Assembly (NCBI GenBank): GCA_945898215.1
Contig: CAMDHY010000010.1
Coordinates: forward strand, 1 to 64,000
Source of the DNA: Pseudoxanthobacter soli DSM 19599
Lineage (GTDB): Bacteria; Pseudomonadota; Alphaproteobacteria; Rhizobiales; Segnochrobactraceae
Direction of reading: 5' to 3'
DNA length: 64,000 nucleotides
In this document: piece by piece, positions 1-64,000 of the stretch
Layout: each line of letters begins with the position of its first letter
How positions within the stretch are numbered: position 1 is the stretch's first letter
The notes under the pieces: model-generated
Seen by the model: only the letters and a program-made list of their open reading frames with translations
Database searches by the model: none
What the model was told of the DNA's origin: nothing
Made by a program: the position numbers and the translations under genes

Positions 1-33
1 TCCGCCGGGCGGCGAGGCGCGGAGAAGCGGACG

Positions 34-1323
34 GTGGGCGGACGGGTGACGGGCGGCGGCGAGGAGGCGCGCAAGCGGCGCCGGGCGGCTGCGCTGCGCG
101 AGAACCTCAAGCGTCGCAAAGCCCAGTCGCGCGGCCGTACGGCGGGCGACGGCGGCGACGCCGACCACGTCCCGCCCCACCAAGTCTCGCCCGACGACGT
201 CCCGCGTTACGACCTCTCCACCGACGCCCCCGTTGCCGACGATCCCGTCGCCGACACCACCTGGCGCGTGCGCCTCGTCGCCGCCGAGCTCGAGGCCGAG
301 CGCATCGCCGCGCTTGTCGAGCGCGCCGTCGAGGCCGACGGCTGGCCGGTGACGCGCTACGAGTTGCCACCCACCGCTGCGGGGGGCGCCGCGCGGGGCG
401 GGGTGTCGACGGGGAGATTGACTGCCGGCGGCCTGGCCCTCGGGGACGCGACCCCTGGGCGAGCGACCTCCTGGGGAGCAACACCCGTGAGCCGGCCGGC
501 GGCGGAGCGCTCCGTCGCGGTGGAGGCCGGCGCGGGCGCGCCGGCGTTCGCGGCGCGGCTCGTGCGCGACGAGGAGTGGCCGTGGGCGGTCGAGGTGCTG
601 GTGTTCGGCGGCACGGCGGCCGAGGCGCGGGCGCGCATCCTCGACGCCGTCGGCGGCGACGGTTTCGGATCCCTGATCACGGTCGAGCCGCTCGGCGACG
701 AGGACTGGGTGGCGAAGAGCCTCGAGGGCCTGCCGCCGGTGCGCGAAGGGCGCTTCCTCGTGCGCGGCCGCCATGCCCGCGGCGGCGAGCCGGCCGGCAT
801 CGTGGCGATCGACATCGAGGCCGGCCTCGCCTTCGGCACCGGCCATCACGCCACCACCGTCGGCTGCCTCGCTGCCATCGAGAGGGTGCTGCGCCGCGGC
901 CGGCCGCAGCGGCCGCTCGATCTCGGCACCGGCACCGGCGTGCTGGCGATCGCCATCGCCCGCCTCGCCAGGGTCGCGGTGGTGGCGAGCGACATCGATC
1001 CGGTGGCGGTCAGGGTGGCGGCGGCGAACGCGCGCGCAAACGGCGCCGGCCCGTTCGTCCGGCCCTTCGTGGCGACCGGCATGGCCGACCGGCGGCTTGC
1101 CGCCGGCGGTTTCGATCTCGTGGTGGCGAACATCCTGGCGCGGCCGCTCGAGCGGCTGGCGCCGGCGATCGGACGGGCGCTGGCGCCGCGCGCCACCGTC
1201 ATCCTGTCGGGCCTGCGCGTGCCCGACGGGCGGCGCGTCGAGGCGGCCTACCGCCGCCAGGGCCTGGTGCTGACCCGCCGCGACGCCCGCGACGGCTGGC
1301 TGACGCTCACCTTCGAACGTTGA
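34..1323 (+). CDS. prmA: Ribosomal protein L11 methyltransferase (PrmA), with N-terminal extension
   Basis: SAM-dependent methyltransferase expected to methylate ribosomal protein L11 in the cytoplasm. The C-terminal catalytic half is clear: FGTGHHATT around residue 270, the SAM-binding loop DLGTGTGVLAIAIA from Asp296, and ANILARPL at residues 365-372, the PrmA version of the NPPY motif. At 429 residues it is much longer than the usual ~290. About 75 extra N-terminal residues start with a basic stretch (KRRRAAALRENLKRRKAQ), and a low-complexity Gly/Ala/Thr insertion of about 60 residues (around 110-170) splits the N-terminal substrate-recognition domain. The start is the GTG at 34, with GGAG about 9 bases upstream; a GTG at 46 is also possible. 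The basic stretch resembles small stand-alone alphaproteobacterial proteins, so a fusion is conceivable. The function is secure, the start less so. Confidence 0.9.
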   Translation: MGGRVTGGGEEARKRRRAAALRENLKRRKAQSRGRTAGDGGDADHVPPHQVSPDDVPRYDLSTDAPVADDPVADTTWRVRLVAAELEAERIAALVERAVEADGWPVTRYELPPTAAGGAARGGVSTGRLTAGGLALGDATPGRATSWGATPVSRPAAERSVAVEAGAGAPAFAARLVRDEEWPWAVEVLVFGGTAAEARARILDAVGGDGFGSLITVEPLGDEDWVAKSLEGLPPVREGRFLVRGRHARGGEPAGIVAIDIEAGLAFGTGHHATTVGCLAAIERVLRRGRPQRPLDLGTGTGVLAIAIARLARVAVVASDIDPVAVRVAAANARANGAGPFVRPFVATGMADRRLAAGGFDLVVANILARPLERLAPAIGRALAPRATVILSGLRVPDGRRVEAAYRRQGLVLTRRDARDGWLTLTFER

Positions 1324-1426
1324 AGCCGTCCGCGCCGGACGGCAGCCGGTGCCTTGCTTTGCGAGGCGCGCCTGAGGGCGCGCCCGGCGTCGTCGTCGGC
1401 GTTGTCGGCGTTGTCGGCGCCGGACG

Positions 1427-1654
1427 TCAGAGCGGCGTGCGGGCGACGGCGCCGACGCGGCGCAGGGCGGCGCGGTCGTGGCCGAGCTCGGCGAGCGTCT
1501 GGTCGTCGAGGGTCAGCAGGTAGCCGTTGACGACGCGCTGCGCCTCGCGCGTGCGGGCCTCGATCAGCCGGTCGAGCGCGCGGGAGAACAGGCCCTTGCG
1601 GGTGGAGCGGGTGGTCCCGATCGAAAGGTCGGGAGAAGCGGAGACATAGGCCAT
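1427..1654 (-). CDS. Small DUF1127-like protein
   Basis: A 75-residue protein whose second half (RVVNGYLLTLDDQTLAELGH followed by DRAAL) has the pattern of the DUF1127/YjiS family: a short Arg-rich helix leading into 'LxxLdDxxLxdiGl'. Such proteins are abundant in Hyphomicrobiales, and a few have been linked to RNA turnover and nutrient responses; nothing here shows the role of this copy. ATG start with an AGGA-type ribosome binding site 9-10 bases upstream. It precedes another short protein of similar character on the same strand (1834-2070) with about 180 bp between, so both may be expressed separately from their own promoters. Confidence 0.75.
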   Translation of the reverse strand: MAYVSASPDLSIGTTRSTRKGLFSRALDRLIEARTREAQRVVNGYLLTLDDQTLAELGHDRAALRRVGAVARTPL

Positions 1655-1833
1655 CGGTTCGATCCTCGTGCGGCGGGGGGACCGCGGGGGTGTCGGTGCG
1701 GCGGGGGCGCCGCGTCGGTGGTGATATCGGGGTGCCGGTCCGGTCCGGTCAGGCCGGTCGCTGCAGGGCCGCCCTGCGACGGCCGCAGGTCCGGCCCTCT
1801 CCGTCGCGGCCGCCTGAGGTCAGCCGCGAAGGC

Positions 1834-2070
1834 TCAGCGCGCGTTGCCGCGGAGCGTCTGCCGGGTGACGGCGATGTCGTACTCCGCCAGCAGGCGGTGA
1901 CGGTCCGCCGGACTGTCGAGGGCCAGCAACTCGGCGAGAGCGCGGATCTCCGACGCCGCGGCGCGGCGGGCGGTGAGGGCGCTGCGGGCCTGGTTGATCA
2001 GGCTTGTGATGATTCCGGTCCGGGCGCCGGGGAGGGGAGCCGCGAGACCGGAGGACGAGACATTGGCCAT
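1834..2070 (-). CDS. Small DUF1127-like or hypothetical protein
   Basis: A 78-residue protein beginning MANVSSSGLAAPLPG, rich in Ala and Arg, with a predicted helical middle (TSLINQARSALTARRAAASE) and a C-terminal segment ALDSPADRHRLLAEYDIAV. The C-terminal pattern of a helix ending in a short acidic 'L-A-E-Y-D-I' motif recalls DUF1127 proteins but is divergent. The ATG at 2070 is preferred over an upstream in-frame start because AGGAAA sits 8-9 bases before it and the upstream extension is Cys/Arg-rich and unlike a protein N-terminus. It lies just before aminopeptidase P on the opposite strand, so the intervening 214 bp carries divergent promoters. No function can be assigned. Confidence 0.6.
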   Translation of the reverse strand: MANVSSSGLAAPLPGARTGIITSLINQARSALTARRAAASEIRALAELLALDSPADRHRLLAEYDIAVTRQTLRGNAR

Positions 2071-2284
2071 GAACGATTTCCTTCCGTTCGGTCTGTCGTC
2101 GTCCTCCCTAGACCTCGCCAACTTAAGCGCGGTCGACGCCCTGAGGTAGCGGGCAAGCCGCATGCCCGCTCTGCGCTTTTTGCAGGTGCACACTGAAATG
2201 CTGCGACGCGGTATAAACCCGACGTTAACCCCTGCGCCGGCGCGCCCCGTTGCGGGCCGCCCGCCGCGCCACTAGAAACGGCCG

Positions 2285-4099
2285 ATGTTCCAGAGCTTCG
2301 ACGACGCGTCCGAACCCGCCGCCGGCCCCGCCCGGCTCGCCCGCCTGCGCGCCCGCCTCACGGGCGAAGGCCTCGACGGCTTCCTGGTGCCGCGCGCCGA
2401 CGAGCACCAGGGCGAGTACGTGCCGAAGGCGGCCGAGCGGCTCGCCTGGCTCACCGGCTTCACCGGCTCGGCCGGCACCTGCGTGGTGCTCGGCGACGAG
2501 GCCGCCGTCTTCGTCGACGGGCGCTACACCCTGCAGGTGCGCGAGCAGACCGACGGCGGTGCCTTCGAGCGCTGCCATCTCGTCGACATGCCGCCGTCGA
2601 AGTGGCTGGCGGGCCGGCTGAAGCCCGGCCAGCGCCTCGGCTACGATCCGATGCTGCACACGGTGGCGCAGGTGCGACGGCTGGAGAAGGTTTGCGCGGA
2701 GGCGGGCGCCGAGTTCGTCGCCGTGGCCGACAACCCGATCGATGCGGTGTGGGACGGCCGGCCGGCCCTGCCGGTCGGCGCGGTGCTGCTGCAGCCCGGC
2801 GACCTCGCCGGCGCCTCGGCGGCCGAGAAGATCGCCCGCCTCGAGGCGGCGCTCGAGAAGGCCGGCGTCGACGCGGCGGTGTTGACGCAGCCGGATTCGA
2901 TCGCCTGGCTGTTCAACGTCCGCGGCAGCGACGTCGCCCACAATCCGGTGCCGCTCGCCTTCGCCATCCTGCGCAAGGGCGCGCCGCCGCAGCTCTTCAT
3001 CGACGGCCGCAAGCTCTCGAACGCCGTGCGCTCGGCGGTCGCCGACGTCGCCGAGATCGCCGAACCGGCGGGGCTGACGCCGGCGCTGGCGGCGCTGGGC
3101 GCGAAGGCGGCACGCGTCCTCGTCGACCCCGAGCTCACCGCCGACGCCATCGCCCGGCGCATCACGGCGGCCGGCGGCGTCATCGTCGAGGGGCAGGACC
3201 CGGTGCTTCTGCCGAAGGCGGTGAAGAACGCCGCCGAGATCGCCGGCACCCGCCGCGCCCACTTGCGCGACGGAGCGGCGGTGACGCGCTTCCTGCACTG
3301 GCTGGAGACGACGGCGCCCGCGGGCCACCTCGACGAGATCGCAGTCGCCGAGGCGCTCGAGCGCTTTCGGTCCGAGACCGGGGCGCTCAAGGACATCTCC
3401 TTCGACACCATCTCCGGCGCCGGTGCCCACGCGGCGCTGCCGCACTACCGGGTGACGCGCGCCTCCAGCGCGCCCCTGAAGCCGGGCGAGATCTACCTGA
3501 TCGATTCCGGCGGCCAGTACGAGGACGGCACCACCGACATCACCCGCACGGTGATCGTCGGTGAGCCGACGGCGGAGATGCGCGACCGCTTCACCCGCGT
3601 GCTCGCCGGCATGATCGCGATTTCCACCGCCCGATTCCCGGTCGGCACCAGCGGCGCCCAGCTCGACCCGTTCGCCCGGATGGCCTTGTGGAAGGCGGGG
3701 CTCGACTTCGACCACGGCACCGGCCACGGCGTCGGCGTCTATCTCTCGGTGCACGAGGGGCCGCAGCGCATCTCCAAGCTCGGCACGACGCCGTTCGAGG
3801 CCGGCATGATCCTGTCGAACGAGCCCGGCTACTACAAGGCGGGCGAATACGGCATCCGCATCGAGAACCTGCTGCTCGTCACGCCGGCCGAGCCGGTCGC
3901 GGGCGGCGAGCGTCCGATGCACGGCTTCGAGACCTTGACCTTCGCGCCGATCGACCGCCGGCTGATCGAGCCGGCGCTGCTCTCGCCCGCCGACCGCGCC
4001 TGGCTCGACGGCTACCACGCCGAAGTGCTGGCCCGCATCGGCCCGCTCGTCGACGGCGAGACGCGGGCGTGGCTGGCGCGGGCGACCGCGCCGCTCTGA
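2285..4099 (+). CDS. pepP: Xaa-Pro aminopeptidase (aminopeptidase P, M24B)
   Basis: Cytosolic metallopeptidase that removes the N-terminal residue from peptides with proline in second position. It is 604 residues long and has the three-domain layout of the eukaryote-like AMPP1 form: two N-terminal creatinase-like domains and a C-terminal pita-bread fold. All five expected dinuclear metal ligands are visible: Asp407 in IDSGGQYEDG, Asp418 in TTDITR, His481 in HGTGHGVG, Glu513 in NEPGYY and Glu527 in RIENLL. The C-terminus (ADRAWLDGYHAEVL) is also typical of this subgroup. The start ATG at 2285 gives MFQSFDDAS, a common N-terminus in alphaproteobacterial members. It stands alone in the + orientation. 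The symbol is used loosely, since pepP also names the shorter E. coli enzyme. Confidence 0.93.
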   Translation: MFQSFDDASEPAAGPARLARLRARLTGEGLDGFLVPRADEHQGEYVPKAAERLAWLTGFTGSAGTCVVLGDEAAVFVDGRYTLQVREQTDGGAFERCHLVDMPPSKWLAGRLKPGQRLGYDPMLHTVAQVRRLEKVCAEAGAEFVAVADNPIDAVWDGRPALPVGAVLLQPGDLAGASAAEKIARLEAALEKAGVDAAVLTQPDSIAWLFNVRGSDVAHNPVPLAFAILRKGAPPQLFIDGRKLSNAVRSAVADVAEIAEPAGLTPALAALGAKAARVLVDPELTADAIARRITAAGGVIVEGQDPVLLPKAVKNAAEIAGTRRAHLRDGAAVTRFLHWLETTAPAGHLDEIAVAEALERFRSETGALKDISFDTISGAGAHAALPHYRVTRASSAPLKPGEIYLIDSGGQYEDGTTDITRTVIVGEPTAEMRDRFTRVLAGMIAISTARFPVGTSGAQLDPFARMALWKAGLDFDHGTGHGVGVYLSVHEGPQRISKLGTTPFEAGMILSNEPGYYKAGEYGIRIENLLLVTPAEPVAGGERPMHGFETLTFAPIDRRLIEPALLSPADRAWLDGYHAEVLARIGPLVDGETRAWLARATAPL

Positions 4100-4216
4100 G
4101 CGTCCGCCGCCCGGCCCGACCGGCGCAGTGTCGGCCGGCCGGCGCAGCGCCCGCTGGAACCTCCCCCGCCGTGCCGCGTTCTCGACCGTGACCGAGTTCA
4201 CGCGTGGAGAAGCGAC

Positions 4217-4288
4217 ATGAAGGGTATCCTGCTCTGGCTGATCGGCATCCCGATCCCGATCATCATCCTGATTTACCTGCTGTTCTGA
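4217..4288 (+). CDS. 23-residue hydrophobic membrane peptide
   Basis: A short open frame encoding MKGILLWLIGIPIPIIILIY plus LLF: one Lys, then an uninterrupted hydrophobic run with two prolines, enough for a single membrane-spanning helix. GGAGA at 4206-4210 lies 6 bases before the ATG, which is good spacing. It is flanked by non-coding DNA on both sides. Very short proteins of the pattern 'MKGxLLWLxGIPxPIIILLYL' are known to me as uncharacterised alphaproteobacterial membrane peptides, but that is recollection and not a search. Codon choice ends strongly in G/C, as in the surrounding genes. The function is unknown. Confidence 0.6.
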   Translation: MKGILLWLIGIPIPIIILIYLLF

Positions 4289-4463
4289 CGGAACCGCATC
4301 CTGCTTCGAAGGCAGCGTCGCCGGCGACGCGCGGCTGCCAGCGCAGCACGGGCGTCGGTCCTTGTCGCGCCAGGTCCCTGAAATCCAACGCTTCCTGATC
4401 TGGCACGGCACCTGCGGAAGCTGACACATGGGCGGACCGTCGTCCGCCGTGTCGGAGGCCGTC

Positions 4464-5081
4464 ATGGGCATGATCACCCCCGTCGCCGTCGGTCGGGTCT
4501 TCGTGGGCGAAGAACCCGACGACGACGACATCGCCATTCTCGCCGCGAGCGGCTTCCGCTCGCTCGTCTGTCTGACGCGTGAGCCCTTGGCCCGGGCCGC
4601 GGTCGACGACGACGACAGGGAGCGGGCGGCGGCGGACGCGGCGGGGCTCGCCTTCCTGCGCCTCGCCTCGTCGGGCACCGTGACGCCGCAGATGGTGCGG
4701 GCATTTCGCGAGATGGTGCGGATGCTGCCGCGGCCGATCTATCTGCACTGCGGCTTCGGCGAGGTCGCCGCGGCGCTCGCGCTCGTCGCCGAGGCCGACC
4801 TGCTGCCCGACCCGGCCGACACCATCGACACGCTCGCCGAGCGCGGCATCCGGCTGACGCCGCGGATGGTCGCCGAGGTCGCCCGGCTGCGGGCCGAGAC
4901 CGCCCGTGCCGACCGGCGCGCCGTTTGCGCCGTTCCGAATGCCGGCGGGCCGTCCGGTTCGCGCAGCCGGCCGTGGAGCGGAGAATTTTTCCGCCGTGAG
5001 GCCACCCTACGCACCGCAGCATCTCGCCATCGGCGCCTATTCACGATAAAAACAGTCGTCTTTATCGTGAAGGAGTCGCCC
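4464..5081 (+). CDS. Degenerate DUF442-like phosphatase domain, open in frame into the next gene
   Basis: Residues 1-140 from ATG 4464 (GGAGG 5 bases upstream) resemble the TIGR01244/DUF442 phosphatase-like fold: MGMITPVAVGRVFVGEEPDD, then FRSLVCLTREP, then the loop YLHCGFGEVAAALAL. The Cys-containing loop (His95-Cys96) should read HCx5R, but the position of the catalytic Arg (102) is Ala, so normal phosphatase activity is doubtful. There is no stop codon before the sigma-54 activator gene, and the frame continues through a low-quality linker (FFRREATLRTAASRHRRLF) and an inverted repeat into it. It could be a true 590-residue fusion, or a gene that lost its stop. An in-frame ATG at 4428 is an alternative start. 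Confidence 0.5.
5040..5071 (+). promoter_or_regulatory. Perfect 11-bp inverted repeat upstream of sigma-54 activator
   Basis: TTCACGATAAA (5040-5050) and TTTATCGTGAA (5061-5071) are exact reverse complements separated by 10 bp. The right arm abuts the AAGGAG ribosome binding site of the regulator gene starting at 5082. The AT-rich arms stand out against the GC-rich surroundings. This is what an autoregulatory operator or an mRNA hairpin masking the ribosome binding site would look like. It also argues that the segment is intergenic in origin even though it is open in frame. Confidence 0.6.
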
Positions 5082-6236
<1,155 letters not shown>

Positions 6237-6471
6237 GCGGACCCCGCCCGGCCCGACCATCGCCGGCGCCCCCGGGGCACCCGCCGCCCGGCCCAGCGCC
6301 GACGCTCGCGAGGCTCGGGGATCGCCTCCGGCCGGCCCGGTGCAATTCGGCCCGCAACTTGCTTATCCGGTTCAGGGACAGGCGCCGGTCTTTTTGCCGG
6401 TGCCGGGCAACCCATCGCCTCATGCGGCGTTTTCACGTCCGCGTGATCGGTCGAGTGAGGAGTTGCACGCC

Positions 6472-6663
6472 ATGTTCGATGCCTACGTCGTCGAGATCGA
6501 AGAGACCGCCGCCGGAATCCTGATCCGCTCGGGCCGCGCCTTCGTCTTCCACGCCGTCGAGAACATGTTCTCCGCCCTGGAGGGCGTGACCTTCCCGAGC
6601 GCCGCGGCGGCCGAACTTGCTGCCCGGCGGCTGATGCGGGGCCGGAAGCGGGCGATGGCGTAA
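6472..6663 (+). CDS. Small hypothetical protein, 63 residues
   Basis: MFDAYVVEIEETAAGILIRS and so on: a compact N-terminal half predicted as beta-strands (YVVEIEETAAGILIRSGRAFVFHAV) followed by an Ala-rich helix and a basic C-terminus (RRLMRGRKRAMA). GAGGAG lies 9 bases upstream of the ATG, giving a convincing start. The strand pattern 'AYVVEI...AGILIR..RAFVFHA' resembles short alphaproteobacterial proteins of unknown function. About 235 bp of apparently non-coding DNA separates it from the sigma-54 activator, so it probably has its own promoter, but no sigma-54 (-24/-12) element was recognised there. Confidence 0.65.
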   Translation: MFDAYVVEIEETAAGILIRSGRAFVFHAVENMFSALEGVTFPSAAAAELAARRLMRGRKRAMA

Positions 6664-6870
6664 GGCGTCACCCTGCTGCCTCGTCGGCCGGTCTCGACAC
6701 CGCTCGGGAGGACACGGGCGCTCGGATGGGCGGGTGTCGGCGCCGCTACCGAAGCGGCGCTTCCGCCCCGCTACCCGTTCCCGGCCTCCCACCTAACGCC
6801 AGATCCCGCCCTCCCGTGCTACCAACGTCCGAACGGCGGCGGCGACCGCCGCGCAATCGGGAGACGCGAC

Positions 6871-7614
6871 GTGACGGGACGGCTTTCGGGAAAGAAGGCG
6901 GTGGTGACGGCGGCGGGGCAGGGGATCGGCCGGGCGACGGCGCTGGCCTTCGCCCGGGAAGGCGCCCGGGTGCTGGCCACCGACATCAACGAGGCCGCGC
7001 TCGAGACGCTGAAGGCGGAGAACGCCGCCATCGCCACCGGCCACCTCGACGTGCTCGACGGCGATGCCATCACGGCCTTCGCCGATGCGGTGGGCGCCGT
7101 CGACGTGCTGGCCAATATCGCCGGCTTCGTCCACCACGGCTCCATCCTCGATTGCGACGAGGACGCCTACGACGTCTCCATGGAGATCAACGTCCGCTCC
7201 ATGTACCGGATGACGCGGGCCTTCCTGCCGGCGATGCTGGCCGCCGGCGGCGGCTCGATCGTCCAGATGGCCTCGGTCGTGGGCAGCATCAAAGGCTTCC
7301 CGAACCGCTTCGCCTATGGGGTCACCAAGGCGGCGGTGGTCGGGCTGACGAAGTCGGTCGCCGCCGATTTCGTCGGCCGCGGCATCCGCTGCAACGCCAT
7401 CTGCCCGGGCACCGTCGAGACGCCGTCCTGGCACGAGCGGGTCGCCGCCTCCCCCGATGCCGAGGCGGCGCGCAAGGCCTTCATTGCCCGCCAGCCGATC
7501 GGCCGCATCGGCACGGCAGAGGAAGTGGCGGCGCTCGCCGTCTACCTCGCCTCCGACGAATCCGCCTTCACGACGGGACAGGCCCTCGTCATCGACGGCG
7601 GCATCACGATCTGA
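6871..7614 (+). CDS. SDR-family oxidoreductase, 2-keto-3-deoxy-L-fuconate dehydrogenase-like
   Basis: A classical short-chain dehydrogenase of 247 residues. The NAD-binding motif is TAAGQGIG (near residue 14), the NAG-type motif is NIAGFVHHG, and the catalytic Ser-Tyr-Lys is seen as MASVVGS...YGVTK. After the active site, [10 protein letters not shown] and the C-terminal [20 protein letters not shown] are close in style to the DHRS6/BDH2 and 2-keto-3-deoxy-L-fuconate dehydrogenase branch, which oxidises sugar acid intermediates with NAD. The start is GTG 6871. The last 73 bases overlap the 3' end of the convergent antiporter gene. The SDR family is certain; the substrate is inferred. Confidence 0.8.
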
Positions 7615-9497
7615 CGGGCGCGCCCGCCGGCGAGGGGGGCTTCGGGCTTCGTGTCCTCCGGCGTGTCCGGCGAGGGTTCCGCGGCCGCCGCACCGCCGCC
7701 CTCGACCGTCGCGACGGGCAGCAGGTCCTCCACCGCGGGATGGTCGGGGCCGAGCTGCTCGATCATGCCGCGGGCGATCTCGCGCTCGCCCATGATGACG
7801 GTGTTCGCTCCGAGGTCGTTCAGGTACTCGACCTCCGCGTCGGAGTGGGCGCGGGCGATGATCTCGATCGCCACGCTCGCGGTGCGCGCCTGGCCGACCA
7901 CCTGGCCCGCCTCGAAGGCGTTCGGGATCGCCACGACGAGGCGGCGGGCGCCGGAGAGGTTGGCCGCGGCCAGCACGTCCGGGCTCGCGGCGTTGCCGAC
8001 GATCACCTCCACCGCGCTGTCGCGGATGCGCGTCACCGCCTTGTCGGCGTCCTCGATGACGAGGAAGGGCGTGCCGCCGTCCTTCAGCGCCGCGCCGACG
8101 AGGCTGCCGACCCGGCCGTAGCCGACGAGGATGGTGTGGCCGGCGAGATCGGTGCGCAGGCGCGGCTCGTCGGAGGCTTCGTTGGCCGCCGCCTCGACCT
8201 TGCCGGCGCTCGGGGCGGGCTGGATCGGGCCGGGAGAGGTCGGGGCTGGCGCCGCTGCCGGAGCGTAGCGCTCCACCCGTGGCTCGAGGCGCGGCCGCAG
8301 CCTGTCGAGCACGGCGAAGATCAGCGGATTGAGCATGATCGACAGGATGGCGCCGGCGAGGATGAGGTCGCTCGCCTCGCCCGGCAGCAGGTCGAGCCGC
8401 GTGCCGAGGCTCGCCAGGATGAAGGAGAATTCGCCGATCTGGGCGAGGCTCGCGGCGATCGTCAGGGCGGTCACCACCGGGTGGCGGAACAGGCGGACGA
8501 TGACGTAGGCGACGATAGACTTGCCGACGATGATGATGAACAGCGTCGCCAGCAGCGGCAGCGGGTCGCGGACGATGCTGAACGGGTCGAACAGCATGCC
8601 GGCCGAGACGAAGAACAGCACCGCGAAGGCGTCGCGCAGCGGCAATGATTCTTCCGCCGCGCGGTGGCTGAGCTCGGATTCGCTCAGCACCATGCCGGCG
8701 AAGAAGGCGCCGAGCGCCAGCGAGACGCCGAAGAGCTTGGCAGCCCCGAAGGCGACGCCGAGGGCGATCGCCAGCACGGCGAGGCGGAAGAGTTCGCGCG
8801 AGCCGGTGTGGGCGACATAGTGCAGGAGCCACGGGATCACCCGCCGGCCGACGACGAGCATGACGGCGACGAAGGCGGCGACCTTGGCGAGCGTCAGGCC
8901 GATCACCCCGGGCAGTCCGAGCCCGAAGCGGGCGGCGATCGGGTCGGACCGGACCATCTCGTCGCCGCCGGTGATGACGCTCGCGAGCGCCGGCAAGAGC
9001 ACCAGCGCCAGCACCATCGCGAGATCCTCGACGATCAGCCAGCCGACGGCGATGCGCCCGCGCTCGGTCTCGATCAGCCGGCGCTCCTGCATCGCCCGCA
9101 GCAGCACCACGGTGCTCGCCACCGACAGGGCGAGACCGAACACCAGGCTCGCCGGCACCGTCCAGCCCATCAGGGTGCCGAGGCCGAGGCCCATCGCGGT
9201 GGCGGCGGCCATCTGCACCACGGCTCCCGGCACCGCGATGGCGCGCACCGACAACAGGTCCTTCAGCGAGAAGTGCAGGCCGACGCCGAACATCAAAAGG
9301 ATGACGCCGATCTCGGACAACTCGGTCGCGAGGTGCTGGTCGGCGACGAAGCCCGGCGTGAACGGCCCGACGAAGACGCCGGCGAGCAGGTAGCCGACCA
9401 GCGGCGACAGCCGCAGCCGCTGGGCGATCAGGCCGAAAACGAACGCCAGGCCGATGCCGACGACGATGGTGGCGATGAGGGGGGTGTCGTGGGGCAT
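7542..9497 (-). CDS. Kef-type monovalent cation:proton antiporter (CPA2, YbaL-like)
   Basis: A 651-residue inner-membrane antiporter. Residues 1-400 form about 12-13 membrane segments of the Na_H_Exchanger fold, with ALSVASTVVLL, GWLIVEDLAMV and AQIGEFSFILA typical of CPA2 proteins. A Pro/Ala-rich linker (around 410-445) leads to a TrkA-N/RCK domain whose dinucleotide site is VGYGRVGSLVG (Gly459-Gly464), followed by GNAASPDVL and AHSDAEVEYLNDLGANTVIM. It should exchange K+ or Na+ for protons under nucleotide control. It is divergent from the disrupted HTH gene. Its final ~20 codons overlap the SDR gene on the other strand and have no recognisable motif, suggesting a C-terminus lengthened by loss of an earlier stop. 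Confidence 0.9.
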   Translation of the reverse strand: MPHDTPLIATIVVGIGLAFVFGLIAQRLRLSPLVGYLLAGVFVGPFTPGFVADQHLATELSEIGVILLMFGVGLHFSLKDLLSVRAIAVPGAVVQMAAATAMGLGLGTLMGWTVPASLVFGLALSVASTVVLLRAMQERRLIETERGRIAVGWLIVEDLAMVLALVLLPALASVITGGDEMVRSDPIAARFGLGLPGVIGLTLAKVAAFVAVMLVVGRRVIPWLLHYVAHTGSRELFRLAVLAIALGVAFGAAKLFGVSLALGAFFAGMVLSESELSHRAAEESLPLRDAFAVLFFVSAGMLFDPFSIVRDPLPLLATLFIIIVGKSIVAYVIVRLFRHPVVTALTIAASLAQIGEFSFILASLGTRLDLLPGEASDLILAGAILSIMLNPLIFAVLDRLRPRLEPRVERYAPAAAPAPTSPGPIQPAPSAGKVEAAANEASDEPRLRTDLAGHTILVGYGRVGSLVGAALKDGGTPFLVIEDADKAVTRIRDSAVEVIVGNAASPDVLAAANLSGARRLVVAIPNAFEAGQVVGQARTASVAIEIIARAHSDAEVEYLNDLGANTVIMGEREIARGMIEQLGPDHPAVEDLLPVATVEGGGAAAAEPSPDTPEDTKPEAPLAGGRARQIVMPPSMTRACPVVKADSSEAR

Positions 9498-9578
9498 GGA
9501 GCGGGCGGGGCCTCGTCGCGTCGGAGGTCCGGGTAGGAGCTCTCGCCCCGGCTTGATGAATGTCCTATAAAATAGTTG

Positions 9579-9592
9579 ATTATGATCATAAT
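9579..9592. promoter_or_regulatory. 14-bp perfect palindrome in the kef/HTH divergent promoter region
   Basis: ATTATGATCATAAT is its own reverse complement and sits in an AT-rich patch (9560-9595) between the antiporter start (9497, minus strand) and the HTH gene start (9611, plus strand). Such a site is suitable for a dimeric HTH regulator, plausibly the product of the adjacent HTH gene when it was intact. Confidence 0.45.
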
Positions 9593-9610
9593 GGGCAAGC
9601 GTCGAGATCC

Positions 9611-9850
9611 ATGAATCTGCGCCCCGAACAGAGCCGCGCCGCCCGGGCGCTGCTCGACTGGAGCCAGGCCGAACTCGCCGAGCACGCCGGCGTGTCGCGC
9701 TCGACCGTCCGTGATTTCGAGGGCGGCCGGCACGAGTAGCACCGTGCCAGCGAGGCTCAGATCGTGCGGGCGCTCACCGAGGCCGGCGTGCGTCTCATCG
9801 GCGCCGACGACGAAGGCCCCGGCGTCAGGCTGGTCCGCCCGCCGGCCTGA
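9611..9850 (+). pseudogene. XRE-type HTH regulator disrupted by an in-frame amber codon
   Basis: From ATG 9611 the frame reads [20 protein letters not shown], then [22 protein letters not shown] and TAG at 9737-9739. Reading straight through the TAG in the same frame continues sensibly (HRASEAQIVRALTEAGVRLI, GADDEGPGVRLVRPPA) to TGA at 9848-9850. The whole 79-codon frame matches a common small Cro/C1-type family: an HTH with SQAELA...[10 protein letters not shown], then an 'I-x-x-A-L-x-x-A-G-V-x-F/L-I' helix and a 'GPGVRL' end. A single base change (a sense codon to TAG) would explain the break. The truncated 42-residue product still has the full HTH, so it might retain some DNA binding; readthrough or a sequencing error are alternatives. 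Confidence 0.75.
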
Positions 9851-9911
9851 GGGCGTCCGACTGGACGAGCCGGGGGCCGCCGGTGCAAGGTCCGGCCGGT
9901 CCGGGCCGGGA

Positions 9912-10886
9912 ATGCTCTCGATGTTCATCGTCTGTGGCGAGGCGCTCTTCGATCTTTTCGTCGTCGGGGAAGGCGGCGCGTCGCTGCGCTTCGACGCCCA
10001 CCCCGGCGGCTCGCCCTACAACGTCGCCGTCGGCCTCGCACGCCTCGGGGCCGAGGTGTCGCTGGTCACCGGCATCTCCATCGACTTTCTCGGCGCGCGG
10101 CTGCTGCACCGCCTGGAGGCGGAGGGCGTCGGCACCTCGATGATCGTGCGCAAGGGCGGGCCGACGACGATCAGCCTCGTCGGCGTCGACGCCCACGGCG
10201 TGCCGGCCTATGCCTTCCACGGCCACCGCGCCGCCGACCGCTCGATCGAGGCGGCCGACCTGCCGCGGCTGCCGCTCGGCTCCCGCGTCCTGCACGCCGG
10301 CTCGTTCTCGCTGGTCACCGAGCCGACCGGCACGAGCGAACTCGCGCTGGCGCGCTCCCGGCCGGCGGGCGTCGTCGTGTCGGTCGATCCGAACGTGCGG
10401 CTGTCGGTGGAGCCGGATCTCGACGTCTGGCGCGCGCGCCTCGCTGCGTGGCTGTCGATCGCCGACCTCGTCAAGGTCAGCCGCGAGGATCTCGGCGTGC
10501 TCTACGGCGGCGCCGAGATGGCGGACGTCGCCGCCGGCTGGCTGAAGGGCGGCGCCCGCCTCGTCGTCGTCACCGACGGTGGCGAAGGCGCCCACGCCTT
10601 CACGGCGACTGTGCGCACCTTCGTCCCGGCGATGCCGACGGTCGTCGTGGACACCGTCGGGGCCGGCGACACCTTCCAGGCGGCGCTGCTCTGGCGGCTC
10701 GCCGAGGAGAACGCCATGGCGCCTTCGGCGCTCGCCTCGATCGACGAGGCGACGCTCAGGCGGGTGCTGCGCTATGCGGCCGCGGCCGCGGCGATCACCT
10801 GCAGCCGCGCCGGCGCCGACCTGCCGCGGGCGGCCGAGGTCGACGAGCGCCTCAGGGAGGCCGGCGAGGCCCCCGACGAGGCCTGA
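9912..10886 (+). CDS. PfkB-family carbohydrate kinase (fructokinase-like)
   Basis: A 324-residue ribokinase-family sugar kinase transferring phosphate from ATP to a sugar hydroxyl. The N-terminal substrate signature GGSPYNVAVGLARLGAEV and the C-terminal ATP/anion-hole signature DTVGAGDTFQAALL are both present; Asp253 in GAGD is the expected catalytic base. FDAHPGGSPYNVA and VDPNVRLSVEPD are typical of fructokinases, but the sugar cannot be fixed from sequence alone. The start at ATG 9912 (MLSMFIVCGEA) or ATG 9921 fits the family N-terminus; longer in-frame extensions only run over the HTH remnant upstream. It is the first intact gene after that remnant and is followed closely by the convergent asd gene. 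Confidence 0.88.
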   Translation: MLSMFIVCGEALFDLFVVGEGGASLRFDAHPGGSPYNVAVGLARLGAEVSLVTGISIDFLGARLLHRLEAEGVGTSMIVRKGGPTTISLVGVDAHGVPAYAFHGHRAADRSIEAADLPRLPLGSRVLHAGSFSLVTEPTGTSELALARSRPAGVVVSVDPNVRLSVEPDLDVWRARLAAWLSIADLVKVSREDLGVLYGGAEMADVAAGWLKGGARLVVVTDGGEGAHAFTATVRTFVPAMPTVVVDTVGAGDTFQAALLWRLAEENAMAPSALASIDEATLRRVLRYAAAAAAITCSRAGADLPRAAEVDERLREAGEAPDEA

Positions 10887-10944
10887 GCCAGTGGCGCCCG
10901 GGGTGACAGGCCAGGCCGCCGTTTAGCCATCGGGTCGCCGGACC

Positions 10945-11979
10945 CTACGCAGCCTGGCGCTTCGCCTGGATCAGCTTGCGGTTGACCAGCACCTCGGCGA
11001 TCTGCACGGCGTTGAGCGCCGCGCCCTTGCGGAGGTTGTCGGAGACGACCCACATCGCGAGGCCGTTCTCCACCGTCGGGTCCTCGCGGATGCGGCTGAT
11101 GTAGGTGGCGTCCTCGCCGGTCGCCTCGTGCGGGGTGACGTAGCCGCCGTCCTCGCGCTTGTCGACGACGAGGCAGCCCGGTGCCTCGCGCAGCATCTCG
11201 CGGCACTCGTCGGCCGACAGCGGATTCTCGAGCTCGAGGTGCACGGCTTCCGAGTGCGAGACGAACACCGGCACGCGCACGCAGGTGGCGACCACCTTGA
11301 TCTTCGGATCGAGGATCTTCTTGGTCTCCACCGTCATCTTCCACTCTTCCTTGGTGAAGCCGTCGTCCAGGAAGACGTCGATGTGGGGGATGACATTGAA
11401 GGCGATGCGCTTGGTGAACTTCCGCGATTCGACCGGGTCGGAGACGAAGATCGCGCGCGTCTGCTCGAACAACTCGTCCATCGCGTCCTTGCCGGCGCCG
11501 GACACCGACTGGTAGGTGGCGACGACGACGCGCTTGATGCCGGCGCGGTCGTGGATCGGCTTGAGCGCGACGACGAGTTGGGCGGTCGAGCAGTTCGGGT
11601 TGGCGATGATGTTCTTCTTGCGGAAGCCGGCGATGGCGTCGGCGTTCACCTCCGGCACGATCAGCGGCACGTCGGGGTCCATCCGCCAGGTCGACGAGTT
11701 GTCGATGACGACGCAGCCCTTCGCGGCGATCTTCGGCGACCACTCCTTCGAGATCGCCCCGCCGGCCGACATCAGGCAGATGTCGATCTTGGAGAAGTCG
11801 ACCGTCTCGAGCGCCTTCACCTTCAGCGTGCGGTCGCCGAAGGAGACTTCCGTGCCCTGGCTGCGGCGGGAGGCGACGGCGACGACCTCGTCGGCGGGGA
11901 AGCCGCGCTCGTCGAGGATGTCGAGGATCTCGCGACCGACGTTGCCGGTCGCGCCGACGACGGCGACGGAATAGCCCAT
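10945..11979 (-). CDS. asd: Aspartate-semialdehyde dehydrogenase
   Basis: A 344-residue enzyme that reduces aspartyl phosphate to aspartate semialdehyde with NADPH, the branch-point step for lysine/diaminopimelate, threonine and methionine. The dinucleotide site VGATGNVGREIL starts at residue 8, the phosphate/active-site loop is ANPNCSTAQLV with catalytic Cys129, and TYQSVSGAGKDAMDEL and CVRVPVFVSHSEAVH are characteristic family segments. Full length. The start is the ATG at 11979 (MGYSVAVVGATG); the frame is open further upstream, but that sequence has no family character. Transcribed alone, with a roughly 350-bp gap upstream. Confidence 0.95.
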   Translation of the reverse strand: MGYSVAVVGATGNVGREILDILDERGFPADEVVAVASRRSQGTEVSFGDRTLKVKALETVDFSKIDICLMSAGGAISKEWSPKIAAKGCVVIDNSSTWRMDPDVPLIVPEVNADAIAGFRKKNIIANPNCSTAQLVVALKPIHDRAGIKRVVVATYQSVSGAGKDAMDELFEQTRAIFVSDPVESRKFTKRIAFNVIPHIDVFLDDGFTKEEWKMTVETKKILDPKIKVVATCVRVPVFVSHSEAVHLELENPLSADECREMLREAPGCLVVDKREDGGYVTPHEATGEDATYISRIREDPTVENGLAMWVVSDNLRKGAALNAVQIAEVLVNRKLIQAKRQAA

Positions 11980-12329
11980 GGTTCTCAGCTCCTGCCTCCC
12001 GATGGCGCCCGGCGTGGCGGCGACCCGCGCGGGCGTCCGTCCCTCCCCGTCCCCGGGGAGTGCGGCGGGGGCGAGGAGAGGATCAGCGCGTCGTCGTGGT
12101 CGTTTTCGACGCAGGCCGCCCGGCCGCACCCATGCACACGCGATCGCCGCCACCGAGGCGGCGGGCGTCACGCGAGGCGAAGGGATGGGCGAAGGACATG
12201 CGAGGCCGCGTCACGCTGGAACTCGGCGTGGTGATGACGGAAAACCCGCCGCCCGTCAACGGCGTGCGCGCCGTTGGATGCAGCGCCTGTGCAGCTTGCG
12301 ACCGGCCGGACGGACCGCCCGGCGTCGGC
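11980..12329. other. Gene-free stretch upstream of asd
   Basis: About 350 bp between the start of asd and the stop of the STAS gene. It is GC-rich and frames across it have no recognisable protein similarity. It must contain the asd promoter, but I could not identify confident -35/-10 elements, a riboswitch or a terminator. Confidence 0.4.
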
Positions 12330-12668
12330 TCAGGCGCTGACGGCGGCCAGCGCGTCCTCGCGGCTGTCGGCCGACTTCAGGATCGACAGGAAGCCGGAGA
12401 TCTCGAAGACCTCGCGGATGTGCGCCGGCAGCCGGCACAGCACCAGGGCGCCGCCCGCCTGCTTCAGCCGCTTGGCGACGACGAGGACGACGCGCAGGCC
12501 GGCGCTCGAGATGTAGTCGAGGCCCGAGAAGTCGACGACGATGCGGTTCGTGCCCGCCGTGACGTGGGCGAGGATCTCGCTCTCGACCGCAGCCGCGTTG
12601 TTGCTGTCGAGGCGCCCCTGGGGGAGCAGCACCAACACGTCGCCAGAGCGTTCCGTCGCAATCGCCAT
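12330..12668 (-). CDS. STAS-domain protein (anti-sigma factor antagonist-like)
   Basis: A 112-residue single STAS domain of the SpoIIAA/RsbV type: MAIATERSGDVLVLLPQGRL and SNNAAAVESEILAHV, then IVVDFSGLDYISSAGLRVVL, where Ser55 in SSAGL matches the serine that partner-switching kinases phosphorylate. The C-terminal LCRLPAHIREVFEISGFLSI matches the family. Such proteins relieve sigma factor or enzyme inhibition by sequestering an anti-sigma kinase. No sigma factor or anti-sigma gene is adjacent; instead the divergent neighbour is a permease whose C-terminal domain resembles an anti-sigma ATPase. The ATG start at 12668 gives the usual family length. Confidence 0.88.
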   Translation of the reverse strand: MAIATERSGDVLVLLPQGRLDSNNAAAVESEILAHVTAGTNRIVVDFSGLDYISSAGLRVVLVVAKRLKQAGGALVLCRLPAHIREVFEISGFLSILKSADSREDALAAVSA

Positions 12669-12899
12669 GATCGTTCCGTCGGTTGGGTCGCCGCCCTCGC
12701 CCGGATCGGGACGCGATGGGAAGGGCGCGCGCGGCAGGGTTCGCGCGGAAGAACGGATACCGACCCCGCCGCCGCCTGTCCAGCCCGCGCCGGCTGTGGC
12801 ATGAACGATGCCGAACGGGCGCGTTGTCCGGCGCGGCCCGTCGCGGCCCTCCCGGTGCGCCGTCCGGCCGGAGTCGCGCGAGAGGGGGACCGGGGCAGC

Positions 12900-14633
12900 A
12901 TGGATTTGTCGCGTCTGCTGCTCGTCCCGGGCCCACCCCGTCAGCGTCCGCCCGATCTCAGCTATTCCGCCGACGAGCGGCCGCCGCTGGTGGCGCTCCT
13001 CAGCCTCGCGACCCAGCACGCCGTGATGGCGCTGTCGCTGTCCGCCTACGTGCTGATCGCCTGCCGGTCGGCCGGGATGGGCGCCGAGGCGACACGGCTC
13101 ATCCTGGCCGGGACGGTGATGGCGATGGCGGTGGCGACGCTGCTGCAGGTCGTCGGCGGGCGCACCGGCTCCGGGGCGCTCATCGTCCACATCCCCGACC
13201 CCTTCTACATCGGCATCATCAGCGGGGCGATGAAGGTGGCGGGCCCCTCGGCGCTGGTGATGATCGGGCTGACGAGCGGCGTCGCGCAGCTCGTCGTGGC
13301 GCGCGTGATGCCCTCCCTGCGCGTCTTCTTCCCCTCCCACGTGGCCGGCGTCGTCGTCCTCGTCGCCGGCCTGTCGCTCGTCGAGTACGCGTTTGAAGGC
13401 GGGCTCGGCCTCGACCACGCGACAGCCGTTCAGTTGCCGGAGTTCCTCGTCTTCCTCGCCACCTTTGGCACCATCGCGGCCTTCTCGGTGTGGGGCTCGC
13501 GCACCCTGAAGCTGTTCGCGCTGTTCGCCGGGCTCGCGCTCGGCATCGCCATCGCCGCGGCCTTCGGGCTGCTCGACGGCGGCGCCGCCATCGCCGCCGC
13601 ACCGCTGTTCGGGCTGCCCTCGCTGCACCTGCCGGCCTTCGACGTCGGGGCCGGCGCGCTCGCCTCGGTCACGGTGCTGGCGATGATGGTCAGCCTCGAT
13701 ACGCTCGCCTGCGTCGTCATCATGGACAAGATGGACGACAGCGCCTGGCGCCGGCCCGACATGCGCCGCGTGTCCGGCGGCATCACCGCGAACGGCATCG
13801 GCGACATCGCCTCCGGCCTGTTCGGCGGCATGCAGGTGGCGCCGTCCTCGGCCAACATCGGCCTCGCCCACGCGAGCCGGGCGACGTCGCGGGTGATCGG
13901 GCTCGCCGTCGCAGCCCTGATGCTGGCGCTCGCGCTGATGCCGAAGCTGACGGTGGCGCTGACGCTGATGCCCGGACCGGTGATGGGGGCGGTGGCGCTC
14001 TATGCCGCGTCCTTCCTGATCGCCTCCGGCATCGAGCTCGTGGCCACCCGCGCTCTCGACAGTCGCGGCGTCTTCATGATCGGCGTCTCCGTCAGCCTCG
14101 GCCTGATCGGCATCGCCTACGAGGACATGGTCTCGACGGCGCCGGAGATCGTGCGGGCGCTGTTCGCCGACGCGGTGATCGTCACCGGCATCAGCGCCGT
14201 GGGCCTCAACCTGCTGTTCCGGCTGAATGCGGCCGCGCGCGCCACCCACGTTCCGGCCGACGGCGATGGTTCGGCGGCGGTGACGGCGATGCTCGAGCGC
14301 CACGGAACGGCATGGGGCGTGCGCCGCGACGTCCTCAACCACGCCAAGCTCGCGGCCGGGGAGGCGGTGGAAACGCTCGCGCGTGGCGGATCGACGCGGC
14401 GGCTCGCGCTGGTGACGGTGCGGTACGACGAGACGAGCCTGACGGTCGACCTGCTGCACGCCGGCGAGCCCGTCGACATCGCCGGCCGCCCCGCCGTCAT
14501 GCCAGGCGGAGACGCTGACGAGGAGGCCCTGATAGCGGCGGCGTCGGCGGCGATCCTGACGCGCCTCACCGACCGCATTTCGAGCGGGACGCGCGACGGC
14601 GCCTCCTATCTGCTACTGCACTTCGAGCACTGA
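12900..14633 (+). CDS. NCS2-type permease fused to a degenerate anti-sigma-like ATPase domain
   Basis: A 577-residue protein. Residues ~30-445 form a nucleobase/ascorbate (NCS2/xanthine-uracil permease) transporter with about 14 hydrophobic segments; ANIGLAHASR around Asn319 is equivalent to the NAT signature, although the usual Gln/Glu before Asn is Ala. The C-terminal ~117 residues (from 461, VTAMLERHGTAWGVRRDVLN) are not transporter sequence. They follow the order of an RsbW/HATPase_c_2 domain: a helix with AAGEAVETLA (Glu488; the N-box Asn replaced by Thr492), strands VTVRYDETSLTVDLLHAGEP (the ATP-binding Asp replaced by His520), and a final LTDRISSGTRDGASYLLLHF. Kinase activity is therefore doubtful, but partner binding is plausible. 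The start is ATG 12900 after a G-rich stretch. It is divergent from a STAS gene. The substrate is unknown. Confidence 0.8.
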   Translation: MDLSRLLLVPGPPRQRPPDLSYSADERPPLVALLSLATQHAVMALSLSAYVLIACRSAGMGAEATRLILAGTVMAMAVATLLQVVGGRTGSGALIVHIPDPFYIGIISGAMKVAGPSALVMIGLTSGVAQLVVARVMPSLRVFFPSHVAGVVVLVAGLSLVEYAFEGGLGLDHATAVQLPEFLVFLATFGTIAAFSVWGSRTLKLFALFAGLALGIAIAAAFGLLDGGAAIAAAPLFGLPSLHLPAFDVGAGALASVTVLAMMVSLDTLACVVIMDKMDDSAWRRPDMRRVSGGITANGIGDIASGLFGGMQVAPSSANIGLAHASRATSRVIGLAVAALMLALALMPKLTVALTLMPGPVMGAVALYAASFLIASGIELVATRALDSRGVFMIGVSVSLGLIGIAYEDMVSTAPEIVRALFADAVIVTGISAVGLNLLFRLNAAARATHVPADGDGSAAVTAMLERHGTAWGVRRDVLNHAKLAAGEAVETLARGGSTRRLALVTVRYDETSLTVDLLHAGEPVDIAGRPAVMPGGDADEEALIAAASAAILTRLTDRISSGTRDGASYLLLHFEH

Positions 14634-14680
14634 TCCGGTAGTGTCTCGACCGGAAGCGTGTCGAGCCGGGGGCCGTCGCG

Positions 14681-15358
14681 ATGCATAACGCTGGGGAGTC
14701 GCCTGCCGTGAATCTCACGTTCCTCGAAGAGCTTCTGCTGTTGTGCCTCGACGACGAGACGGGTCTGCTCCGGCCCGCGTTCGCGCCGTGGCTCGATACC
14801 GCGGGCGCCGGCGCTCTTCTGATGGACCTCGCGCTCAAGGATCGCGTCGACACCGATCCGAAGCGGCTCGACGTCGTCGACAAGACGCCGACCGGCGAGC
14901 CTCTGCTCGACGAGGCGCTGGGGCTTGTCGCGGAGATGCCGAACGGCCAGCCGATCGACGCCTACCTGGCGCAGCTCTCGCGCCACGGCGAGCACTTCCG
15001 CACCGAGGCCCTCGACCGGCTGGTCGAGCGCGGCGTCCTCAAGGTGAAGGACGACCGCTTCCTGTGGGTGTTCAAGACGCGCGCCTATCCGGTGGTCGAC
15101 GGCCGCGCCGAGCGGGAGGTGAAGCGGCGCCTGTTCGCCATCCTGTTCGACGACGAGATCCCCGATCCGCGCGACGTCGTGCTGATCAGCCTCGTCTCGG
15201 CCTGCAACCTGTTGCCGATGATGCTGTCGGCGGACGAGTGCGAGCACGTCCGCGACCGCGTCGAGACGATCCGCAAGATGGACCTGATCGGCCAGTCGGT
15301 CGGGCGCGCCATCCGTGACATCGAGTGGTCGATCGCCCTGACGCAGACGGGGTTCTGA
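14681..15358 (+). CDS. GPP34/GOLPH3-family protein
   Basis: A 225-residue protein with the Golgi phosphoprotein 3 (GPP34) fold: LTFLEELLLLCLDDETG at the N-terminus, an 'AGALLMDLALKDRVD' helix, and the C-terminal VVLISLVSACNLL followed by repeated helices. In eukaryotes such proteins bind phosphatidylinositol-4-phosphate and Golgi glycosyltransferases; bacterial members are uncharacterised apart from actinobacterial and myxobacterial examples. No signal peptide or membrane segment is visible, so it is probably cytoplasmic or peripheral. It lies 47 bp after the permease-ATPase fusion and 53 bp before trkH, all on the + strand, so the three may form one transcript. The ATG at 14681 is used; GTG 14708 would remove nine residues without affecting the domain. 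Confidence 0.85.
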   Translation: MHNAGESPAVNLTFLEELLLLCLDDETGLLRPAFAPWLDTAGAGALLMDLALKDRVDTDPKRLDVVDKTPTGEPLLDEALGLVAEMPNGQPIDAYLAQLSRHGEHFRTEALDRLVERGVLKVKDDRFLWVFKTRAYPVVDGRAEREVKRRLFAILFDDEIPDPRDVVLISLVSACNLLPMMLSADECEHVRDRVETIRKMDLIGQSVGRAIRDIEWSIALTQTGF

Positions 15359-15411
15359 CCCGACCCCGACGCTGACAGCCGGCGGCCCGTCGCCAGGAGC
15401 CGTGCAGGCCG

Positions 15412-16872
15412 ATGCAGACGCTGCAGTACATCCGGCCGACGCTCTACGCGACGTGCTTCTTCTCGATGCACGTCGCGGTGGCGATGCTGTTGCCGGCCTT
15501 CGTCGACATCGCCGACGGCAGCCCCGACTGGGTCGTCTTCGTCGGGGTAAGCGTCGCCGTCTTCGTCGTCTCGCTCCTCGGCATCCTGTCGCTGCGCCAG
15601 CCGCTGCCGCGGTTCACGCCGCGCTTCGGCTTCCTGGTGACGACGGTGCTGTGGGTGTCGACGTGCCTCGTCGGGGCCCTACCGTTCTATTTCTCGGCGC
15701 TGCAGCTGAGCTTCGCCCAGTCGGTGTTCGAGTCCGTCTCGGGGCTCACCACCACCGGCTCGACGGTGATTGCCGGGCTCGACCGCGCGCCCCGCGGCAT
15801 CCTGCTCTGGCGGGCGCTGCTGCAGTTCTTCGGCGGCATCGGCATCGTCGCGATCGGGCTGTTCCTGTTCCCGTTCCTGCGCGTCGGCGGGATGCAGCTG
15901 TTCCGCTCGGAATCCTCCGACCGGTCGGACAAGGCGCTGCCGCGCGTCGTCCAGCTGACGACGGCCCTGGTGGTCATCTACGTCGGCCTCAACGTTCTGT
16001 GCACGCTCGTCTATGCGGCGCTCGGCATGAGCTTCTTCGACGCCGTGACGCACGCCATGGGGACGATCTCCACCGGCGGATATTCGACCCACGACGCCTC
16101 GTTCGGCTACTTCGCGAGCCCGGCGATCCACTGGGCCGGCACGATCTTCATGACGCTTGGGGGAATGTCGTTCGTGCTGTTCGTCGACCTGTGCGTCAAC
16201 GGCCGCCTGACGCTGTTCACCGACCTGCAGACCCGCGTCTATCTCGGCCTCATTGTCGCTGCCTCGCTGGCGCTCGCCGTCTGGCTCGCCGCGCGCGACC
16301 AGATGCCGTTTCTCGACGCCCTCACCCATTCCGCCTTCAACGTCGCCTCGGTGGTGACGACGACCGGCTATGCCTCGACCGACTACGCCCTCTGGGGGCC
16401 GTTCTCGGTGGCCCTGTTCCTGATGCTCACCTTCGTCGGTGGATGTTCCGGGTCGACCGCCGGCGGCATCAAGGTCTACCGCTTCATCATCGTCTTCGCC
16501 GCCCTCAATCGGGCGCTGCACCGTCTCGTCTACCCGAACGCCGTCGTGCCGCTGCGCTACGGAGACCGCCGGGTCGATTCCGAGGTGTTCGAATCGGTGA
16601 TGACCTTCCTGATCGCCTTCTTCGCGATCCTCGCGGCCTTGACGGTGCTCCTGTCGCTCGTCTCCGGCCTCGACCTCGTCACCAGTCTGACGGGGACGCT
16701 GACGGCGCTCTGCAATGTCGGCCCGGGCCTCGGCGAGATCATCGGCCCGGCCGGCAACTTCTCCACGGTCGACGATGCGGCGGCGTGGATCCTGTCGGCC
16801 GCCATGCTCCTCGGCCGCCTCGAGATCATGACGATCCTGGTGCTGCTGTCGCCCGTCTACTGGCGCTCCTGA
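15412..16872 (+). CDS. trkH: Potassium uptake transporter subunit TrkH
   Basis: A 486-residue integral membrane K+ translocation subunit. The four pore (P-loop) selectivity regions of the MPM repeats are visible: SGLTTTGSTV, MGTISTGGYST, SVVTTTGYAST and ALCNVGPGLGEI. FVGGCSGSTAGGIKVYRF is another hallmark. Length and hydrophobic profile fit TrkH/TrkG. It normally works with cytosolic TrkA, which is not encoded nearby; the Kef-type protein at 7.5-9.5 kb has its own RCK domain and is not a substitute. ATG at 15412; AGGAG is about 14 bases upstream, a little far. The final codon is 7 bases from the stop of the convergent znuA gene. Confidence 0.94.
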   Translation: MQTLQYIRPTLYATCFFSMHVAVAMLLPAFVDIADGSPDWVVFVGVSVAVFVVSLLGILSLRQPLPRFTPRFGFLVTTVLWVSTCLVGALPFYFSALQLSFAQSVFESVSGLTTTGSTVIAGLDRAPRGILLWRALLQFFGGIGIVAIGLFLFPFLRVGGMQLFRSESSDRSDKALPRVVQLTTALVVIYVGLNVLCTLVYAALGMSFFDAVTHAMGTISTGGYSTHDASFGYFASPAIHWAGTIFMTLGGMSFVLFVDLCVNGRLTLFTDLQTRVYLGLIVAASLALAVWLAARDQMPFLDALTHSAFNVASVVTTTGYASTDYALWGPFSVALFLMLTFVGGCSGSTAGGIKVYRFIIVFAALNRALHRLVYPNAVVPLRYGDRRVDSEVFESVMTFLIAFFAILAALTVLLSLVSGLDLVTSLTGTLTALCNVGPGLGEIIGPAGNFSTVDDAAAWILSAAMLLGRLEIMTILVLLSPVYWRS

Positions 16873-16879
16873 CGGCCGC

Positions 16880-18145
16880 TCAGCCGGAGCCGCCGAGACA
16901 GGCGACGAGGCTCGCCGCGAGGTCGTCCATCAGCTCGAAATAGAGGTCCGGCCCCGGCGCGTGGGCCGCGGCGGCGTCGGGATCGAGCACGCCCGTACGC
17001 ACGCCGGTGTCCTCCACCAGGCGGCTGACGGCGCGCGGCTCGAACTGCGGTTCGGTGAACACGCAGATGGCGCCGCGCTCGGCGATGGTGGCCCGGACCT
17101 CCTGCATGCGCTGGGCGCCGGGCGCCCGGTCGGGGCTGACGGTGATGGCGCCGACCGCCGCCAGGTCGTAGCGGGCGTCGAGGTACTGGTAGGCGTCGTG
17201 GAAGACGATGAACGGCGTCGCCCGCACCGGCGCGAGCTCCGTCTCGAGCCGGGCGTCGAGAACGGCGAGACGGGCCTCGAGCGCCGCACCGTTCTCGCCA
17301 TAGCGGTCGGCGTTGGCGGGATCGGCGTCGGACAGCGTGGCGACGATCGCCCGCGTCATCGCCGCAGCGTTGCGCGGGTCGAGCCACAGATGCATGTCGT
17401 GCTCGCCCGCATGGGCGTGCGCCTCCGCCGTTGCGTGGGCGTCGTGCGCGTCATGCGCCGGTGCGCCATGCCCGTGATCGTGCCCGTCGCCATGCCCGTG
17501 GGCGTCGGCGTCCGCGTGCGCGTCTGCCGGTGCAGCGGCGTGCACCGATCCATCGGCCGCCGCGTCGTGATCATGACCATGATCAGCGTCCGGCGCAGCC
17601 GCCGCGGCGGCCTGTTCGTGATCATGATCGGCTGCATCCGCCGGCTCGGCCTTCGCCTCCGTGGCACCGTGCGCGTGGGCGTCGCCGTCCGCGTGAGCGT
17701 CGCCGTCCTCGTGGCCGTGATCGTGCGCCTCCCAGATGCCGCCCTCGCGCAGCGGCAGTAGCCGCACCCCCGGCGCCCCGGCGAGATCGACGACGTCGGC
17801 CTGCCTCGCCAGCGTCTCGAGCGGGTCGTCGAGGAAGGTCTCGAGCCCCGGACCGATGCGGAAAACGATCTGCGCGCCCGACAGGGCTGCCGCATCGGAC
17901 GGCTTCAGCGCATAGGTGTGCGGCGACGCCCCGCCCTTGACCAGCAGCGTCGGCTCGCCGACGCCCGCCATGACGCCGGCGACCAGCGAGTGCACCGGGG
18001 CGATCGAGACCACAACGCTCGGGGGCGGCGAGGGAGCCTCGGCCATCGCGCCCGGGACCGAAACGACGAGGCCGCCGAGCCCGATCGCACAGGCTGCCGC
18101 CAGCGCGGCGCCGCGACGGGAGACGGTCTTAGGGGTCCGACGCAT
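16880..18145 (-). CDS. znuA: Zinc ABC transporter periplasmic binding protein ZnuA
   Basis: A 421-residue periplasmic zinc-binding protein of the cluster A-I family. A Sec signal peptide ends near AMAEA (residue ~36). The first metal-binding His is in KGGASPHTYALKPSD, the second in EHDMHLWLDPRNA, the third in FIVFHDAYQYLDARYDL, and an Asp/Glu ligand lies in the C-terminal lobe. Between the first two lies an unusually long His/Asp-rich loop (roughly residues 140-250, more than 30 His), which in ZnuA proteins acts as a zinc-collecting or sensing loop. It is divergent from znuCB with a Zur-like dyad between. Usual ZnuA is ~310-330 residues; the excess is the His-rich loop. Confidence 0.95.
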   Translation of the reverse strand: MRRTPKTVSRRGAALAAACAIGLGGLVVSVPGAMAEAPSPPPSVVVSIAPVHSLVAGVMAGVGEPTLLVKGGASPHTYALKPSDAAALSGAQIVFRIGPGLETFLDDPLETLARQADVVDLAGAPGVRLLPLREGGIWEAHDHGHEDGDAHADGDAHAHGATEAKAEPADAADHDHEQAAAAAAPDADHGHDHDAAADGSVHAAAPADAHADADAHGHGDGHDHGHGAPAHDAHDAHATAEAHAHAGEHDMHLWLDPRNAAAMTRAIVATLSDADPANADRYGENGAALEARLAVLDARLETELAPVRATPFIVFHDAYQYLDARYDLAAVGAITVSPDRAPGAQRMQEVRATIAERGAICVFTEPQFEPRAVSRLVEDTGVRTGVLDPDAAAAHAPGPDLYFELMDDLAASLVACLGGSG

Positions 18146-18180
18146 GGGATGGCCTCCGGTCGAGGGGTGCGGGAATGTGT

Positions 18181-18194
18181 AACATTATAACGTT
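18181..18194. promoter_or_regulatory. Zur-like operator between znuA and znuC
   Basis: AACATTATAACGTT is a 14-bp dyad with one mismatch, centred in the divergent promoter region of znuA (start 18145) and znuC. The TTATAA core matches the AT-rich, GTTATAATATAAC-like Zur boxes described for alphaproteobacteria. Zinc-bound Zur would repress both units. No zur gene is in the window. Confidence 0.7.
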
Positions 18195-18246
18195 GCGCAA
18201 GCGGCGAACAAGCGGCCATATGCGCGTTCGGGTCCGCGGCCCGGGT

Positions 18247-19227
18247 ATGGCGCGGTCGGCGGCGGTGGACGGGTGCGACGGGATGAGGAACGCGGTGGCC
18301 ACCGGGGTCGACGAGCGCGGGCGCGGTCCGGACGCCGCCGGCGGCGTCCGCGCGGTGTCGCCGGTCCTGGTGGAGGCTCGCGAGCTTGGCATCCGCCGAG
18401 GCGACCGCTGGCTCCTGCGCAAGGTCGATCTCGCCGTGCGGGCAGGCGAGATCGTCACGGTGATCGGTCCGAACGGCGGCGGCAAGACGACGTTGCTCAA
18501 GGCTCTGCTGGGCCTGATCGCCGCCGACGAGGGGCGGGTCGAGCGCGACGCCGGCCTCGTCGTCGGCTATGTGCCACAGCGCCTGCAACTCGAGTGGACG
18601 ATGCCGCTCAGCGTCGACCGGCTGATGACGCTGACGGGCCGGCCGTCTGCCGACGCGGTCGACGAGGCGCTGCGCTCGACAGGTGCGGCGCATCTGAAAG
18701 AGCGCGCCGTCCAGGCGCTGTCGGGCGGCGAACTTCAGCGGGTGCTGCTCGCCCGCGCGCTCGCCCGCCGCCCCGGCCTGCTCGTCCTCGACGAGCCGGT
18801 GCAGGGCGTCGACTTCACCGGCGAGGCGGAGCTCTACGGCCTCATCGGCGAGGTGCGTGATCGCACCGGCTGCGGCGTGCTGCTCGTCTCCCACGACCTC
18901 CACGTCGTCATGGCGGCGACCGACCGCGTCATCTGCCTCGACGGCGGCGTGCAGTGCAGCGGCCGCCCGCGCGAGATCGCCGCCGACCCGGCGCTGGTGC
19001 GGCTGTTCGGACCGCGCTCGGCCGAGGCGAAGCTCGCCGTCTACGCCCACGATCACCATCACGACCACCACCACCACGATGGGTCGGCCCACGACCACGC
19101 GCATCCTCACGACGATCCTCCGGACGCCCACGGTACCCACGAGCACGCTGCCCACGACCACGCTGCCCACGACCACGGCATCCGCCCCGGCCGCCCGGGC
19201 GCGCCGCCGCCGGCGCGCGGGGCCTGA
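18247..19227 (+). CDS. znuC: Zinc ABC transporter ATP-binding protein ZnuC with His-rich tail
   Basis: ATPase of the zinc importer. Walker A is GPNGGGKTT, the signature is LSGGELQRVLLARAL, Walker B is GLLVLDEP and the switch His is in LLVSHDLHVVM. After the usual end of ZnuC, about 55 residues form a His/Asp-rich tail with roughly 20 His (HDHHHDHHHH and repeated HDH units), a plausible cytoplasmic zinc-binding element not present in most ZnuC proteins. The start is uncertain: in-frame ATGs at 18220, 18247 and 18283 all follow the Zur-like site and none has a strong ribosome binding site; the conserved domain begins only near codon 18370. It is separated from znuB by 3 bp. Confidence 0.92.
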   Translation: MARSAAVDGCDGMRNAVATGVDERGRGPDAAGGVRAVSPVLVEARELGIRRGDRWLLRKVDLAVRAGEIVTVIGPNGGGKTTLLKALLGLIAADEGRVERDAGLVVGYVPQRLQLEWTMPLSVDRLMTLTGRPSADAVDEALRSTGAAHLKERAVQALSGGELQRVLLARALARRPGLLVLDEPVQGVDFTGEAELYGLIGEVRDRTGCGVLLVSHDLHVVMAATDRVICLDGGVQCSGRPREIAADPALVRLFGPRSAEAKLAVYAHDHHHDHHHHDGSAHDHAHPHDDPPDAHGTHEHAAHDHAAHDHGIRPGRPGAPPPARGA

Positions 19228-19230
19228 GCC

Positions 19231-20031
19231 GTGCCGGACGAGTTCCTCGTGCGCGCCGCGCTCGCCGGGGTCGGCGTGGCGCTGGTGGCGGGTCCCCTCG
19301 GCTGCTTCGTCGTCTGGCGACGGCTCGCCTATTTCGGCGACACCATGGCCCACTCGGCGCTGCTCGGCGTGGCGTTCGGGCTCGCCCTCGGCATCTCCAC
19401 CCAGATCGGCGTCCTCGTCGTCGCGCTGACCGTCGCCGTGCTGCTGGCGGTGCTCGAGCGCCTGCGCACCATTCCCTCCGACACGCTCCTCGGCATCCTC
19501 TCCCACTCGGCGCTGTCGATCGGCCTCGTCGCGGTCGGCTTCATGGCGTGGCTGCGGGTCGACCTGCTCGCTTACCTGTTCGGCGACGTGCTGTCGGTGT
19601 CGTGGACCGACGTGGCGACGGTGCTCGCCGGCGGCGCCGGCGTGCTGGCGATCCTCGCCTGGCTGTGGCGTGACCTCGTGGCGGCGACGGTCAGTCCGGA
19701 CCTCGCGGCGGCGGAGGGCGTGAACGTGCTGCGCAGCCGCGTCGCCTTCACGCTGCTGATGGCGGTCGTCATCGCCATCGCCATGAAGATCGTCGGCGTC
19801 CTGTTGATCACCTCGCTCCTGATCATCCCCGCGGCGACGGCGCGCCGCTTTGTCGGTTCGCCCGAGGCGATGGCGGTGGTGGCGGCGCTGGCGGGAGCGG
19901 TGGCGGTGCTCGCCGGGCTCGCCTTCTCGCTCGTCGCCGACACGCCCTCCGGGCCGTCGATCGTGGTGGCGGCGCTCGCGTTGTTCATGCTCTCGCTGGT
20001 GCCGCTGCCGATGCTGGCCGGCCGCCGCTAG
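19231..20031 (+). CDS. znuB: Zinc ABC transporter permease ZnuB
   Basis: A 266-residue inner-membrane permease of the ABC-3 family with about eight hydrophobic segments. WRRLAYFGDTMAHSALLGVA near residue 30 and the EAA-like stretch SPDLAAAEGVNV are typical, as is MKIVGVLLITSLLIIPAATA. It forms the membrane channel with ZnuC and receives Zn2+ from ZnuA. GTG start 3 bp after the znuC stop, indicating translational coupling. Confidence 0.95.
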   Translation: MPDEFLVRAALAGVGVALVAGPLGCFVVWRRLAYFGDTMAHSALLGVAFGLALGISTQIGVLVVALTVAVLLAVLERLRTIPSDTLLGILSHSALSIGLVAVGFMAWLRVDLLAYLFGDVLSVSWTDVATVLAGGAGVLAILAWLWRDLVAATVSPDLAAAEGVNVLRSRVAFTLLMAVVIAIAMKIVGVLLITSLLIIPAATARRFVGSPEAMAVVAALAGAVAVLAGLAFSLVADTPSGPSIVVAALALFMLSLVPLPMLAGRR

Positions 20032-20114
20032 GCGAGCGCCTTTCACGAATCTGCGATTGTCCGTGGCGAAGACTGCGCGTTATGCTCGTGCCACTCTGGC
20101 GGGTGGGGCGGGGG

Positions 20115-20966
20115 ATGGCGCACGCGGGGGAGACGCCGAGTGGTCGGGGTTGCCACGCCGCGACGCTGGTCGCGGCGGGTAGCTTCGTCTGCCTGCCGGT
20201 CGCTGTGATGGCGGGCGCCTGGACGCTCGAGCCAGGCACCGGCCAGGTCATCTTCGGCCTCGAGAGCAAGCTCGCCACGCAGGACTTCGACGGCCAGGGC
20301 GACCGCGTCTCACGCTCCCGCTACGCCAAGACCGAACTCTCCGCCTACGCCGAGTACGGCCTCGCCGAGGGGCTGACGGTGCTGTTCTCACCGCGCCTCG
20401 AGGACGTCAACGATTCCTCGAAATGGGGCGGCGCCCGCACCGGCCTCGGCTACACCGAAATCGGCGCGCGCGCGCGGTTCGTGCGCTTCGATGCGCAGCA
20501 GCCGGGGGTGTGGCAGGGGTCGGTGGTATCGATGCAGGGCTCGGTGCGCATCCCCGGCTCGGTCGACGACAATGACCCGCTGCTCGTCGGCAACAACGTC
20601 TTTGAGATCGACGCGCGCCTCCTGTTCGGCACGAGCCTTCAGTTCGGGGCGTGGTCGGGTTTCGTCAACGCCGAGGCCGGCTACCGCTGGCGCGACGGCG
20701 ACCCGCCGAGCGAGCTGCGCGGCGACCTCACCGTCGGCGTGCGACCGCGGCCGGACTGGCTCGCCCTTGCCCAGGTCTTCCAGGTCAACACGATCGGCGG
20801 CGGCAGCGGCGGGTTCCGGGCGGGGTCCTACACGCGGGTACAGCTGTCCGCCGTGCACGACCTCGATGCCCGCTGGTCGGTGCAGGTCGGCGCCAACTCC
20901 ATCATCGCCGGCCGTCGTGCGCTCGCCGAGAACGGCGTCATGCTGGCGGTCTGGCGGCGGTTCTGA
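20115..20966 (+). CDS. Exported protein, probable outer-membrane beta-barrel
   Basis: A 283-residue protein with a likely signal peptide (hydrophobic AATLVAAGSFVCLPVAVMAG, cleavage after AGA) followed by alternating amphipathic strands: TLEPGTGQVIFGLESKLA, KTELSAYAEYGLAEGLTVLF, YTEIGARARFVRF, GSVVSMQGSVRIPG, FVNAEAGYRWR and RVQLSAVHDLDARWSVQVGA. It ends in ...LAVWRRF, and a terminal Phe is usual for proteins inserted by the BAM complex. That supports an outer-membrane barrel, but no named family was recognised. ATG 20115 is preferred because GGGGCGGGGG precedes it; ATG 20082 adds 11 residues. It follows znuB by 83 bp; whether it is zinc-regulated cannot be told. Confidence 0.65.
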   Translation: MAHAGETPSGRGCHAATLVAAGSFVCLPVAVMAGAWTLEPGTGQVIFGLESKLATQDFDGQGDRVSRSRYAKTELSAYAEYGLAEGLTVLFSPRLEDVNDSSKWGGARTGLGYTEIGARARFVRFDAQQPGVWQGSVVSMQGSVRIPGSVDDNDPLLVGNNVFEIDARLLFGTSLQFGAWSGFVNAEAGYRWRDGDPPSELRGDLTVGVRPRPDWLALAQVFQVNTIGGGSGGFRAGSYTRVQLSAVHDLDARWSVQVGANSIIAGRRALAENGVMLAVWRRF

Positions 20967-21002
20967 CGGCCAGCTCCGCCGCCTGATGCGTTGCCGGCCG
21001 CT

Positions 21003-22784
21003 TCAGCGCCGCGCCTCCATCGGTCCGGCGTCGTCGCGGTCGGCGGCGAGCAATTCGTCGAGATAGCGCTTCAGCACCGCCCGCTCCGGCACCGTGCCGA
21101 CGAGGTGGCCTTTCGCATCGAGCACCGGCAGCACCCCGGCGACGCCCTCGGCGATGGCGTCGACATGATCGGCGACCGCATCGGCGATATGGGCGCTCGC
21201 CGGCACCGCCTCGATCAGGGCCTCGATGGGTGTGTCGGGCGCGCAGAGGGCGGTCTCGAGGAGGCGGTCGCGGCGCGCGAGGCCGCGAAAGGCGCCGTTA
21301 GGGTCTTGCACGGCGACAACGAGGGCGAAGGTGCCGCGGCTGGCAGTGGCCGCCTCGCCCACCGGCAGGCCCTCGGCGAAGCGCGGAACGTCGGCGAGCG
21401 GCACGTCGGCCAACTTGAGCTCACGCAGGCGGCCGACGTCGCGCGGGCCGGTGAGGTCGCGGCCGCGGACGTGGAAGCGCCAGGTCGAGAAGGAGTAGCC
21501 GAACCACCGTTTCGTCAGGAGGTTCGCCACCACCACGGCGATGGCGACGGAGACAATGCCGGAGTGGATGCCGGTGGTCTCCACGGCGAGCAGCACGATC
21601 GCGAGCGGCGTGCCGACGATCGCCGCGGCCACGGCCGACATGCCTGTCACCACGGCGAGCCCGCTCGGCTCCGCCGGTCCAAGCAGCGGCGCCACGGCCG
21701 CGACGTGCAGGAGCGAGCCGAAGGCGGCGCCGAGGAACAGCGAGGCCGAGAACAGCCCGCCGCGGAAGCCCGAGCCGATGCAGACGACCGAGGCTGCCGC
21801 CTTGGCGACGACGATCGCCGCCAGCGCCCCGATCGTCGCGTCGTGGCCGAGGATGGTGTTGATGCCGGCGTGGCCCGGCCCGGTGACGACCGGCACGAGG
21901 ATCGCGAGCCCGCCGAGCGCCGCCCCGCCGATCACCGGCCGGAGCGCCTTCGGGCCCGGCAGGCGGGCCAGCACCGCCTCCACCGTGGTGGTGCCGCGCA
22001 TCACGACGATGCCGACGAGGGCGCCGGCGACGCCGACGAGCACGGCGAACGGATAATGCCAGAGCGCCGGCCCGACGACGTGGGCGGCGGGGAAGATCGG
22101 GTTCGGCCCGATGATGAAGTGGGTGGCGAGCCCGCTCATCGCCGCGGCGACGAGGGTGGGCGCGAGGGCCCGCACGGCATAGCCACCGACGACGAGCTCC
22201 AGCGCGTAGACCGCGCCGGCGAGCGGCGCGCCGAAGATCGCGGCGATGCCGGCCGCCGTGCCGCAGGCTACCAGCACGCGCAGCGCCCGTCGCGACACGC
22301 CGAGGCGCTGGCCGGCGACGGACAAGAGGCCGGCGCCGATCTGCGTCATCGCCGCCTCGAAGCCGACCGAGCCGCCGATCGAGATCGACAGGCTGCAAAG
22401 GCCGACGAGCACGAGGCTGTCGCCGAGCGACATCCGCCCGCCCTCGAGCGCGTTCGCCTCGACGGGATCGGTGATCGACAGGCGGTGCAGCCGCCCGGCG
22501 AGCCAGAGGGCGAGGCCGAGCACGAGGCCGCCGAGGGTCGTCACCGTCAGGATGCGCCACGGCGGCACGCCGCCGGTGCCGACGACGTCGACGTCGGCAC
22601 CGAACAGGAGCGTCTGCATCTCGCCGACGAGGGTGTGAGTGGCGGCGACGATCACCGCGATCACGAGGCCGCCGACGGCGGCGAGCGCGAACACGATCAG
22701 GGTCTCGCGGCCGAACGGCGCGTCATTGCGCAGGTCGGTCGACGGCAGGGCGGCGGGCGCCGGCGCGATCGTCACCCCGGCCAC
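21003..22784 (-). CDS. ClC-family chloride channel/antiporter with CBS domains
   Basis: A 593-residue membrane protein. Ion-path motifs of ClC proteins are recognisable but modified: SIGGSVGFEAAMTQIGAG (the usual GREGP reads GFEAA, keeping the gating Glu) and GSGFRGGLFSASLFLGAAFG (the usual GxFxP has Ala for Pro). The C-terminal ~150 residues form a CBS pair (PLADVPRFAEGLPVGEAATA through VLPVLDAKGHLVGTVPERAV), which bind nucleotides in related proteins. It should move Cl- or another anion, as channel or H+ exchanger. GTG start 13 bp after the stop of the exported-protein gene, so it is probably co-transcribed with it. Confidence 0.9.
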   Translation of the reverse strand: MAGVTIAPAPAALPSTDLRNDAPFGRETLIVFALAAVGGLVIAVIVAATHTLVGEMQTLLFGADVDVVGTGGVPPWRILTVTTLGGLVLGLALWLAGRLHRLSITDPVEANALEGGRMSLGDSLVLVGLCSLSISIGGSVGFEAAMTQIGAGLLSVAGQRLGVSRRALRVLVACGTAAGIAAIFGAPLAGAVYALELVVGGYAVRALAPTLVAAAMSGLATHFIIGPNPIFPAAHVVGPALWHYPFAVLVGVAGALVGIVVMRGTTTVEAVLARLPGPKALRPVIGGAALGGLAILVPVVTGPGHAGINTILGHDATIGALAAIVVAKAAASVVCIGSGFRGGLFSASLFLGAAFGSLLHVAAVAPLLGPAEPSGLAVVTGMSAVAAAIVGTPLAIVLLAVETTGIHSGIVSVAIAVVVANLLTKRWFGYSFSTWRFHVRGRDLTGPRDVGRLRELKLADVPLADVPRFAEGLPVGEAATASRGTFALVVAVQDPNGAFRGLARRDRLLETALCAPDTPIEALIEAVPASAHIADAVADHVDAIAEGVAGVLPVLDAKGHLVGTVPERAVLKRYLDELLAADRDDAGPMEARR

Positions 22785-22797
22785 CCCCGCGCCGCCG

Positions 22798-23289
22798 TTA
22801 CGGGTTGCGCAGGCCGACGGCGCGGAACGTCACCGTGCAGTTGTCGTCGAAGTTGAGCTTCGCCAGCTTGCCGGTGATCGTCACCTGCGTCGTCGAGGCG
22901 CCGATCTTGGCGGGCGAAAACACCAGCTCGCTGTAGGTGGACGACCACGTCGCCATGCCGTTCCAGCGGTCGACCTGCGTCAGGTCGTAGGCGCCCGCGG
23001 TGGTGAAGGTCTTGCCCGTCGGGACGATGACGACGGTGCCGTTCGGATTGACCAGCACGAACCCCGGCTTGGCGACCTTGTCCGGCGTCTGGATGCCCCA
23101 CAGCACGTTGGCGAAATACATGGTGCGGGTGTCGCCGACCATGTTCTTGCACGTCTTGCTGGCGGCGGTGACGAGGAAGGTGCCGGTGAAGAGGTACTGC
23201 GTCTGCTGCGCCGCCGCGCCGGTCGCCACGGTGGCGGCGAGGGCGAGGGCGGCGAGACCCGCGAGCTTGGAAAGCACTGTCAAGGACAT
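22798..23289 (-). CDS. Secreted hypothetical protein, 163 residues
   Basis: Signal peptide MSLTVLSKLAGLAALALAAT followed by VATGAAAQ gives cleavage around residue 28. The mature part is predicted mostly beta: YLFTGTFLVTAASKTCKNMV, VLVNPNGTVVIVPTGKTF, ATWSSTYSELVFSPAKIG, TQVTITGKLAKLNFDDNCTV. It has two cysteines (around 47 and 150), which could form one disulfide in the periplasm. I do not recognise the family. It lies between mesaconyl-CoA hydratase (28 bp upstream) and the ClC gene (13 bp downstream) on the same strand; nothing suggests a shared function. Confidence 0.7.
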   Translation of the reverse strand: MSLTVLSKLAGLAALALAATVATGAAAQQTQYLFTGTFLVTAASKTCKNMVGDTRTMYFANVLWGIQTPDKVAKPGFVLVNPNGTVVIVPTGKTFTTAGAYDLTQVDRWNGMATWSSTYSELVFSPAKIGASTTQVTITGKLAKLNFDDNCTVTFRAVGLRNP

Positions 23290-23317
23290 GGCTCCAGAGC
23301 GGTCGGCTCGCCCGCAA

Positions 23318-25776
<2,459 letters not shown>

Positions 25777-25802
25777 TCGCGCCTGCGATCGGACGACGGA
25801 AG

Positions 25803-25827
25803 GGGCGCCGGAAACGGCGCCCTTTTT
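25803..25827 (+). terminator. Rho-independent terminator after the TRAP binding protein
   Basis: GGGCGCCG (25803-25810), loop GAAA, CGGCGCCC (25815-25822), then TTTTT: an 8-bp perfect GC stem with a stable GNRA-type tetraloop and a T-run, the clearest intrinsic terminator in the window. The absence of dctQM behind it shows that the binding protein is transcribed as a single-gene unit. Confidence 0.92.
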
Positions 25828-25849
25828 CGTTTGGTCCCGTATCGTCCCG

Positions 25850-26071
25850 TCAGTTGGGATGCGACGTTGGCGCCTCCGGGGTCAGCCGAGGCGTGCCGTC
25901 GGCGTGGCGCAGGCCCCGCCGGATCTCCCCGGCCACCTGCCGGACCGAGGGCTCGTAGCCGCTCTCGGCCTCGATCTGGCCGACGCAGCCCCAGCAGTTA
26001 CCGCCGCAGTCGGTCGACAGCGTGTCCAATGCGCTGTCGAGGGGACGGCGGCAGAGATGACAGACCCGCAC
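25850..26071 (-). CDS. Small Cys-rich protein (CxxC pairs)
   Basis: A 73-residue protein: MRVCHLCRRPLDSALDTLST, DCGGNCWGCVGQIEAESGYE, then PSVRQVAGEIRRGLR. Two CxxC units (CHLC and CWGC) and two further residues in DCGGNC can form a zinc-ribbon-like site. The 'LSTDCGGNCWGCVGxIEAExGxxPS' block looks well conserved to me from other Proteobacteria, where it is annotated only as hypothetical. It starts 12 bp after the stop of the denD-like gene on the same strand and is probably cotranscribed. Confidence 0.75.
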   Translation of the reverse strand: MRVCHLCRRPLDSALDTLSTDCGGNCWGCVGQIEAESGYEPSVRQVAGEIRRGLRHADGTPRLTPEAPTSHPN

Positions 26072-26083
26072 CGCCGTCGCCCG

Positions 26084-27034
26084 TCAGGCCGCCTTCATCG
26101 CCGCGACGTGTTCGGCCACGATCGCGTCGATGTCCGTGTCGGGACGGAAGCCCAGTGCATTCGCCCGGTCGGTACGGATGCCGGCCGGCCAGCTCGCGAC
26201 GATCGTCCCGATGCGCGCGTCGGGCGCCCGCTCGACGAGGCTGGTGTCGCCGCCCGCGCGCCCGAGCGCCGTGATCATCTCCGCCACCGCCACCGTGATG
26301 CCCGGCAGGTTGAGCGTCGCGTCGCCCTCGAAGGCCGCCTGCGGCAGCACCGCGGCGTGGAGGAGGTTGCCGACGACGGTGTCGGGGGACGAGATCCACA
26401 GCCGCAGCGTCTCGGCCACCGGCAGCACGGCGCGTTCGCCGGCGAGCGGTTCGCGCAGGATCGAGCTCGCGAAGGACGAGGCGGCGGCGTTCGGCTTGCC
26501 CGGCCGCACCACCACCGTCGGCAGCCGGACCGAGCGGCCGTCGACGTCGCCGCGGCGCGTCCGGTCGGCGACGAGATACTCGCCGATCACCTTCTCGGCG
26601 CCGTAGGAACTCGCGGGCTTCGGCGTGGTGGTATCGTCGACGAAGCCGTCCGGCCCGACGCGGCCGAAGGCGGCGACCGAGCTCGCGAAGACGAGGCGGG
26701 GACGGCGGCCGCCGGCGGCGAGCGCGTCGAGGAGGGTGCGCGTGCCGTCGACGTTGACGCGCATGCCGAGCGCGAGGTCCGCCTCGGCGGCGCCGGAGAC
26801 GACGGCGGCGAGGTGGAAGACGACGTCGACGCCGCCCGCCACGGCGGCGACGGCGGCCGTGTCGCCGAGGTCGGCGGTAACGAGACCGACGCGCCCGTCG
26901 GCGAAGGGGGCCGGTGCGACGGCGTCGAAGGCCGTGACGGCGCTCGCGGGTCGGCCGTCAAGGCCGTCGGCGAGCAGGCGTTCGATCAGGCGCCGGCCGA
27001 GGAAGCCGCCGCCGCCGGTGACGAGGATGTGCAT
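26084..27034 (-). CDS. denD: NAD-dependent epimerase/dehydratase, D-erythronate dehydrogenase (DenD)-like
   Basis: A 316-residue extended SDR. The NAD site is TGGGGFLGRRL from residue 6, DVVFHLAAVVSG follows, and the catalytic motif is SSYGAEKVIGEY. VRPGKPNAAASSFASSILRE with LWISSPDTVVGNLLHA and the C-terminal GFRPDTDIDAIVAEHVA are characteristic of DenD, which oxidises D-erythronate at C2 before isomerisation and decarboxylation. No denK, otnC or otnI partner is present, so the substrate remains inferred. The start is ATG 27034 (MHILVTGGGG); an in-frame extension to 27058 has no family support. Confidence 0.8.
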   Translation of the reverse strand: MHILVTGGGGFLGRRLIERLLADGLDGRPASAVTAFDAVAPAPFADGRVGLVTADLGDTAAVAAVAGGVDVVFHLAAVVSGAAEADLALGMRVNVDGTRTLLDALAAGGRRPRLVFASSVAAFGRVGPDGFVDDTTTPKPASSYGAEKVIGEYLVADRTRRGDVDGRSVRLPTVVVRPGKPNAAASSFASSILREPLAGERAVLPVAETLRLWISSPDTVVGNLLHAAVLPQAAFEGDATLNLPGITVAVAEMITALGRAGGDTSLVERAPDARIGTIVASWPAGIRTDRANALGFRPDTDIDAIVAEHVAAMKAA

Positions 27035-27181
27035 CGTGGTCTTGTCCCTCGGCCTCATTGCCGCGCCGCTCGAACGGCGGGCGAGGACATTGGCCGCTCA
27101 CGCGGGCCGGATCAATGTAGATGGGGGCGGCGCCGCGCGGGCTGGCGCCAGACTGTGGCGGACGACGACCCGGAGAGCGGC

Positions 27182-27646
27182 ATGGCGAAGGAGATCGAGC
27201 GCAAGTTCCTGGTGGCCGGCGACGGTTGGCGGGCCGAGGTCCGCGAGACGGCGCGGCTCCGCCAGGGCTACCTGTTCGCCGACGAGCACGTCGCCATCCG
27301 GGTGCGGACGGCGGGTGAGACGGGCTACCTGACGATCAAGGCCGACAACACGGCGGTGATGCGCGACGAATTCGAGTACGAAATCCCGCTCGCCGACGCG
27401 GAAGCGATGCTCGCCCTGTGTCGCGGCGGCCTGGTGGACAAGACGCGCCACACGCTCGACCGCCCCGGCGGCCATTGGACCGTCGATGTCTTCGCCGGCG
27501 CCAATGCGGGTCTCGTCCTCGCCGAGGTGGAACTCGAGGTCGACGACGCGGCGCTGGTCCTGCCCGACTGGGCGGGCGAGGACGTCACCGCCGACCGCCG
27601 CTACCGCAACGCCGCGCTCTCTGCGCGGCCGTTCACGAGTTGGTGA
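27182..27646 (+). CDS. CYTH-domain protein (triphosphate tunnel metalloenzyme)
   Basis: A 154-residue CYTH/TTM protein. The signature ExExK is Glu4-Glu6-Lys8 (MAKEIERKFLV), and alternating charged strands follow (RLRQGYLFADEHVAIRVRT, GYLTIKADNTAVMRDEFEYE, LVLAEVELEV, EDVTADRRYRNAAL), the tunnel-lining pattern. Bacterial homologues hydrolyse tripolyphosphate or other triphosphates with Mg2+/Mn2+; there is no adenylate-cyclase context here. GGAGAG lies 5 bases before the ATG. The stop codon forms part of a 14-bp sequence repeated at 30407-30420. Confidence 0.9.
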   Translation: MAKEIERKFLVAGDGWRAEVRETARLRQGYLFADEHVAIRVRTAGETGYLTIKADNTAVMRDEFEYEIPLADAEAMLALCRGGLVDKTRHTLDRPGGHWTVDVFAGANAGLVLAEVELEVDDAALVLPDWAGEDVTADRRYRNAALSARPFTSW

Positions 27647-27803
27647 AGGCAGGGCGGAGACCGGCGGGCCCGACGACGCGGGCTGCCGCGACGGGTGGTC
27701 GCGGCCCGGCTCCGACGATGCGATGGTCCGTGCCACGATCGGGCTATCGACCGGTCGGCGCGACGGGTAAACAGCGCGACCCGACCCGCCTGAAGGTAGT
27801 CAG

Positions 27804-28565
27804 ATGACGCCCTCTCCCGAAGCTCAGACGCTCCCGAAGGCGCAGGCCGTCGAATATCTACGCGACCACCAGGTCGCCGTGGAGGTGGGCTTCTCGCTCC
27901 CCACCTTCCTGCAGGTGGAGGTTCCGGCCTCCCTGTCCCGCACGAAGGTGGAACGGTCGCTGCGCATCGGGGCCTATTCCTACACGGGCGCCGGCACGGA
28001 GATGAGGAGTGCACGGATCGGACGGTTCTGCTCGATCGCCCGGCGCGTCATCTTCGGCCAGGCCGAGCATCCGACGGGCTACGTGTCGACGCACACGATC
28101 GCCTTCAATCCCACCGCGGGTTTTGCCAGTGACGAGTACTTCGCCGCCTTGGCGACGAAGCGGCCGGTGCCCTACGCCGGTGACGTCGTTCTCGGCCACG
28201 ACGTCTGGATCGGCGACAGCGTGATCATCCGTGCCGGGGTTTCGATCGGCAGCGGAGCGATCGTCGGGGCCGGCGCCGTCGTCACCCGCGACGTGCTTCC
28301 CTACGAGATCATCGCCGGTGTCCCGGCGAAGCGCATCCGCATGCGCTTTCCCGACGAGCTTGCGGCCCGGCTCCTGCAGACCGGCTGGTGGGACCACGAC
28401 GTCCGGTCGCTGAAGGACAGTTTCGACAGGCCGGAGGCGTTTGTCGACGCCTTCGAGCGAGAGCGTGCGTCCCTGCCGAAGCTCGTGTTCGCCACGATCA
28501 CCATGGAGCAGGTCGACCGCGGAACCTTCACCGTCAGAACCTACGAAGCCGCTGCTCCTGGCTGA
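27804..28565 (+). CDS. Hexapeptide-repeat O-acyltransferase (CatB/LbH family)
   Basis: A 253-residue left-handed beta-helix acyltransferase. The hexapeptide repeats run GAYSYTGAGTEMRSARIGRF and, after a large loop (QAEHPTGYVSTHTIAFNP, with the catalytic-type His), VVLGHDVWIGDSVIIRAGVS plus IGSGAIVGAGAVVTRDVLPY, ending EIIAGVPAKRIRMRFPDELA. It probably transfers an acetyl group from acetyl-CoA to a sugar or similar acceptor; the similarity to chloramphenicol acetyltransferase type B is structural only. A C-terminal ~60 residues (LLQTGWWDHDVRSLKDSFDR) is usual for polysaccharide-cluster members. AAGG lies 7 bases before the ATG. It is the first gene of the atypical patch. Confidence 0.82.
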   Translation: MTPSPEAQTLPKAQAVEYLRDHQVAVEVGFSLPTFLQVEVPASLSRTKVERSLRIGAYSYTGAGTEMRSARIGRFCSIARRVIFGQAEHPTGYVSTHTIAFNPTAGFASDEYFAALATKRPVPYAGDVVLGHDVWIGDSVIIRAGVSIGSGAIVGAGAVVTRDVLPYEIIAGVPAKRIRMRFPDELAARLLQTGWWDHDVRSLKDSFDRPEAFVDAFERERASLPKLVFATITMEQVDRGTFTVRTYEAAAPG

Positions 28566-28710
28566 GTCTCGCGGACCTCTGCGCTCTCGACCGGGTTCCG
28601 CACTCGTTGGCGCGGTGAGCCACAGAAACGAACTGCGGCTGTCCGTCGCAAACTTGGCGGCGACGGCGCTGTCCGGTAGTGTGCGCGCATCGGGACCCAG
28701 GAGTTGACAC

Positions 28711-28884
28711 ATGGCGACACATCGTGAGGGCGAGCGTCAGAAGCGGCGGCAGCCAATGCGAGAAGAGGCTCGCAAGGCATTGACCCCGTCCGAGATCGTT
28801 GAGCGGCGCGCGGGCAAGCGCGGCGATGCCCGGTCCGAGAAGCGCGACACGAAGCGAGCCGAGATGCGTCAGGTGCGGACCTGA
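28711..28884 (+). CDS. Small highly basic hypothetical protein, 57 residues
   Basis: MATHREGERQKRRQPMREEA and so on: 57 residues with about one third Arg/Lys, no hydrophobic core and presumably disordered or nucleic-acid-associated. AGGAG lies 7 bases upstream of the ATG, and the frame closes with TGA before the convergent SGNH-like gene. I do not recognise a family. The good ribosome binding site is the main support; composition alone would not distinguish it from chance in GC-rich DNA. Confidence 0.45.
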   Translation: MATHREGERQKRRQPMREEARKALTPSEIVERRAGKRGDARSEKRDTKRAEMRQVRT

Positions 28885-28920
28885 GAGCACACGGGGACCC
28901 GCAGCGCGGTTCTCTGGAGC

Positions 28921-30141
28921 TTACGCACGCGCCGCGGCGCGCATCTTCTGCCTTCGCTTTTCCCGCGCCCGGGCCCGGCCTGCGGTTCCTTCGGCCTCGT
29001 CGTGCTCCTTGCTGAACAGGGATCGATAGACGCCGGCCGCGAGTTCGATACCGGAGTGGGAGGAGGGCAGCAGCAGCGGGCGGTTCAGCCCGTCCACAGG
29101 TGCGTTCGGCGAATGGACTTCACCGCGCTCGCGCACGAAGAGATCCGCGATCTCGATCTGTCCCTTGGCGGGTCGCGAAGCGTGGCCGAGTTCCGCGGAC
29201 ATGCCACTGATCATCGTCAGGGACGCCGCGCCGTCGGCATCGAGTGAGCGGATTTGCAGGTAACCGTCCGTAAGCGTCACCACATTCATCAATGGAAGCG
29301 CGGAAATCACTAGCCGATACAAGGGGTTCTCGAAATAGTTGTTTCGTAGATCGAGCGCCGTCTCGTTTTCGCCAGAGAGCGCCAGGATACAATTCGTCTC
29401 CGACAGGTTTACACAGACCCCAATGACGTCCTCACCATCGATTTCGTGAAGCGAGATCGTGGCCGGTTCGGTCGACCTAACGAAACGACCCGACGCCCTG
29501 GCGCTGCCCCTCTCCGTGATCTCCAATCCCTCGGTGCCTGCCAGCCGGTCGGCGACACCGATGCAAGCGAAGGACGGGGCGGCGACCTCGCGCGCGACCA
29601 GACGCTGTTCCGGCAAGGACGCCAAGCCGTCCAGCAGTGATCGCGCGAAAACCAGGCTTACCCACGGGCGAATGTGCGCCACATCCAGGAAGAAACCGAA
29701 TCCGCTAATGTCGCTGACCGATTTCATGTAGTCGATCAGATCGTAACCGTCGAAGTAGGGTATGCCCCAGTCGGCGGAGATCTTCAGATAGAAGGAGCGC
29801 ATCTTCGATTGATGAGTGTCCGTCATCCGGGGAAGCAGGGTCAGGACGGGAATGCAGCCGCCGGCGAGGCAGCGAACGATCAGGTTTTCGAAGATGGTCT
29901 TGGAGAATTCTAGATTCAGTGCGTTGTTTTTCCTGACGACTTCTTCATTAACTGAGAAATCAATCAGGCAATAGTCGAACTGGCTGAAATCGATATTTTT
30001 CGTCGAGCGAATGGAATGTAGCCCGGTGCTGGCACCGATCGAGAAATTCGAAAGGCTCTCGACGCGCGGATCGGCACCCAGATAGAAGGTATAGCCATCC
30101 TTCCTGAGCGAATTGGACGTCCCGACGATTGCAATACGCAT
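28921..30141 (-). CDS. SGNH-like protein of an atypical surface-polysaccharide patch
   Basis: A 406-residue protein. The N-terminus MRIAIVGTSNSLRKDGYTFY has the G-T-S/N-S nucleophile block of SGNH/GDSL-like folds (Ser9), SIRSTKNIDFSQFDYCLIDF gives the second strand block, and FGFFLDVAHIRPWV supplies a D-x-x-H pair where the catalytic Asp/His would be expected. The C-terminal half (TISLHEIDGEDVIGVCVNLS, ILALSGENETALDLRN) looks like a beta-sandwich. Codons are noticeably less GC-rich than in neighbouring genes. Similar unnamed proteins occur in capsule/O-antigen clusters, where SGNH enzymes acylate or deacylate sugars. Catalytic competence and substrate are inferred. Confidence 0.6.
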   Translation of the reverse strand: MRIAIVGTSNSLRKDGYTFYLGADPRVESLSNFSIGASTGLHSIRSTKNIDFSQFDYCLIDFSVNEEVVRKNNALNLEFSKTIFENLIVRCLAGGCIPVLTLLPRMTDTHQSKMRSFYLKISADWGIPYFDGYDLIDYMKSVSDISGFGFFLDVAHIRPWVSLVFARSLLDGLASLPEQRLVAREVAAPSFACIGVADRLAGTEGLEITERGSARASGRFVRSTEPATISLHEIDGEDVIGVCVNLSETNCILALSGENETALDLRNNYFENPLYRLVISALPLMNVVTLTDGYLQIRSLDADGAASLTMISGMSAELGHASRPAKGQIEIADLFVRERGEVHSPNAPVDGLNRPLLLPSSHSGIELAAGVYRSLFSKEHDEAEGTAGRARAREKRRQKMRAAARA

Positions 30142-30152
30142 TCAGCACTACC

Positions 30153-30178
30153 AATCTTGCTTAAATATCTTCAAGATT
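30153..30178. promoter_or_regulatory. Inverted repeat just upstream of the SGNH-like gene
   Basis: AATCTTG (30153-30159) and CAAGATT (30172-30178) are exact reverse complements with a 12-bp AT-rich spacer, placed 11-37 bp before the start codon at 30141. It could be an operator or a 5' leader hairpin. The region is much more AT-rich than its surroundings. Confidence 0.4.
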
Positions 30179-30419
30179 CGTCCGGGCAGCGTTCGCTGGA
30201 TGGCTCCTGCTCCCCCGGGGGCGGCGTTCCGGCTTGGCAAGCCGTGGAGCGTGCCCGCGGACGCGGTGATCGCCAATCGATGCCACGGCCGGTCGCCGGA
30301 TCGCAAGAGGACGAATTCGCCGCCGGGGACGCCGCCCGTCTCCCGCCCGCAACCGGCCGGATCCTGGTCACCGCCGCATGCCGTCGCCGCCCGGCCGCCC
30401 GAGCCATCACGAGTTGGTG

Positions 30420-30995
30420 AGGCCGGTCAAAACGAGCGCTGTGTCGGCGGAAGCGCCGCCGTTCTGGTGGCACGACCTGCAGGTCCTCCGGGCCGAAGGT
30501 GACGTTCTTGTTGACGCCCCAGTCGATCTGCCGGCGCCCGGTCACGTAGAGCGTGCCGTCGAAGGTCGGGAAGATGCGCATCTCGCGCCGGGGCGCATAG
30601 ACCATCGCATCGGTGCTGTTGGTCTCGATGCCGAGTTTCGGAAAGAGTTCCGCCGGTGAGAAGAGGGCGTCGCTATCCAGGGCACAGGCGAGTTCGTAGC
30701 CCTTGGATTTCGCCAGGTCGGTGATGGCGAGCAGCGAGGACGATTTGTTGATCGTCATGTCCCGTTCCTGCACGAACAAGCAGTCGTTGGGGACGGCGGG
30801 GTTGAACTCAATCAGATCGACGCGCTGACGATTGGCCGCGATTAAATCCCAGACGTTGTGGTCGCAGTCGTCAGTATCGATCGAGATGAAATCGATGTCT
30901 TTCGGGCACGTCGCCTCGGAGAAGTAGGTATAAGGGCTGTCGATAGGCGCGAAGCCGACGTAATTGACGATCCTCGCAGAATGGGCGCTCCGCAC
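30420..30995 (-). pseudogene. Truncated FkbM-like/polysaccharide-cluster methyltransferase remnant
   Basis: The frame from GTG 30995 encodes DFISIDTDDCDHNVWDLIAA, RQRVDLIEFNPAVPNDCLFV, SSSLLAITDLAKSKGYELAC and DWGVNKNVTFGPEDLQVVPP. This order (S-I-D-x-D-x-x-D-x-x-x-W, then the I-E-F-N strand) is that of the C-terminal half of FkbM-like proteins in surface-polysaccharide loci. The N-terminal half with the SAM-binding start is missing: upstream sequence belongs to the azlC region. Around 30460 similarity is lost into an Arg-rich run. Shifting one frame there gives GGASADTALVLTGLTNS and a stop, a more natural C-terminus, which suggests a frameshift as well. GC is lower than in the flanking genes. 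Most likely a decaying transferred gene. Confidence 0.6.
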
Positions 30996-31150
30996 AATGC
31001 CCCGTCGGTGCAGGTTTGGTGGCGGTGGGGATCGGATGTGCGGCGCACCGCAAGCCGCAGCCGGCGCGGACGGGGCGTCGCCGTCGCACCGAAGGCTTTC
31101 CCGTCATTTTCATCCAAGACCCCCCGGTCGGTGGCGGCTACACCGCGGCG

Positions 31151-31861
31151 ATGATCGCCCCTCCCGAACCCTCCCCCTGGCACGAGGCCCGCGCCGGAGC
31201 CGTCGCCATCCTGCCCGCCGCCGTCGCGGTGGTGCCGTTCGCTCTGCTGCTCGGAGCGCTCGCCGCCGAGAAGGGGCTGTCACCGCTCGAGGTGGCGCTG
31301 ATGTCGGCGCTGGTCTTCGCCGGCAGCTCGCAGTTCGTCGCGCTCGATCTCTGGACGACGCCGGCCGCCTGGGTGACGCTCGGTTCGGCGGCGCTGCTCG
31401 TCAACCTCCGCCACATCCTGATGGGCGCCTCGATCGCGCCGAAGATGGCCGGGTTCCACCCGATCGCCAGGGTGCTGGCGCTGCTGCTGCTCGCCGACGA
31501 GATCTGGGCGATGGCCGAGCGGCGGGCGGCGGCGCGGCCGCTGACGGCCGCCTATTTCTTCGGCCTCGGCGGGCTGCTGTACGTCAACTGGGTGCTGTTC
31601 ACGACGGCCGGGGCCGTCGTCGGCGCGCGCTTCGGCGATCCGGCCGCCTACGGCTTCGACTTCGCCTTCACGGCGATCTTCATCGGGCTGATCGCCGGCT
31701 TCCGCCACACCCGCGGTTTCCTGCCGACGGTCGCCGCGGCGGCGCTCGCCGCCGTCGCCACGCAGGCGGTGCTGCCGGGCCCGGTCTCGATCGCGGTGGG
31801 CGCGGCGGCCGGGGTCGCGGTGGCCGCGATCCTGCCGCCCCGCCGGGAGGCCGCCGCGTGA
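31151..31861 (+). CDS. azlC: AzlC-family branched-chain amino acid exporter, large subunit
   Basis: A 236-residue membrane protein. RAGAVAILPAAVAVVPFALL at the N-terminus, MSALVFAGSSQFVALDL, NLRHILMGASIAP and the C-terminal FTAIFIGLIAGF are AzlC hallmarks. AzlC and AzlD together export branched-chain amino acids or analogues. Its stop overlaps the start of azlD by 4 bp (GTGA). The ATG at 31151 is chosen by family length; the ribosome binding site is weak, and an in-frame extension reaches back to 31016 without family similarity. Confidence 0.9.
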   Translation: MIAPPEPSPWHEARAGAVAILPAAVAVVPFALLLGALAAEKGLSPLEVALMSALVFAGSSQFVALDLWTTPAAWVTLGSAALLVNLRHILMGASIAPKMAGFHPIARVLALLLLADEIWAMAERRAAARPLTAAYFFGLGGLLYVNWVLFTTAGAVVGARFGDPAAYGFDFAFTAIFIGLIAGFRHTRGFLPTVAAAALAAVATQAVLPGPVSIAVGAAAGVAVAAILPPRREAAA

Positions 31862-32160
31862 GCCTCGACCCGGCGACGCTCGCGGCCATCCTGGCGATGG
31901 CGGCGGCGACGATCTTCACCCGCCTCGCCGGCCTGGTGATGCCGGCCTCAGCGCTGCGTCACCCGCGGGCGCGCGCCGCGTTCGAGGCGGTGCCGGCGGC
32001 CGTGCTCGCCGCCCTGATCGCGCCGACGGTACTGGCGACGGGCTGGCCGGAGACGGTGGCGGCCCTTCTGACGGCGCTCGCGGCCCTGCGGCTGCCCTTG
32101 CTCGCGGTCGTGGCCGTCGGCGTCGTCGCGGCGGCGCTGCTGAGGGCGGTCGCCGGCTGA
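31858..32160 (+). CDS. azlD: AzlD-family branched-chain amino acid exporter, small subunit
   Basis: A 100-residue membrane protein with three to four hydrophobic helices: LDPATLAAILAMAAATIFTR, then LAGLVMPASALRHPRARAAF, EAVPAAVLAALIAPTVLATG and a final LLAVVAVGVVAAALLRAV. This matches AzlD, the obligate partner of AzlC. GTG start overlapping the azlC stop by 4 bp, a coupled pair. It ends 2 bp from the stop of the convergent flavin reductase gene. Confidence 0.9.
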   Translation: MSLDPATLAAILAMAAATIFTRLAGLVMPASALRHPRARAAFEAVPAAVLAALIAPTVLATGWPETVAALLTALAALRLPLLAVVAVGVVAAALLRAVAG

Positions 32161-32162
32161 CG

Positions 32163-32705
32163 TCAGACGGCGTGCGGCACGTAGGCGCCGAAGCCGCCGT
32201 TGCCATAGACGAGCGGCGGCGGCTCCGCCCGCGTCTCGACGCCGAGCACGCGGCCGAGGAAGATCGTGTGGGTGCCGCCGTCGATCGTCTGGACGATGCG
32301 GCAGTCGAAGGAGGCCGGGGCGTCCGACAGGACCGGGCAGCCGCTTGGCGTCGCCGTCCAGCGCCCCGTGACGAACCGCTCCTCCCGCCGCCGGCTCGAC
32401 GAGAAGATGCGGGCGATCTCGGCGTGTTCCTCGGCGAGGATGGTGACGGCGAAGACGCCGGAGGAGTGCACGGCGTCGTGGGCGCTGGCGGTCTTGCTGA
32501 TGCAGACGAGCAGCGTCGGCGGTTCCATCGACACCGACGTCACCGAGGAGGCGACTAGCCCGACCGTCTCGCCGCGGTGGCGCGAGGAGACGATGCAGAC
32601 GCCGCTGAACAGGCTCCGCATCCCCCGGCGGAAGAGGTCGGGATGGACGGTGTCCGGCTCGGCGGTGATCTCATCCATGGCGGCATCGGTCCCGTTCGGC
32701 GGCAT
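32163..32705 (-). CDS. Flavin reductase domain protein (HpaC/RutF-like)
   Basis: A 180-residue flavin:NAD(P)H oxidoreductase that supplies reduced FMN/FAD to a monooxygenase partner. RGMRSLFSGVCIVSSRHRGE, VGLVASSVTSVSMEPPTLLV, KTASAHDAVHSSGVFAVTIL and GGTHTIFLGRVLGVE follow the Flavin_Reduct fold in order. It is the third gene of a unit (LLM oxidoreductase, esterase, this reductase) with gaps of 10 and 11 bp, making the LLM protein its likely partner. Start at ATG 32705 (MPPNGTDAAM); ATG 32678 is nearly as good. Confidence 0.9.
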   Translation of the reverse strand: MPPNGTDAAMDEITAEPDTVHPDLFRRGMRSLFSGVCIVSSRHRGETVGLVASSVTSVSMEPPTLLVCISKTASAHDAVHSSGVFAVTILAEEHAEIARIFSSSRRREERFVTGRWTATPSGCPVLSDAPASFDCRIVQTIDGGTHTIFLGRVLGVETRAEPPPLVYGNGGFGAYVPHAV

Positions 32706-32716
32706 CCGGCCCCGTC

Positions 32717-33664
32717 TCAGGCGAAGGCCTTCGCCAGGCGCCGCGCGCAGTCGCGGAGGGCCGCGTCGGCCTCGTCGAGCAGGCCGCGCAGCGAGACGAA
32801 TCCGTGGATCATGTCGGGGTGGCGGACGTGCTCCACCGCCACGCCGGCCGCGGCGAGGCGCTCGGCATAGGCGTCGCCCTCGTCGCGCAGCGGGTCGAAG
32901 CCCGCCGTCAGCACCAGCGCCGGCGGCAGGCGCGTCAGGTCCGGGGCGAGCAGCGGCGAGGCGAGGGGATGCGTGCCGTCGCCGTCGGGGCCGAGATAAC
33001 TCGCGATGTAGAAGGGCATCGAGTTGAGGAGATAGCCCTTCGAGAACAGCCGCTTCGACTCCGTGGCGCTGGTCAGGTCCGTCACCGGGTAGATCAGCAG
33101 CTGATAGCGGATCTCCGGGCCGCCCGCGTCGCGGGCAGCGAGCGTCACCGCGGCGGCGATGTTGCCGCCGGCGCTGTCGCCGCCGACCGCGATGCGGCGG
33201 GCGTCGATGCCGTGGCGGGCGGCGTCCGCCGCAACAGCGCGCAGCACCGCCAGCGCGTCGTCGACGGCCGCCGGGAAGCGGTGCTCGGGGGCGAGGCGGT
33301 AGTCGACCGACAGCACCGCGCACGGCGTCTCGTGGGCGAGCACGCGGCAGAGCGAATCGTGGGTGTCGAGGTCGCCGCGGATGTAGCCGCCGCCGTGATA
33401 GTAGACGAGCAGCGGCCACGGCCCAGCGCGCGAGCCCTCGGGCACGTAGAGGCGCGCGGCGATCGGACCGGCCGGCCCCGGGAAGCTCGTCTCGGTGACG
33501 CCGATCCCCTGCGGCGCCGGCGCATCGACGGCGAGGACGTCGCACTTCCACTCGCGCCGCGCCTCGTCGGGATCCTGGATCTCGACCGGCGTGGCGTTCG
33601 GGTTCTCCGGCGCCGCGAGGATGGTGCGCAGCTTGGGGTGAAGCTCGTCCGGCCGCGTGGTCAT
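32717..33664 (-). CDS. Alpha/beta hydrolase, hormone-sensitive-lipase-like esterase
   Basis: A 315-residue carboxylic ester hydrolase of family IV. The oxyanion motif HGGG is in LLVYYHGGGYIRGDLDTHD, the nucleophile Ser is in VGGDSAGGNIAAAV, the acid Asp is in TAGFDPLRDEG and the His is in HPDMIHGFVSL. LSVDYRLAPEHRFPAAVDDA is typical. Cytosolic: no signal peptide. Sitting between an LLM flavin oxidoreductase and a flavin reductase, it could hydrolyse an ester or lactone produced by the oxygenase; that is inference from the operon. ATG start 10 bp after the LLM stop. Confidence 0.92.
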   Translation of the reverse strand: MTTRPDELHPKLRTILAAPENPNATPVEIQDPDEARREWKCDVLAVDAPAPQGIGVTETSFPGPAGPIAARLYVPEGSRAGPWPLLVYYHGGGYIRGDLDTHDSLCRVLAHETPCAVLSVDYRLAPEHRFPAAVDDALAVLRAVAADAARHGIDARRIAVGGDSAGGNIAAAVTLAARDAGGPEIRYQLLIYPVTDLTSATESKRLFSKGYLLNSMPFYIASYLGPDGDGTHPLASPLLAPDLTRLPPALVLTAGFDPLRDEGDAYAERLAAAGVAVEHVRHPDMIHGFVSLRGLLDEADAALRDCARRLAKAFA

Positions 33665-33674
33665 CCCGTGCGTC

Positions 33675-34781
33675 TCACTCGGCCGCGGTGGCGTGGAAGG
33701 CGGCCGGCGCCCCGGGGAAGCGCGGCATCACCTCTTCGGCGAAGCGCTGCAGCCAGCGGCGGCGCGGGCCGGTCGGCACGCCGGGCGTCGCGGTGTGGAG
33801 GAGGAAGGTGTTGAAGCCGGCGTCGATGTAGGCCTGCAGCTTGCGCGCCGCGGTGTCCGGCGTGCCAACGAGCTGCCACTCGCACCACGGCGGGATGTTG
33901 ACCGGGTCGCACCGCTTCTTCATGCCGGAGAACGCATTGCTCCATGCCTTGTATCCGGCGATGTCCTTGTAGTGGTCGGCGTCGGCCTCGTAGTGGTCGA
34001 CCTGCGCCTTCATGAACGGCGGGATGTGCGTCTGCGCCTGGCGCACCGCCTCGGCGTCGCTGTCCTCGATGACGCAGTTGATCATGATCGGCAGCGGCAC
34101 GTCGGTCGCGAAGCCGTGGCTCTTCGCCCGCTTCGCCCACTCGGTGAGCGTCGCCGCCTGGGCGTCGAGGTTGCCGATCGTCGTGCAGATCGGCGGCAGC
34201 CCCTCGTCGGCCATCACCTGGGCACTCTCCGGGCTCGCGCCGATGGCGCCGTAGAAGTGCAGGCCGTCGAGCGGCGCCTTCGGCCGGAGCCGCGTCTCCT
34301 TCGGCACCGACAGGAGCTTCCCCTCGAAGGTGAAGCTGTCCTTGCTGAGGCCGTCGCGGACGATGCGCAGCGTCTCGACGAAGCGGATGCGCGCCTCCTC
34401 CATGTCGATGCCGAAGCGGTCGTACTCGTACTTCGCCGTGCCGCGGCCGAAGCCGAGGTGGATCGGCGCGTCCGTCAGCAGCCGCAGCTGGGCGATCGAG
34501 CCGGCGAGCCTGAGCGCGTTGTACCAGGGGGCGATGAGCACGCAGGTGCCGAGCCCGGCTTTCGGGAAGCGGCCGGCGATATGGGAGAGGAAGGCGAGGG
34601 GGTCGGGCGTCGGGAAGTAGTCGGAGAAGTGGTGCTCGATCATCCAGACGGTGCTGTAGCCGAGCCCGAGGCCGATTTCGACGTCGCCGATCAGGTCGCG
34701 GTACATCTGCCGGTCACTGGTGCCGGCGCCGCCGGAGGCGGTCGCGACGAAGCCGAATTCGAGGGGCCGGCTGGCGTTCAT
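33675..34781 (-). CDS. LLM-class flavin-dependent oxidoreductase
   Basis: A 368-residue luciferase-like (bacterial luciferase alpha-type) oxidoreductase using reduced flavin. LEFGFVATASGGAGTSDRQM at the start, the TIM-barrel block YSTVWMIEHHFSDYFPTPDP (with the EHHF motif), LIAPWYNALRLAGSIAQLRL, LGFGRGTAKYEYDRFGIDME and GTPDTAARKLQAYIDAGFNT are characteristic. Likely a monooxygenase fed by the reductase two genes downstream. A TGGTCTA-N5-TAGACCA operator lies 85-103 bp upstream. The ATG at 34781 gives the standard N-terminus; the substrate is unknown. Confidence 0.9.
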   Translation of the reverse strand: MNASRPLEFGFVATASGGAGTSDRQMYRDLIGDVEIGLGLGYSTVWMIEHHFSDYFPTPDPLAFLSHIAGRFPKAGLGTCVLIAPWYNALRLAGSIAQLRLLTDAPIHLGFGRGTAKYEYDRFGIDMEEARIRFVETLRIVRDGLSKDSFTFEGKLLSVPKETRLRPKAPLDGLHFYGAIGASPESAQVMADEGLPPICTTIGNLDAQAATLTEWAKRAKSHGFATDVPLPIMINCVIEDSDAEAVRQAQTHIPPFMKAQVDHYEADADHYKDIAGYKAWSNAFSGMKKRCDPVNIPPWCEWQLVGTPDTAARKLQAYIDAGFNTFLLHTATPGVPTGPRRRWLQRFAEEVMPRFPGAPAAFHATAAE

Positions 34782-34865
34782 GCGTCTCGCTCCCTCGCCG
34801 GCGCCGTTCGGCAGCGGGCGTGTTCTCCGCACATCGTGCCCTTACGTTAGCAAGCCGCGGGCCAA

Positions 34866-34884
34866 TGGTCTAGAAGTTAGACCA
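34866..34884. promoter_or_regulatory. GntR/FCD operator, copy 1 (upstream of LLM-esterase-reductase unit)
   Basis: TGGTCTAGAAGTTAGACCA: perfect 7-bp arms TGGTCTA/TAGACCA around a 5-bp centre. TGGT...ACCA ends are typical of FadR-type GntR operators. It lies between the GntR gene stop (34923) and the LLM gene start (34781), in the LLM promoter region. A second 19-bp copy of the same pattern is at 38131-38149. Confidence 0.75.
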
Positions 34885-34922
34885 AGTGACATCCAAGACG
34901 TCGGTGGAGCCCCGCAGCGCCG

Positions 34923-35696
34923 TCAGACGACGGACGGCGCCGGCTTGCGCGGCCTCGGCAGGAGGTCGTGAAGGCTGGTGCGTGTCGCCTCGATATGGGC
35001 GCGCATGTGGGCGCCCGCCGCCGCGCTGTCGCGCTCGCGGATGGCCTCGAAGATCGCGGCGTGGTGGTCGTTGGCGTTGGCTTCGAGGCGCGTGAACACC
35101 CGGCCGACCGGCAGGAACATCGCTGCGCGGCCGTCCTCGACGGCCTTGAGCAGGAAGGGATTGGCCGAAGCCCGGGCGATGGCGAGGTGGAACTCGGAAT
35201 CCCAGGCGCCGAAGCGGGCGATGTTGGCGGTGACCTCGCGCGCCTCCGGCGTCGCGCCGAGCTTGTCCATCTCCTCGACCGCGCGGGAAAGCCGCCTCAG
35301 CTGCGATTCCGTCCGCCGGGCCGCCGCGAGGGCTGCGGCGGCGCACTCGTTGGCGACGCGGAACTCGAAGACGCTGTCGAGCATGACGCGCTGCGTCTCC
35401 ATGTAGGACTTCACCTGGCCTGGGGTCAGCTGCGCCTGGCCGAGCACGACGAGGCCGCCGGTGGCGCCGCGGCGCACGGTGACGAGGCCCTCGCCCTCGA
35501 GCACCCGCACCGCCTCGCGGATCGTCGTGCGCGACACCCCCATCTGGCTCGCGAGGTCGCGTTCGGGCGGCAGCTTGTCGCCGGGCAGGAAGCGGCCGAG
35601 ATAGATGGCGCGGCGCACCTGTTCCACCACCAGTTCGTAGGTGGCGGCGGCGCGCACCGACCCGATCAGCGGACGCTCACCCTCGACGGCCGTCAC
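34923..35696 (-). CDS. GntR-family transcriptional regulator, FadR (FCD) subfamily
   Basis: A 257-residue regulator. Winged HTH in residues ~15-85: VVEQVRRAIYLGRFLPGDKL, PPERDLASQMGVSRTTIREA, VRVLEGEGLVTVRRGATGGL. The FCD ligand domain from ~95 has the metal/ligand residues in FRVANECAAAAL, DSEFHLAIARASANPFLL and DHHAAIFEAIRERDSAAAGA with MRAHIEATR. FCD proteins usually bind carboxylic acids and act as repressors released by the substrate of the adjacent pathway. GTG start with GAGGA 6 bases upstream. The gene sits in the middle of the module it probably controls, with matching operators on both sides (34866 and 38131). Confidence 0.93.
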   Translation of the reverse strand: MTAVEGERPLIGSVRAAATYELVVEQVRRAIYLGRFLPGDKLPPERDLASQMGVSRTTIREAVRVLEGEGLVTVRRGATGGLVVLGQAQLTPGQVKSYMETQRVMLDSVFEFRVANECAAAALAAARRTESQLRRLSRAVEEMDKLGATPEAREVTANIARFGAWDSEFHLAIARASANPFLLKAVEDGRAAMFLPVGRVFTRLEANANDHHAAIFEAIRERDSAAAGAHMRAHIEATRTSLHDLLPRPRKPAPSVV

Positions 35697-35772
35697 CCGT
35701 TCCTCCGTCCGTTCGATCGCCGCCTCGGCACCGGCGCAGACCTGCGTCTAGCACAACCGGGCCGCGACCGGC

Positions 35773-36537
35773 TCATCGCGCCGTCACGCCGCCGTCGACG
35801 AACAGCGTCGTGCCGGTGACGTAGGAGGCGCGCGTGGAGAGAAGGAACTCCACCGCGTCGGCGATCTCCTCGCAGGTGCCGAAGCGGCCAAGCGGGATCT
35901 CCTGTTTCAGGCGGGCGACGACCTGTTCCTCGCTGCCGCCCCAGCCGATCGCCCGCATCGACGGGCTCAAAGGCAGCGCCAGGATGAAGCCCGGCGCGAT
36001 GGCGTTGACGCGGATGCCGCGCGGAGCCAGTTCGCACGACAGGTAGCGCGTGAAGGCCTCCAGTCCGGCCTTCGACGCCCCGTACATCGAGGCACCGGGT
36101 AGGCGGCCGAGCGAGCCGGTGACGCTCGAGATGTTGACGACCGAGGCACCCGGGGCGAGGTGGGCGTCGGCGGCGCGGCAGACGCGGGCGGAGCCGGCGA
36201 CGTTCACCTGCCAGACGGCGTCCATGTCCTCGTCCCGGACGGCGTCGATCGGCGTGTAGCGGACGATGCCATGGCAGTTGACGACGCCGGCGAGCGGTCC
36301 GCCGGCCAGCTCGACCGATGCCGCCACGCAGGCGTCGACGCTTGCCGGATCGCGCACATCGAGATGGTGGACGAACACGTCCGCCGGACCACCCGCGACG
36401 GGCGTGCCGTTCTGCGCCGGATCGACGGCCGTGTCGGCGGCGATGACGCGCCAGCCCTCGCCGGCGAGGCGTTTGTAGATCGCCGAGCCGATCCCGCCGA
36501 CGCCGCCCGTCACCAGCACAGTCCGCTTGTCGCTCAC
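35773..36537 (-). CDS. SDR-family oxidoreductase
   Basis: A 254-residue classical SDR. Cofactor site [15 protein letters not shown] from residue ~9, VNCHGIVRY as the NNAG-equivalent, catalytic Ser in [10 protein letters not shown] and YxxxK as [13 protein letters not shown]-terminal [20 protein letters not shown] and [13 protein letters not shown] catalytic role in oxidising a hydroxyl of the pathway intermediate is likely, but the substrate is unknown. GTG 36537 is chosen because GGGAG lies 8 bases upstream and the N-terminus ([12 protein letters not shown]) is standard. It lies between the glutamine-synthetase-like gene (95 bp) and the GntR gene (76 bp) on the same strand. Confidence 0.9.
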
Positions 36538-36632
36538 TCGGAGTCTCCCGGAAGTCTTGCAAAATCTATGGCGCGAGGCATGGCCCAACGGCTCCGGGCG
36601 CACGGAGGTGATCGCGGCCGCGCCGACGGGCG

Positions 36633-38003
36633 TCAGATGCGCTCGAAGTAGCGCATCATCTCCCAGTCGGTGACGGTCTCCTGCTCGAAGGCCTCCACCT
36701 CCTGCCGGTAGAAGTGCGTGAGGTGGGCGTGCGTGATGTCGCCGAACGCGGCCTTCGCCGCGGCGCTGTCGGCGAAGAGCGCGACCGCGTCTCGCAGCGT
36801 CGGCGGCACGCGCGGCAGCGAGGCGTCGAGATAGGCGTTGGCGTCATAGATCGGCGGCGTCGGCAGCCCCGCCTCGATGCCGTCGAGGCCGCTCGCCAGG
36901 ATGCCCGCGAGGACCAGGTAGGGATTGGCATCGGCGCCGGGGATGCGCGATTCCACCCGGAAACTCGGGCCGTGGCCGACGAGGCGGAAGCCGCAGGTGC
37001 GGTTGTCGCCGCCACAGACGAGCTGCACCGGGGCGAAGGATTCCCGGCGGAAGCGCTTGTAGGAATTGACCGTCGGCGCGAACATCAGCGCGTAGTCGCG
37101 CCCGCCGGCGATCATGCCGGCGACGAACGCGCCGAAGCGCGGCGCCATGTGGCTCGCCGTCGCGGCGTCGAAGCTCGCAGGATTGCCGTCCGTACCCCAC
37201 AGGCTGACGTGGACGTGGCAGGACGAGCCGACCTCGTCGATGAAGGGCTTCGCCATGAAGGTCGCCGACAGCCCGTGCTGGCTGACGATCTCCTTCACCC
37301 AGTTCTTGTAGAGGAGGTGGCGGTCGGCCATCTCCAGCGCATCGGCATAGCGCAGCGCGATCTCCTGCTGGCCGAGGCCCCACTCGGTCTTGGCGTTCTC
37401 CACCTCAATTCCGGCGGCCTCCATCATTGCGCAGAGTTCGCCGATCAGCGGCTCGTCGCGGGTCGACTGCAGCATGTGGTAGTCGGCGCGGTAGCGCGAC
37501 GTCGGCTTCAGGCCACGGTAGCGCTTCTCCCAGGCCTCGTCGTAGCTGTCGCGGAAGAGGAAGAATTCAAGCTCGCTCGCGCACTTGAAGCTGAAGCCCA
37601 GCGCGGCGGCGCGGGCGAGCTGCCGCTTCAGGATGGTGCGCGGCGCCATCGCCATCTCGACACCGTCGTGGTTAACGGCGTCGCAGAGCACGAAGGCCGT
37701 CTTCGGCACCCACGGCAGCACGCGGATGGTCGAAAGGTCCGGCCGCATGACGCAGTCCTGGAAGCCCTTGTCCCAGCCGGTGAGCGCGTAGCCGGGGCGC
37801 GGGTCCATGTCCATGTCGACGCAGAACAGGTAGACCGAGGCGTGCACGCCCTCCGATCCGAGGGCAGCCGAGAGGAAGTTCTTCGCCGTCAGCCGCTTGC
37901 CGACGAGCCGGCCCCAAAGGTCCGGCATCGCGCAGATGACGGTGGCGATCTCGCCGGCGGCGATGCGGCTCTTCAGGTCGTCGAGGCCTAGGAGATTGCT
38001 CAT
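36633..38003 (-). CDS. Glutamine synthetase-family ligase (gamma-glutamylamine-type)
   Basis: A 456-residue GS-fold ligase. The beta-grasp N-terminus reads [20 protein letters not shown]; the catalytic barrel has [12 protein letters not shown] (Mg-binding E-x-E), [30 protein letters not shown] (H-x-H), [26 protein letters not shown] and the C-terminal [20 protein letters not shown]. The adenylylation Tyr loop of GlnA is absent. The closest style is PuuA/GlnT and related enzymes that ligate glutamate to amines for catabolism. It heads the presumed GntR regulon. The N-terminal ATG 38003 gives [10 protein letters not shown]; no good ribosome binding site is visible. Confidence 0.87.
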
Positions 38004-38040
38004 CTTGGAGGGTACTCGGAGGAAAGCGGAAGGCCGCAGC

Positions 38041-38080
38041 AACGCGAGACCGTCGCCAGTAACGCGAGACCATCACCGGC
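38041..38080. repeat. Two tandem 20-bp repeats upstream of the GS-like gene
   Basis: AACGCGAGACCGTCGCCAGT and AACGCGAGACCATCACCGGC are adjacent and agree at 16 of 20 positions, with the first 11 identical. A weaker third echo (CACGCGAGCCC) follows at about 38095. They lie 38-77 bp before the GS-like start, where direct-repeat regulator sites could act. Confidence 0.55.
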
Positions 38081-38130
38081 CCGGCCGGTGCCACGCGAGC
38101 CCGAGAGCGCCCGACGAACGTCGCTCCCAT

Positions 38131-38149
38131 TGGTTTATGTCTCAGACCA
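38131..38149. promoter_or_regulatory. GntR/FCD operator, copy 2 (upstream of GS-like gene)
   Basis: TGGTTTATGTCTCAGACCA has the same 19-bp length and the same ends as the site at 34866 (TGGTCTAGAAGTTAGACCA), agreeing at TGGT, TA at 6-7 and AGACCA. Arms TGGTTTA/CAGACCA pair with two mismatches. It lies 128-146 bp before the GS-like start codon, so it could control the upstream end of the same module. Confidence 0.65.
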
Positions 38150-38600
38150 CGAGCCCCATTAGTCAAGCATGATCGCCGGAGTGTCGGAGACAGCCGCCGG
38201 AAGCCGCCGCCGGACGTCTCCCGACGGGACGGCGACCGGGACTGTGCTTCCTCCGCACCGCGCGATCTGCGATCACTGCCCGACGAGACACTGGTAGGAC
38301 CAATAAAGCGCCCGGGATTTGCTGGCCCGGACCCGGCTATCTACAACGGACCCCGGTGCCGTCCCGGTCTCGGCGTGATGATGTCCGCGGTCGATTTCAG
38401 GCCATGACTTTGGCGCGCTGCGCGGCGCCCACTCGCGTTGAGATTGTCCAGAACTCCCGGTGAAACCATCGTTCTGGACCTGATGTAAACCAAGTCGCTC
38501 TTACGAAAATCCGCTCGAATTTGCTTGGCGCTCTTGATTTCGCCGTCGTCTTCGGCAATTTGTTGCGTCGACAAAGATCGATTCGTAACCGGAGTTGAAA

Positions 38601-39077
38601 ATGTCCGACGACAACGACGACCTGATGGCGCTGACGGCCAATATCGTGGCCGCCTATGTGATGAACAACAACGTCCAGTCCGCCGATCTGCCGGCGCTCA
38701 TCGGGCAGGTTCACAGCGCCCTCCACAAGACGGTGCAGGGCGAGACGACGGCCGCGCCGGCGCCGCTGGTTCCCGCCGTCCCGGTGAAGAAGTCGGTGAC
38801 GCCCGATTACATCATCTGCCTCGAGGACGGGAAGAAGTACAAGTCGCTGAAGCGGCACCTTCGCACCGCCTACAATCTCAGCCCCGAGGAATATCGCGCG
38901 AAGTGGGGCCTGCCGGCCGACTATCCGATGGTCGCCCCGAACTATGCGGCGACCCGTTCGGCGATGGCGAAGAGCCTCGGCCTCGGCCAGCTGCGCAGCC
39001 GCAAGGCCGCCCCGGTCGAGCCGCCGCCGCCGCCGGCCCCCAAGAAGCGGGCGCCCGCCAGGAAGAAGGCCGCCTGA
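38601..39077 (+). CDS. mucR: MucR/Ros-family zinc-finger transcriptional regulator
   Basis: A 158-residue regulator of the Ros/MucR family, which in Hyphomicrobiales controls exopolysaccharide, motility, virulence and cell cycle genes by binding AT-rich DNA and oligomerising. N-terminal oligomerisation helix (LMALTANIVAAYVMNNNVQS), then the prokaryotic zinc finger DYIICLEDGKKYKSLKRHLR, with Cys73, Asp76 and His86; the position of the second His carries Ala90, as in a common subset of the family. NLSPEEYRAKWGLPADYPMV and APNYAATRSAMAKSLGLGQ follow. The C-terminus is Pro/Lys-rich (PPPPPAPKKRAPARKKAA), longer than usual. ATG 38601 with GGAG about 7 bases upstream. Confidence 0.93.
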   Translation: MSDDNDDLMALTANIVAAYVMNNNVQSADLPALIGQVHSALHKTVQGETTAAPAPLVPAVPVKKSVTPDYIICLEDGKKYKSLKRHLRTAYNLSPEEYRAKWGLPADYPMVAPNYAATRSAMAKSLGLGQLRSRKAAPVEPPPPPAPKKRAPARKKAA

Positions 39078-39148
39078 TCACCGCCGGCCGGCAGCGCAAC
39101 GCCGCCGTGTCTCGCCGTCGACCCCGTCGCCGGCCCTCGTGAGATCCT

Positions 39149-39187
39149 GAACGCCCCTCTCGCATCTGACGTGCGGGTGGGGCGTTC
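39149..39187 (+). terminator. Hairpin after mucR
   Basis: GAACGCCCC (39149-39157) and GGGGCGTTC (39179-39187) are perfect 9-bp arms enclosing a 21-base loop that itself can pair partly (CTCGCA/TGCGGG). It lies 72 bp after the mucR stop and ends 9 bp before the arginase-family gene. The T-run is weak (GCCGTTTG), so termination is likely but not certain. Confidence 0.6.
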
Positions 39188-39196
39188 GCCGTTTGA

Positions 39197-40165
39197 GTGG
39201 GGCTCGTCTTGACCAAACTCTCGCTCCGGCCCGCCGAACCGGCCTTCCTCGGCGTCCCGCTTCGCGACCTCGCCGCGGTGAACCCCGGCGACATCGCGGT
39301 CTTCGGCGCAGGCCACGGAACGCCCTATCCGGCCGACGACGCCATCGGTTACGCCCTCGACACCGGCAGTGCCGAGGCGCCGGCGGCGATCCGGCGGGGC
39401 GCCGTGCAGTCGAGCAGCAACCTCGACCACTGGGACTACGACCTCGGCGGGCCGCTGTTCGGCGACGGCCCGGTCCGCCTCGTCGATTGCGGCGACGTCG
39501 CCACCACGGCGGACGACGGCGCCAGCAACCGCGCCCGGATCGAGGCGGTGACGGCCGCGCTCGTCGGCCGCGGCGCCGTGCCGGTGCTGCTCGGCGGCGA
39601 CGATTCCGTGCCCATCCCCTTCCACCGCGGCTTCGCCGACGCGGGACCGCTGGCGATCCTGCAGATCGACGCGCATATCGACTGGCGCGACACCATCGGC
39701 GGTGAGCGCGACGGCTATTCGAGCACGATGCGGCGGGCGTCGGAGCTGCCGTTCGTCCGGGCGATCGTGCAGGTCGGCGCGCGCGGCGTCGGCAGCGCGC
39801 GGCGGCGGGAGGTCGAGGCGGCCGCGGCGTGGGGGGCCCATATCCTGCCGGCGGAGGTCTTTCGCCGGGACGGCGTCGAGGCGGTGGTGCGCGCCCTGCC
39901 GGAGGACCTGCCGGTGCTGATCGCCCTCGATCTCGACGCCTTCGATCCGAGCCTCGTGCCCGCCGTCAACGCGCCGACGCCGGGCGGCCCGCTGTTTCCG
40001 GAGGTCGCCGCACTGGTGCGCCGTGTCGCGTCGACGCGGCCGATCGCCGGCATCTCAGTGGTGGAACTCGTTCCGCAGCTCGACGCGACGGGCGTGTCGG
40101 CGATGGTCGCCGCGCGCTTCGTGCTCAATGTCGTCGGGGCGATGGTGCGCCGGGAGGCTCGCTGA
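39197..40165 (+). CDS. Arginase/agmatinase-family ureohydrolase with GGDD variant
   Basis: A 322-residue binuclear-manganese ureohydrolase. Metal motifs are present in order: VLLGGDDSVPIP, ILQIDAHIDWRD and LIALDLDAFDPSLVPAVNAP. In the first motif the usual metal-binding His (GGDHS) is Asp, while DAHxD and DxDxxDP are intact, so the first site would be Asp-ligated. Members of this sort are usually labelled agmatinase, but other guanidine compounds are possible. GTG 39197 is used; TTG 39209 (MTKLSLRPAEPAF) is a good alternative. It follows mucR and is not clearly linked to the GntR module upstream. Confidence 0.82.
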   Translation: MGLVLTKLSLRPAEPAFLGVPLRDLAAVNPGDIAVFGAGHGTPYPADDAIGYALDTGSAEAPAAIRRGAVQSSSNLDHWDYDLGGPLFGDGPVRLVDCGDVATTADDGASNRARIEAVTAALVGRGAVPVLLGGDDSVPIPFHRGFADAGPLAILQIDAHIDWRDTIGGERDGYSSTMRRASELPFVRAIVQVGARGVGSARRREVEAAAAWGAHILPAEVFRRDGVEAVVRALPEDLPVLIALDLDAFDPSLVPAVNAPTPGGPLFPEVAALVRRVASTRPIAGISVVELVPQLDATGVSAMVAARFVLNVVGAMVRREAR

Positions 40166-40215
40166 GCCACCGGCCGTGCCCGATCCGGGCGGAGGAACCA
40201 CCCTCGGCGCGGCGC

Positions 40216-40236
40216 CCCGGGGACCGCGTCCCCGGG
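40216..40236. terminator. Hairpin between convergent genes
   Basis: CCCGGGGAC (40216-40224), CGC loop, GTCCCCGGG (40228-40236): perfect 9-bp arms in the 122-bp gap between the arginase-family gene and the convergent small gene. A further 7-bp-arm hairpin (GCGGCGG/CCGCCGC) is at 40249-40270. Neither has a T-run, so the role as bidirectional terminator is tentative. Confidence 0.4.
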
Positions 40237-40287
40237 AGCCGAAGGGTCGCGGCGGCTCACGTGCCGCCGCTCACTTGCCTCGCGGGC

Positions 40288-40515
40288 TTATCTGCCGGAG
40301 CGGACGATCTTCTTGATGATGCGCGGCGGGTTGCCGCTCATCTCGGCGATCTTGCGGTCCTGTTCCTCGATGTAGGTGCGGGCCGGCTCGTCGCCGTCGA
40401 GGCCGCCGAGGTCGGTGCCGGGAACCTTGCGGTTCGAGGTGCGCTGGCCGTCCTCGTAGAACACGTCGAACAGCACGGCGCTGCTCGTATCAACCTTGGT
40501 TTTCTTGCGGGCCAT
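40288..40515 (-). CDS. Small conserved hypothetical protein, 75 residues
   Basis: MARKKTKVDTSSAVLFDVFY, EDGQRTSNRKVPGTDLGGLD, GDEPARTYIEEQDRKIAEMS, then GNPPRIIKKIVRSGR. A soluble, charged protein with a strand-like N-terminus and one helix near the C-terminus. The 'VxFDVxYEDGxxxSNRKVP...IEEQDRKIAEMSG' pattern is familiar to me from many Hyphomicrobiales, always as hypothetical. It overlaps the 3' end of the upstream small gene by 26 bp in another frame, so the two are translationally coupled. The C-terminal arrangement is fully compact and the start is clear. Confidence 0.75.
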   Translation of the reverse strand: MARKKTKVDTSSAVLFDVFYEDGQRTSNRKVPGTDLGGLDGDEPARTYIEEQDRKIAEMSGNPPRIIKKIVRSGR

Positions 40516-40714
40516 CGGGGGTCTCCGGGTTGGTGTCCGAAGCCGTCCCCGCGTCGGGGGCGTCCTCGTCGGTGGTCTCGGCGTCGCCTTCCCCGGGCGC
40601 GGTCTTGCGCTTGGCGGCGTCCTCCTCGCGCTTCTGAAGCTTCTCGAGCTTCTTCTGTTCCTTCGAGCGGCTCCGCTCGTTGCGCTGCTGGCGATAGTTC
40701 GGCTTGAAGGCCAT
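40490..40714 (-). CDS. Small Lys/Arg-rich hypothetical protein, 74 residues
   Basis: MAFKPNYRQQRNERSRSKEQ, KKLEKLQKREEDAAKRKTAP, then a Glu/Asp/Pro-rich tail (GEGDAETTDEDAPDAGTASD). The front half is a strongly charged helix, the back half is disordered and acidic. The N-terminal 'MAFKPNYRQQRxERxRxKxxKKxEKLxxRxE' pattern is seen in many alphaproteobacteria with no known function. ATG 40714 is chosen for that N-terminus; a longer in-frame version has no support. Its end overlaps the next small gene by 26 bp. Confidence 0.7.
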   Translation of the reverse strand: MAFKPNYRQQRNERSRSKEQKKLEKLQKREEDAAKRKTAPGEGDAETTDEDAPDAGTASDTNPETPDGPQENQG

Positions 40715-40968
40715 GGCGATCCGCTCCGCGATCCCGGGGGGCACTGTCTCAGGGAGACGCCTCGACGCCCGATGGCCTGGTCCGGTTTGCGCCGGGGCCA
40801 CGAGGTTAGGGCGGTGCAGCCTGACAGAAGGGCGGCCGAACGGGCCGGCCGCCGGGGCGGCGCACGAGGGCGTCTCGGCGGGCTACATGCCACATCGCGC
40901 GCCGCGATCATAGGGCAGCCACGTCCCGCCGATGCGACGGGGAGCCGCGCGGCGTCGCCGCCGCCCTT

Positions 40969-41457
40969 CTAGGTCGTGTGGATCGGCAGCGCCGCGGTGT
41001 CCTTCACCGTCGAGACGACGATGCGCGACTGCACGTCCGAGACGAGCTCGTTGTCGAGCAGCTTCAGGCGCAGGAAGTCGTCGTACGTCTTGATGTCGTC
41101 GGTCACCACCTTGAGCAGGTAGTCGACGGCGCCGGTCACCCGCTCGCAGGTGACCACCTCCGGCCAGCGCTCGATCAGCCGGTCGAAGCGCTCCATGTTG
41201 TCCCGGCTCGGCAGCGCCAGCTTGACGAAGGCGTAGGAGACGAAGCCGAGCCCGACCGCCTCGCGGTCGACGAGGGCGGCGACGCGCCGGATGACGCCCG
41301 CCTCCTTCATCCGCTTGATGCGCCGCCAGCACGGCGTCGCGCTCATGCCCGCCTCCCGCGCCACGTCGGCGACCGACAGCGAAGCGTCGCGCTGCAGGAT
41401 GCGCAGGATGCGGAGATCGCCAGCGTCGAGGGCGATCCGTTCGATGGATGGCTTCAT
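40969..41457 (-). CDS. Lrp/AsnC-family transcriptional regulator
   Basis: A 162-residue feast/famine regulator. HTH in residues 10-60: LDAGDLRILRILQRDASLSV, ADVAREAGMSATPCWRRIKR, MKEAGVIRRVAALVDREAVG. The RAM/AsnC effector domain follows (SYAFVKLALPSRDNMERFDR, VVTCERVTGAVDYLLKVVTD). ATG 41457 is standard; the in-frame extension upstream is not. It is divergent from the indolepyruvate ferredoxin oxidoreductase gene with a 145-bp gap, so it probably senses an aromatic or branched-chain amino acid and controls that gene. Confidence 0.92.
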   Translation of the reverse strand: MKPSIERIALDAGDLRILRILQRDASLSVADVAREAGMSATPCWRRIKRMKEAGVIRRVAALVDREAVGLGFVSYAFVKLALPSRDNMERFDRLIERWPEVVTCERVTGAVDYLLKVVTDDIKTYDDFLRLKLLDNELVSDVQSRIVVSTVKDTAALPIHTT

Positions 41458-41602
41458 CGGGGAGAGATTTTGCGGAGGATGCTCGGGAAGCCGAAAGGTT
41501 AGCACGGAATTCGCGGCAAACTCGCATTATTCTCGTGCGGATGGGGATCGCGGCCTCCGCCCACCAAGCCGTCGGCGGGCCGCAGCGGGAGTGGAGGCGC
41601 AC

Positions 41603-44600
41603 GTGACCGTGCCGATCCGAAACGTCAGCCTCGACGACAAGTATGTCCGCGATGCCGGCCTCGTCTACATCACCGGCATCCAGGCGCTGGTGCGGGTGGC
41701 GCTCGACCGCGTGCGCCTCGACCGCGCCGCGGGCAAGCGCACCGGCGGCTTCGTCTCCGGCTATCGCGGCTCGCCCCTCGGCGGCTTCGACCAGGAGCTC
41801 GGCCGCGCCCGCAAGCTCATCGCCGCCCACGACATCCACTTTCAGCCGGGCGTCAACGAGGAGCTCGGCGCCACGGCGGTCTGGGGCACCCAGAAGGTCG
41901 GCCTGCACGGCCAGGGCACCGATTTCGACGGCGTCTTCGGCATCTGGTACGGCAAGGCGCCTGGCGTCGACCGCGCCGGTGACGTGCTCAAGCAGGCGAA
42001 CGCCAGCGGCACCTCGGCACTCGGCGGCGTGCTGGCGCTCGCCGGCGACGACCACCTGGCGAAGTCCTCGATCCTGCCAGCCCAGAGCGAGTTCTTCTTC
42101 GTCCACGCCGAGATGCCGGTGCTGAACCCGGCCGACCTGCAGGACGTCGTCGACTACGGCCTGCACGGCATCGAGCTGTCGCGCTACGCCGGGCTGTGGA
42201 CGGCGATGATCTGCGTCGCCGACACCATGGACGCCTCCGGCATGGTCGACGTCTCGGCCGGCCGCCTCGCCTTCGCCCACCCAGCCGACGCCGATCCGCG
42301 CCGGCGCGGCGAGATGAACCGCGCGCTTCTGCTCGGCAACCGGCTCGAGACCGAGCGCCTGCTGCGCGACGTCCGCCTGCCGGCGGTGAAGGCCTATGTG
42401 CGCGGCAACCGCCTCGACCGCGTCACGTTCGGATCGCCGCGCCCGCGCGTCGGCATCGTCGCCACCGGCAAGGCCTATCGCGACCTGCTGCAGGCGCTCT
42501 TGATGCTCGGCATCGACGAGAAGCGCGCCCGCGCCATCGGCCTCGCCGTCTACAAGGTGGCGATGCCCTGGCCGCTCGAGCCGCAGGGGCTCGCCGCCTT
42601 CGCCCGCGGCCTCGAGCGCGTGCTCGTCGTCGAGCACAAGCGCCCGCTGATCGAGCCGCAGGTGAAGGACCTCGCCTATCACTGGCCATCCGACCAGCGC
42701 CCGCCGGTGTGGGGCAAGACGACGCCGGAGGGCATCCCCTTCCTCACCGACCTCCTCGAGCTCACCGCCTCCGAACTCGTCCAGGCGCTGATGAGCTTCC
42801 TGCCGGAGGCCGCTGCCGACCCGGAGATGCGGGCTGTCGCCGACCGCATGGTGCAGCAGTCGGCTTGGGCCGCCGGCCACGCCGAGCGCGCCGGCCGCTC
42901 GCCCTACTTCTGCTCCGGATGCCCGCACAACACCTCGACCAAGGTGCCCGACGGCGCTCGCGCCATGCCCGGGATCGGCTGCCATGCCATGACGGAAATC
43001 CCCGGCCGCACCACCGACGGCCAGGTGGCGATGGGCGGCGAGGGCGTGCCGTGGATCGGCCAGATGCCCTTCGCCAACGACAAACACGTCTTCGCCAACA
43101 TGGGCGACGGCACCTACTTCCACTCCGGCATCCTGGCGATCCGCCAGGCGGTGTCGGCGAAGGCGCCGATCACCTACAAGATCCTCTTCAACGACGCCGT
43201 CGCCATGACCGGCGGCCAGGCCCACGACGGGCCGCTGACGGTGCCGATCCTCACCCGCCAGCTCGCCGCGGAGGGCGTCGAGAGGATCGTCGTCGTCACC
43301 GACGAGCCCGAGCGCTACGACGGCCGCCACGACCTGCCGGCCGGCACGCCGGTGGCGCACCGCGACGACCTCATGCCGATCCAGGCCGAGCTCGCCGCCT
43401 ATCCCGGCGTCTCCGTCCTCGTCTACGACCAGACCTGCGCTGCCGAGAAGCGCCGCCGCCGCAAGCGCGGCCTGATGCCCGATCCGGACAAGCGCCTTAC
43501 CATCAACCCGCGGGTCTGCGAGGGCTGCGGTGACTGCTCGGTGCAGTCTAACTGCATCTCGGTCGAGCCGCTCGCCACCGCCTTCGGCGAGAAGCGGGTG
43601 ATCAACCAGTCGAGCTGCAACAAGGATTTCTCCTGCGTCGAGGGCTTCTGTCCGTCCTTTGTCTGGGTCGACGGTGCGAAGCTCCGGGCCGCGGACGGGG
43701 CGGGCCTCGATGTCGCCGGGCTCGCCGCGAAGCTGCCGCTACCGACGCCGCCGGCCCTCGACCGCACGCTCAACCTCTTGGTCGCCGGCATCGGCGGCAT
43801 GGGTGTCACCACCGTCGGCGCGACGCTTGCGATGGCGGCCCACATCGACGGCATCAACGCCTCTACCCTCGACATGACCGGTCTCGCCCAGAAGGGCGGT
43901 CCGGTCACCTCGCACGTCCGCTTCGCCGCCCGCAACGCGGCGATCGAGGGCCCGCGCATCCCGCCGACGATGCTCGACGCGTTGGTCGCCTCCGACATGG
44001 TCGTCGCCAGCACCGGCGAGACCCTGGCGCTGCTCGATCGCCGCCGGACGCTCGCCGTGGTCAACACCCACGTCGCGCCGACGGCCGAGTTCGCCATGCG
44101 CCAGACGCTCTCCTTCGACGCGGGCAAGATGGCGCGCACGCTGCGCGAGGGCACCCACGACTTCATCGGCCTTGACGCCGTCGCCGTCGCCGAGGCGGTG
44201 TTCGGCGATGCGATCTTCACCAACATGCTTCTGGTCGGCCTCGCCTGGCAGACCGGCGCGCTGCCGCTGTCGATCGAGGCGATCGAGACCGCCATCCGCC
44301 TGAACGGCGCTGCGGTCGACAAGAACATCAAGGCCTTCCATGCCGGCCGCGTGCTGGCCGCCGACCCGCAGGCGATCCTGGCGGCACTGCCGAAGCCGGC
44401 GCAGGTGCCCGTGATGGGGCCCGAGGAGCGCATCGACTTCCTCGCCGCCGAGCTCGAGGCCTATCAGGACACCGCCTATGCGCGGAGCTTCCGCGACCTC
44501 GTCCTGCGCGTTCGCGAGGCCGATGCGGCCCGCGGCGCCGGCGGCGGCCGCCTCGCCGGCCACGTGGTCGAGAGCCTCTACCGCGTCATGGCCTACAAGG

Positions 44601-45091
44601 ACGAGTACGAGGTCGCCCGCCTCTATGCCGACCCCGCCTTCCGCGCTGGACTGGAGCGGCAGTTCTCCGGCTTTGGCCGCCTGCGCGTCATGCTGGCGCC
44701 GCCGCTCCTGTCGCGTCCCGATCCGGTGACGGGGCGGGCGAAGAAGCGCGCCTTCGGGCCGTGGATCTTCACCGCCTTCGCCTGGCTCGCGAGGGGCAAG
44801 GGCCTGCGCGGCACCGCCCTCGATCCGTTCGGCTACACCGCCGAGCGGCGCGCCGAGCGGGCGGCGATCGACGCCTACCGGGCGGACATCGCCCTCATCC
44901 TCGAGCGGCTCGGGCAGGCCGACTACGGCCTCCTCTGCGAGCTGGCGCGCCTGCCCCAGGACGTGCGCGGCTACGGGCCGGTGAAGGAGGGTCGCCGGGC
45001 CGTGGCGTCGGAACGGCGGGCGGCCCTGCTGCAGCGGCTCGCGGCGCCGGCGGCCGGCGCCGGGGCTCCGGTGCTCGACGCCGCGGAGTGA
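41603..45091 (+). CDS. Indolepyruvate ferredoxin oxidoreductase, fused alpha/gamma (IorA-IorB type)
   Basis: A 1162-residue TPP- and iron-sulfur-dependent enzyme that oxidatively decarboxylates aryl pyruvates to arylacetyl-CoA with ferredoxin as acceptor. N-terminal half: pyrimidine-binding domain (FVSGYRGSPLGGFDQELGRA, FQPGVNEELGATAVWGTQ), then a TPP-binding domain (ANMGDGTYFHSGILAIRQAV with FNDAVAMTGGQAHDG). Cys-rich cluster motif NPRVCEGCGDCSVQSNC at Cys639, Cys642, Cys645, then NKDFSCVEGFCPSF. C-terminal gamma domain (VAGIGGMGVTTVGATLAMAA and DMTGLAQKGGPVTSHVRF). GTG 41603 follows GGGAGTGGAGG, which is a good ribosome binding site. The fused single-chain form is usual in aerobic alphaproteobacteria. 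It may also use branched-chain oxo acids. Confidence 0.93.
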   Translation: MTVPIRNVSLDDKYVRDAGLVYITGIQALVRVALDRVRLDRAAGKRTGGFVSGYRGSPLGGFDQELGRARKLIAAHDIHFQPGVNEELGATAVWGTQKVGLHGQGTDFDGVFGIWYGKAPGVDRAGDVLKQANASGTSALGGVLALAGDDHLAKSSILPAQSEFFFVHAEMPVLNPADLQDVVDYGLHGIELSRYAGLWTAMICVADTMDASGMVDVSAGRLAFAHPADADPRRRGEMNRALLLGNRLETERLLRDVRLPAVKAYVRGNRLDRVTFGSPRPRVGIVATGKAYRDLLQALLMLGIDEKRARAIGLAVYKVAMPWPLEPQGLAAFARGLERVLVVEHKRPLIEPQVKDLAYHWPSDQRPPVWGKTTPEGIPFLTDLLELTASELVQALMSFLPEAAADPEMRAVADRMVQQSAWAAGHAERAGRSPYFCSGCPHNTSTKVPDGARAMPGIGCHAMTEIPGRTTDGQVAMGGEGVPWIGQMPFANDKHVFANMGDGTYFHSGILAIRQAVSAKAPITYKILFNDAVAMTGGQAHDGPLTVPILTRQLAAEGVERIVVVTDEPERYDGRHDLPAGTPVAHRDDLMPIQAELAAYPGVSVLVYDQTCAAEKRRRRKRGLMPDPDKRLTINPRVCEGCGDCSVQSNCISVEPLATAFGEKRVINQSSCNKDFSCVEGFCPSFVWVDGAKLRAADGAGLDVAGLAAKLPLPTPPALDRTLNLLVAGIGGMGVTTVGATLAMAAHIDGINASTLDMTGLAQKGGPVTSHVRFAARNAAIEGPRIPPTMLDALVASDMVVASTGETLALLDRRRTLAVVNTHVAPTAEFAMRQTLSFDAGKMARTLREGTHDFIGLDAVAVAEAVFGDAIFTNMLLVGLAWQTGALPLSIEAIETAIRLNGAAVDKNIKAFHAGRVLAADPQAILAALPKPAQVPVMGPEERIDFLAAELEAYQDTAYARSFRDLVLRVREADAARGAGGGRLAGHVVESLYRVMAYKDEYEVARLYADPAFRAGLERQFSGFGRLRVMLAPPLLSRPDPVTGRAKKRAFGPWIFTAFAWLARGKGLRGTALDPFGYTAERRAERAAIDAYRADIALILERLGQADYGLLCELARLPQDVRGYGPVKEGRRAVASERRAALLQRLAAPAAGAGAPVLDAAE

Positions 45092-45167
45092 CGCGCCGCT
45101 TGCAGTCGCCGGTCGTTTGCGCCACTTGGGGCGGGGCCTGCGGGCCGCGACCGTCCCGGGAGGAGCG

Positions 45168-45563
45168 ATGACCGACGAGGAGCGCCGCGCGAGCGGCATG
45201 GCGGTGCGGCGTGCCGTGCTCGGCAACGCCCACGTCGACCGCGCCGAATCCCGCAAGACGCCGTTCACCAGCGAATTCCAGGACCTCATCACGCGCTATG
45301 CGTGGGGCGAGATCTGGACGCGCCCGGGCCTCGACCGCAAGACCCGCTCGTGCATGACGCTGTCGATGATGATCGCGCTCAACCGCCCCGACGAGTTCCG
45401 CCTGCACGTGCGGGCCGCGGTCAACAACGGGCTCGGCCGCGACGAGATCAAGGAAGTGATCCTGCAGGCCGCCGTCTACTGCGGCGTGCCGGCGGCCAAC
45501 GCCGCGTTCCATCTCGCCGAGGAGGTCTTCCGCGAGATCGACGCCGCCGGCCGGCCGGCGTGA
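45168..45563 (+). CDS. 4-carboxymuconolactone decarboxylase-like protein
   Basis: A 131-residue CMD-domain protein. The AhpD-like helical fold is seen in VRRAVLGNAHVDRAESRKTP, FQDLITRYAWGEIWTRPGLD, RKTRSCMTLSMMIALNRPDE, FRLHVRAAVNNGLGRDEIKE and VILQAAVYCGVPAANAAFHL. The length and the spacing of 'WGEIWTRPGLDRKTRS' and 'YCGVPAANAAF' match PcaC, which decarboxylates 4-carboxymuconolactone in the beta-ketoadipate pathway. No other pca gene is adjacent, so related enzymes cannot be excluded. AGGAG lies 3 bases upstream of the ATG, slightly short. It follows the indolepyruvate oxidoreductase by 76 bp. Confidence 0.85.
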   Translation: MTDEERRASGMAVRRAVLGNAHVDRAESRKTPFTSEFQDLITRYAWGEIWTRPGLDRKTRSCMTLSMMIALNRPDEFRLHVRAAVNNGLGRDEIKEVILQAAVYCGVPAANAAFHLAEEVFREIDAAGRPA

Positions 45564-45746
45564 TTGTGGTCCTGGACCCACGCGGACGCATAGCGGGGAT
45601 GCGGCTGCCGCGCTTGTGGGCTGGGGCTGCAGCGTCTATCGGGATGTGACAATGACAAGAGCGTGACCTCCCCGCTTCGGGACGCACGACGAGCGCCGTC
45701 GTTCGCAACGGCCGACGGCAGGGCAGGACACCATCAAGGACGCGGC

Positions 45747-46274
45747 ATGGACCTCAGGGACCTGATCCGTACCATTCCCGACTATCCGAAGCCGGGCATC
45801 CAGTTCCGGGACATCACGACGCTGATCGCCAATCCTGTCGGCCTGCGCGCCGCCGTGGACGGCCTCGTCTGGCCGTTCCTCACCGCCCGCGTCGACCTCG
45901 TCGCCGGCATCGAGGCGCGTGGCTTCATTCTCGGCGGCGCCGTGGCGCACGAACTCGGCCGCGGCTTCGTGCCGATCCGCAAGAAGGGCAAGCTGCCCGC
46001 CAAGACGATCGGCCAGGACTACCAGCTCGAATACGGCATCGACACCATCGAGATCCACGCCGATGCCATCAAGCCGGGCGACCGGGTGCTCGTCGTCGAC
46101 GACCTGATCGCCACCGGCGGCACCGCCGAGGCGGCGATCGAGCTCGTCCGCCGTTCCGGCGGCGAGGTCGTCGCCGCCGCCTTCGTCGTCGACCTGCCGG
46201 ATCTCGGCGGCGCGGACCGTCTGCGGGACAAGGGCGTCGTGGTGCGCACGCTCGTCGCCTTCGAGGGAGATTGA
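45747..46274 (+). CDS. apt: Adenine phosphoribosyltransferase
   Basis: A 175-residue purine salvage enzyme converting adenine and PRPP to [23 protein letters not shown] plus [10 protein letters not shown] gives the classic start, [20 protein letters not shown] with [11 protein letters not shown] the flexible loop region, and [20 protein letters not shown] the PRPP-binding loop. Complete. The glutathione transferase gene starts 4 bp after its stop, so they are cotranscribed. Confidence 0.96.
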
Positions 46275-46278
46275 TCCG

Positions 46279-46887
46279 ATGATGGTGCTCCGCTCGGCCC
46301 CGCCGTCGCCCTTCGCCCGCAAGGTGCGCATCGGCGCCGCCCTCGTCGGTCTCGAGGACCGCATCACCCTCGAGAACACCGATGTCCGCGCCCCCGACCC
46401 CGCCTTCTTCGCCGAGAACCCAGTCGGCAAGCTGCCGGTGCTGGTGCTGGAGGACGGCAGTTCGCTCTACGATTCCCGCGTCATCCTCGAGTACCTCGAC
46501 CACCTCGCGGGTGGCGGCCGCCTCATTCCGACCGAGCCGGCCGAGCGCTTCGCGGCGCTGAAACTGCAGGCGCTCGCCGACGCCATGATGGAAGCGGCGC
46601 TCCTGCAGATTTACGAGGTTCGCTACCGGCCGGAGGCGCGGCGCCACGCCGAATGGGTGCGCTGGCAGGAGGGCAAGGTGGCGCGGGCGCTCGATGCGCT
46701 CCAGAAGGCGCCGCCGCTCCATCCCGAGCGGGCCGACGTCGGCCGCATCGCGCTCGCCTGCGCCCTCGGCTATCTCGACCTGCGCTTCGACGGCCGCTGG
46801 CGCCGCGAACACCCGAAGCTTGTCCGCTTCCTCGACGGCTTCGCCGCCGCGGTGCCGGCCTACGAGGCGACGAGCCCCCTCGGCTGA
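46279..46887 (+). CDS. Glutathione S-transferase family protein
   Basis: A 202-residue GST. The thioredoxin-like domain: VLRSAPPSPFARKVRIGAAL (Ser/Pro motif at the usual catalytic place), FFAENPVGKLPVLVLEDGSS with cis-Pro, LYDSRVILEYLDHLAGG with the glutathione-binding Asp-Ser. Helical C-terminal domain with ADVGRIALACALGYLDLRF (N-capping box). The subtype and substrate are unknown; it could act in detoxification or in aromatic catabolism. ATG 46279 lies 4 bp after apt. Confidence 0.9.
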   Translation: MMVLRSAPPSPFARKVRIGAALVGLEDRITLENTDVRAPDPAFFAENPVGKLPVLVLEDGSSLYDSRVILEYLDHLAGGGRLIPTEPAERFAALKLQALADAMMEAALLQIYEVRYRPEARRHAEWVRWQEGKVARALDALQKAPPLHPERADVGRIALACALGYLDLRFDGRWRREHPKLVRFLDGFAAAVPAYEATSPLG

Positions 46888-46941
46888 GCGGTCGTGCGCG
46901 GCTGCCAGGCGCGCCGGTCCCGCCGGCGTCCACGAACGAGA

Positions 46942-46970
46942 ACGGCCCGGCGGGGATGCCGCCGGGCCGT
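46942..46970. terminator. Bidirectional hairpin between gst and omp genes
   Basis: ACGGCCCGGCGG (46942-46953), 5-base loop, CCGCCGGGCCGT (46959-46970): a perfect 12-bp stem between the convergent GST gene (stop 46887) and the outer-membrane protein gene (stop 46994). T-runs are weak on both sides, but position and strength suggest a shared terminator. Confidence 0.7.
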
Positions 46971-46993
46971 CCCGTCGATGGCTCTGGGTTCGG

Positions 46994-47653
46994 TCAGAAC
47001 TTGTAGGCGACGCCGGCGCGGACGACGCTGGTATTGAGGTCGACGCCCTTGGCGTTGATCTTGTTGTAGTCCTGCTTGCCGTAGCCGGCATAGAGGTACT
47101 CGCCGCGGGCGACGATGTTCTCGGTGATGGCGCCCTCGACGCCGGCGCCAAGCGTCCAGCCGACGTGCGTCTGGCCTTCCGAGCCGCGGGCCTGCTTCTT
47201 CATGTTGTTGCCGGCAAAGGCGACGCCGCCGGTGCCGTAGACGAGGATGCGGTCGAAGGCGGCGCCGGCGCGGGCGCGGATCGTGCCCTGCCAGTCGGTG
47301 CGCGCCTCGTACTTGCGGCCGCCGATGCTGCGGTCGCCGGAGATGTCGGACCAGGAGATGTCGGCCTCGCCGCCGAGCACGAAGTTCGGCGTCAGCTGGG
47401 CGTTGTAGCCGCCATAGAGGCCGCCGATGACGCCGTCGGTGTCGATGCCACGGCGGCTGCCCTTGATCTTGCCGCGCGTCTCGCCCCAGCCGTAGCCGAT
47501 CTGGGCGCCGACATAGGGGCCGGCCCAGCTGAACACCGTCGGGCCGTAGACCTCGGGGGCCACCGGCGCGACCGGGTCATAGAGATCGGCGGAGATCGCC
47601 GGCGAGGCGATCAGGACGGTCGCAGCCGCAGCGGCGGCAATCAGGTGCTTCAT
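46994..47653 (-). CDS. Omp25/Omp31-like outer membrane beta-barrel protein (copy A)
   Basis: A 219-residue 8-stranded barrel. Signal peptide MKHLIAAAAAATVLIASPAI (cleavage at ISA-D), then the family opening FSWAGPYVGAQIGYGWGETR, IGGLYGGYNAQLTPNFVLGG with EADISWS, TDWQGTIRARAGAAFDRILV plus YGTGGVAFAG, VGWTLGAGVEGAITENIVAR and a terminal VVRAGVAYKF with C-terminal Phe for BAM recognition. In Brucella and Rhizobium these are abundant outer-membrane proteins anchored to peptidoglycan or LPS. ATG 47653 with GGAG 8 bases upstream. It is a paralogue of the next gene. Confidence 0.92.
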   Translation of the reverse strand: MKHLIAAAAAATVLIASPAISADLYDPVAPVAPEVYGPTVFSWAGPYVGAQIGYGWGETRGKIKGSRRGIDTDGVIGGLYGGYNAQLTPNFVLGGEADISWSDISGDRSIGGRKYEARTDWQGTIRARAGAAFDRILVYGTGGVAFAGNNMKKQARGSEGQTHVGWTLGAGVEGAITENIVARGEYLYAGYGKQDYNKINAKGVDLNTSVVRAGVAYKF

Positions 47654-47965
47654 GGCATTCACTCCAGTACGCGGCGCCGATATCTGCTTTCAGATCATCA
47701 CGTGACGACATCGCGCGATGATCGTGGCTGTCAAAATGCATCAGCCCGGCAGGGTTGGTTGCAAAGTCGTGGTCATTGCTTGGCATGATTAAGCGCTGCC
47801 AAACGGGAGACGCAAGATTTTCCGTGAATTGCTGCGAGCCTTGGTGAACCACGAGTTAATGCCGATGCGTCAGGGGGCTGGTCCGGAACGAAAAAGGGCC
47901 CCGACGACGCCGTCGGGGCCCTTCGATCTTTCGCCGGCACCCGTCGGGTGCCGCGCGCCGCCGTG
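47654..47965. other. Intergenic region between the two outer-membrane protein genes
   Basis: About 312 bp with no gene. The left part (47660-47870) is the promoter/leader of copy A, comparatively AT-rich; I could not fix a promoter with confidence. The right part holds the terminator of copy B (47894-47923). Confidence 0.5.
47889..47923 (-). terminator. Rho-independent terminator of outer-membrane gene copy B
   Basis: On the minus strand AAGGGCCCCGACG, loop GCGT, CGTCGGGGCCCTT, followed by TTT and then CGTTCC: stem 47894-47923 (13 bp), T-run at 47891-47895 read on the minus strand. It lies 43-72 bp after the stop of copy B at 47966. Strong stem plus T-run makes this a confident terminator, and separates the two omp genes transcriptionally. 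Confidence 0.85.
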
Positions 47966-48628
47966 TCAGAACTTGTAGGCGACGCCGGCGCGGATGATGT
48001 TGTCGTTGAAGTCCGACTTCACCCGCGTGCCGCCGATGTTCGACGAATCGCTGCCGAAGTCGACGTACTGGTACTCGAGGCGGCCGACGATGTTGTCGGT
48101 GAAGGCCGTCTCGACACCGGCGCCGAGGGTCCAGCCGACCTTGTTCTTCGTCTCGCTGCCGGCGCCACGGACCTTGGTCTCGAGGTCAGCGAAGGCGACA
48201 CCACCGGTGCCGTAGACGAGGAAGCGGTCGAAGGTGCCGCCGACGCGGGCGCGGATCGTCGACATCCAGGTGTTGTCCTGGCTGATGCGCGAACCGCCGA
48301 CGCGACCGTCACCGCTCTGGCCGGTGAAGACGAAGTCCGCCTCCGCACCGATCAGGAAGTTCGGGTGGACCTGGAAGTTGTAGCCGGCGTAGATGCCGCC
48401 GAGGACGCCGTCGAGGTCGATGTCGCGCGAGCGACCACCGGTGCGGGTTTCGGCCTGGCCGAAGCCGTAGCCGACGGTGGCACCGACATAGGGACCGGTC
48501 CAGTTGAACACGGTCGCACCGTAGACCTCGGGGGTCACTTCGGTGAGCGCCGGCTCGGGCAGGTCGGCGGCGAGAGCCGGGCCGGCCAGGCCGAGCAGGG
48601 CGGCCGAGGAGAGTAGCAGTCGTTTCAT
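47966..48628 (-). CDS. Omp25/Omp31-like outer membrane beta-barrel protein (copy B)
   Basis: A 220-residue paralogue of copy A. Signal peptide MKRLLLSSAALLGLAGPALA, then TVFNWTGPYVGATVGYGFGQ, LGGIYAGYNFQVHPNFLIGA, EADFVFTGQSG, TIRARVGGTFDRFLVYGTGG, VGWTLGAGVETAFTDNIVGR and terminal NIIRAGVAYKF. Both copies share strand order and length, differing mainly in loops. ATG 48628. It has its own terminator and about 190 bp of upstream non-coding DNA, so it is expressed independently of copy A. Confidence 0.92.
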   Translation of the reverse strand: MKRLLLSSAALLGLAGPALAADLPEPALTEVTPEVYGATVFNWTGPYVGATVGYGFGQAETRTGGRSRDIDLDGVLGGIYAGYNFQVHPNFLIGAEADFVFTGQSGDGRVGGSRISQDNTWMSTIRARVGGTFDRFLVYGTGGVAFADLETKVRGAGSETKNKVGWTLGAGVETAFTDNIVGRLEYQYVDFGSDSSNIGGTRVKSDFNDNIIRAGVAYKF

Positions 48629-48819
48629 GTCTTCGACTCCAAGCACGCGGTACAGCGGAAGCGGCGGTGACCGGCCGAACCGGTCGGGGCGCGTCGTCGC
48701 GTCCGTCGGGAACGAGAGCGCACGGCAAGGGTTCCGCGGCGCCGCCCGGTTCGTAGAGACCGTGGGAGTCCGGCCACAGAAGGGCGCGATTGCGGCGCCT
48801 CCTGCCACACACGTGGCGG

Positions 48820-49872
48820 TCAGAGGTCGGCGTTTCCAGGGATTCCGGGGCTCTTGCCGAGTTCAAGGCCCACCCGGGCCAGCACAGGCGCCAAGGCGGC
48901 GAGGAGCGGCTCCGCCGGATGCGCCGCCATCGGCCGAATTGCGGCGAACGCTTCCGCCAGTGACTGTGGCGTGACGGCCACAACGCCCATCCGCCGGATC
49001 AGGCCCTGCGATGCCAGATGATCGAAGGCCTCGTCGTCGCGCGTCGGACGTCGGTCGGCCGGGGCGAGCGTCACCACCGGCCGGCGCGCGGCGACGGCCT
49101 CGAAGACCATGGTGGCGGAGTCGTCGGTGACGAGCAGGGCGTCGGCGCCGAAGAAGTGGTCGAGTGGCACGGCCGGTGCCCGGCCGAAGATCGCCAGCGT
49201 CTCGACCGCGCCGGTCGCGGCGAGCGCCTGGAGCGCCGCGATGGCTTCGGACGGTGTGCGTCGCGAGGTGGTGATGTGCAGCCGGACACCGGTTGCCGAG
49301 GCGATATGGCCGAGCCGGGCGGCGAGGGCGGTCCAGTCGGTCTCGCTCCAGCGGTGGCTCGGGGTCGGACCGCCGACCAGCACGCCGAGGCTGGCGCCGG
49401 CAAGGTCGTCGGCGGTCGCGATCGGGTGGGGAGACGGCAGGCGGTCGGGGTCGATCAGCGTCGGCTTCGCCGCGAGCACGTGCCGCGGCCGCGAGGCGTG
49501 GCTCGGGAAGGTGGTCAGCACGGCGGCGAAGTCGTCCTCGGCGAGGTCGCGGATCGTGCCGATGAAGACGTTGGGCGCGCCGGTCAACCGTTGGGCGAGC
49601 ACGATCGCCGCCAGGGTGTCCGACCCCGCCGAGACAATGAGATCCGGTCGGCCGATCGCTGCGCCTCCGAGCCCGCAGGCGAGCCGCAGCAACAGCGCCG
49701 GCGGCACGTGCGCCCGCACGAGCCAACGCAGGAGCGTGCCGTTGAGGACGGGGCGCGGGCGCACCTCGAGGCGGCGCACCCGCACATCGCGGCGTCGCGC
49801 CAGGGCGGCGGCGAGGCCCTCGCTCTGGCGGAAGTGGCCTGGGCGGGCGTCGGCGAAGATCAGGATGTCCAC
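48820..49872 (-). CDS. ELM1/GtrOC1-family protein (DUF1022)
   Basis: A 350-residue protein. The family signature reads ILIFADARPGHFRQSEGLAA (usual DGKPGHxNQSxGL, here D-A-R-P-G-H-x-x-Q-S), followed by LIVSAGSDTLAAIVLAQRL, VFIGTIRDLAEDDFAAVLTT, LGVLVGGPTPSHRWSETDW and a nucleotide-sugar-binding-like C-terminal block GADALLVTDDSATMVFEAVA. The fold resembles GT-B glycosyltransferases. Plant ELM1 acts in mitochondrial division, while bacterial members often neighbour cell-envelope genes, and function is unproven. ATG 49872. It lies 191 bp before omp copy B on the same strand. Confidence 0.88.
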   Translation of the reverse strand: MDILIFADARPGHFRQSEGLAAALARRRDVRVRRLEVRPRPVLNGTLLRWLVRAHVPPALLLRLACGLGGAAIGRPDLIVSAGSDTLAAIVLAQRLTGAPNVFIGTIRDLAEDDFAAVLTTFPSHASRPRHVLAAKPTLIDPDRLPSPHPIATADDLAGASLGVLVGGPTPSHRWSETDWTALAARLGHIASATGVRLHITTSRRTPSEAIAALQALAATGAVETLAIFGRAPAVPLDHFFGADALLVTDDSATMVFEAVAARRPVVTLAPADRRPTRDDEAFDHLASQGLIRRMGVVAVTPQSLAEAFAAIRPMAAHPAEPLLAALAPVLARVGLELGKSPGIPGNADL

Positions 49873-50010
49873 GTCGGCCTGCAGGTCGGAGGAGGCGGTT
49901 GGGCGCCGCTGCGGTGCGACGCGATCCTAGAGCATATCCCGCTCCCGGGGAGCAGATCGGGGCGGGCTTTGCGCCCGGCGGCCGGGCCGCCGCCGGGGTA
50001 ACGCCCTCGA

Positions 50011-50640
50011 TCAGCCCGCCACGGGCGGCCGCGCCGGTGGCGCGAGCAGCCGCTCGACCTCCGCCCGGAGACGCGTGCGGGCCCGGTGCAGCAGCACCCG
50101 CTGGTTCTGCGGCGTGATCTCGAGCAGGCGGCAGACCTCCGCCGTCTCGACCTCCTCGACGTCGCACAGGAGCAGCACCGCCCGCTGCATCGGGGCGAGG
50201 TGCTCGATCGCCGCCGAGACGTGGTCCCACAGCTGCCGCCCGGCGACGATGCGCTCCGGGTCGAGGCCGTCGAGGCGGGGCGGCGGCAGCCGCCAGTGAC
50301 CGTCGCTGCGGAAGCGGTCGTCGAGGTCGCCGTCATCCTCCTCGAACGAGGCGACGAGCACGGTGCGGGCATCGCGGCGGACCCGCGTGCGGGCGCGGTT
50401 GAGGACGATCGCGGCGAGCCACGTCGATAGCCGCGCGGTGCCGTGGAAGCCGTCGATGGCGCCGATCGCCGCCGTCCAGGCGTCCTGCGCCACCTCCTCG
50501 GCGGACGCGGCGTTGCCGATGATGCCGGCGGCGAGAGCCACCAGCGTCGCGTGATGCCGCTGCACCACCGCCCGCCAGGCCGACGGCTCGCGGCGGCGCA
50601 GGCGCGCCACGAGGTCGGCGGCTTCGGGCTCAGGCGACAT
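50011..50640 (-). CDS. RNA polymerase ECF-type sigma factor
   Basis: A 209-residue group IV sigma factor. Region 2: EPSAWRAVVQRHHATLVALA, NAASAEEVAQDAWTAAIGAI, FHGTARLSTWLAAIVLNRAR; region 4: SAAIEHLAPMQRAVLLLCDV, EEVETAEVCRLLEITPQNQR, VLLHRARTRLRAEVERLL. A ~45-residue linker (GDLDDRFRSDGHWRLPPPRL) is longer than in many ECFs. ATG 50640. No anti-sigma factor or zinc-finger protein gene follows within the 138 bp before ELM1, unlike most ECF operons, so how it is controlled is unclear. Confidence 0.9.
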   Translation of the reverse strand: MSPEPEAADLVARLRRREPSAWRAVVQRHHATLVALAAGIIGNAASAEEVAQDAWTAAIGAIDGFHGTARLSTWLAAIVLNRARTRVRRDARTVLVASFEEDDGDLDDRFRSDGHWRLPPPRLDGLDPERIVAGRQLWDHVSAAIEHLAPMQRAVLLLCDVEEVETAEVCRLLEITPQNQRVLLHRARTRLRAEVERLLAPPARPPVAG

Positions 50641-50764
50641 CGGCGGCACGATCCCTCGCGAGCGCCCGCCCTGTCGGGCGCCCGGCGCCCGAGGATGGTG
50701 CGCGCCGATTGCGTCGCCGGGAAGCCCGACAAGGGACGGATGGCCCTCGCCGACGGGCGACGGA

Positions 50765-51943
50765 TCAGCGCGGCGGGGCGACGCCGTGGCGCTTGGCGAG
50801 CTCGCGGGCGATGACGAGCTGCTGGATCTGGCTCGTGCCCTCGTAGAGGCGGAGCAGCCGGACGTCGCGGTAGAAGCGCTCGATCGGGTACTCGGCCATG
50901 TAGCCGGCACCGCCGAACACCTGGACGATGCGGTCGGCGACGCGGCCGACCATCTCGGTGGCGTAAAGCTTGGAGGCGGAGGCCTCGAGGATCGCCTTGC
51001 CGTCGCGGTCGTAGGCGTCGGCCGAGGCGCGCACGAGGGCCTGTGCGGCGAGGCGTTCCACCTCGCAGTCGGCGAGCAGCGCCTGCACCAGCTGGAACTC
51101 GGCGATCGGCTTGCCGAACTGCTTGCGCTCGGCGGCGTAGCGGACGCCCTCCTCGACAAGGCGGCCGGCGTTGCCGACGGCGGTGGCGGCGATGTTGAGG
51201 CGGCCGCGGTCGAGCACGCGCATGGCGATGGAGAAACCCTCGCCCGGCGCGCCGAGACGGTTCTCCACCGGCACGCGGACGTTGTCGAAGGTGACGTCGG
51301 CGGTCTTGGCGCCGCGCTGGCCCATCTTGCGGTCGGGCTTGCCGACGGTGAGGCCGGGCAGGCCCGCCGGCACCAGGAAGGCGCTGATGCCCGCCGCCCC
51401 CGGCTTGTCCTCGCTCCGCGCCATCACCGTGAAGAGGTCGGCCACCGGCGCGTTGGTGATGTAGCGCTTGCCGCCGTTCAGCACGTAGTGGTCGCCGTCG
51501 AGGCGGGCGGTGGTGCGCAGCCCGGCGGCGTCGGAGCCGGCCTCGGGCTCGGTCAGGGCGAAGGAGCCGATCATCTCGCCCGACGCGAGCCTGGTCAGAT
51601 AGCGCTGCTTCTGCTCTTCCGCGCCGGCGAGGATGAGGCCGCGGGCGCCGATGCCGATGTTGGTGCCGAAGACGGAGCGGAAGGCCGGCGAGGTGCGGCC
51701 GAACACCATCATCAGCTCGCATTCCTGCCGGCAGGTGACGCCGAGCCCGCCGTATTCGGTCGGCGCCGTCAGCCCGAACAGGCCGAGGTCGCGCATCTCG
51801 GCGACCAGGTCCGCCGGCACCGCGTCGTCCTCGTCGACCTGTCGCTCCATCGGCACCAGCCGGTCGCGCACGAAGCGGTCGACGGCGTCGATCAGGGCGG
51901 CGAAGGTGTCGTCGTCGGGATGGTCGGTGGACTGGCTGGTCAC
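50765..51943 (-). CDS. Acyl-CoA dehydrogenase
   Basis: A 392-residue FAD enzyme oxidising an acyl-CoA to the 2-enoyl-CoA. LFGLTAPTEYGGLGVTCRQE, IGSFALTEPEAGSDAAGLRT, YVLNGGKRYITNAPVADLFT, RGRLNIAATAVGNAGRLVEE, RKQFGKPIAEFQLVQALLAD, VADRIVQVFGGAGYMAEYPI and the C-terminal YEGTSQIQQLVIAREL (catalytic-type Glu in LYEGTS) follow the family order. The substrate chain is unknown; the neighbouring livFGMHK-paa genes suggest branched or aromatic acyl groups. It is separated from livF by about 165 bp containing two copies of GATCCRTGATCAC. Confidence 0.93.
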   Translation of the reverse strand: MTSQSTDHPDDDTFAALIDAVDRFVRDRLVPMERQVDEDDAVPADLVAEMRDLGLFGLTAPTEYGGLGVTCRQECELMMVFGRTSPAFRSVFGTNIGIGARGLILAGAEEQKQRYLTRLASGEMIGSFALTEPEAGSDAAGLRTTARLDGDHYVLNGGKRYITNAPVADLFTVMARSEDKPGAAGISAFLVPAGLPGLTVGKPDRKMGQRGAKTADVTFDNVRVPVENRLGAPGEGFSIAMRVLDRGRLNIAATAVGNAGRLVEEGVRYAAERKQFGKPIAEFQLVQALLADCEVERLAAQALVRASADAYDRDGKAILEASASKLYATEMVGRVADRIVQVFGGAGYMAEYPIERFYRDVRLLRLYEGTSQIQQLVIARELAKRHGVAPPR

Positions 51944-52046
51944 GGGTGGCTCCGGCTATCCTCGGGCGGCGTCTGACGCGCGCCGCTCGCGGACGTTCCT
52001 AGCGCCGGCGAGGGCGAGGCGCCACCCGGCCGGGACCTTGATCCGC

Positions 52047-52113
52047 GATCCATGATCACGGTCGAAGGGTGGGCTTCGCGCGCTCCGGCCACGTTTCGTG
52101 ATCCGTGATCACA
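52047..52113. repeat. Two copies of GATCCRTGATCAC near the end of livF
   Basis: GATCCATGATCACG (52047-52060) and GATCCGTGATCACA (52100-52113). The second contains a GTGATC-CGT-GATCAC dyad (52098-52112) and overlaps the livF stop. They lie in the gap between livF and the acyl-CoA dehydrogenase gene, 85-160 bp upstream of the latter's start in the transcriptional sense, so they could serve a regulator of that gene or be part of an untranslated hairpin. Confidence 0.45.
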
Positions 52114-52816
52114 CCCCGAGATACGCCTCGCGCACCTTCGGGTCGTCGAGGAGGGCGCGGCCAGTGCCGGTCAGCGTCACGGTGCCGAGCTCCAGCACGT
52201 AGCCGCGGTCGGCGATGGCGAGTGCGGCGGCGGCGTTCTGCTCGACGAGCAGCACCGTCATGCCCTCAGAGCGCAGGCGAGTGATGGCGGCGAGGATCTG
52301 GTCGACGATCACCGGTGCGAGCCCGAGCGAGGGCTCGTCCAGCAGCAGCAGCTTCGGCGCCGCCATCAGGGCACGGCCGATCGCCAGCATCTGCTGCTGG
52401 CCGCCCGACAGCGAGCCCGCCGCCTGGCGGCGCCGCTCCTTCAGGATCGGAAACAGCGTGAAGCAGCGCTCGAGGTCGGCCGTCGCGGCCGCAGCCCCGT
52501 CGCGCCGCCGGTAGCCGCCGAGGCGGAGGTTGTCCTCGACCGACAGCGGCGCGAACACCTGCCGGCCCTCCGGCGACTGCGAGATGCCCCGCGCCACGCG
52601 CACGTGCGACGCCAGACGCTCGATCGGCTGGCCCTCGAAGACGATGCGGCCGGCGGCGGCGGGCTCGATGCCGGAGATGGTGCGGAGGAGCGTCGTCTTG
52701 CCGGCGCCATTCGCGCCGACCAGCGCCACGATCTCGCCGGCGCCGACGGTGAGGTCGACGCCCTTCAGCGCCTCGATGCGGCCGTAGCGCGCCTTCAGGC
52801 CCTCAACGGTCAGCAC
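52109..52816 (-). CDS. livF: LIV-type ABC transporter ATP-binding protein LivF
   Basis: A 235-residue ATPase of the HAAT (branched-chain amino acid-type) importer. Walker A GANGAGKTTLL, signature LSGGQQQMLAIGRAL, Walker B KLLLLDEPSLGLAP, switch His replaced by EQNAAAALAIADRGYV as usual in LivF. It works as heterodimer with LivG. Start 14 bp inside the end of livG. Confidence 0.93.
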   Translation of the reverse strand: MLTVEGLKARYGRIEALKGVDLTVGAGEIVALVGANGAGKTTLLRTISGIEPAAAGRIVFEGQPIERLASHVRVARGISQSPEGRQVFAPLSVEDNLRLGGYRRRDGAAAATADLERCFTLFPILKERRRQAAGSLSGGQQQMLAIGRALMAAPKLLLLDEPSLGLAPVIVDQILAAITRLRSEGMTVLLVEQNAAAALAIADRGYVLELGTVTLTGTGRALLDDPKVREAYLGV

Positions 52817-53615
52817 GCGCCGCCTCCGTCTCCCCGTGGCTGCCGAGATAGGCCTCGATGACGCGCGGGTCGGCGCGCACCTCCGCCGGCGTTCCGACGA
52901 CGAGGGGCTTGCCCTGCACCAGCACGAGGATGCGCGAGGAGATCTTCATCACGAGCTTCATGTCGTGCTCGACCAGCACCACGGCGACGCCACCCTCCGC
53001 CACCGCGTGGATCAACTGGTCGATCTCCTCGGTCTCCACCGCGTTGCAGCCGGCGGCGGGCTCGTCGAGCAAGAGCACCTTCGGCTCGGTGGCGAGCGCG
53101 CGGGCGATCTCGAGGCGCTTCAGGGCGCCGTAGGGGAGCGCACCGGCGGGCTGGTCGGCGAGGTCGGCGAGGCCGACGCGGTCGAGCAGGGCCAACGCCG
53201 CCGCCCGCGTGGCGCGGTTCTGCCGGCCGACCGAGGGCAGCGCCAGAAGGTCGGCGAAGAAGCCGGTCTTCTCGGCCATGTGGCGGCCGACCATGACGTT
53301 TTCGACCGCCGTCATGCGGAAGAAGATCTGCAGGTTCTGGAAGGTGCGCGACAGGCCGCGACGGGCGAGGCGGGCGGGGGCGAGCCCCGTCGCCTCCTGG
53401 CCTGCGATGCGCACGCGGCCCGAGGTCGGCCGGTAGAGCCCGGAGACGATGTTGAACAGCGTCGTCTTGCCGGCGCCGTTCGGGCCGATGATCGAGAACA
53501 CCTCGCCCGGGTGGGCGCGGAAGCTGACGCCGTCCAGCGCCCGGATGCCGCCAAAGGAGATGCCGACGCCGTCGACCTCCAGCGCCGCCGCGTTCGAGGT
53601 GCGCGTCGCCGTCAT
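52803..53615 (-). CDS. livG: LIV-type ABC transporter ATP-binding protein LivG
   Basis: A 270-residue ATPase. Walker A IIGPNGAGKTTLFN, LSRTFQNLQIFFRMTAVENV, signature region GALPYGALKRLEIARALATE, Walker B KVLLLDEPAAGCN, switch VVLVEHDMKLVMKIS. The signature glycines follow the LivG variant PYGxxKRLEIARAL. ATG 53615; its start overlaps the livM stop by 4 bp. Partner of LivF. Confidence 0.93.
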   Translation of the reverse strand: MTATRTSNAAALEVDGVGISFGGIRALDGVSFRAHPGEVFSIIGPNGAGKTTLFNIVSGLYRPTSGRVRIAGQEATGLAPARLARRGLSRTFQNLQIFFRMTAVENVMVGRHMAEKTGFFADLLALPSVGRQNRATRAAALALLDRVGLADLADQPAGALPYGALKRLEIARALATEPKVLLLDEPAAGCNAVETEEIDQLIHAVAEGGVAVVLVEHDMKLVMKISSRILVLVQGKPLVVGTPAEVRADPRVIEAYLGSHGETEAARADR

Positions 53616-54586
53616 CGCCGCATCCCGCGGAAGAGGCCGATCAGGCCCGGCACGATGCCCTGCCGGAGGAAGATCATGAACACCATGATGAGGAGGCCGA
53701 GCACCGCCGTCTCGTATTCCTGCAGCACCGTCAGGGCCTGCGGCAGGGCGACCAGGATCGCCGCGCCGACGAGGGCGCCGACCACCGAGCCCATGCCGCC
53801 GATCACCACCATCGTCACGAACTCGACCGAGTGCATGAAGCTCGCCGTGTCCGGCGTGACGAAGCCGTTCATCAGCGCGAGCAGCGCGCCCGAGGTGGCG
53901 GCATAGACGGCGGCGACGACGAAGGCGGTGAGCTTGAGCCGCGCCGCGTCGACGCCGACCACCGACGCGGCGACCTCGCTGTCGTGCAGCGCGCGCAAGG
54001 CGCGACCCGTCGGGCTCGCCTCGAGGTTCAGCGCCAGCGCCACGCCGATGATCAGCGCCACGCCGGTGATCCAGTACCAGGTGAGCGCGCCGGTGACGCG
54101 CCAGCCAAACAGCTCGACCCGCTCCACCGGCATGCCGTCCGGACCACCGGTCCAGGCGCTCTCGCTGGTCAGCACGAGCGCGAGCAGCAGGCCGAAGCCG
54201 AGGGTGGCGACGGCGAGGTAGTAGCCCTTCAGCCGGAAGATCGGCTTGCCGACGATCCAGGCGACGAGGGCCGACAGCGCGATGCCGGCGAGCGCCGAGG
54301 GGATCGGCGGCACGCCGAGGTGGGTCGGCCCGATCGCCACTGCATAGGCACCGATGCCGAGGAAGGCGGCGTGGCCGAGGCTGACCTGCCCGGCGAGCCC
54401 CATCAGAAGGTTGAGGCCGACGACGGCGAGCCCCGAGGTCCACACTAGCGAGGCGACGCGGAGGTAGTAGTTCGACGGGAACACGAGCGGCAGCACCGCC
54501 ACCACCACCGTCACGAAGACAAGCGAGACGAGGCGCGGCGACCAGGTGCGGCGGCTAGGGGGCGACGTTGCGGCGGCGTCCGTCAT
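53612..54586 (-). CDS. livM: LIV-type ABC transporter permease LivM
   Basis: A 324-residue membrane permease with about 9-10 hydrophobic helices. NLLMGLAGQVSLGHAAFLGI and GRALRALHDSEVAASVVGVD are LivM hallmarks, and VVIGGMGSVVGALVGAAILV is the EAA-like coupling area. ATG 54586, one base after the livH stop (54588), and a 4-bp overlap with livG. Pairs with LivH. Confidence 0.93.
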   Translation of the reverse strand: MTDAAATSPPSRRTWSPRLVSLVFVTVVVAVLPLVFPSNYYLRVASLVWTSGLAVVGLNLLMGLAGQVSLGHAAFLGIGAYAVAIGPTHLGVPPIPSALAGIALSALVAWIVGKPIFRLKGYYLAVATLGFGLLLALVLTSESAWTGGPDGMPVERVELFGWRVTGALTWYWITGVALIIGVALALNLEASPTGRALRALHDSEVAASVVGVDAARLKLTAFVVAAVYAATSGALLALMNGFVTPDTASFMHSVEFVTMVVIGGMGSVVGALVGAAILVALPQALTVLQEYETAVLGLLIMVFMIFLRQGIVPGLIGLFRGMRR

Positions 54587-54587
54587 C

Positions 54588-55460
54588 TCACACCCGCTCG
54601 ACGCTGCGGCCGCCGAACAGGCCGCGCGGCATGACGAAGAGGACGACGAGGATGGCGATGAAGGAGAAGCCGTCCTTGTAGACCGACGAGATGTAGCCGG
54701 CGCCGAACGCCTCGATGAGGCCGAGCAGCAGGCCGCCGACGACGGCGCCGAGGGGGCTTCCCATGCCGCCGAGCATCGCCGCGGCAAAACCCTTCAGCGT
54801 CATGATGGTGCCGAGGTCGAAGCGCGTCAGGGTGATCGGGGTCGCGAGCACGCCGGCGAGCGCGCCGATCGAAGCCGAGACGCCGAAGGCGATCGCCAGG
54901 ATGACGGCGGTGTTGATGCCGACCAAGCGCGCACCGAGGCGGTTCGCCGCCGTCGCCAGCACGGCCTTGCCAATGAGCGTGCGCTCGAGGAACAGCCACA
55001 GCGCCACGAACACCGCGAGCCCGCCGCCGAGCACCCAAAGGCTCTGGGGCAGGAGCGTCGCGCCGAGGATCTCGATCGGCCGGTCGCCGGAGAAGGCGGG
55101 CAGCTGGTGGAACTGCTTGTCGAAGACGATCTGCGCGACGCCGCGGATGAACATCGAGGCGCCGATGGTGATGATGATCAGGGTCACCGGCGAGGCGCCG
55201 CGCGCCGGCTCGATGGCGAGGCGGTGCAGGAGCAGGCCGACGATCACCGCCGTCAGGATGGCGATGATGGCGGCGAGCGGCAGCGGCACGCCGGTGGCGT
55301 AGAGGAACACCGTCGACATGCCGCCGATCATCACGAAGTCGCCCTGGGCGAAATTGACGACGTCGGAGGCGTTGTAGATCAGCGTGAAGCCGAGCGCGAC
55401 GAGCGCGTAGACCGCGCCCACCGTCAGCCCTGAGAAGGCGAACTGCAGAAATTCCGCCAT
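54588..55460 (-). CDS. livH: LIV-type ABC transporter permease LivH
   Basis: A 290-residue membrane permease. FAFSGLTVGAVYALVALGFT with LIYNASDVVNFAQGDFVMIG at the N-terminus, RPLG-type ANRLGARLVGINTAVILAIA, then LTRFDLGTIMTLKGFAAAML plus GGMGSPLGAVVGGLLLGLIE are all LivH features. Pairs with LivM. ATG 55460, 99 bp after the livK stop. Confidence 0.93.
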   Translation of the reverse strand: MAEFLQFAFSGLTVGAVYALVALGFTLIYNASDVVNFAQGDFVMIGGMSTVFLYATGVPLPLAAIIAILTAVIVGLLLHRLAIEPARGASPVTLIIITIGASMFIRGVAQIVFDKQFHQLPAFSGDRPIEILGATLLPQSLWVLGGGLAVFVALWLFLERTLIGKAVLATAANRLGARLVGINTAVILAIAFGVSASIGALAGVLATPITLTRFDLGTIMTLKGFAAAMLGGMGSPLGAVVGGLLLGLIEAFGAGYISSVYKDGFSFIAILVVLFVMPRGLFGGRSVERV

Positions 55461-55559
55461 GACCGGTTTCGCCGCCGCGTTCGGATCGGGAAGGGGCGCG
55501 CGCCGCGTCGGCCGCGGCGCGCCAGGGGCCGGATCAGTCCGTGGATCGGGCCGTCGGGA

Positions 55560-56726
55560 TCAGCCGCCGGTCTCGACCAGCGTCCAGTCGCCGTCCTTGA
55601 TCTCGAGCATGCGGAAGGAATCGACCTTCAGCCCGAGATGGTCGGTCGGCGACATCGTGAAGACGCCGCTGGTGCCGACGAAGCCGGCGGTGGCCTCGAG
55701 CGCGTCGCGGATGGCGTCGGGCTCGGTGGAATTCGCCTTCTGGATCGCCGCGACGAGCAGGTGCAGGCCGTCATAGGCATAGCCGCCGAAGGTCGACACC
55801 GGCTGGCCGGTCTTCTCCTCGTAGAGTTTCTTGTACTCCACGACGACCGGCTTCTGCTGGTCGGTGTCGGGCAGCTTCTCGGCCACGGCGAGTGCCGGCG
55901 AGGGAAGGCGCACGCCTTCCGCCGCCGGGCCGGCGAGATCGATAAAGCTCTTCGAGGCGACGCCGTGGCTCTGGTAGAGCGGCAGGCCGATGCCGAGCTG
56001 GGCGTAGTTGCGGGTGACGATCGCCGGGCCCTGGCCGAAGCCGGGGTTGACCACCGTCTGCACGCCCGCCGCGTTCTTCACCTTGGTGAGCTGCGGCGTC
56101 ATGTCGGAATCGGTCGGGCCGTAGCTCTCGTCGGCGACGATCTCGATGCCGAAGTTGCCGACCACCGCCATGCACTGCGCCCGCATCGACTTGCCGAAGC
56201 CGTCGGTGCCGGAGATCAGGCCGACCTTGGTGAAGCCGCGCGCCTTGATGTCGGCGAAGATCTTCTCGCAGGCCATGCGGTCGGTGTGCGGCGTCTTGAA
56301 GACGTATTCGCGCACCGGCTCGATGATCTCGACGGCGCCAGCGAGCGAGATGAACGGCACCGAGGCGTCCTCGAACACCGGCATCATCGCCATCGTCGTG
56401 CCGGTGGTGGTGCCGCCGACCATGGCGACGACCTCGTCGTCCTCGATCAGGCGGGTGGCGAAGGTGCGCGCCTTGTTGGCGTCGCCGCCATCGTCATAGA
56501 GCACCAGCTCGAGCGGCCGGCCGAGCACGCCGCCGGCGGAGTTGATGCGCTCGACATACATCTCGAGCGTCCGCTTCTCGGGGTCGCCGAGGAAGGCGGC
56601 CGGGCCGGTGGCCGACAGCACGGAGCCGATCTTGATCGGGTCGGCGGCAAGCGCCGCGCCGGCGAGGCCGGCAACGGCCAGCGCCGAGACGCCGAGGCCG
56701 AGAAGGCGGGAAGCGAGCTTGGACAT
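55560..56726 (-). CDS. livK: LIV-type periplasmic substrate-binding protein LivK
   Basis: A 388-residue receptor. Signal peptide MSKLASRLLGLGVSALAVAG, cleaved after ALA. Mature protein: IKIGSVLSATGPAAFLGDPE, EMYVERINSAGGVLGRPLEL, VAMVGGTTTGTTMAMMPVFE, VPFISLAGAVEIIEPVREYV and FGGYAYDGLHLLVAAIQKA, typical of the Peripla_BP_6 group that includes aromatic-acid receptors. Good ribosome binding site GGAGGA 8 bases upstream. It follows paaN by 49 bp on the same strand, suggesting an aromatic substrate rather than leucine; this is inference. Confidence 0.9.
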   Translation of the reverse strand: MSKLASRLLGLGVSALAVAGLAGAALAADPIKIGSVLSATGPAAFLGDPEKRTLEMYVERINSAGGVLGRPLELVLYDDGGDANKARTFATRLIEDDEVVAMVGGTTTGTTMAMMPVFEDASVPFISLAGAVEIIEPVREYVFKTPHTDRMACEKIFADIKARGFTKVGLISGTDGFGKSMRAQCMAVVGNFGIEIVADESYGPTDSDMTPQLTKVKNAAGVQTVVNPGFGQGPAIVTRNYAQLGIGLPLYQSHGVASKSFIDLAGPAAEGVRLPSPALAVAEKLPDTDQQKPVVVEYKKLYEEKTGQPVSTFGGYAYDGLHLLVAAIQKANSTEPDAIRDALEATAGFVGTSGVFTMSPTDHLGLKVDSFRMLEIKDGDWTLVETGG

Positions 56727-56775
56727 CGGGTTTCCTCCGAAACGGGGTTTTTGGCTTGTTTTTGGTCTTGGTCGC

Positions 56776-58440
56776 TCAGGCGGCGACGGGGGTGCGGATG
56801 CCGACGACGCGGAAGCGGCCGGCGACGAAGGCGGTGTCGGTGAGGCAGGCGTTGCCGGCCGGGTTGGCGCCGGTGACGTGGAAGTCGGAGAAGGCGGCCG
56901 ACTGGTTGACGTAGAGCCCGCCGGTGAGGTTGACCGACAGCGCCACGCCGGCATCGGCAAACGCCGCCGAGGCCGCTTCGATCACGGCGTCGTCGGTCGA
57001 GTAGACGGCGGCGGTGATGGCGCCGCGGGTCTTCGCCGAGTGGGCGGCGCGGGCGATCGAGTCGGCCGTGTCCGTGGTCTTCACGACGAAGGCGATCGGC
57101 CCGAAGCGCTCTTCCAGGTAGGCGTCCTCGGCGGCCGCATCGACGGCGAGGAGCAGCGGCGTCGCGGTGCGGGCCTTGGCGAGGGCGGGCGCGTCGACGG
57201 GGGCGCTGTCGCGGACGACGGTGCCGAGCGAACGGGCGGCTTTGATCCGGGCGAGGGTCGCCGGGTTCTGCACCGCGCCGAGCACGCCGGCGGCACGATC
57301 GGGGTCGGACAGCAGCCCGTCGATCGCCTTGCCGAGGCCGGCGGCGACCTCGTCGAAGCTCTTGTGTCCTTCGTCGGTGTCGATGCCGCCGGCGGGCACG
57401 AACAGGTTCTGCGGCGCCGTGCACATCTGGCCGGAATAGAGCGACAGCGAGAAGGCGAGGTTCTGGCACATCCCCTTGAAGCTCGCCGTGCCGTCGATGA
57501 CGACGGGGTTCACCCCCGCCTCCTCGGTGTAGACGAGCGCCTGGCGGACGTTCTCGCGCAGCCAGCGGCCGAACACCGGCGAGCCGGTGAAGTCGACGAT
57601 GCCGACGTCCGCGTGGGTGGCGAGCGCCTTTGTCAGCGGCGCCTCGACCGTGTCGGCGGCGAGCGTCACGACGTTCGGATCGAAGCCCGCCTCCGTCAGC
57701 ACGTCGCGGGCGATCTTCACGGTGATGGCGAGCGGCAGGATGGCGCCGGGGTGCGGCTTGACGATCACCGCGTTGCCGGTGACGAGGCTCGCGAACAGGC
57801 CGGGATAGCCGTTCCAGGTCGGGAAGGTGGCGCAGCCAATGACGAGGCCGACGCCGCGCGGCACCAGCCGGAAGGCCTTGTCGAGCGCCACGGTGCCCTT
57901 GCCGGCGGGCTTCTCCCAGCGCACCGCGCCGGGCACCCGCTTCATCTCGGCGAACGCATAAGCAACCGCCTCGAGGCCGCGGTCCTGGGCGTGCGGGCCA
58001 CCGGCCTGGAAGGCCATGATGAACGACTGGCCGGTGGTGTGGCTGACGGCTTCGGCGATCAGGAAGCTCTGCTTGTTGAGGCGGGCGAGGATCTCCAGCG
58101 CCACGCCGGCGCGATCCTCCGGCGAGGCCGCCGCCCACGCCTTGCCGGCCGCCTTGGCCGCCGCGACCAGCGCATCCGGGTCGGCGGCGGGGTAGGAGAC
58201 GCCGAGCGGGCGGCCATAGGGCGACACCTCGGCGCCGACGCGGGCGGAGGTTGCCGGCTGGTCGAGTTCGAAGGGCCTGTCGAGGAGCGCCTCGAAGGCG
58301 GCGGTGCCGTCGGCCTTCGCCGTCTCGCCATAGACGCGCGGGCTCGGGGATTCCGGATAGGCCGACCAGTAGCCGCGCGTCTCCGCCGCCGACAGGGCGG
58401 CGTCGAGGGTGGCGCGATGCGCTGCGAAGAAGTCGGACAT
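56776..58440 (-). CDS. paaN: Phenylacetate degradation aldehyde dehydrogenase PaaN
   Basis: A 554-residue aldehyde dehydrogenase of the PaaN group. MSDFFAAHRATLDAALSAAE, RGYWSAYPESPSPRVYGETA, VGLVIGCATFPTWNGYPGLF, SLYSGQMCTAPQNLFVPAGG with the catalytic Cys in QMCTAPQN, and SVNLTGGLYVNQSAAFSDFH identify it. No MaoC hydratase domain is fused, unlike PaaZ (~680 residues), so it would only oxidise the ring-opened semialdehyde in the phenylacetyl-CoA pathway. GGGAGG lies 6 bases before the ATG. It is divergent from paaG across a shared promoter region and upstream of livK in the same unit. Confidence 0.9.
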   Translation of the reverse strand: MSDFFAAHRATLDAALSAAETRGYWSAYPESPSPRVYGETAKADGTAAFEALLDRPFELDQPATSARVGAEVSPYGRPLGVSYPAADPDALVAAAKAAGKAWAAASPEDRAGVALEILARLNKQSFLIAEAVSHTTGQSFIMAFQAGGPHAQDRGLEAVAYAFAEMKRVPGAVRWEKPAGKGTVALDKAFRLVPRGVGLVIGCATFPTWNGYPGLFASLVTGNAVIVKPHPGAILPLAITVKIARDVLTEAGFDPNVVTLAADTVEAPLTKALATHADVGIVDFTGSPVFGRWLRENVRQALVYTEEAGVNPVVIDGTASFKGMCQNLAFSLSLYSGQMCTAPQNLFVPAGGIDTDEGHKSFDEVAAGLGKAIDGLLSDPDRAAGVLGAVQNPATLARIKAARSLGTVVRDSAPVDAPALAKARTATPLLLAVDAAAEDAYLEERFGPIAFVVKTTDTADSIARAAHSAKTRGAITAAVYSTDDAVIEAASAAFADAGVALSVNLTGGLYVNQSAAFSDFHVTGANPAGNACLTDTAFVAGRFRVVGIRTPVAA

Positions 58441-58583
58441 GTCTCGCCTCCCGGCTCGGTCTCGTCGCCGGCGCGGGTCGGGCCGCACCGGCGGCCGGAC
58501 GTTGCCGCAGCGCGTGCCGCAGGCCGTCCGGCGGTTCGTCGATCGGGCCGCGCGGTCGCCGGTTTCGTCGCTCGACGATGCCG

Positions 58584-58632
58584 TTGACTTGCGCCCGATC
58601 GCCGACATAATTAACCGGACGATTGGTCAATT
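58584..58632 (+). promoter_or_regulatory. Promoter with overlapping operator for paaG (shared with paaN)
   Basis: TTGACT (58584-58589), 16-bp spacer, CATAAT (58606-58611): a near-consensus sigma-70 promoter pointing to paaG. The dyad AATTAACC (58609-58616) / GGTCAATT (58625-58632), arms with one mismatch around 8 bp, overlaps the -10 and start site, where a repressor would block transcription. The TetR-family protein at 61519 is the obvious candidate. The leftward paaN promoter is less clear. Confidence 0.72.
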
Positions 58633-58723
58633 CAAGAGGGTTCGTTGTGACCCCCCGACCCGTCGACGACGCGGCCGCCCCCGTTTAAGCCGGAGGACGA
58701 GGCCAGCGAGGAGGAGAGGCGCC

Positions 58724-59560
58724 ATGTCCGAGGGATCGACGTCCAAGGGATCGACGTCCGAGGCTGCGAGCGAAGCGGTGGTCCGCGTCGAGCGGCGCGA
58801 CGGCTGGCGGCTCGTCACGCTGAACCGCCCCGACAAGATCAACGCCTTCAACGAAGCGATGCACCGGGCGCTCGCCGCCGCTTTGGTCGAGGCCGAAAAT
58901 GACCCCGACTGCCGGGCAATCCTGCTCAACGGCGCCGGCCGCGGCTTCTGCGCCGGCCAGGACCTCGGCGACCGCCGCTTCTCCGAGGACGTCACGCCGG
59001 ACCTCGGCGCCACCGTCGACGCCTTCTACAACCCGCTGGTGCGCAAGCTCCGCGCTCTGCCGATGCCGGTCGTCTGCGCCGTCCACGGGGTCGCCGCCGG
59101 CGCCGGCGCCAACATCGCGCTCGCCTGCGACATCGTCGTGGCCGGCCGCTCGGCGAAGTTCGTCCAGGCCTTCTCGAAGATCGGGCTCGTGCCGGATTCC
59201 GGCGGCACCTTCTTCCTGCCGCGGCTGATCGGCGACGCTCGCGCCCGCGCCGCGATGATGCTCGCCGAGACCATCGACGGCGCCACCGCGGAAACTTGGG
59301 GCATGATCTGGAAGGCGGTCGAAGACGACCGCGTGCTGGCCGAGGCTGAGGCACTCACCGCCCGCCTCGCCACCCAGCCGACCCAGGCGCATGCGCTGCT
59401 GAAGCGGGCGCTGACGGCGTCCGCCGAGAACGGCCTCGACGCCCAGCTCGACCGCGAGCGCGACCTGCAGCGCGAGGCCGGCCGGACGCCGGATTACCGC
59501 GAGGGTGTGCGGGCGTTCCTCGACAAGCGCGCGCCGAACTTTTCGGGGAGGAAGGCGTGA
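58724..59560 (+). CDS. paaG: Phenylacetate pathway enoyl-CoA hydratase/isomerase PaaG
   Basis: A 278-residue crotonase-fold enzyme. RDGWRLVTLNRPDKINAFNE, GRGFCAGQDLGDRRFSEDVT, VHGVAAGAGANIALACDIVV and VQAFSKIGLVPDSGGTFFLP with the Asp/Gly-Gly block characteristic of PaaG, the ring 1,2-epoxyphenylacetyl-CoA isomerase. The N-terminus (SEGSTSKGSTSEAASE) is a repeated Ser/Thr/Gly tail, about 18 residues longer than usual, from a short 15-bp direct repeat. GAGGAG lies 7-8 bases before the ATG. Followed by paaI with a 4-bp overlap. Confidence 0.9.
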   Translation: MSEGSTSKGSTSEAASEAVVRVERRDGWRLVTLNRPDKINAFNEAMHRALAAALVEAENDPDCRAILLNGAGRGFCAGQDLGDRRFSEDVTPDLGATVDAFYNPLVRKLRALPMPVVCAVHGVAAGAGANIALACDIVVAGRSAKFVQAFSKIGLVPDSGGTFFLPRLIGDARARAAMMLAETIDGATAETWGMIWKAVEDDRVLAEAEALTARLATQPTQAHALLKRALTASAENGLDAQLDRERDLQREAGRTPDYREGVRAFLDKRAPNFSGRKA

Positions 59561-60003
59561 GCGACGGTCGCCATCCCCAGGAGATCGCCCGCGCCTGCGC
59601 CGACCTGATGTGGGCCGAGGACCGCGCCACCCAGGGCCTCGGCATCCACCTCGACGCCGTGTCGCCGGGGGCGGCGACGCTGTCGATGACGGTCGCCGAC
59701 CACATGACGAACGGCCACGGCACCTGCCACGGCGGCTACATCTTCGCCCTCGCCGACAGTGCGTTCGCGTTTGCCTGCAACAGCACCAACGAGCGCACCG
59801 TCGCGGCGCACTGCTCGATCAGCTTCCTGCGACCGGCCCGGCGCGGCAACCGGCTGGTGGCCGAGGCGACCGAGCGTGCCCGCGAGGGCCGCAGCGGCCT
59901 CTATGACGTGCGCGTCACGACCACCGACGGCGAGCTGATCGCTGAGTTCCGCGGCCACTCGCGCACCATCGGCGGCAGCTTCCTACCGACCGAGCCGACC
60001 TGA
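59557..60003 (+). CDS. paaI: Phenylacetate pathway thioesterase PaaI
   Basis: A 148-residue hot-dog thioesterase. MTVADHMTNGHGTCHGGYIF, ALADSAFAFACNSTNERTVA and HCSISFLRPARRGNRLVAEA match PaaI, which hydrolyses hydroxyphenylacetyl-CoA dead-end products and rescues CoA. GTG overlaps the paaG stop by 4 bp, and paaK follows after 66 bp. Confidence 0.92.
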   Translation: MSDGRHPQEIARACADLMWAEDRATQGLGIHLDAVSPGAATLSMTVADHMTNGHGTCHGGYIFALADSAFAFACNSTNERTVAAHCSISFLRPARRGNRLVAEATERAREGRSGLYDVRVTTTDGELIAEFRGHSRTIGGSFLPTEPT

Positions 60004-60069
60004 CGTCGCTACTTGCCTGACGCCGCAATCCGCCCAGAGAAGCGGACCCGTATTACGAGGAGGACCGCC

Positions 60070-61407
60070 ATGCTCGCCACCGCCCCCCGCTCGCTGCCGG
60101 ACCTCTCGCCCCGCCCCGGCGACCTCGAGCCGATCGAGACCGCCTCGCGCGACGAGATCGCCGGTCTGCAGCTGAAGCGCCTCGCCTGGACGCTGCGCCA
60201 CGCCTACGAGAACGTGCCGCACTACCGCCAGGCCTTCGAGGCCGCCGGCGTCCACCCGGACGACTTCCGCACGCTGTCCGACCTCGCGAAGTTCCCCTTC
60301 ACGACAAAGCACGACCTCCGGGCCAACTACCCCTTCGGCATGTTCGCCGTGCCGCAGGACAAGGTCGCCCGCGTCCACGCCTCGTCGGGCACCACCGGCC
60401 GGCCGACGGTCGTCGGCTACACCAAGCGCGACCTCGAGGTCTGGGCCGATGTCGTCGCCCGCTCGATCCGCGCGAGCGGCGGCCGGGCGGGCATGAAGGT
60501 GCACGTCGCCTATGGCTACGGCCTGTTCACCGGCGGCCTCGGCGCCCACTACGGGGCGGAGCGGCTCGGCTGCACGGTCATCCCGATGTCCGGCGGCATG
60601 ACCGAGCGGCAGGTGCAGCTCCTCCAGGACTTCGCCCCCGACATCATCATGGTGACGCCGAGCTACATGCTGGCGATCCTCGACGAGTTCCGCGCCCGCG
60701 GCATCGACCCGCGCACGACCTCGCTGAAGGTCGGCATCTTCGGCGCCGAACCGTGGACGGACGCGATGCGCGGCGAGATCGAGGACGCCTTCGCCATGCA
60801 CGCCGTCGACATCTACGGCCTGTCGGAGGTGATGGGGCCGGGCGTCGCCAACGAGTGCGTCGAGACCAAGGACGGCCTGCACATCTGGGAGGACCACTTC
60901 TACCCGGAGGTGATCGACCCGGAGACCGGCGCCGTGCTGCCAGACGGCGAGAAGGGCGAGCTCGTCTTCACCTCCCTCTCCAAGGAGGCGATGCCGGTCA
61001 TCCGCTACCGCACCCGCGACCTGACGCGGCTCCTGCCCGGCACCGCCCGCTCGATGCGGCGGATGGAGAAGATCACCGGCCGCTCCGACGACATGCTGAT
61101 CGTGCGGGGCGTGAACCTGTTCCCGACGCAGGTCGAGGAGCAGGTGCTGCGCTGCCCGGGCCTGTCGGGCCATTACCTCATCGAGCTCACCCGCGAGGGG
61201 CGGATGGACGAGGTCACCGTCCACGTCGAGGCGCGACCGGACCACAACGACGCCGCCGAGCGGGCGTCCACCGCAGCGCTGCTCTGCCACCACGTCAAGG
61301 AGATCGTCGGCGTCACCGTGCGCGTCGCCGTCGCCGACCCGGGCAAGCTCGAGCGCTCCGCCGGCAAGGCGCGCCGCGTCATCGACCGGCGGCCTAAGAC
61401 CGCCTGA
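60070..61407 (+). CDS. paaK: Phenylacetate-CoA ligase PaaK
   Basis: A 445-residue adenylate-forming ligase that activates phenylacetate. LPDLSPRPGDLEPIETASRD at the start, phosphate loop VHASSGTTGRPTVVGYTKRD, HVAYGYGLFTGGLGAHYGAE, FGAEPWTDAMRGEIEDAF, IYGLSEVMGPGVANECVETK with DGLHIWEDHFYPEVIDPETG and the C-terminal GRSDDMLIVRGVNLFPTQVE are diagnostic. AGGAGG lies 6-8 bases upstream of the ATG at 60070. The ring epoxidase paaABCDE and paaH/paaJ genes are not in this window. Confidence 0.95.
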   Translation: MLATAPRSLPDLSPRPGDLEPIETASRDEIAGLQLKRLAWTLRHAYENVPHYRQAFEAAGVHPDDFRTLSDLAKFPFTTKHDLRANYPFGMFAVPQDKVARVHASSGTTGRPTVVGYTKRDLEVWADVVARSIRASGGRAGMKVHVAYGYGLFTGGLGAHYGAERLGCTVIPMSGGMTERQVQLLQDFAPDIIMVTPSYMLAILDEFRARGIDPRTTSLKVGIFGAEPWTDAMRGEIEDAFAMHAVDIYGLSEVMGPGVANECVETKDGLHIWEDHFYPEVIDPETGAVLPDGEKGELVFTSLSKEAMPVIRYRTRDLTRLLPGTARSMRRMEKITGRSDDMLIVRGVNLFPTQVEEQVLRCPGLSGHYLIELTREGRMDEVTVHVEARPDHNDAAERASTAALLCHHVKEIVGVTVRVAVADPGKLERSAGKARRVIDRRPKTA

Positions 61408-61518
61408 GGCTCCAGCCCTGGTCAAGGTCGGGGCGCGAAGGTTGACAGCCGCGGCGGCGCTGCTGGTATCGAAGCTGCATCGCGACGGCGCGGTGCGAGC
61501 GAAAGGCAAGACGCGGCA

Positions 61519-62172
61519 ATGGCGAGACGCCGGGCCCTTGACTACGACGACAAGCGCAAGGCGATCCTCGATCGCTCGGCGGAGCTGTTCGCCGGCCACG
61601 GCTACGACGGCGCGTCGATTTCGATGATCGCCGAGGCGTGCGGCGTGTCGAAGGCGCTGCTCTACCACTACTACGGCGACAAGGCCGAGCTGCTCTTCGA
61701 CGTCATCCGCACCCACCTCGAGGACCTCATCCAGACGGTGGAGGAGGTCGCCGGCGAGAAGGCCGCCGCGCCCGCCGAGGCGCGCCTCGCCGCCCTCTGC
61801 ACTGCCCTGCTCGACGCCTACCGCGACGCCGACGCCGAGCACCAGGTGCAGATCAACAACCTCCGCCTGCTGCCGCAGGCCCGCCAAGACGACCTACGCG
61901 AGCTGGAGCGCCGTCTCGTCGCGGTCTTCGCCGCGGCCGTCGCCGCCGCCGTACCGCGCCTCGCCACGACGCCGGGGCTCGTGAAGCCCGTGACGATGTC
62001 GCTCTTCGGCATGCTCAACTGGAGCTATCTGTGGTTCCGCGACGGCGGCGCGCTCTCCCGCGCCGACTATGCGCGGCTGGTGACGCGGCTCGTCGTCGAC
62101 GGCGGCGAGGCGCTGCCGGCGGCATTCCCAGCCGCACCCGCCGGCCGCCGCCCGCCGCAGGCGGCGGAGTAG
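61519..62172 (+). CDS. paaR: TetR-family regulator, likely PaaR
   Basis: A 217-residue TetR protein. N-terminal HTH: DDKRKAILDRSAELFAGHGY, DGASISMIAEACGVSKALLY, HYYGDKAELLFDVIRTHLED. The C-terminal ligand domain is all-helical with Ala-rich ends. Adjacent position, 111 bp after paaK on the same strand, and the operator-like dyad at the paaG promoter suggest that it represses paa genes and is released by phenylacetyl-CoA, as reported for PaaR in other proteobacteria; not proven here. The ATG at 61519 follows AAGG at a rather long distance. Confidence 0.85.
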   Translation: MARRRALDYDDKRKAILDRSAELFAGHGYDGASISMIAEACGVSKALLYHYYGDKAELLFDVIRTHLEDLIQTVEEVAGEKAAAPAEARLAALCTALLDAYRDADAEHQVQINNLRLLPQARQDDLRELERRLVAVFAAAVAAAVPRLATTPGLVKPVTMSLFGMLNWSYLWFRDGGALSRADYARLVTRLVVDGGEALPAAFPAAPAGRRPPQAAE

Positions 62173-62194
62173 CGGCGGCGGTCCTCCCACCGCC

Positions 62195-63703
62195 TCAGCG
62201 GTGGCGGATCCAGGCGGACTTCGTCTGGGTGTAGGAGACGACGCTGTCGAAGCACTTGTCGCGGGCGTTGCCGGATTGCTTCCAGCCGCCGAACGGCTGC
62301 GTCATGTCGCCCTCGTCGAACGAGTTCACCCAGACGACGCCGGCCTCGATCTCGCGCACGAGGCGCAGCGCCGTGTCGATGTTCGACGTCCAGATGCCGG
62401 CGGCGAGCCCGTAGATGGTGTCGTTGGCGACCGCGATCGCCTCGTCCGGCCCGTTGACGGCGATCACCGCGCCGACGGGGCCGAAGATCTCCTCCCGGAC
62501 GATGCGCATCGACGGCGTCGCGTCCGAAAACAGCGTCGGGTTGACGTAGGCGCCCTGGCCGTCCGGCGCGTCGCCGCCCATGACGACCCGCGCGCCCTCG
62601 TCGCGGCCGGCCTGCAGGTAGCCGAGCACGCGGGCCTTGTGCTCCTCGGTGACGAGCGGGCCGAGGCGCGTCGCCGGGTCGAGCGGGTCGCCCGGCACGA
62701 ATGCGGCTTGCGCCTGCGCCTTGAACAGGTCGACGAAGTCACCGGCGATCTTCCGGTCGACGATCAGCCGCGAGCCGGCGTTGCAGACCTCGCCCTGGTT
62801 GCCGAAGATGCCGTTGACGGCCGACGTCACGGCGCGCTCGAGGTCGGAGACGTCGGCGAGCACGATCTGCGGGCTCTTGCCCCCGCATTCGAGCGCCACC
62901 TGCTTCATGTTCGACTGGCCGGCATACTGCAGGATCAGCTTGCCGACCTCGGTCGAGCCGGTGAACGACACCTTGGCGACGTCGGCATGCAGCGCCAGTG
63001 CGCGTCCCGCCACCTCGCCGAGGCCATTGACGACGTTGAGCACGCCCGGAGGGCCGCCGGCCTCGACGAAGAGAGCGGCTAGCCTGAGGCAGGACAGCGG
63101 CGCCTGCTCGGCCGGCTTCAGCACCACCGTGTTGCCGGCGGCGAGCGCCGGGGCGATCTTCCACACGGCCATCAACAATGGGTAGTTCCACGGCGAGATC
63201 GCGCCGACGACGCCGAAGGGCTCGCGCAGCACGCAGTGCAGCACGCCGGCCTCGGTGGCCGTCACCTTGCCGTCGATCTTGTCGATGCACTCGGCCATGA
63301 AGCGGATGGTCTTCACCACCTCCGGCAGGTCGACGCCGACCATGTCTGAGATCGGCTTGCCCATGTCGAGGGTGTCGAGCAGCGCGAGCTCGGCGGCGTT
63401 CGCCTCGATCCGGTCGGCGAAGCGGTAGAGCACCGCCATGCGGTCGCGGGGGGCGAGCTTCGACCAGACGCCGCTCTTGTAGGCGCGACGGGCGGCCGCG
63501 ACCGCGCGGTCGATGTCGGCGCCGGTGCCGGCGGACATCTCCGCCAGTGTCTCGCCGGTCGCCGGGTTCACCGTGGCGAAGCGGCCGCCATCCGTGGCGT
63601 CGACATAGGCGCCATCGATGAAGAGGCGCGTCTCGAAGCCGAGGGCTGCGGCGCGGGAGACCCAGGCGGCCTTGTCGAGGTCGGGCAGGCGGGCGAGGTG
63701 CAT
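62195..63703 (-). CDS. Aldehyde dehydrogenase (PuuC/betaine-aldehyde-type)
   Basis: A 502-residue NAD(P)-dependent aldehyde dehydrogenase. SPWNYPLLMAVWKIAPALAA, cofactor FTGSTEVGKLIL, VALECGGKSPQIVLADVSDL with the general base Glu, NQGEVCNAGSRLIVD with nucleophile Cys, and C-terminal PFGGWKQSGNARDKCFDSVV. The N-terminus (SRAAALGFETRLFIDGAYVD) is typical of gamma-glutamyl-gamma-aminobutyraldehyde or aminoaldehyde dehydrogenases, so the substrate could be an aminoaldehyde, conceivably linked to the GS-like ligase elsewhere in the window, but this is speculative. ATG 63703, 11 bp after the ATP-grasp gene. Confidence 0.9.
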   Translation of the reverse strand: MHLARLPDLDKAAWVSRAAALGFETRLFIDGAYVDATDGGRFATVNPATGETLAEMSAGTGADIDRAVAAARRAYKSGVWSKLAPRDRMAVLYRFADRIEANAAELALLDTLDMGKPISDMVGVDLPEVVKTIRFMAECIDKIDGKVTATEAGVLHCVLREPFGVVGAISPWNYPLLMAVWKIAPALAAGNTVVLKPAEQAPLSCLRLAALFVEAGGPPGVLNVVNGLGEVAGRALALHADVAKVSFTGSTEVGKLILQYAGQSNMKQVALECGGKSPQIVLADVSDLERAVTSAVNGIFGNQGEVCNAGSRLIVDRKIAGDFVDLFKAQAQAAFVPGDPLDPATRLGPLVTEEHKARVLGYLQAGRDEGARVVMGGDAPDGQGAYVNPTLFSDATPSMRIVREEIFGPVGAVIAVNGPDEAIAVANDTIYGLAAGIWTSNIDTALRLVREIEAGVVWVNSFDEGDMTQPFGGWKQSGNARDKCFDSVVSYTQTKSAWIRHR

Positions 63704-63714
63704 GGGAGTTTCCT

Positions 63715-64000
63715 TCAGGTGCGCCGCGGCACGATCAGCGCGTCGACAGCGACGACGCCGTCCGGCCGCACCAGCACGGGATTGACGTCGATCGCTTCGA
63801 CGCAGTCGCCGACGGCGGCGGCCAGTACCGAGAAGCGGGCGAGAGCGGCGGCGAGGGCGTCGATGTCGGACTGTGGGGCGCCACGCACGCCGTCGAGCAA
63901 CGGGCGCAGCCTGAGCCCGTCGATCAGCCGGCGCGCCTCGGCGGCGTCGAACTGGGGCTTGGCGACGGCGGCGTCCTTCAGCACCTCGGCGTGGATGCCG
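63715..64000 (-). CDS. Acyl-CoA synthetase (ADP-forming), C-terminal end, cut by the window
   Basis: The C-terminal ~95 residues of a larger protein; the frame is open to the window edge. GIHAEVLKDAAVAKPQFDAA, EARRLIDGLRLRPLLDGVRG and AIDVNPVLVRPDGVVAVDAL are the ATP-grasp_5 end of acetate-CoA ligase family (acyl-CoA synthetase, NDP-forming) proteins, which convert acyl-CoA, ADP and phosphate to acid and ATP or the reverse. A GTG at 63984 inside this sequence is not the true start. Its stop is 11 bp before the aldehyde dehydrogenase start on the same strand, suggesting an aldehyde-to-acid-to-CoA unit. Confidence 0.85.
   Translation of the reverse strand, partial: GIHAEVLKDAAVAKPQFDAAEARRLIDGLRLRPLLDGVRGAPQSDIDALAAALARFSVLAAAVGDCVEAIDVNPVLVRPDGVVAVDALIVPRRT

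What the first reader, a model, noticed from the sequence alone, without database searches (positions are those of the whole stretch)
32163..38149. GntR-controlled six-gene catabolic module with two matching 19-bp operators
Genes on one strand encode a glutamine-synthetase-like ligase, SDR, GntR/FCD regulator, LLM flavin oxidoreductase, esterase and flavin reductase. TGGTCTAGAAGTTAGACCA (34866-34884) lies before the LLM unit and TGGTTTATGTCTCAGACCA (38131-38149) before the ligase; both are 19 bp with shared TGGT, TA and AGACCA. The regulator gene lies between. A two-component flavin monooxygenase plus esterase suggests oxygenation to an ester or lactone followed by hydrolysis, and the GS-like enzyme suggests gamma-glutamylation of an amine. 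I know no described pathway with exactly this set.
Basis: partly seen in the sequence, partly recalled or inferred. Interest (0 to 1): 0.78.

Follow-up and report, generated by a model that had tools for sequence, protein, structure and literature searches.

The report
GntR-run amine/ketone breakdown gene set
Six neighbouring genes share a real, conserved 19-letter control site and look like one version of an undescribed bacterial route for breaking down an amine-bearing ketone, in which relatives seem to swap one oxygen-inserting enzyme for an unrelated one.

Summary
All six genes and both 19-bp sites are where stated, and the site is a conserved operator. A matrix built from nine sites in other genomes ranks the two window sites first and second in 64 kb (24.1, 19.1 bits; next 6.8). 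In 12 relative stretches, 21 of 21 sites with <=2 mismatches are intergenic and beside genes of the same cluster; permuted patterns fail. The GntR/FCD regulator is in 6 of 249 order genomes, all among the 8 with the window's ligase. Relatives add a Liv-type importer, class-III aminotransferases, a second ligase, amidases and, mostly where the luciferase-like monooxygenase (LLM) is missing, a type I Baeyer-Villiger monooxygenase (BVMO). Best reading: an amine catabolic regulon in which LLM plus flavin reductase acts as a type II BVMO, the esterase cleaves the ester, and the GS-like ligase gamma-glutamylates an amine (its ammonium-flap Glu is an invariant Phe). Shown by comparison: operator, synteny, enzyme families. 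Inferred: reactions, repression. Substrate unknown. Operator spacing (GT-N11-AC) departs from the published FadR-subfamily rule (GT-N2-3-AC). New variant of known kinds.

The parts
38131..38149 (.). Operator site 2, TGGTTTATGTCTCAGACCA, upstream of the GS-like gene
   Evidence: Rank 2 in the window with a matrix from non-window sites, 19.1 bits
36633..38003 (-). GS-like ligase (GS-B), probable gamma-glutamyl-amine synthetase
   Evidence: Gln-synt_C 1.2e-87; flap Glu replaced by F323, invariant in 10 of 10 aligned sequences, window included
35773..36537 (-). SDR oxidoreductase
   Evidence: adh_short_C2 1.9e-55; 69-71% relatives in L039, L047, L048 beside GS-B
34923..35696 (-). GntR-family regulator with FCD domain (FadR subfamily)
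   Evidence: GntR 8.4e-22, FCD 1.5e-21; orthologues in 6 of 249 order genomes, own included, all with GS-B
34866..34884 (.). Operator site 1, TGGTCTAGAAGTTAGACCA, upstream of the LLM unit
   Evidence: Perfect 7+5+7 inverted repeat; rank 1, 24.1 bits
33675..34781 (-). Luciferase-like flavin monooxygenase (LLM), proposed type II BVMO
   Evidence: Bac_luciferase 8.1e-41; in 3 of 249 order genomes at E<=1e-80, all module genomes
32717..33664 (-). HSL-family alpha/beta hydrolase, proposed esterase
   Evidence: Abhydrolase_3 1.6e-77; NCBIfam LipP1 355.4 bits, cut-off 350
32163..32678 (-). Flavin reductase, proposed FMNH2 supplier of the LLM
   Evidence: Flavin_Reduct 3.1e-44

Best explanation
The six genes are one genome's version of a conserved catabolic regulon for an amine-bearing compound. 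A FadR-subfamily GntR regulator controls two transcription units through a 19-bp operator, TGGTCTA-N5-TAGACCA, probably as a repressor released by a pathway compound. The GS-like ligase attaches gamma-glutamate to an amine, the SDR makes or consumes a ketone, the LLM with reduced FMN from the reductase inserts oxygen beside the ketone (type II Baeyer-Villiger reaction, replacing the type I BVMO of most relatives), and the HSL-family esterase cleaves the ester. Shown by comparison: operator, co-occurrence, synteny, enzyme families, loss of the ammonium-flap residue. Inferred: each reaction, their order, repression and inducer. Component odds: operator and regulon real 0.92; GntR binds it 0.85; GS acts on an amine 0.85; LLM is a BVMO 0.6. 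The substrate is not identified.
For: Operator. Unlinked out-of-sample pair of sites in Acuticoccus between a Liv importer operon and an aminotransferase operon. GntR in 6 of 249 order genomes, all with GS-B. LLM (E<=1e-80) in 3 of 249, all with GS-B. Type I BVMO in module relatives, with its sequence fingerprint. Precedent: a BVMO and an LLM of one cluster both perform Baeyer-Villiger oxidation of progesterone (PMC12239570, passages). Ligase: flap Glu replaced by Phe, as in GlnA4.
Against: L093 has LLM, esterase, SDR and reductase but no GntR and no site in the 16 kb held. Two module BVMO genes lack a <=2-mismatch site directly upstream: L042, and L047/L048 with a 3-mismatch site. G038 has both BVMO and LLM, so replacement is not strict. 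The LLM model is nearest to bacterial luciferase; the type II BVMO 4uwm ranks 23. No reductase relative was found near the LLM in L042, L044, L091. No own-genome site beyond the two looks like a regulon member among those checked, and the importer and second ligase of relatives have only 37-57% counterparts there, without a site. No promoter matched the sigma-70 consensus.
Confidence: 0.58

Rival explanations
1. Same regulon and operator, but the LLM performs another flavin reaction (aldehyde oxidation, hydroxylation, or C-N/C-S cleavage) and the esterase acts in a separate step.
For: Nearest solved folds are bacterial luciferases; one relative has BVMO and LLM side by side, which would fit different roles (L042).
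Against: LLM-only and BVMO-only versions of the same cluster, and the published case of a BVMO and an LLM with the same activity in one cluster.
Confidence: 0.28
2. A nitrogen-scavenging cluster with a true or general glutamine synthetase; the oxygenase and esterase genes are neighbours of independent use under the same regulator.
For: The genome has 11 Gln-synt_C matches; the best NCBIfam hit of the ligase is type III glutamate-ammonia ligase, below its cut-off (242 of 469.6 bits).
Against: Flap Glu is Phe in 10 of 10 aligned sequences; second ligase, aminotransferases and GATase-type amidases share cluster or operator in relatives.
Confidence: 0.1
3. The 19-bp repeats are bound by a regulator other than this GntR, or are not operators.
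For: GT-N11-AC spacing is outside the published FadR-subfamily rule; G114 and G143 have the site without a detected GntR, though they are 71% and 61% complete.
Against: Site placement, spacer specificity and negative controls; co-occurrence with GntR; sites before the GntR gene itself in L103, L047, L091, L092.
Confidence: 0.1

Closest known systems
pdc progesterone cluster of Caenibius tardaugens (PMC12239570, passages read)
   Same: A type I BVMO and an LLM beside regulator genes, both catalysing Baeyer-Villiger oxidation of a methyl ketone
   Different: The passages mention no GS-like ligase, esterase or GntR (0 occurrences of the last three terms in the text)
Gamma-glutamyl organic amine synthetases: GlnA4, PauA7, NpaA1/AtdA1, PuuA (PMC6529630, PMC11335346, passages read)
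   Same: GS fold with the ammonium-flap Glu replaced by an aromatic residue; amine catabolic gene context
   Different: The window ligase is below the NCBIfam cut-offs of GGputSyn and of type III GS; no Baeyer-Villiger step is known to me with those pathways (recalled)
Ketone routes by BVMO plus esterase (AcmAB, MekAB, Chn; recalled, not read here)
   Same: Oxygen insertion beside a ketone followed by ester or lactone cleavage, with an alcohol dehydrogenase
   Different: Those use type I BVMOs and no GS-like ligase (recalled)
FadR-subfamily GntR operators (PMC4494728, passages read)
   Same: FCD regulator near its targets, TGGT/ACCA half-sites, site before its own gene in some loci
   Different: GT and AC are 11 nt apart here, against 3 nt in most and 2 nt in several groups

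Membership tests
FadR-subfamily (FCD) GntR regulator | GntR winged helix plus FCD domain | tested here: met
   PF00392 8.4e-22 and PF07729 1.5e-21, both over cut-off
FadR-subfamily (FCD) GntR regulator | Canonical operator with 2-3 nt between GT and AC | tested here: not met
   Conserved site has 11 nt; only spacer 5 between the 7-nt arms recurs (rule from PMC4494728). That GntR binds this site is inferred
Gamma-glutamyl organic amine synthetase (GoaS) | Loss of the ammonium-flap Glu (E327 of GSI) | tested here: met
   Glu of 8oow faces F323; SFAP invariant in 10 of 10 sequences
Gamma-glutamyl organic amine synthetase (GoaS) | Loss of the D50 equivalent | not tested
   N-terminal region not aligned to a true GS beyond residue 83
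Gamma-glutamyl organic amine synthetase (GoaS) | Amine, not ammonia, as acceptor | not testable with these tools
   Needs an enzyme assay
Type II BVMO | Luciferase-like fold | tested here: met
   PF00296 8.1e-41; model matches luciferase and 4uwm
Type II BVMO | Closest to a characterised type II BVMO | tested here: not met
   Luciferase 8cbb is rank 1, 3,6-diketocamphane monooxygenase 4uwm rank 23; 4uwm absent from the profile list at 1e-8
Type II BVMO | Separate flavin reductase partner | tested here: inconclusive
   Present next to the LLM in the window; near it in 3 of 6 LLM loci
Type II BVMO | Converts a ketone to an ester | not testable with these tools
   Needs an enzyme assay
Type I BVMO plus esterase route (AcmAB/MekAB kind) | Type I BVMO beside the esterase | tested here: not met
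   None in the window module; the own genome's only relative is 40% on contig C78. Relatives such as L042 and L045 do have one
LipP1-family hormone-sensitive lipase | Score over the NCBIfam cut-off | tested here: met
   355.4 bits, cut-off 350

The most novel reading that the evidence does not exclude
An undescribed amine catabolic pathway in which gamma-glutamyl ligases and Baeyer-Villiger oxidation work on one compound, with type I and type II BVMOs as exchangeable parts, run by a FadR-subfamily regulator whose dimer reads half-sites about 8 bp further apart than the rule.
Probability: 0.45. Interest if true: 0.72.

Novelty: new variant of a known kind. Interest (0 to 1): 0.57.

Why it matters
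It gives a bounded, testable regulon with a predictive operator for a pathway whose substrate is unknown, joins two catabolic chemistries that the searches made here did not find together (open-licence PMC papers only), offers a natural case of type I and type II BVMOs standing in for each other, and points to an FCD regulator group with an unusual operator spacing.

Tried and rejected
Further own-genome matches to the pattern were looked at and set aside as regulon members: C78:6375 lies between two genes that look unrelated; C18:8109, C58:19630 and a matrix hit at C74:12872 lie inside genes; C18:23585 lies between the ends of two convergent genes; C7:67439 lies between a divergent gene and another gene that by eye is a GntR regulator, perhaps its own site. 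The contexts of C152:5316, C64:7105 and C182 were fetched but not examined.

The idea that the own genome holds the missing half of the module elsewhere failed in part: C2 has a Liv-type importer with a 44% relative of the second ligase, but no site within 2 mismatches and a different regulator-like gene upstream (by eye). The own BVMO at C78:18566 is 40% identical and has no site within 3 mismatches in the 7.5 kb stretch L094.

The sigma-70 consensus scan found no promoter in 31800-38600. Conserved gene c6 has no Pfam match up to E 1 in any of 6 members, and one member has no PDB match up to E 1. The in-window shuffle test was not used as proof because its pattern came from the sites. Phenylalkylamine, isopropylamine-type and steroid-like substrates were considered; none is supported enough to name.

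Rows dropped before counts: L048, a near copy of L047, is but not; L041 (3,677 bases, a whole short contig) is not and has no site within 3 mismatches; L116 was added.
Full report
What is in the window. Reading the minus strand 5' to 3': operator site 2 (38149-38131), GS-like ligase (38003-36633), SDR (36537-35773), GntR/FCD regulator (35696-34923), operator site 1 (34884-34866), LLM (34781-33675), HSL-family esterase (33664-32717), flavin reductase (32678-32163). The gaps fit two units, GS-SDR-GntR and LLM-esterase-reductase, each with one site upstream. The genome held is 4.78 Mb in 224 contigs. So an alphaproteobacterium near Hyphomicrobiales is likely (inference).

Is the operator real? 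The pattern TGGTYTA-N5-YAGACCA came from the two sites, so its rarity inside the window proves little. In 12 relative stretches (220,767 bases) it has 4, 9 and 23 places at 0, <=1 and <=2 mismatches. Three hundred patterns with permuted, still mirrored arms average 0, 0.14 and 2.15, with maxima of 0, 5 and 12; none reaches the observed values, and no other spacer from 0 to 15 gives more than 6 at <=2 mismatches. That set includes L048, a near copy of L047 with 3 of the 23 places. A symmetric matrix from the 9 non-window sites with <=1 mismatch in 11 stretches ranks the two window sites 1 and 2, at 24.1 and 19.1 bits, the next at 6.8.

Placement. With L048 dropped and L116 added, 21 of 21 sites with <=2 mismatches are intergenic, in stretches that are 15% intergenic, and each has a cluster gene next to it: a BVMO-type gene in L039, L040, L043 and L116, and in L045 with a small GATase-like gene between; LLM in L042, L044 and L091; the importer's LivG in L039, L040, L045, L047 and L091; GntR in L103, L047, L091 and L092; the esterase in L040; a GATase in L047; an aminotransferase in L092. 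Not all fits: the BVMO genes of L042 and L047/L048 have no such site directly upstream (a 3-mismatch site in L047/L048), and L093 has none at all within 3 mismatches near its LLM. Aligning 16 sites shows a wider palindrome, roughly AATGGTCTA-N5-TAGACCATT.

Controls outside the module. Four of 4 module BVMO loci (L113-L116) have the site against 0 of 8 other BVMO loci (L117-L124); 22 GS-paralogue loci (95,877 bases) have none; 15 LLM-paralogue loci (59,433 bases) have one, at 2 mismatches. L116 was not in the matrix. The exact palindrome TGGTCTA-N5-TAGACCA occurs in 5 of 214 order genomes, one place each: G000, G098, G114, G143, and G023, which is not a module genome. Six of the 214 are module genomes, so 4 of 6 against 1 of 208 (about 9e-7 by hand). 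The backward control pattern is in 22 of the 214, none a module genome. Genome-wide at <=1 mismatch the pattern is no commoner than its backward control in 9 of 11 genomes, so weak matches alone mean nothing; their place does.

Out-of-sample support. That genome-wide scan found two sites in Acuticoccus (G225) on another contig, C20. They lie between an importer operon LivG-SBP-LivF-LivH-LivM, 75-84% identical to that of L040, and a divergent operon of class-III aminotransferase, SDR, c6 and GATase. It was found by motif, not by gene content.

Regulator. GntR orthologues (E<=1e-35) are in 6 of 249 order genomes, own included, all among the 8 with a GS-B orthologue (about 9e-11 by hand). The two without are 71% and 61% complete. 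FadR-subfamily operators mostly have 3 nt, in several groups 2 nt, between GT and AC, with other exceptions such as NanR (PMC4494728, passages); here it is 11. The half-site TGGTCT is that of dre sites of HutC-type GntR proteins (recalled; PMC4333415 seen only in a listing).

Module content. GS-B orthologues at 56-68% are in 7 other genomes of 249 in the order and in 1 other of 385 in a class draw, plus a Hyphomonas-labelled MAG and Oceaniradius stylonematis (near copies of each other). Loci share, as far as the contigs reach, GS-B, SDR, esterase and GntR; many have a second GS-like gene, and several add a Liv-type importer, class-III aminotransferases, c6, AllG-family, creatininase, glutaminase and GATase/C26 or FGase genes. 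The own family's two other sampled genomes lack GS-B and GntR orthologues, so the module is patchy.

LLM or BVMO. LLM relatives at E<=1e-80 are in 3 of 249 order genomes (G000, G038, G225), all module genomes. A class draw adds G611 and G442 (62% and 52%, with GntR and sites) and G534 = L093 (53%; esterase, SDR and reductase but no GntR or site in the 16 kb held); 12 more genomes of that draw have only less similar LLMs, 39-46%. The closest relatives of the L039 BVMO, 52-58%, are in G061, G143 and G114, module genomes in which one search found no LLM (G143 and G114 are incomplete); BVMOs at E<=1e-120 are otherwise common, in 30 of 249 genomes. G038 has LLM and a 49% BVMO side by side, and G232 has a shorter class-B enzyme, 32% identical, with the fingerprint F-x-G-x3-H-x3-W. 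So each of the 8 order genomes has a BVMO-type or an LLM enzyme, and the simplest reading is that a type II BVMO can stand in for a type I. The L042 BVMO matches phenylacetone monooxygenase at 2.3e-197 and steroid monooxygenase at 4.2e-183, enzymes of methyl ketones (recalled). In the pdc cluster a BVMO and an LLM both turn progesterone into testosterone acetate (PMC12239570, passages). Against: the LLM model (3 sequences, mean pLDDT 74.4) is nearest to luciferase, with type II BVMO 4uwm at rank 23.

Ligase. In the alignment to the GS 8oow the Glu of GYEAPV faces F323 of the window ligase, and SFAP is invariant in 10 of 10 aligned sequences, window included. That this Glu is the flap Glu (E327) follows from GS knowledge. 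GlnA4 has a Phe and PauA7 a Trp there (PMC6529630, passages), and NpaA1 lost the flap and D50 residues (PMC11335346, passages). This favours an organic amine over ammonia. The D50 equivalent was not tested.

How it most likely works. Uptake (in relatives by the Liv-type importer), gamma-glutamylation or transamination of the amine, SDR oxidation giving a ketone, oxygen insertion by BVMO or by LLM plus reductase, ester cleavage by the esterase, and removal of glutamate by GATase-type amidases; GntR keeps the operons off until a pathway compound binds. Gene content, conservation and operator placement are shown; order of steps, substrate and sign of regulation are inferred.

Novelty. A search for gamma-glutamyl with Baeyer-Villiger, glutamine synthetase, catabolism and amine gave 0 papers; in the 12 listed of 14 papers with two of four related terms, Baeyer-Villiger is counted 0 times; a third search gave one review on plastics biosensors. 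Only open-licence PMC papers were searched. I file this as a new variant built of known kinds, with an unusual operator.

Noticed in passing
window 52109-63703: Phenylacetate catabolism genes (PaaN, PaaG, PaaI, PaaK over their NCBIfam cut-offs) with a Liv-type ABC importer beside them, about 14 kb from the module; a link to the module is unknown.
   Followed up: partly
window 40969-45091: Indolepyruvate ferredoxin oxidoreductase family gene (1511 bits, cut-off 816) next to a gene that by eye is an Lrp/AsnC-type regulator.
   Followed up: partly
window 38595-40165: A Ros/MucR regulator gene and an arginase-family (agmatinase-like) gene lie directly upstream of the module on the other strand.
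   Followed up: no
L147 7594-13843 (own genome, contig C2): A second Liv-type importer operon ending in a 44% relative of the module's second ligase, with no operator site and another regulator-like gene upstream.
   Followed up: partly
L040 13075-14142; also L039, L042, L045, L091, L092, L148: c6, a conserved protein of about 355 residues with invariant PCGSGGR and G-x-C-x-YC-x-HCC stretches and no Pfam match.
   Followed up: partly
L045 12531-13814; L039 7450-8697: AllG-family (PF06545) gene inside two module clusters without the partner genes expected of an oxamate carbamoyltransferase (expectation recalled).
   Followed up: no
L048 13236-13881: The GntR gene of Oceaniradius matches in two reading frames, unlike its near copy in L047; it may be broken or a sequencing error.
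   Followed up: no
L145 (G023, contig C1149:45865): The only exact palindrome outside module genomes in the 214-genome scan; an SDR relative at 31-32% lies beside it.
   Followed up: partly
L048 2074-4678; L047 3-2484: Thiolase and CoA-transferase genes with an IclR-type regulator lie near the Oceaniradius module and its near copy.
   Followed up: no
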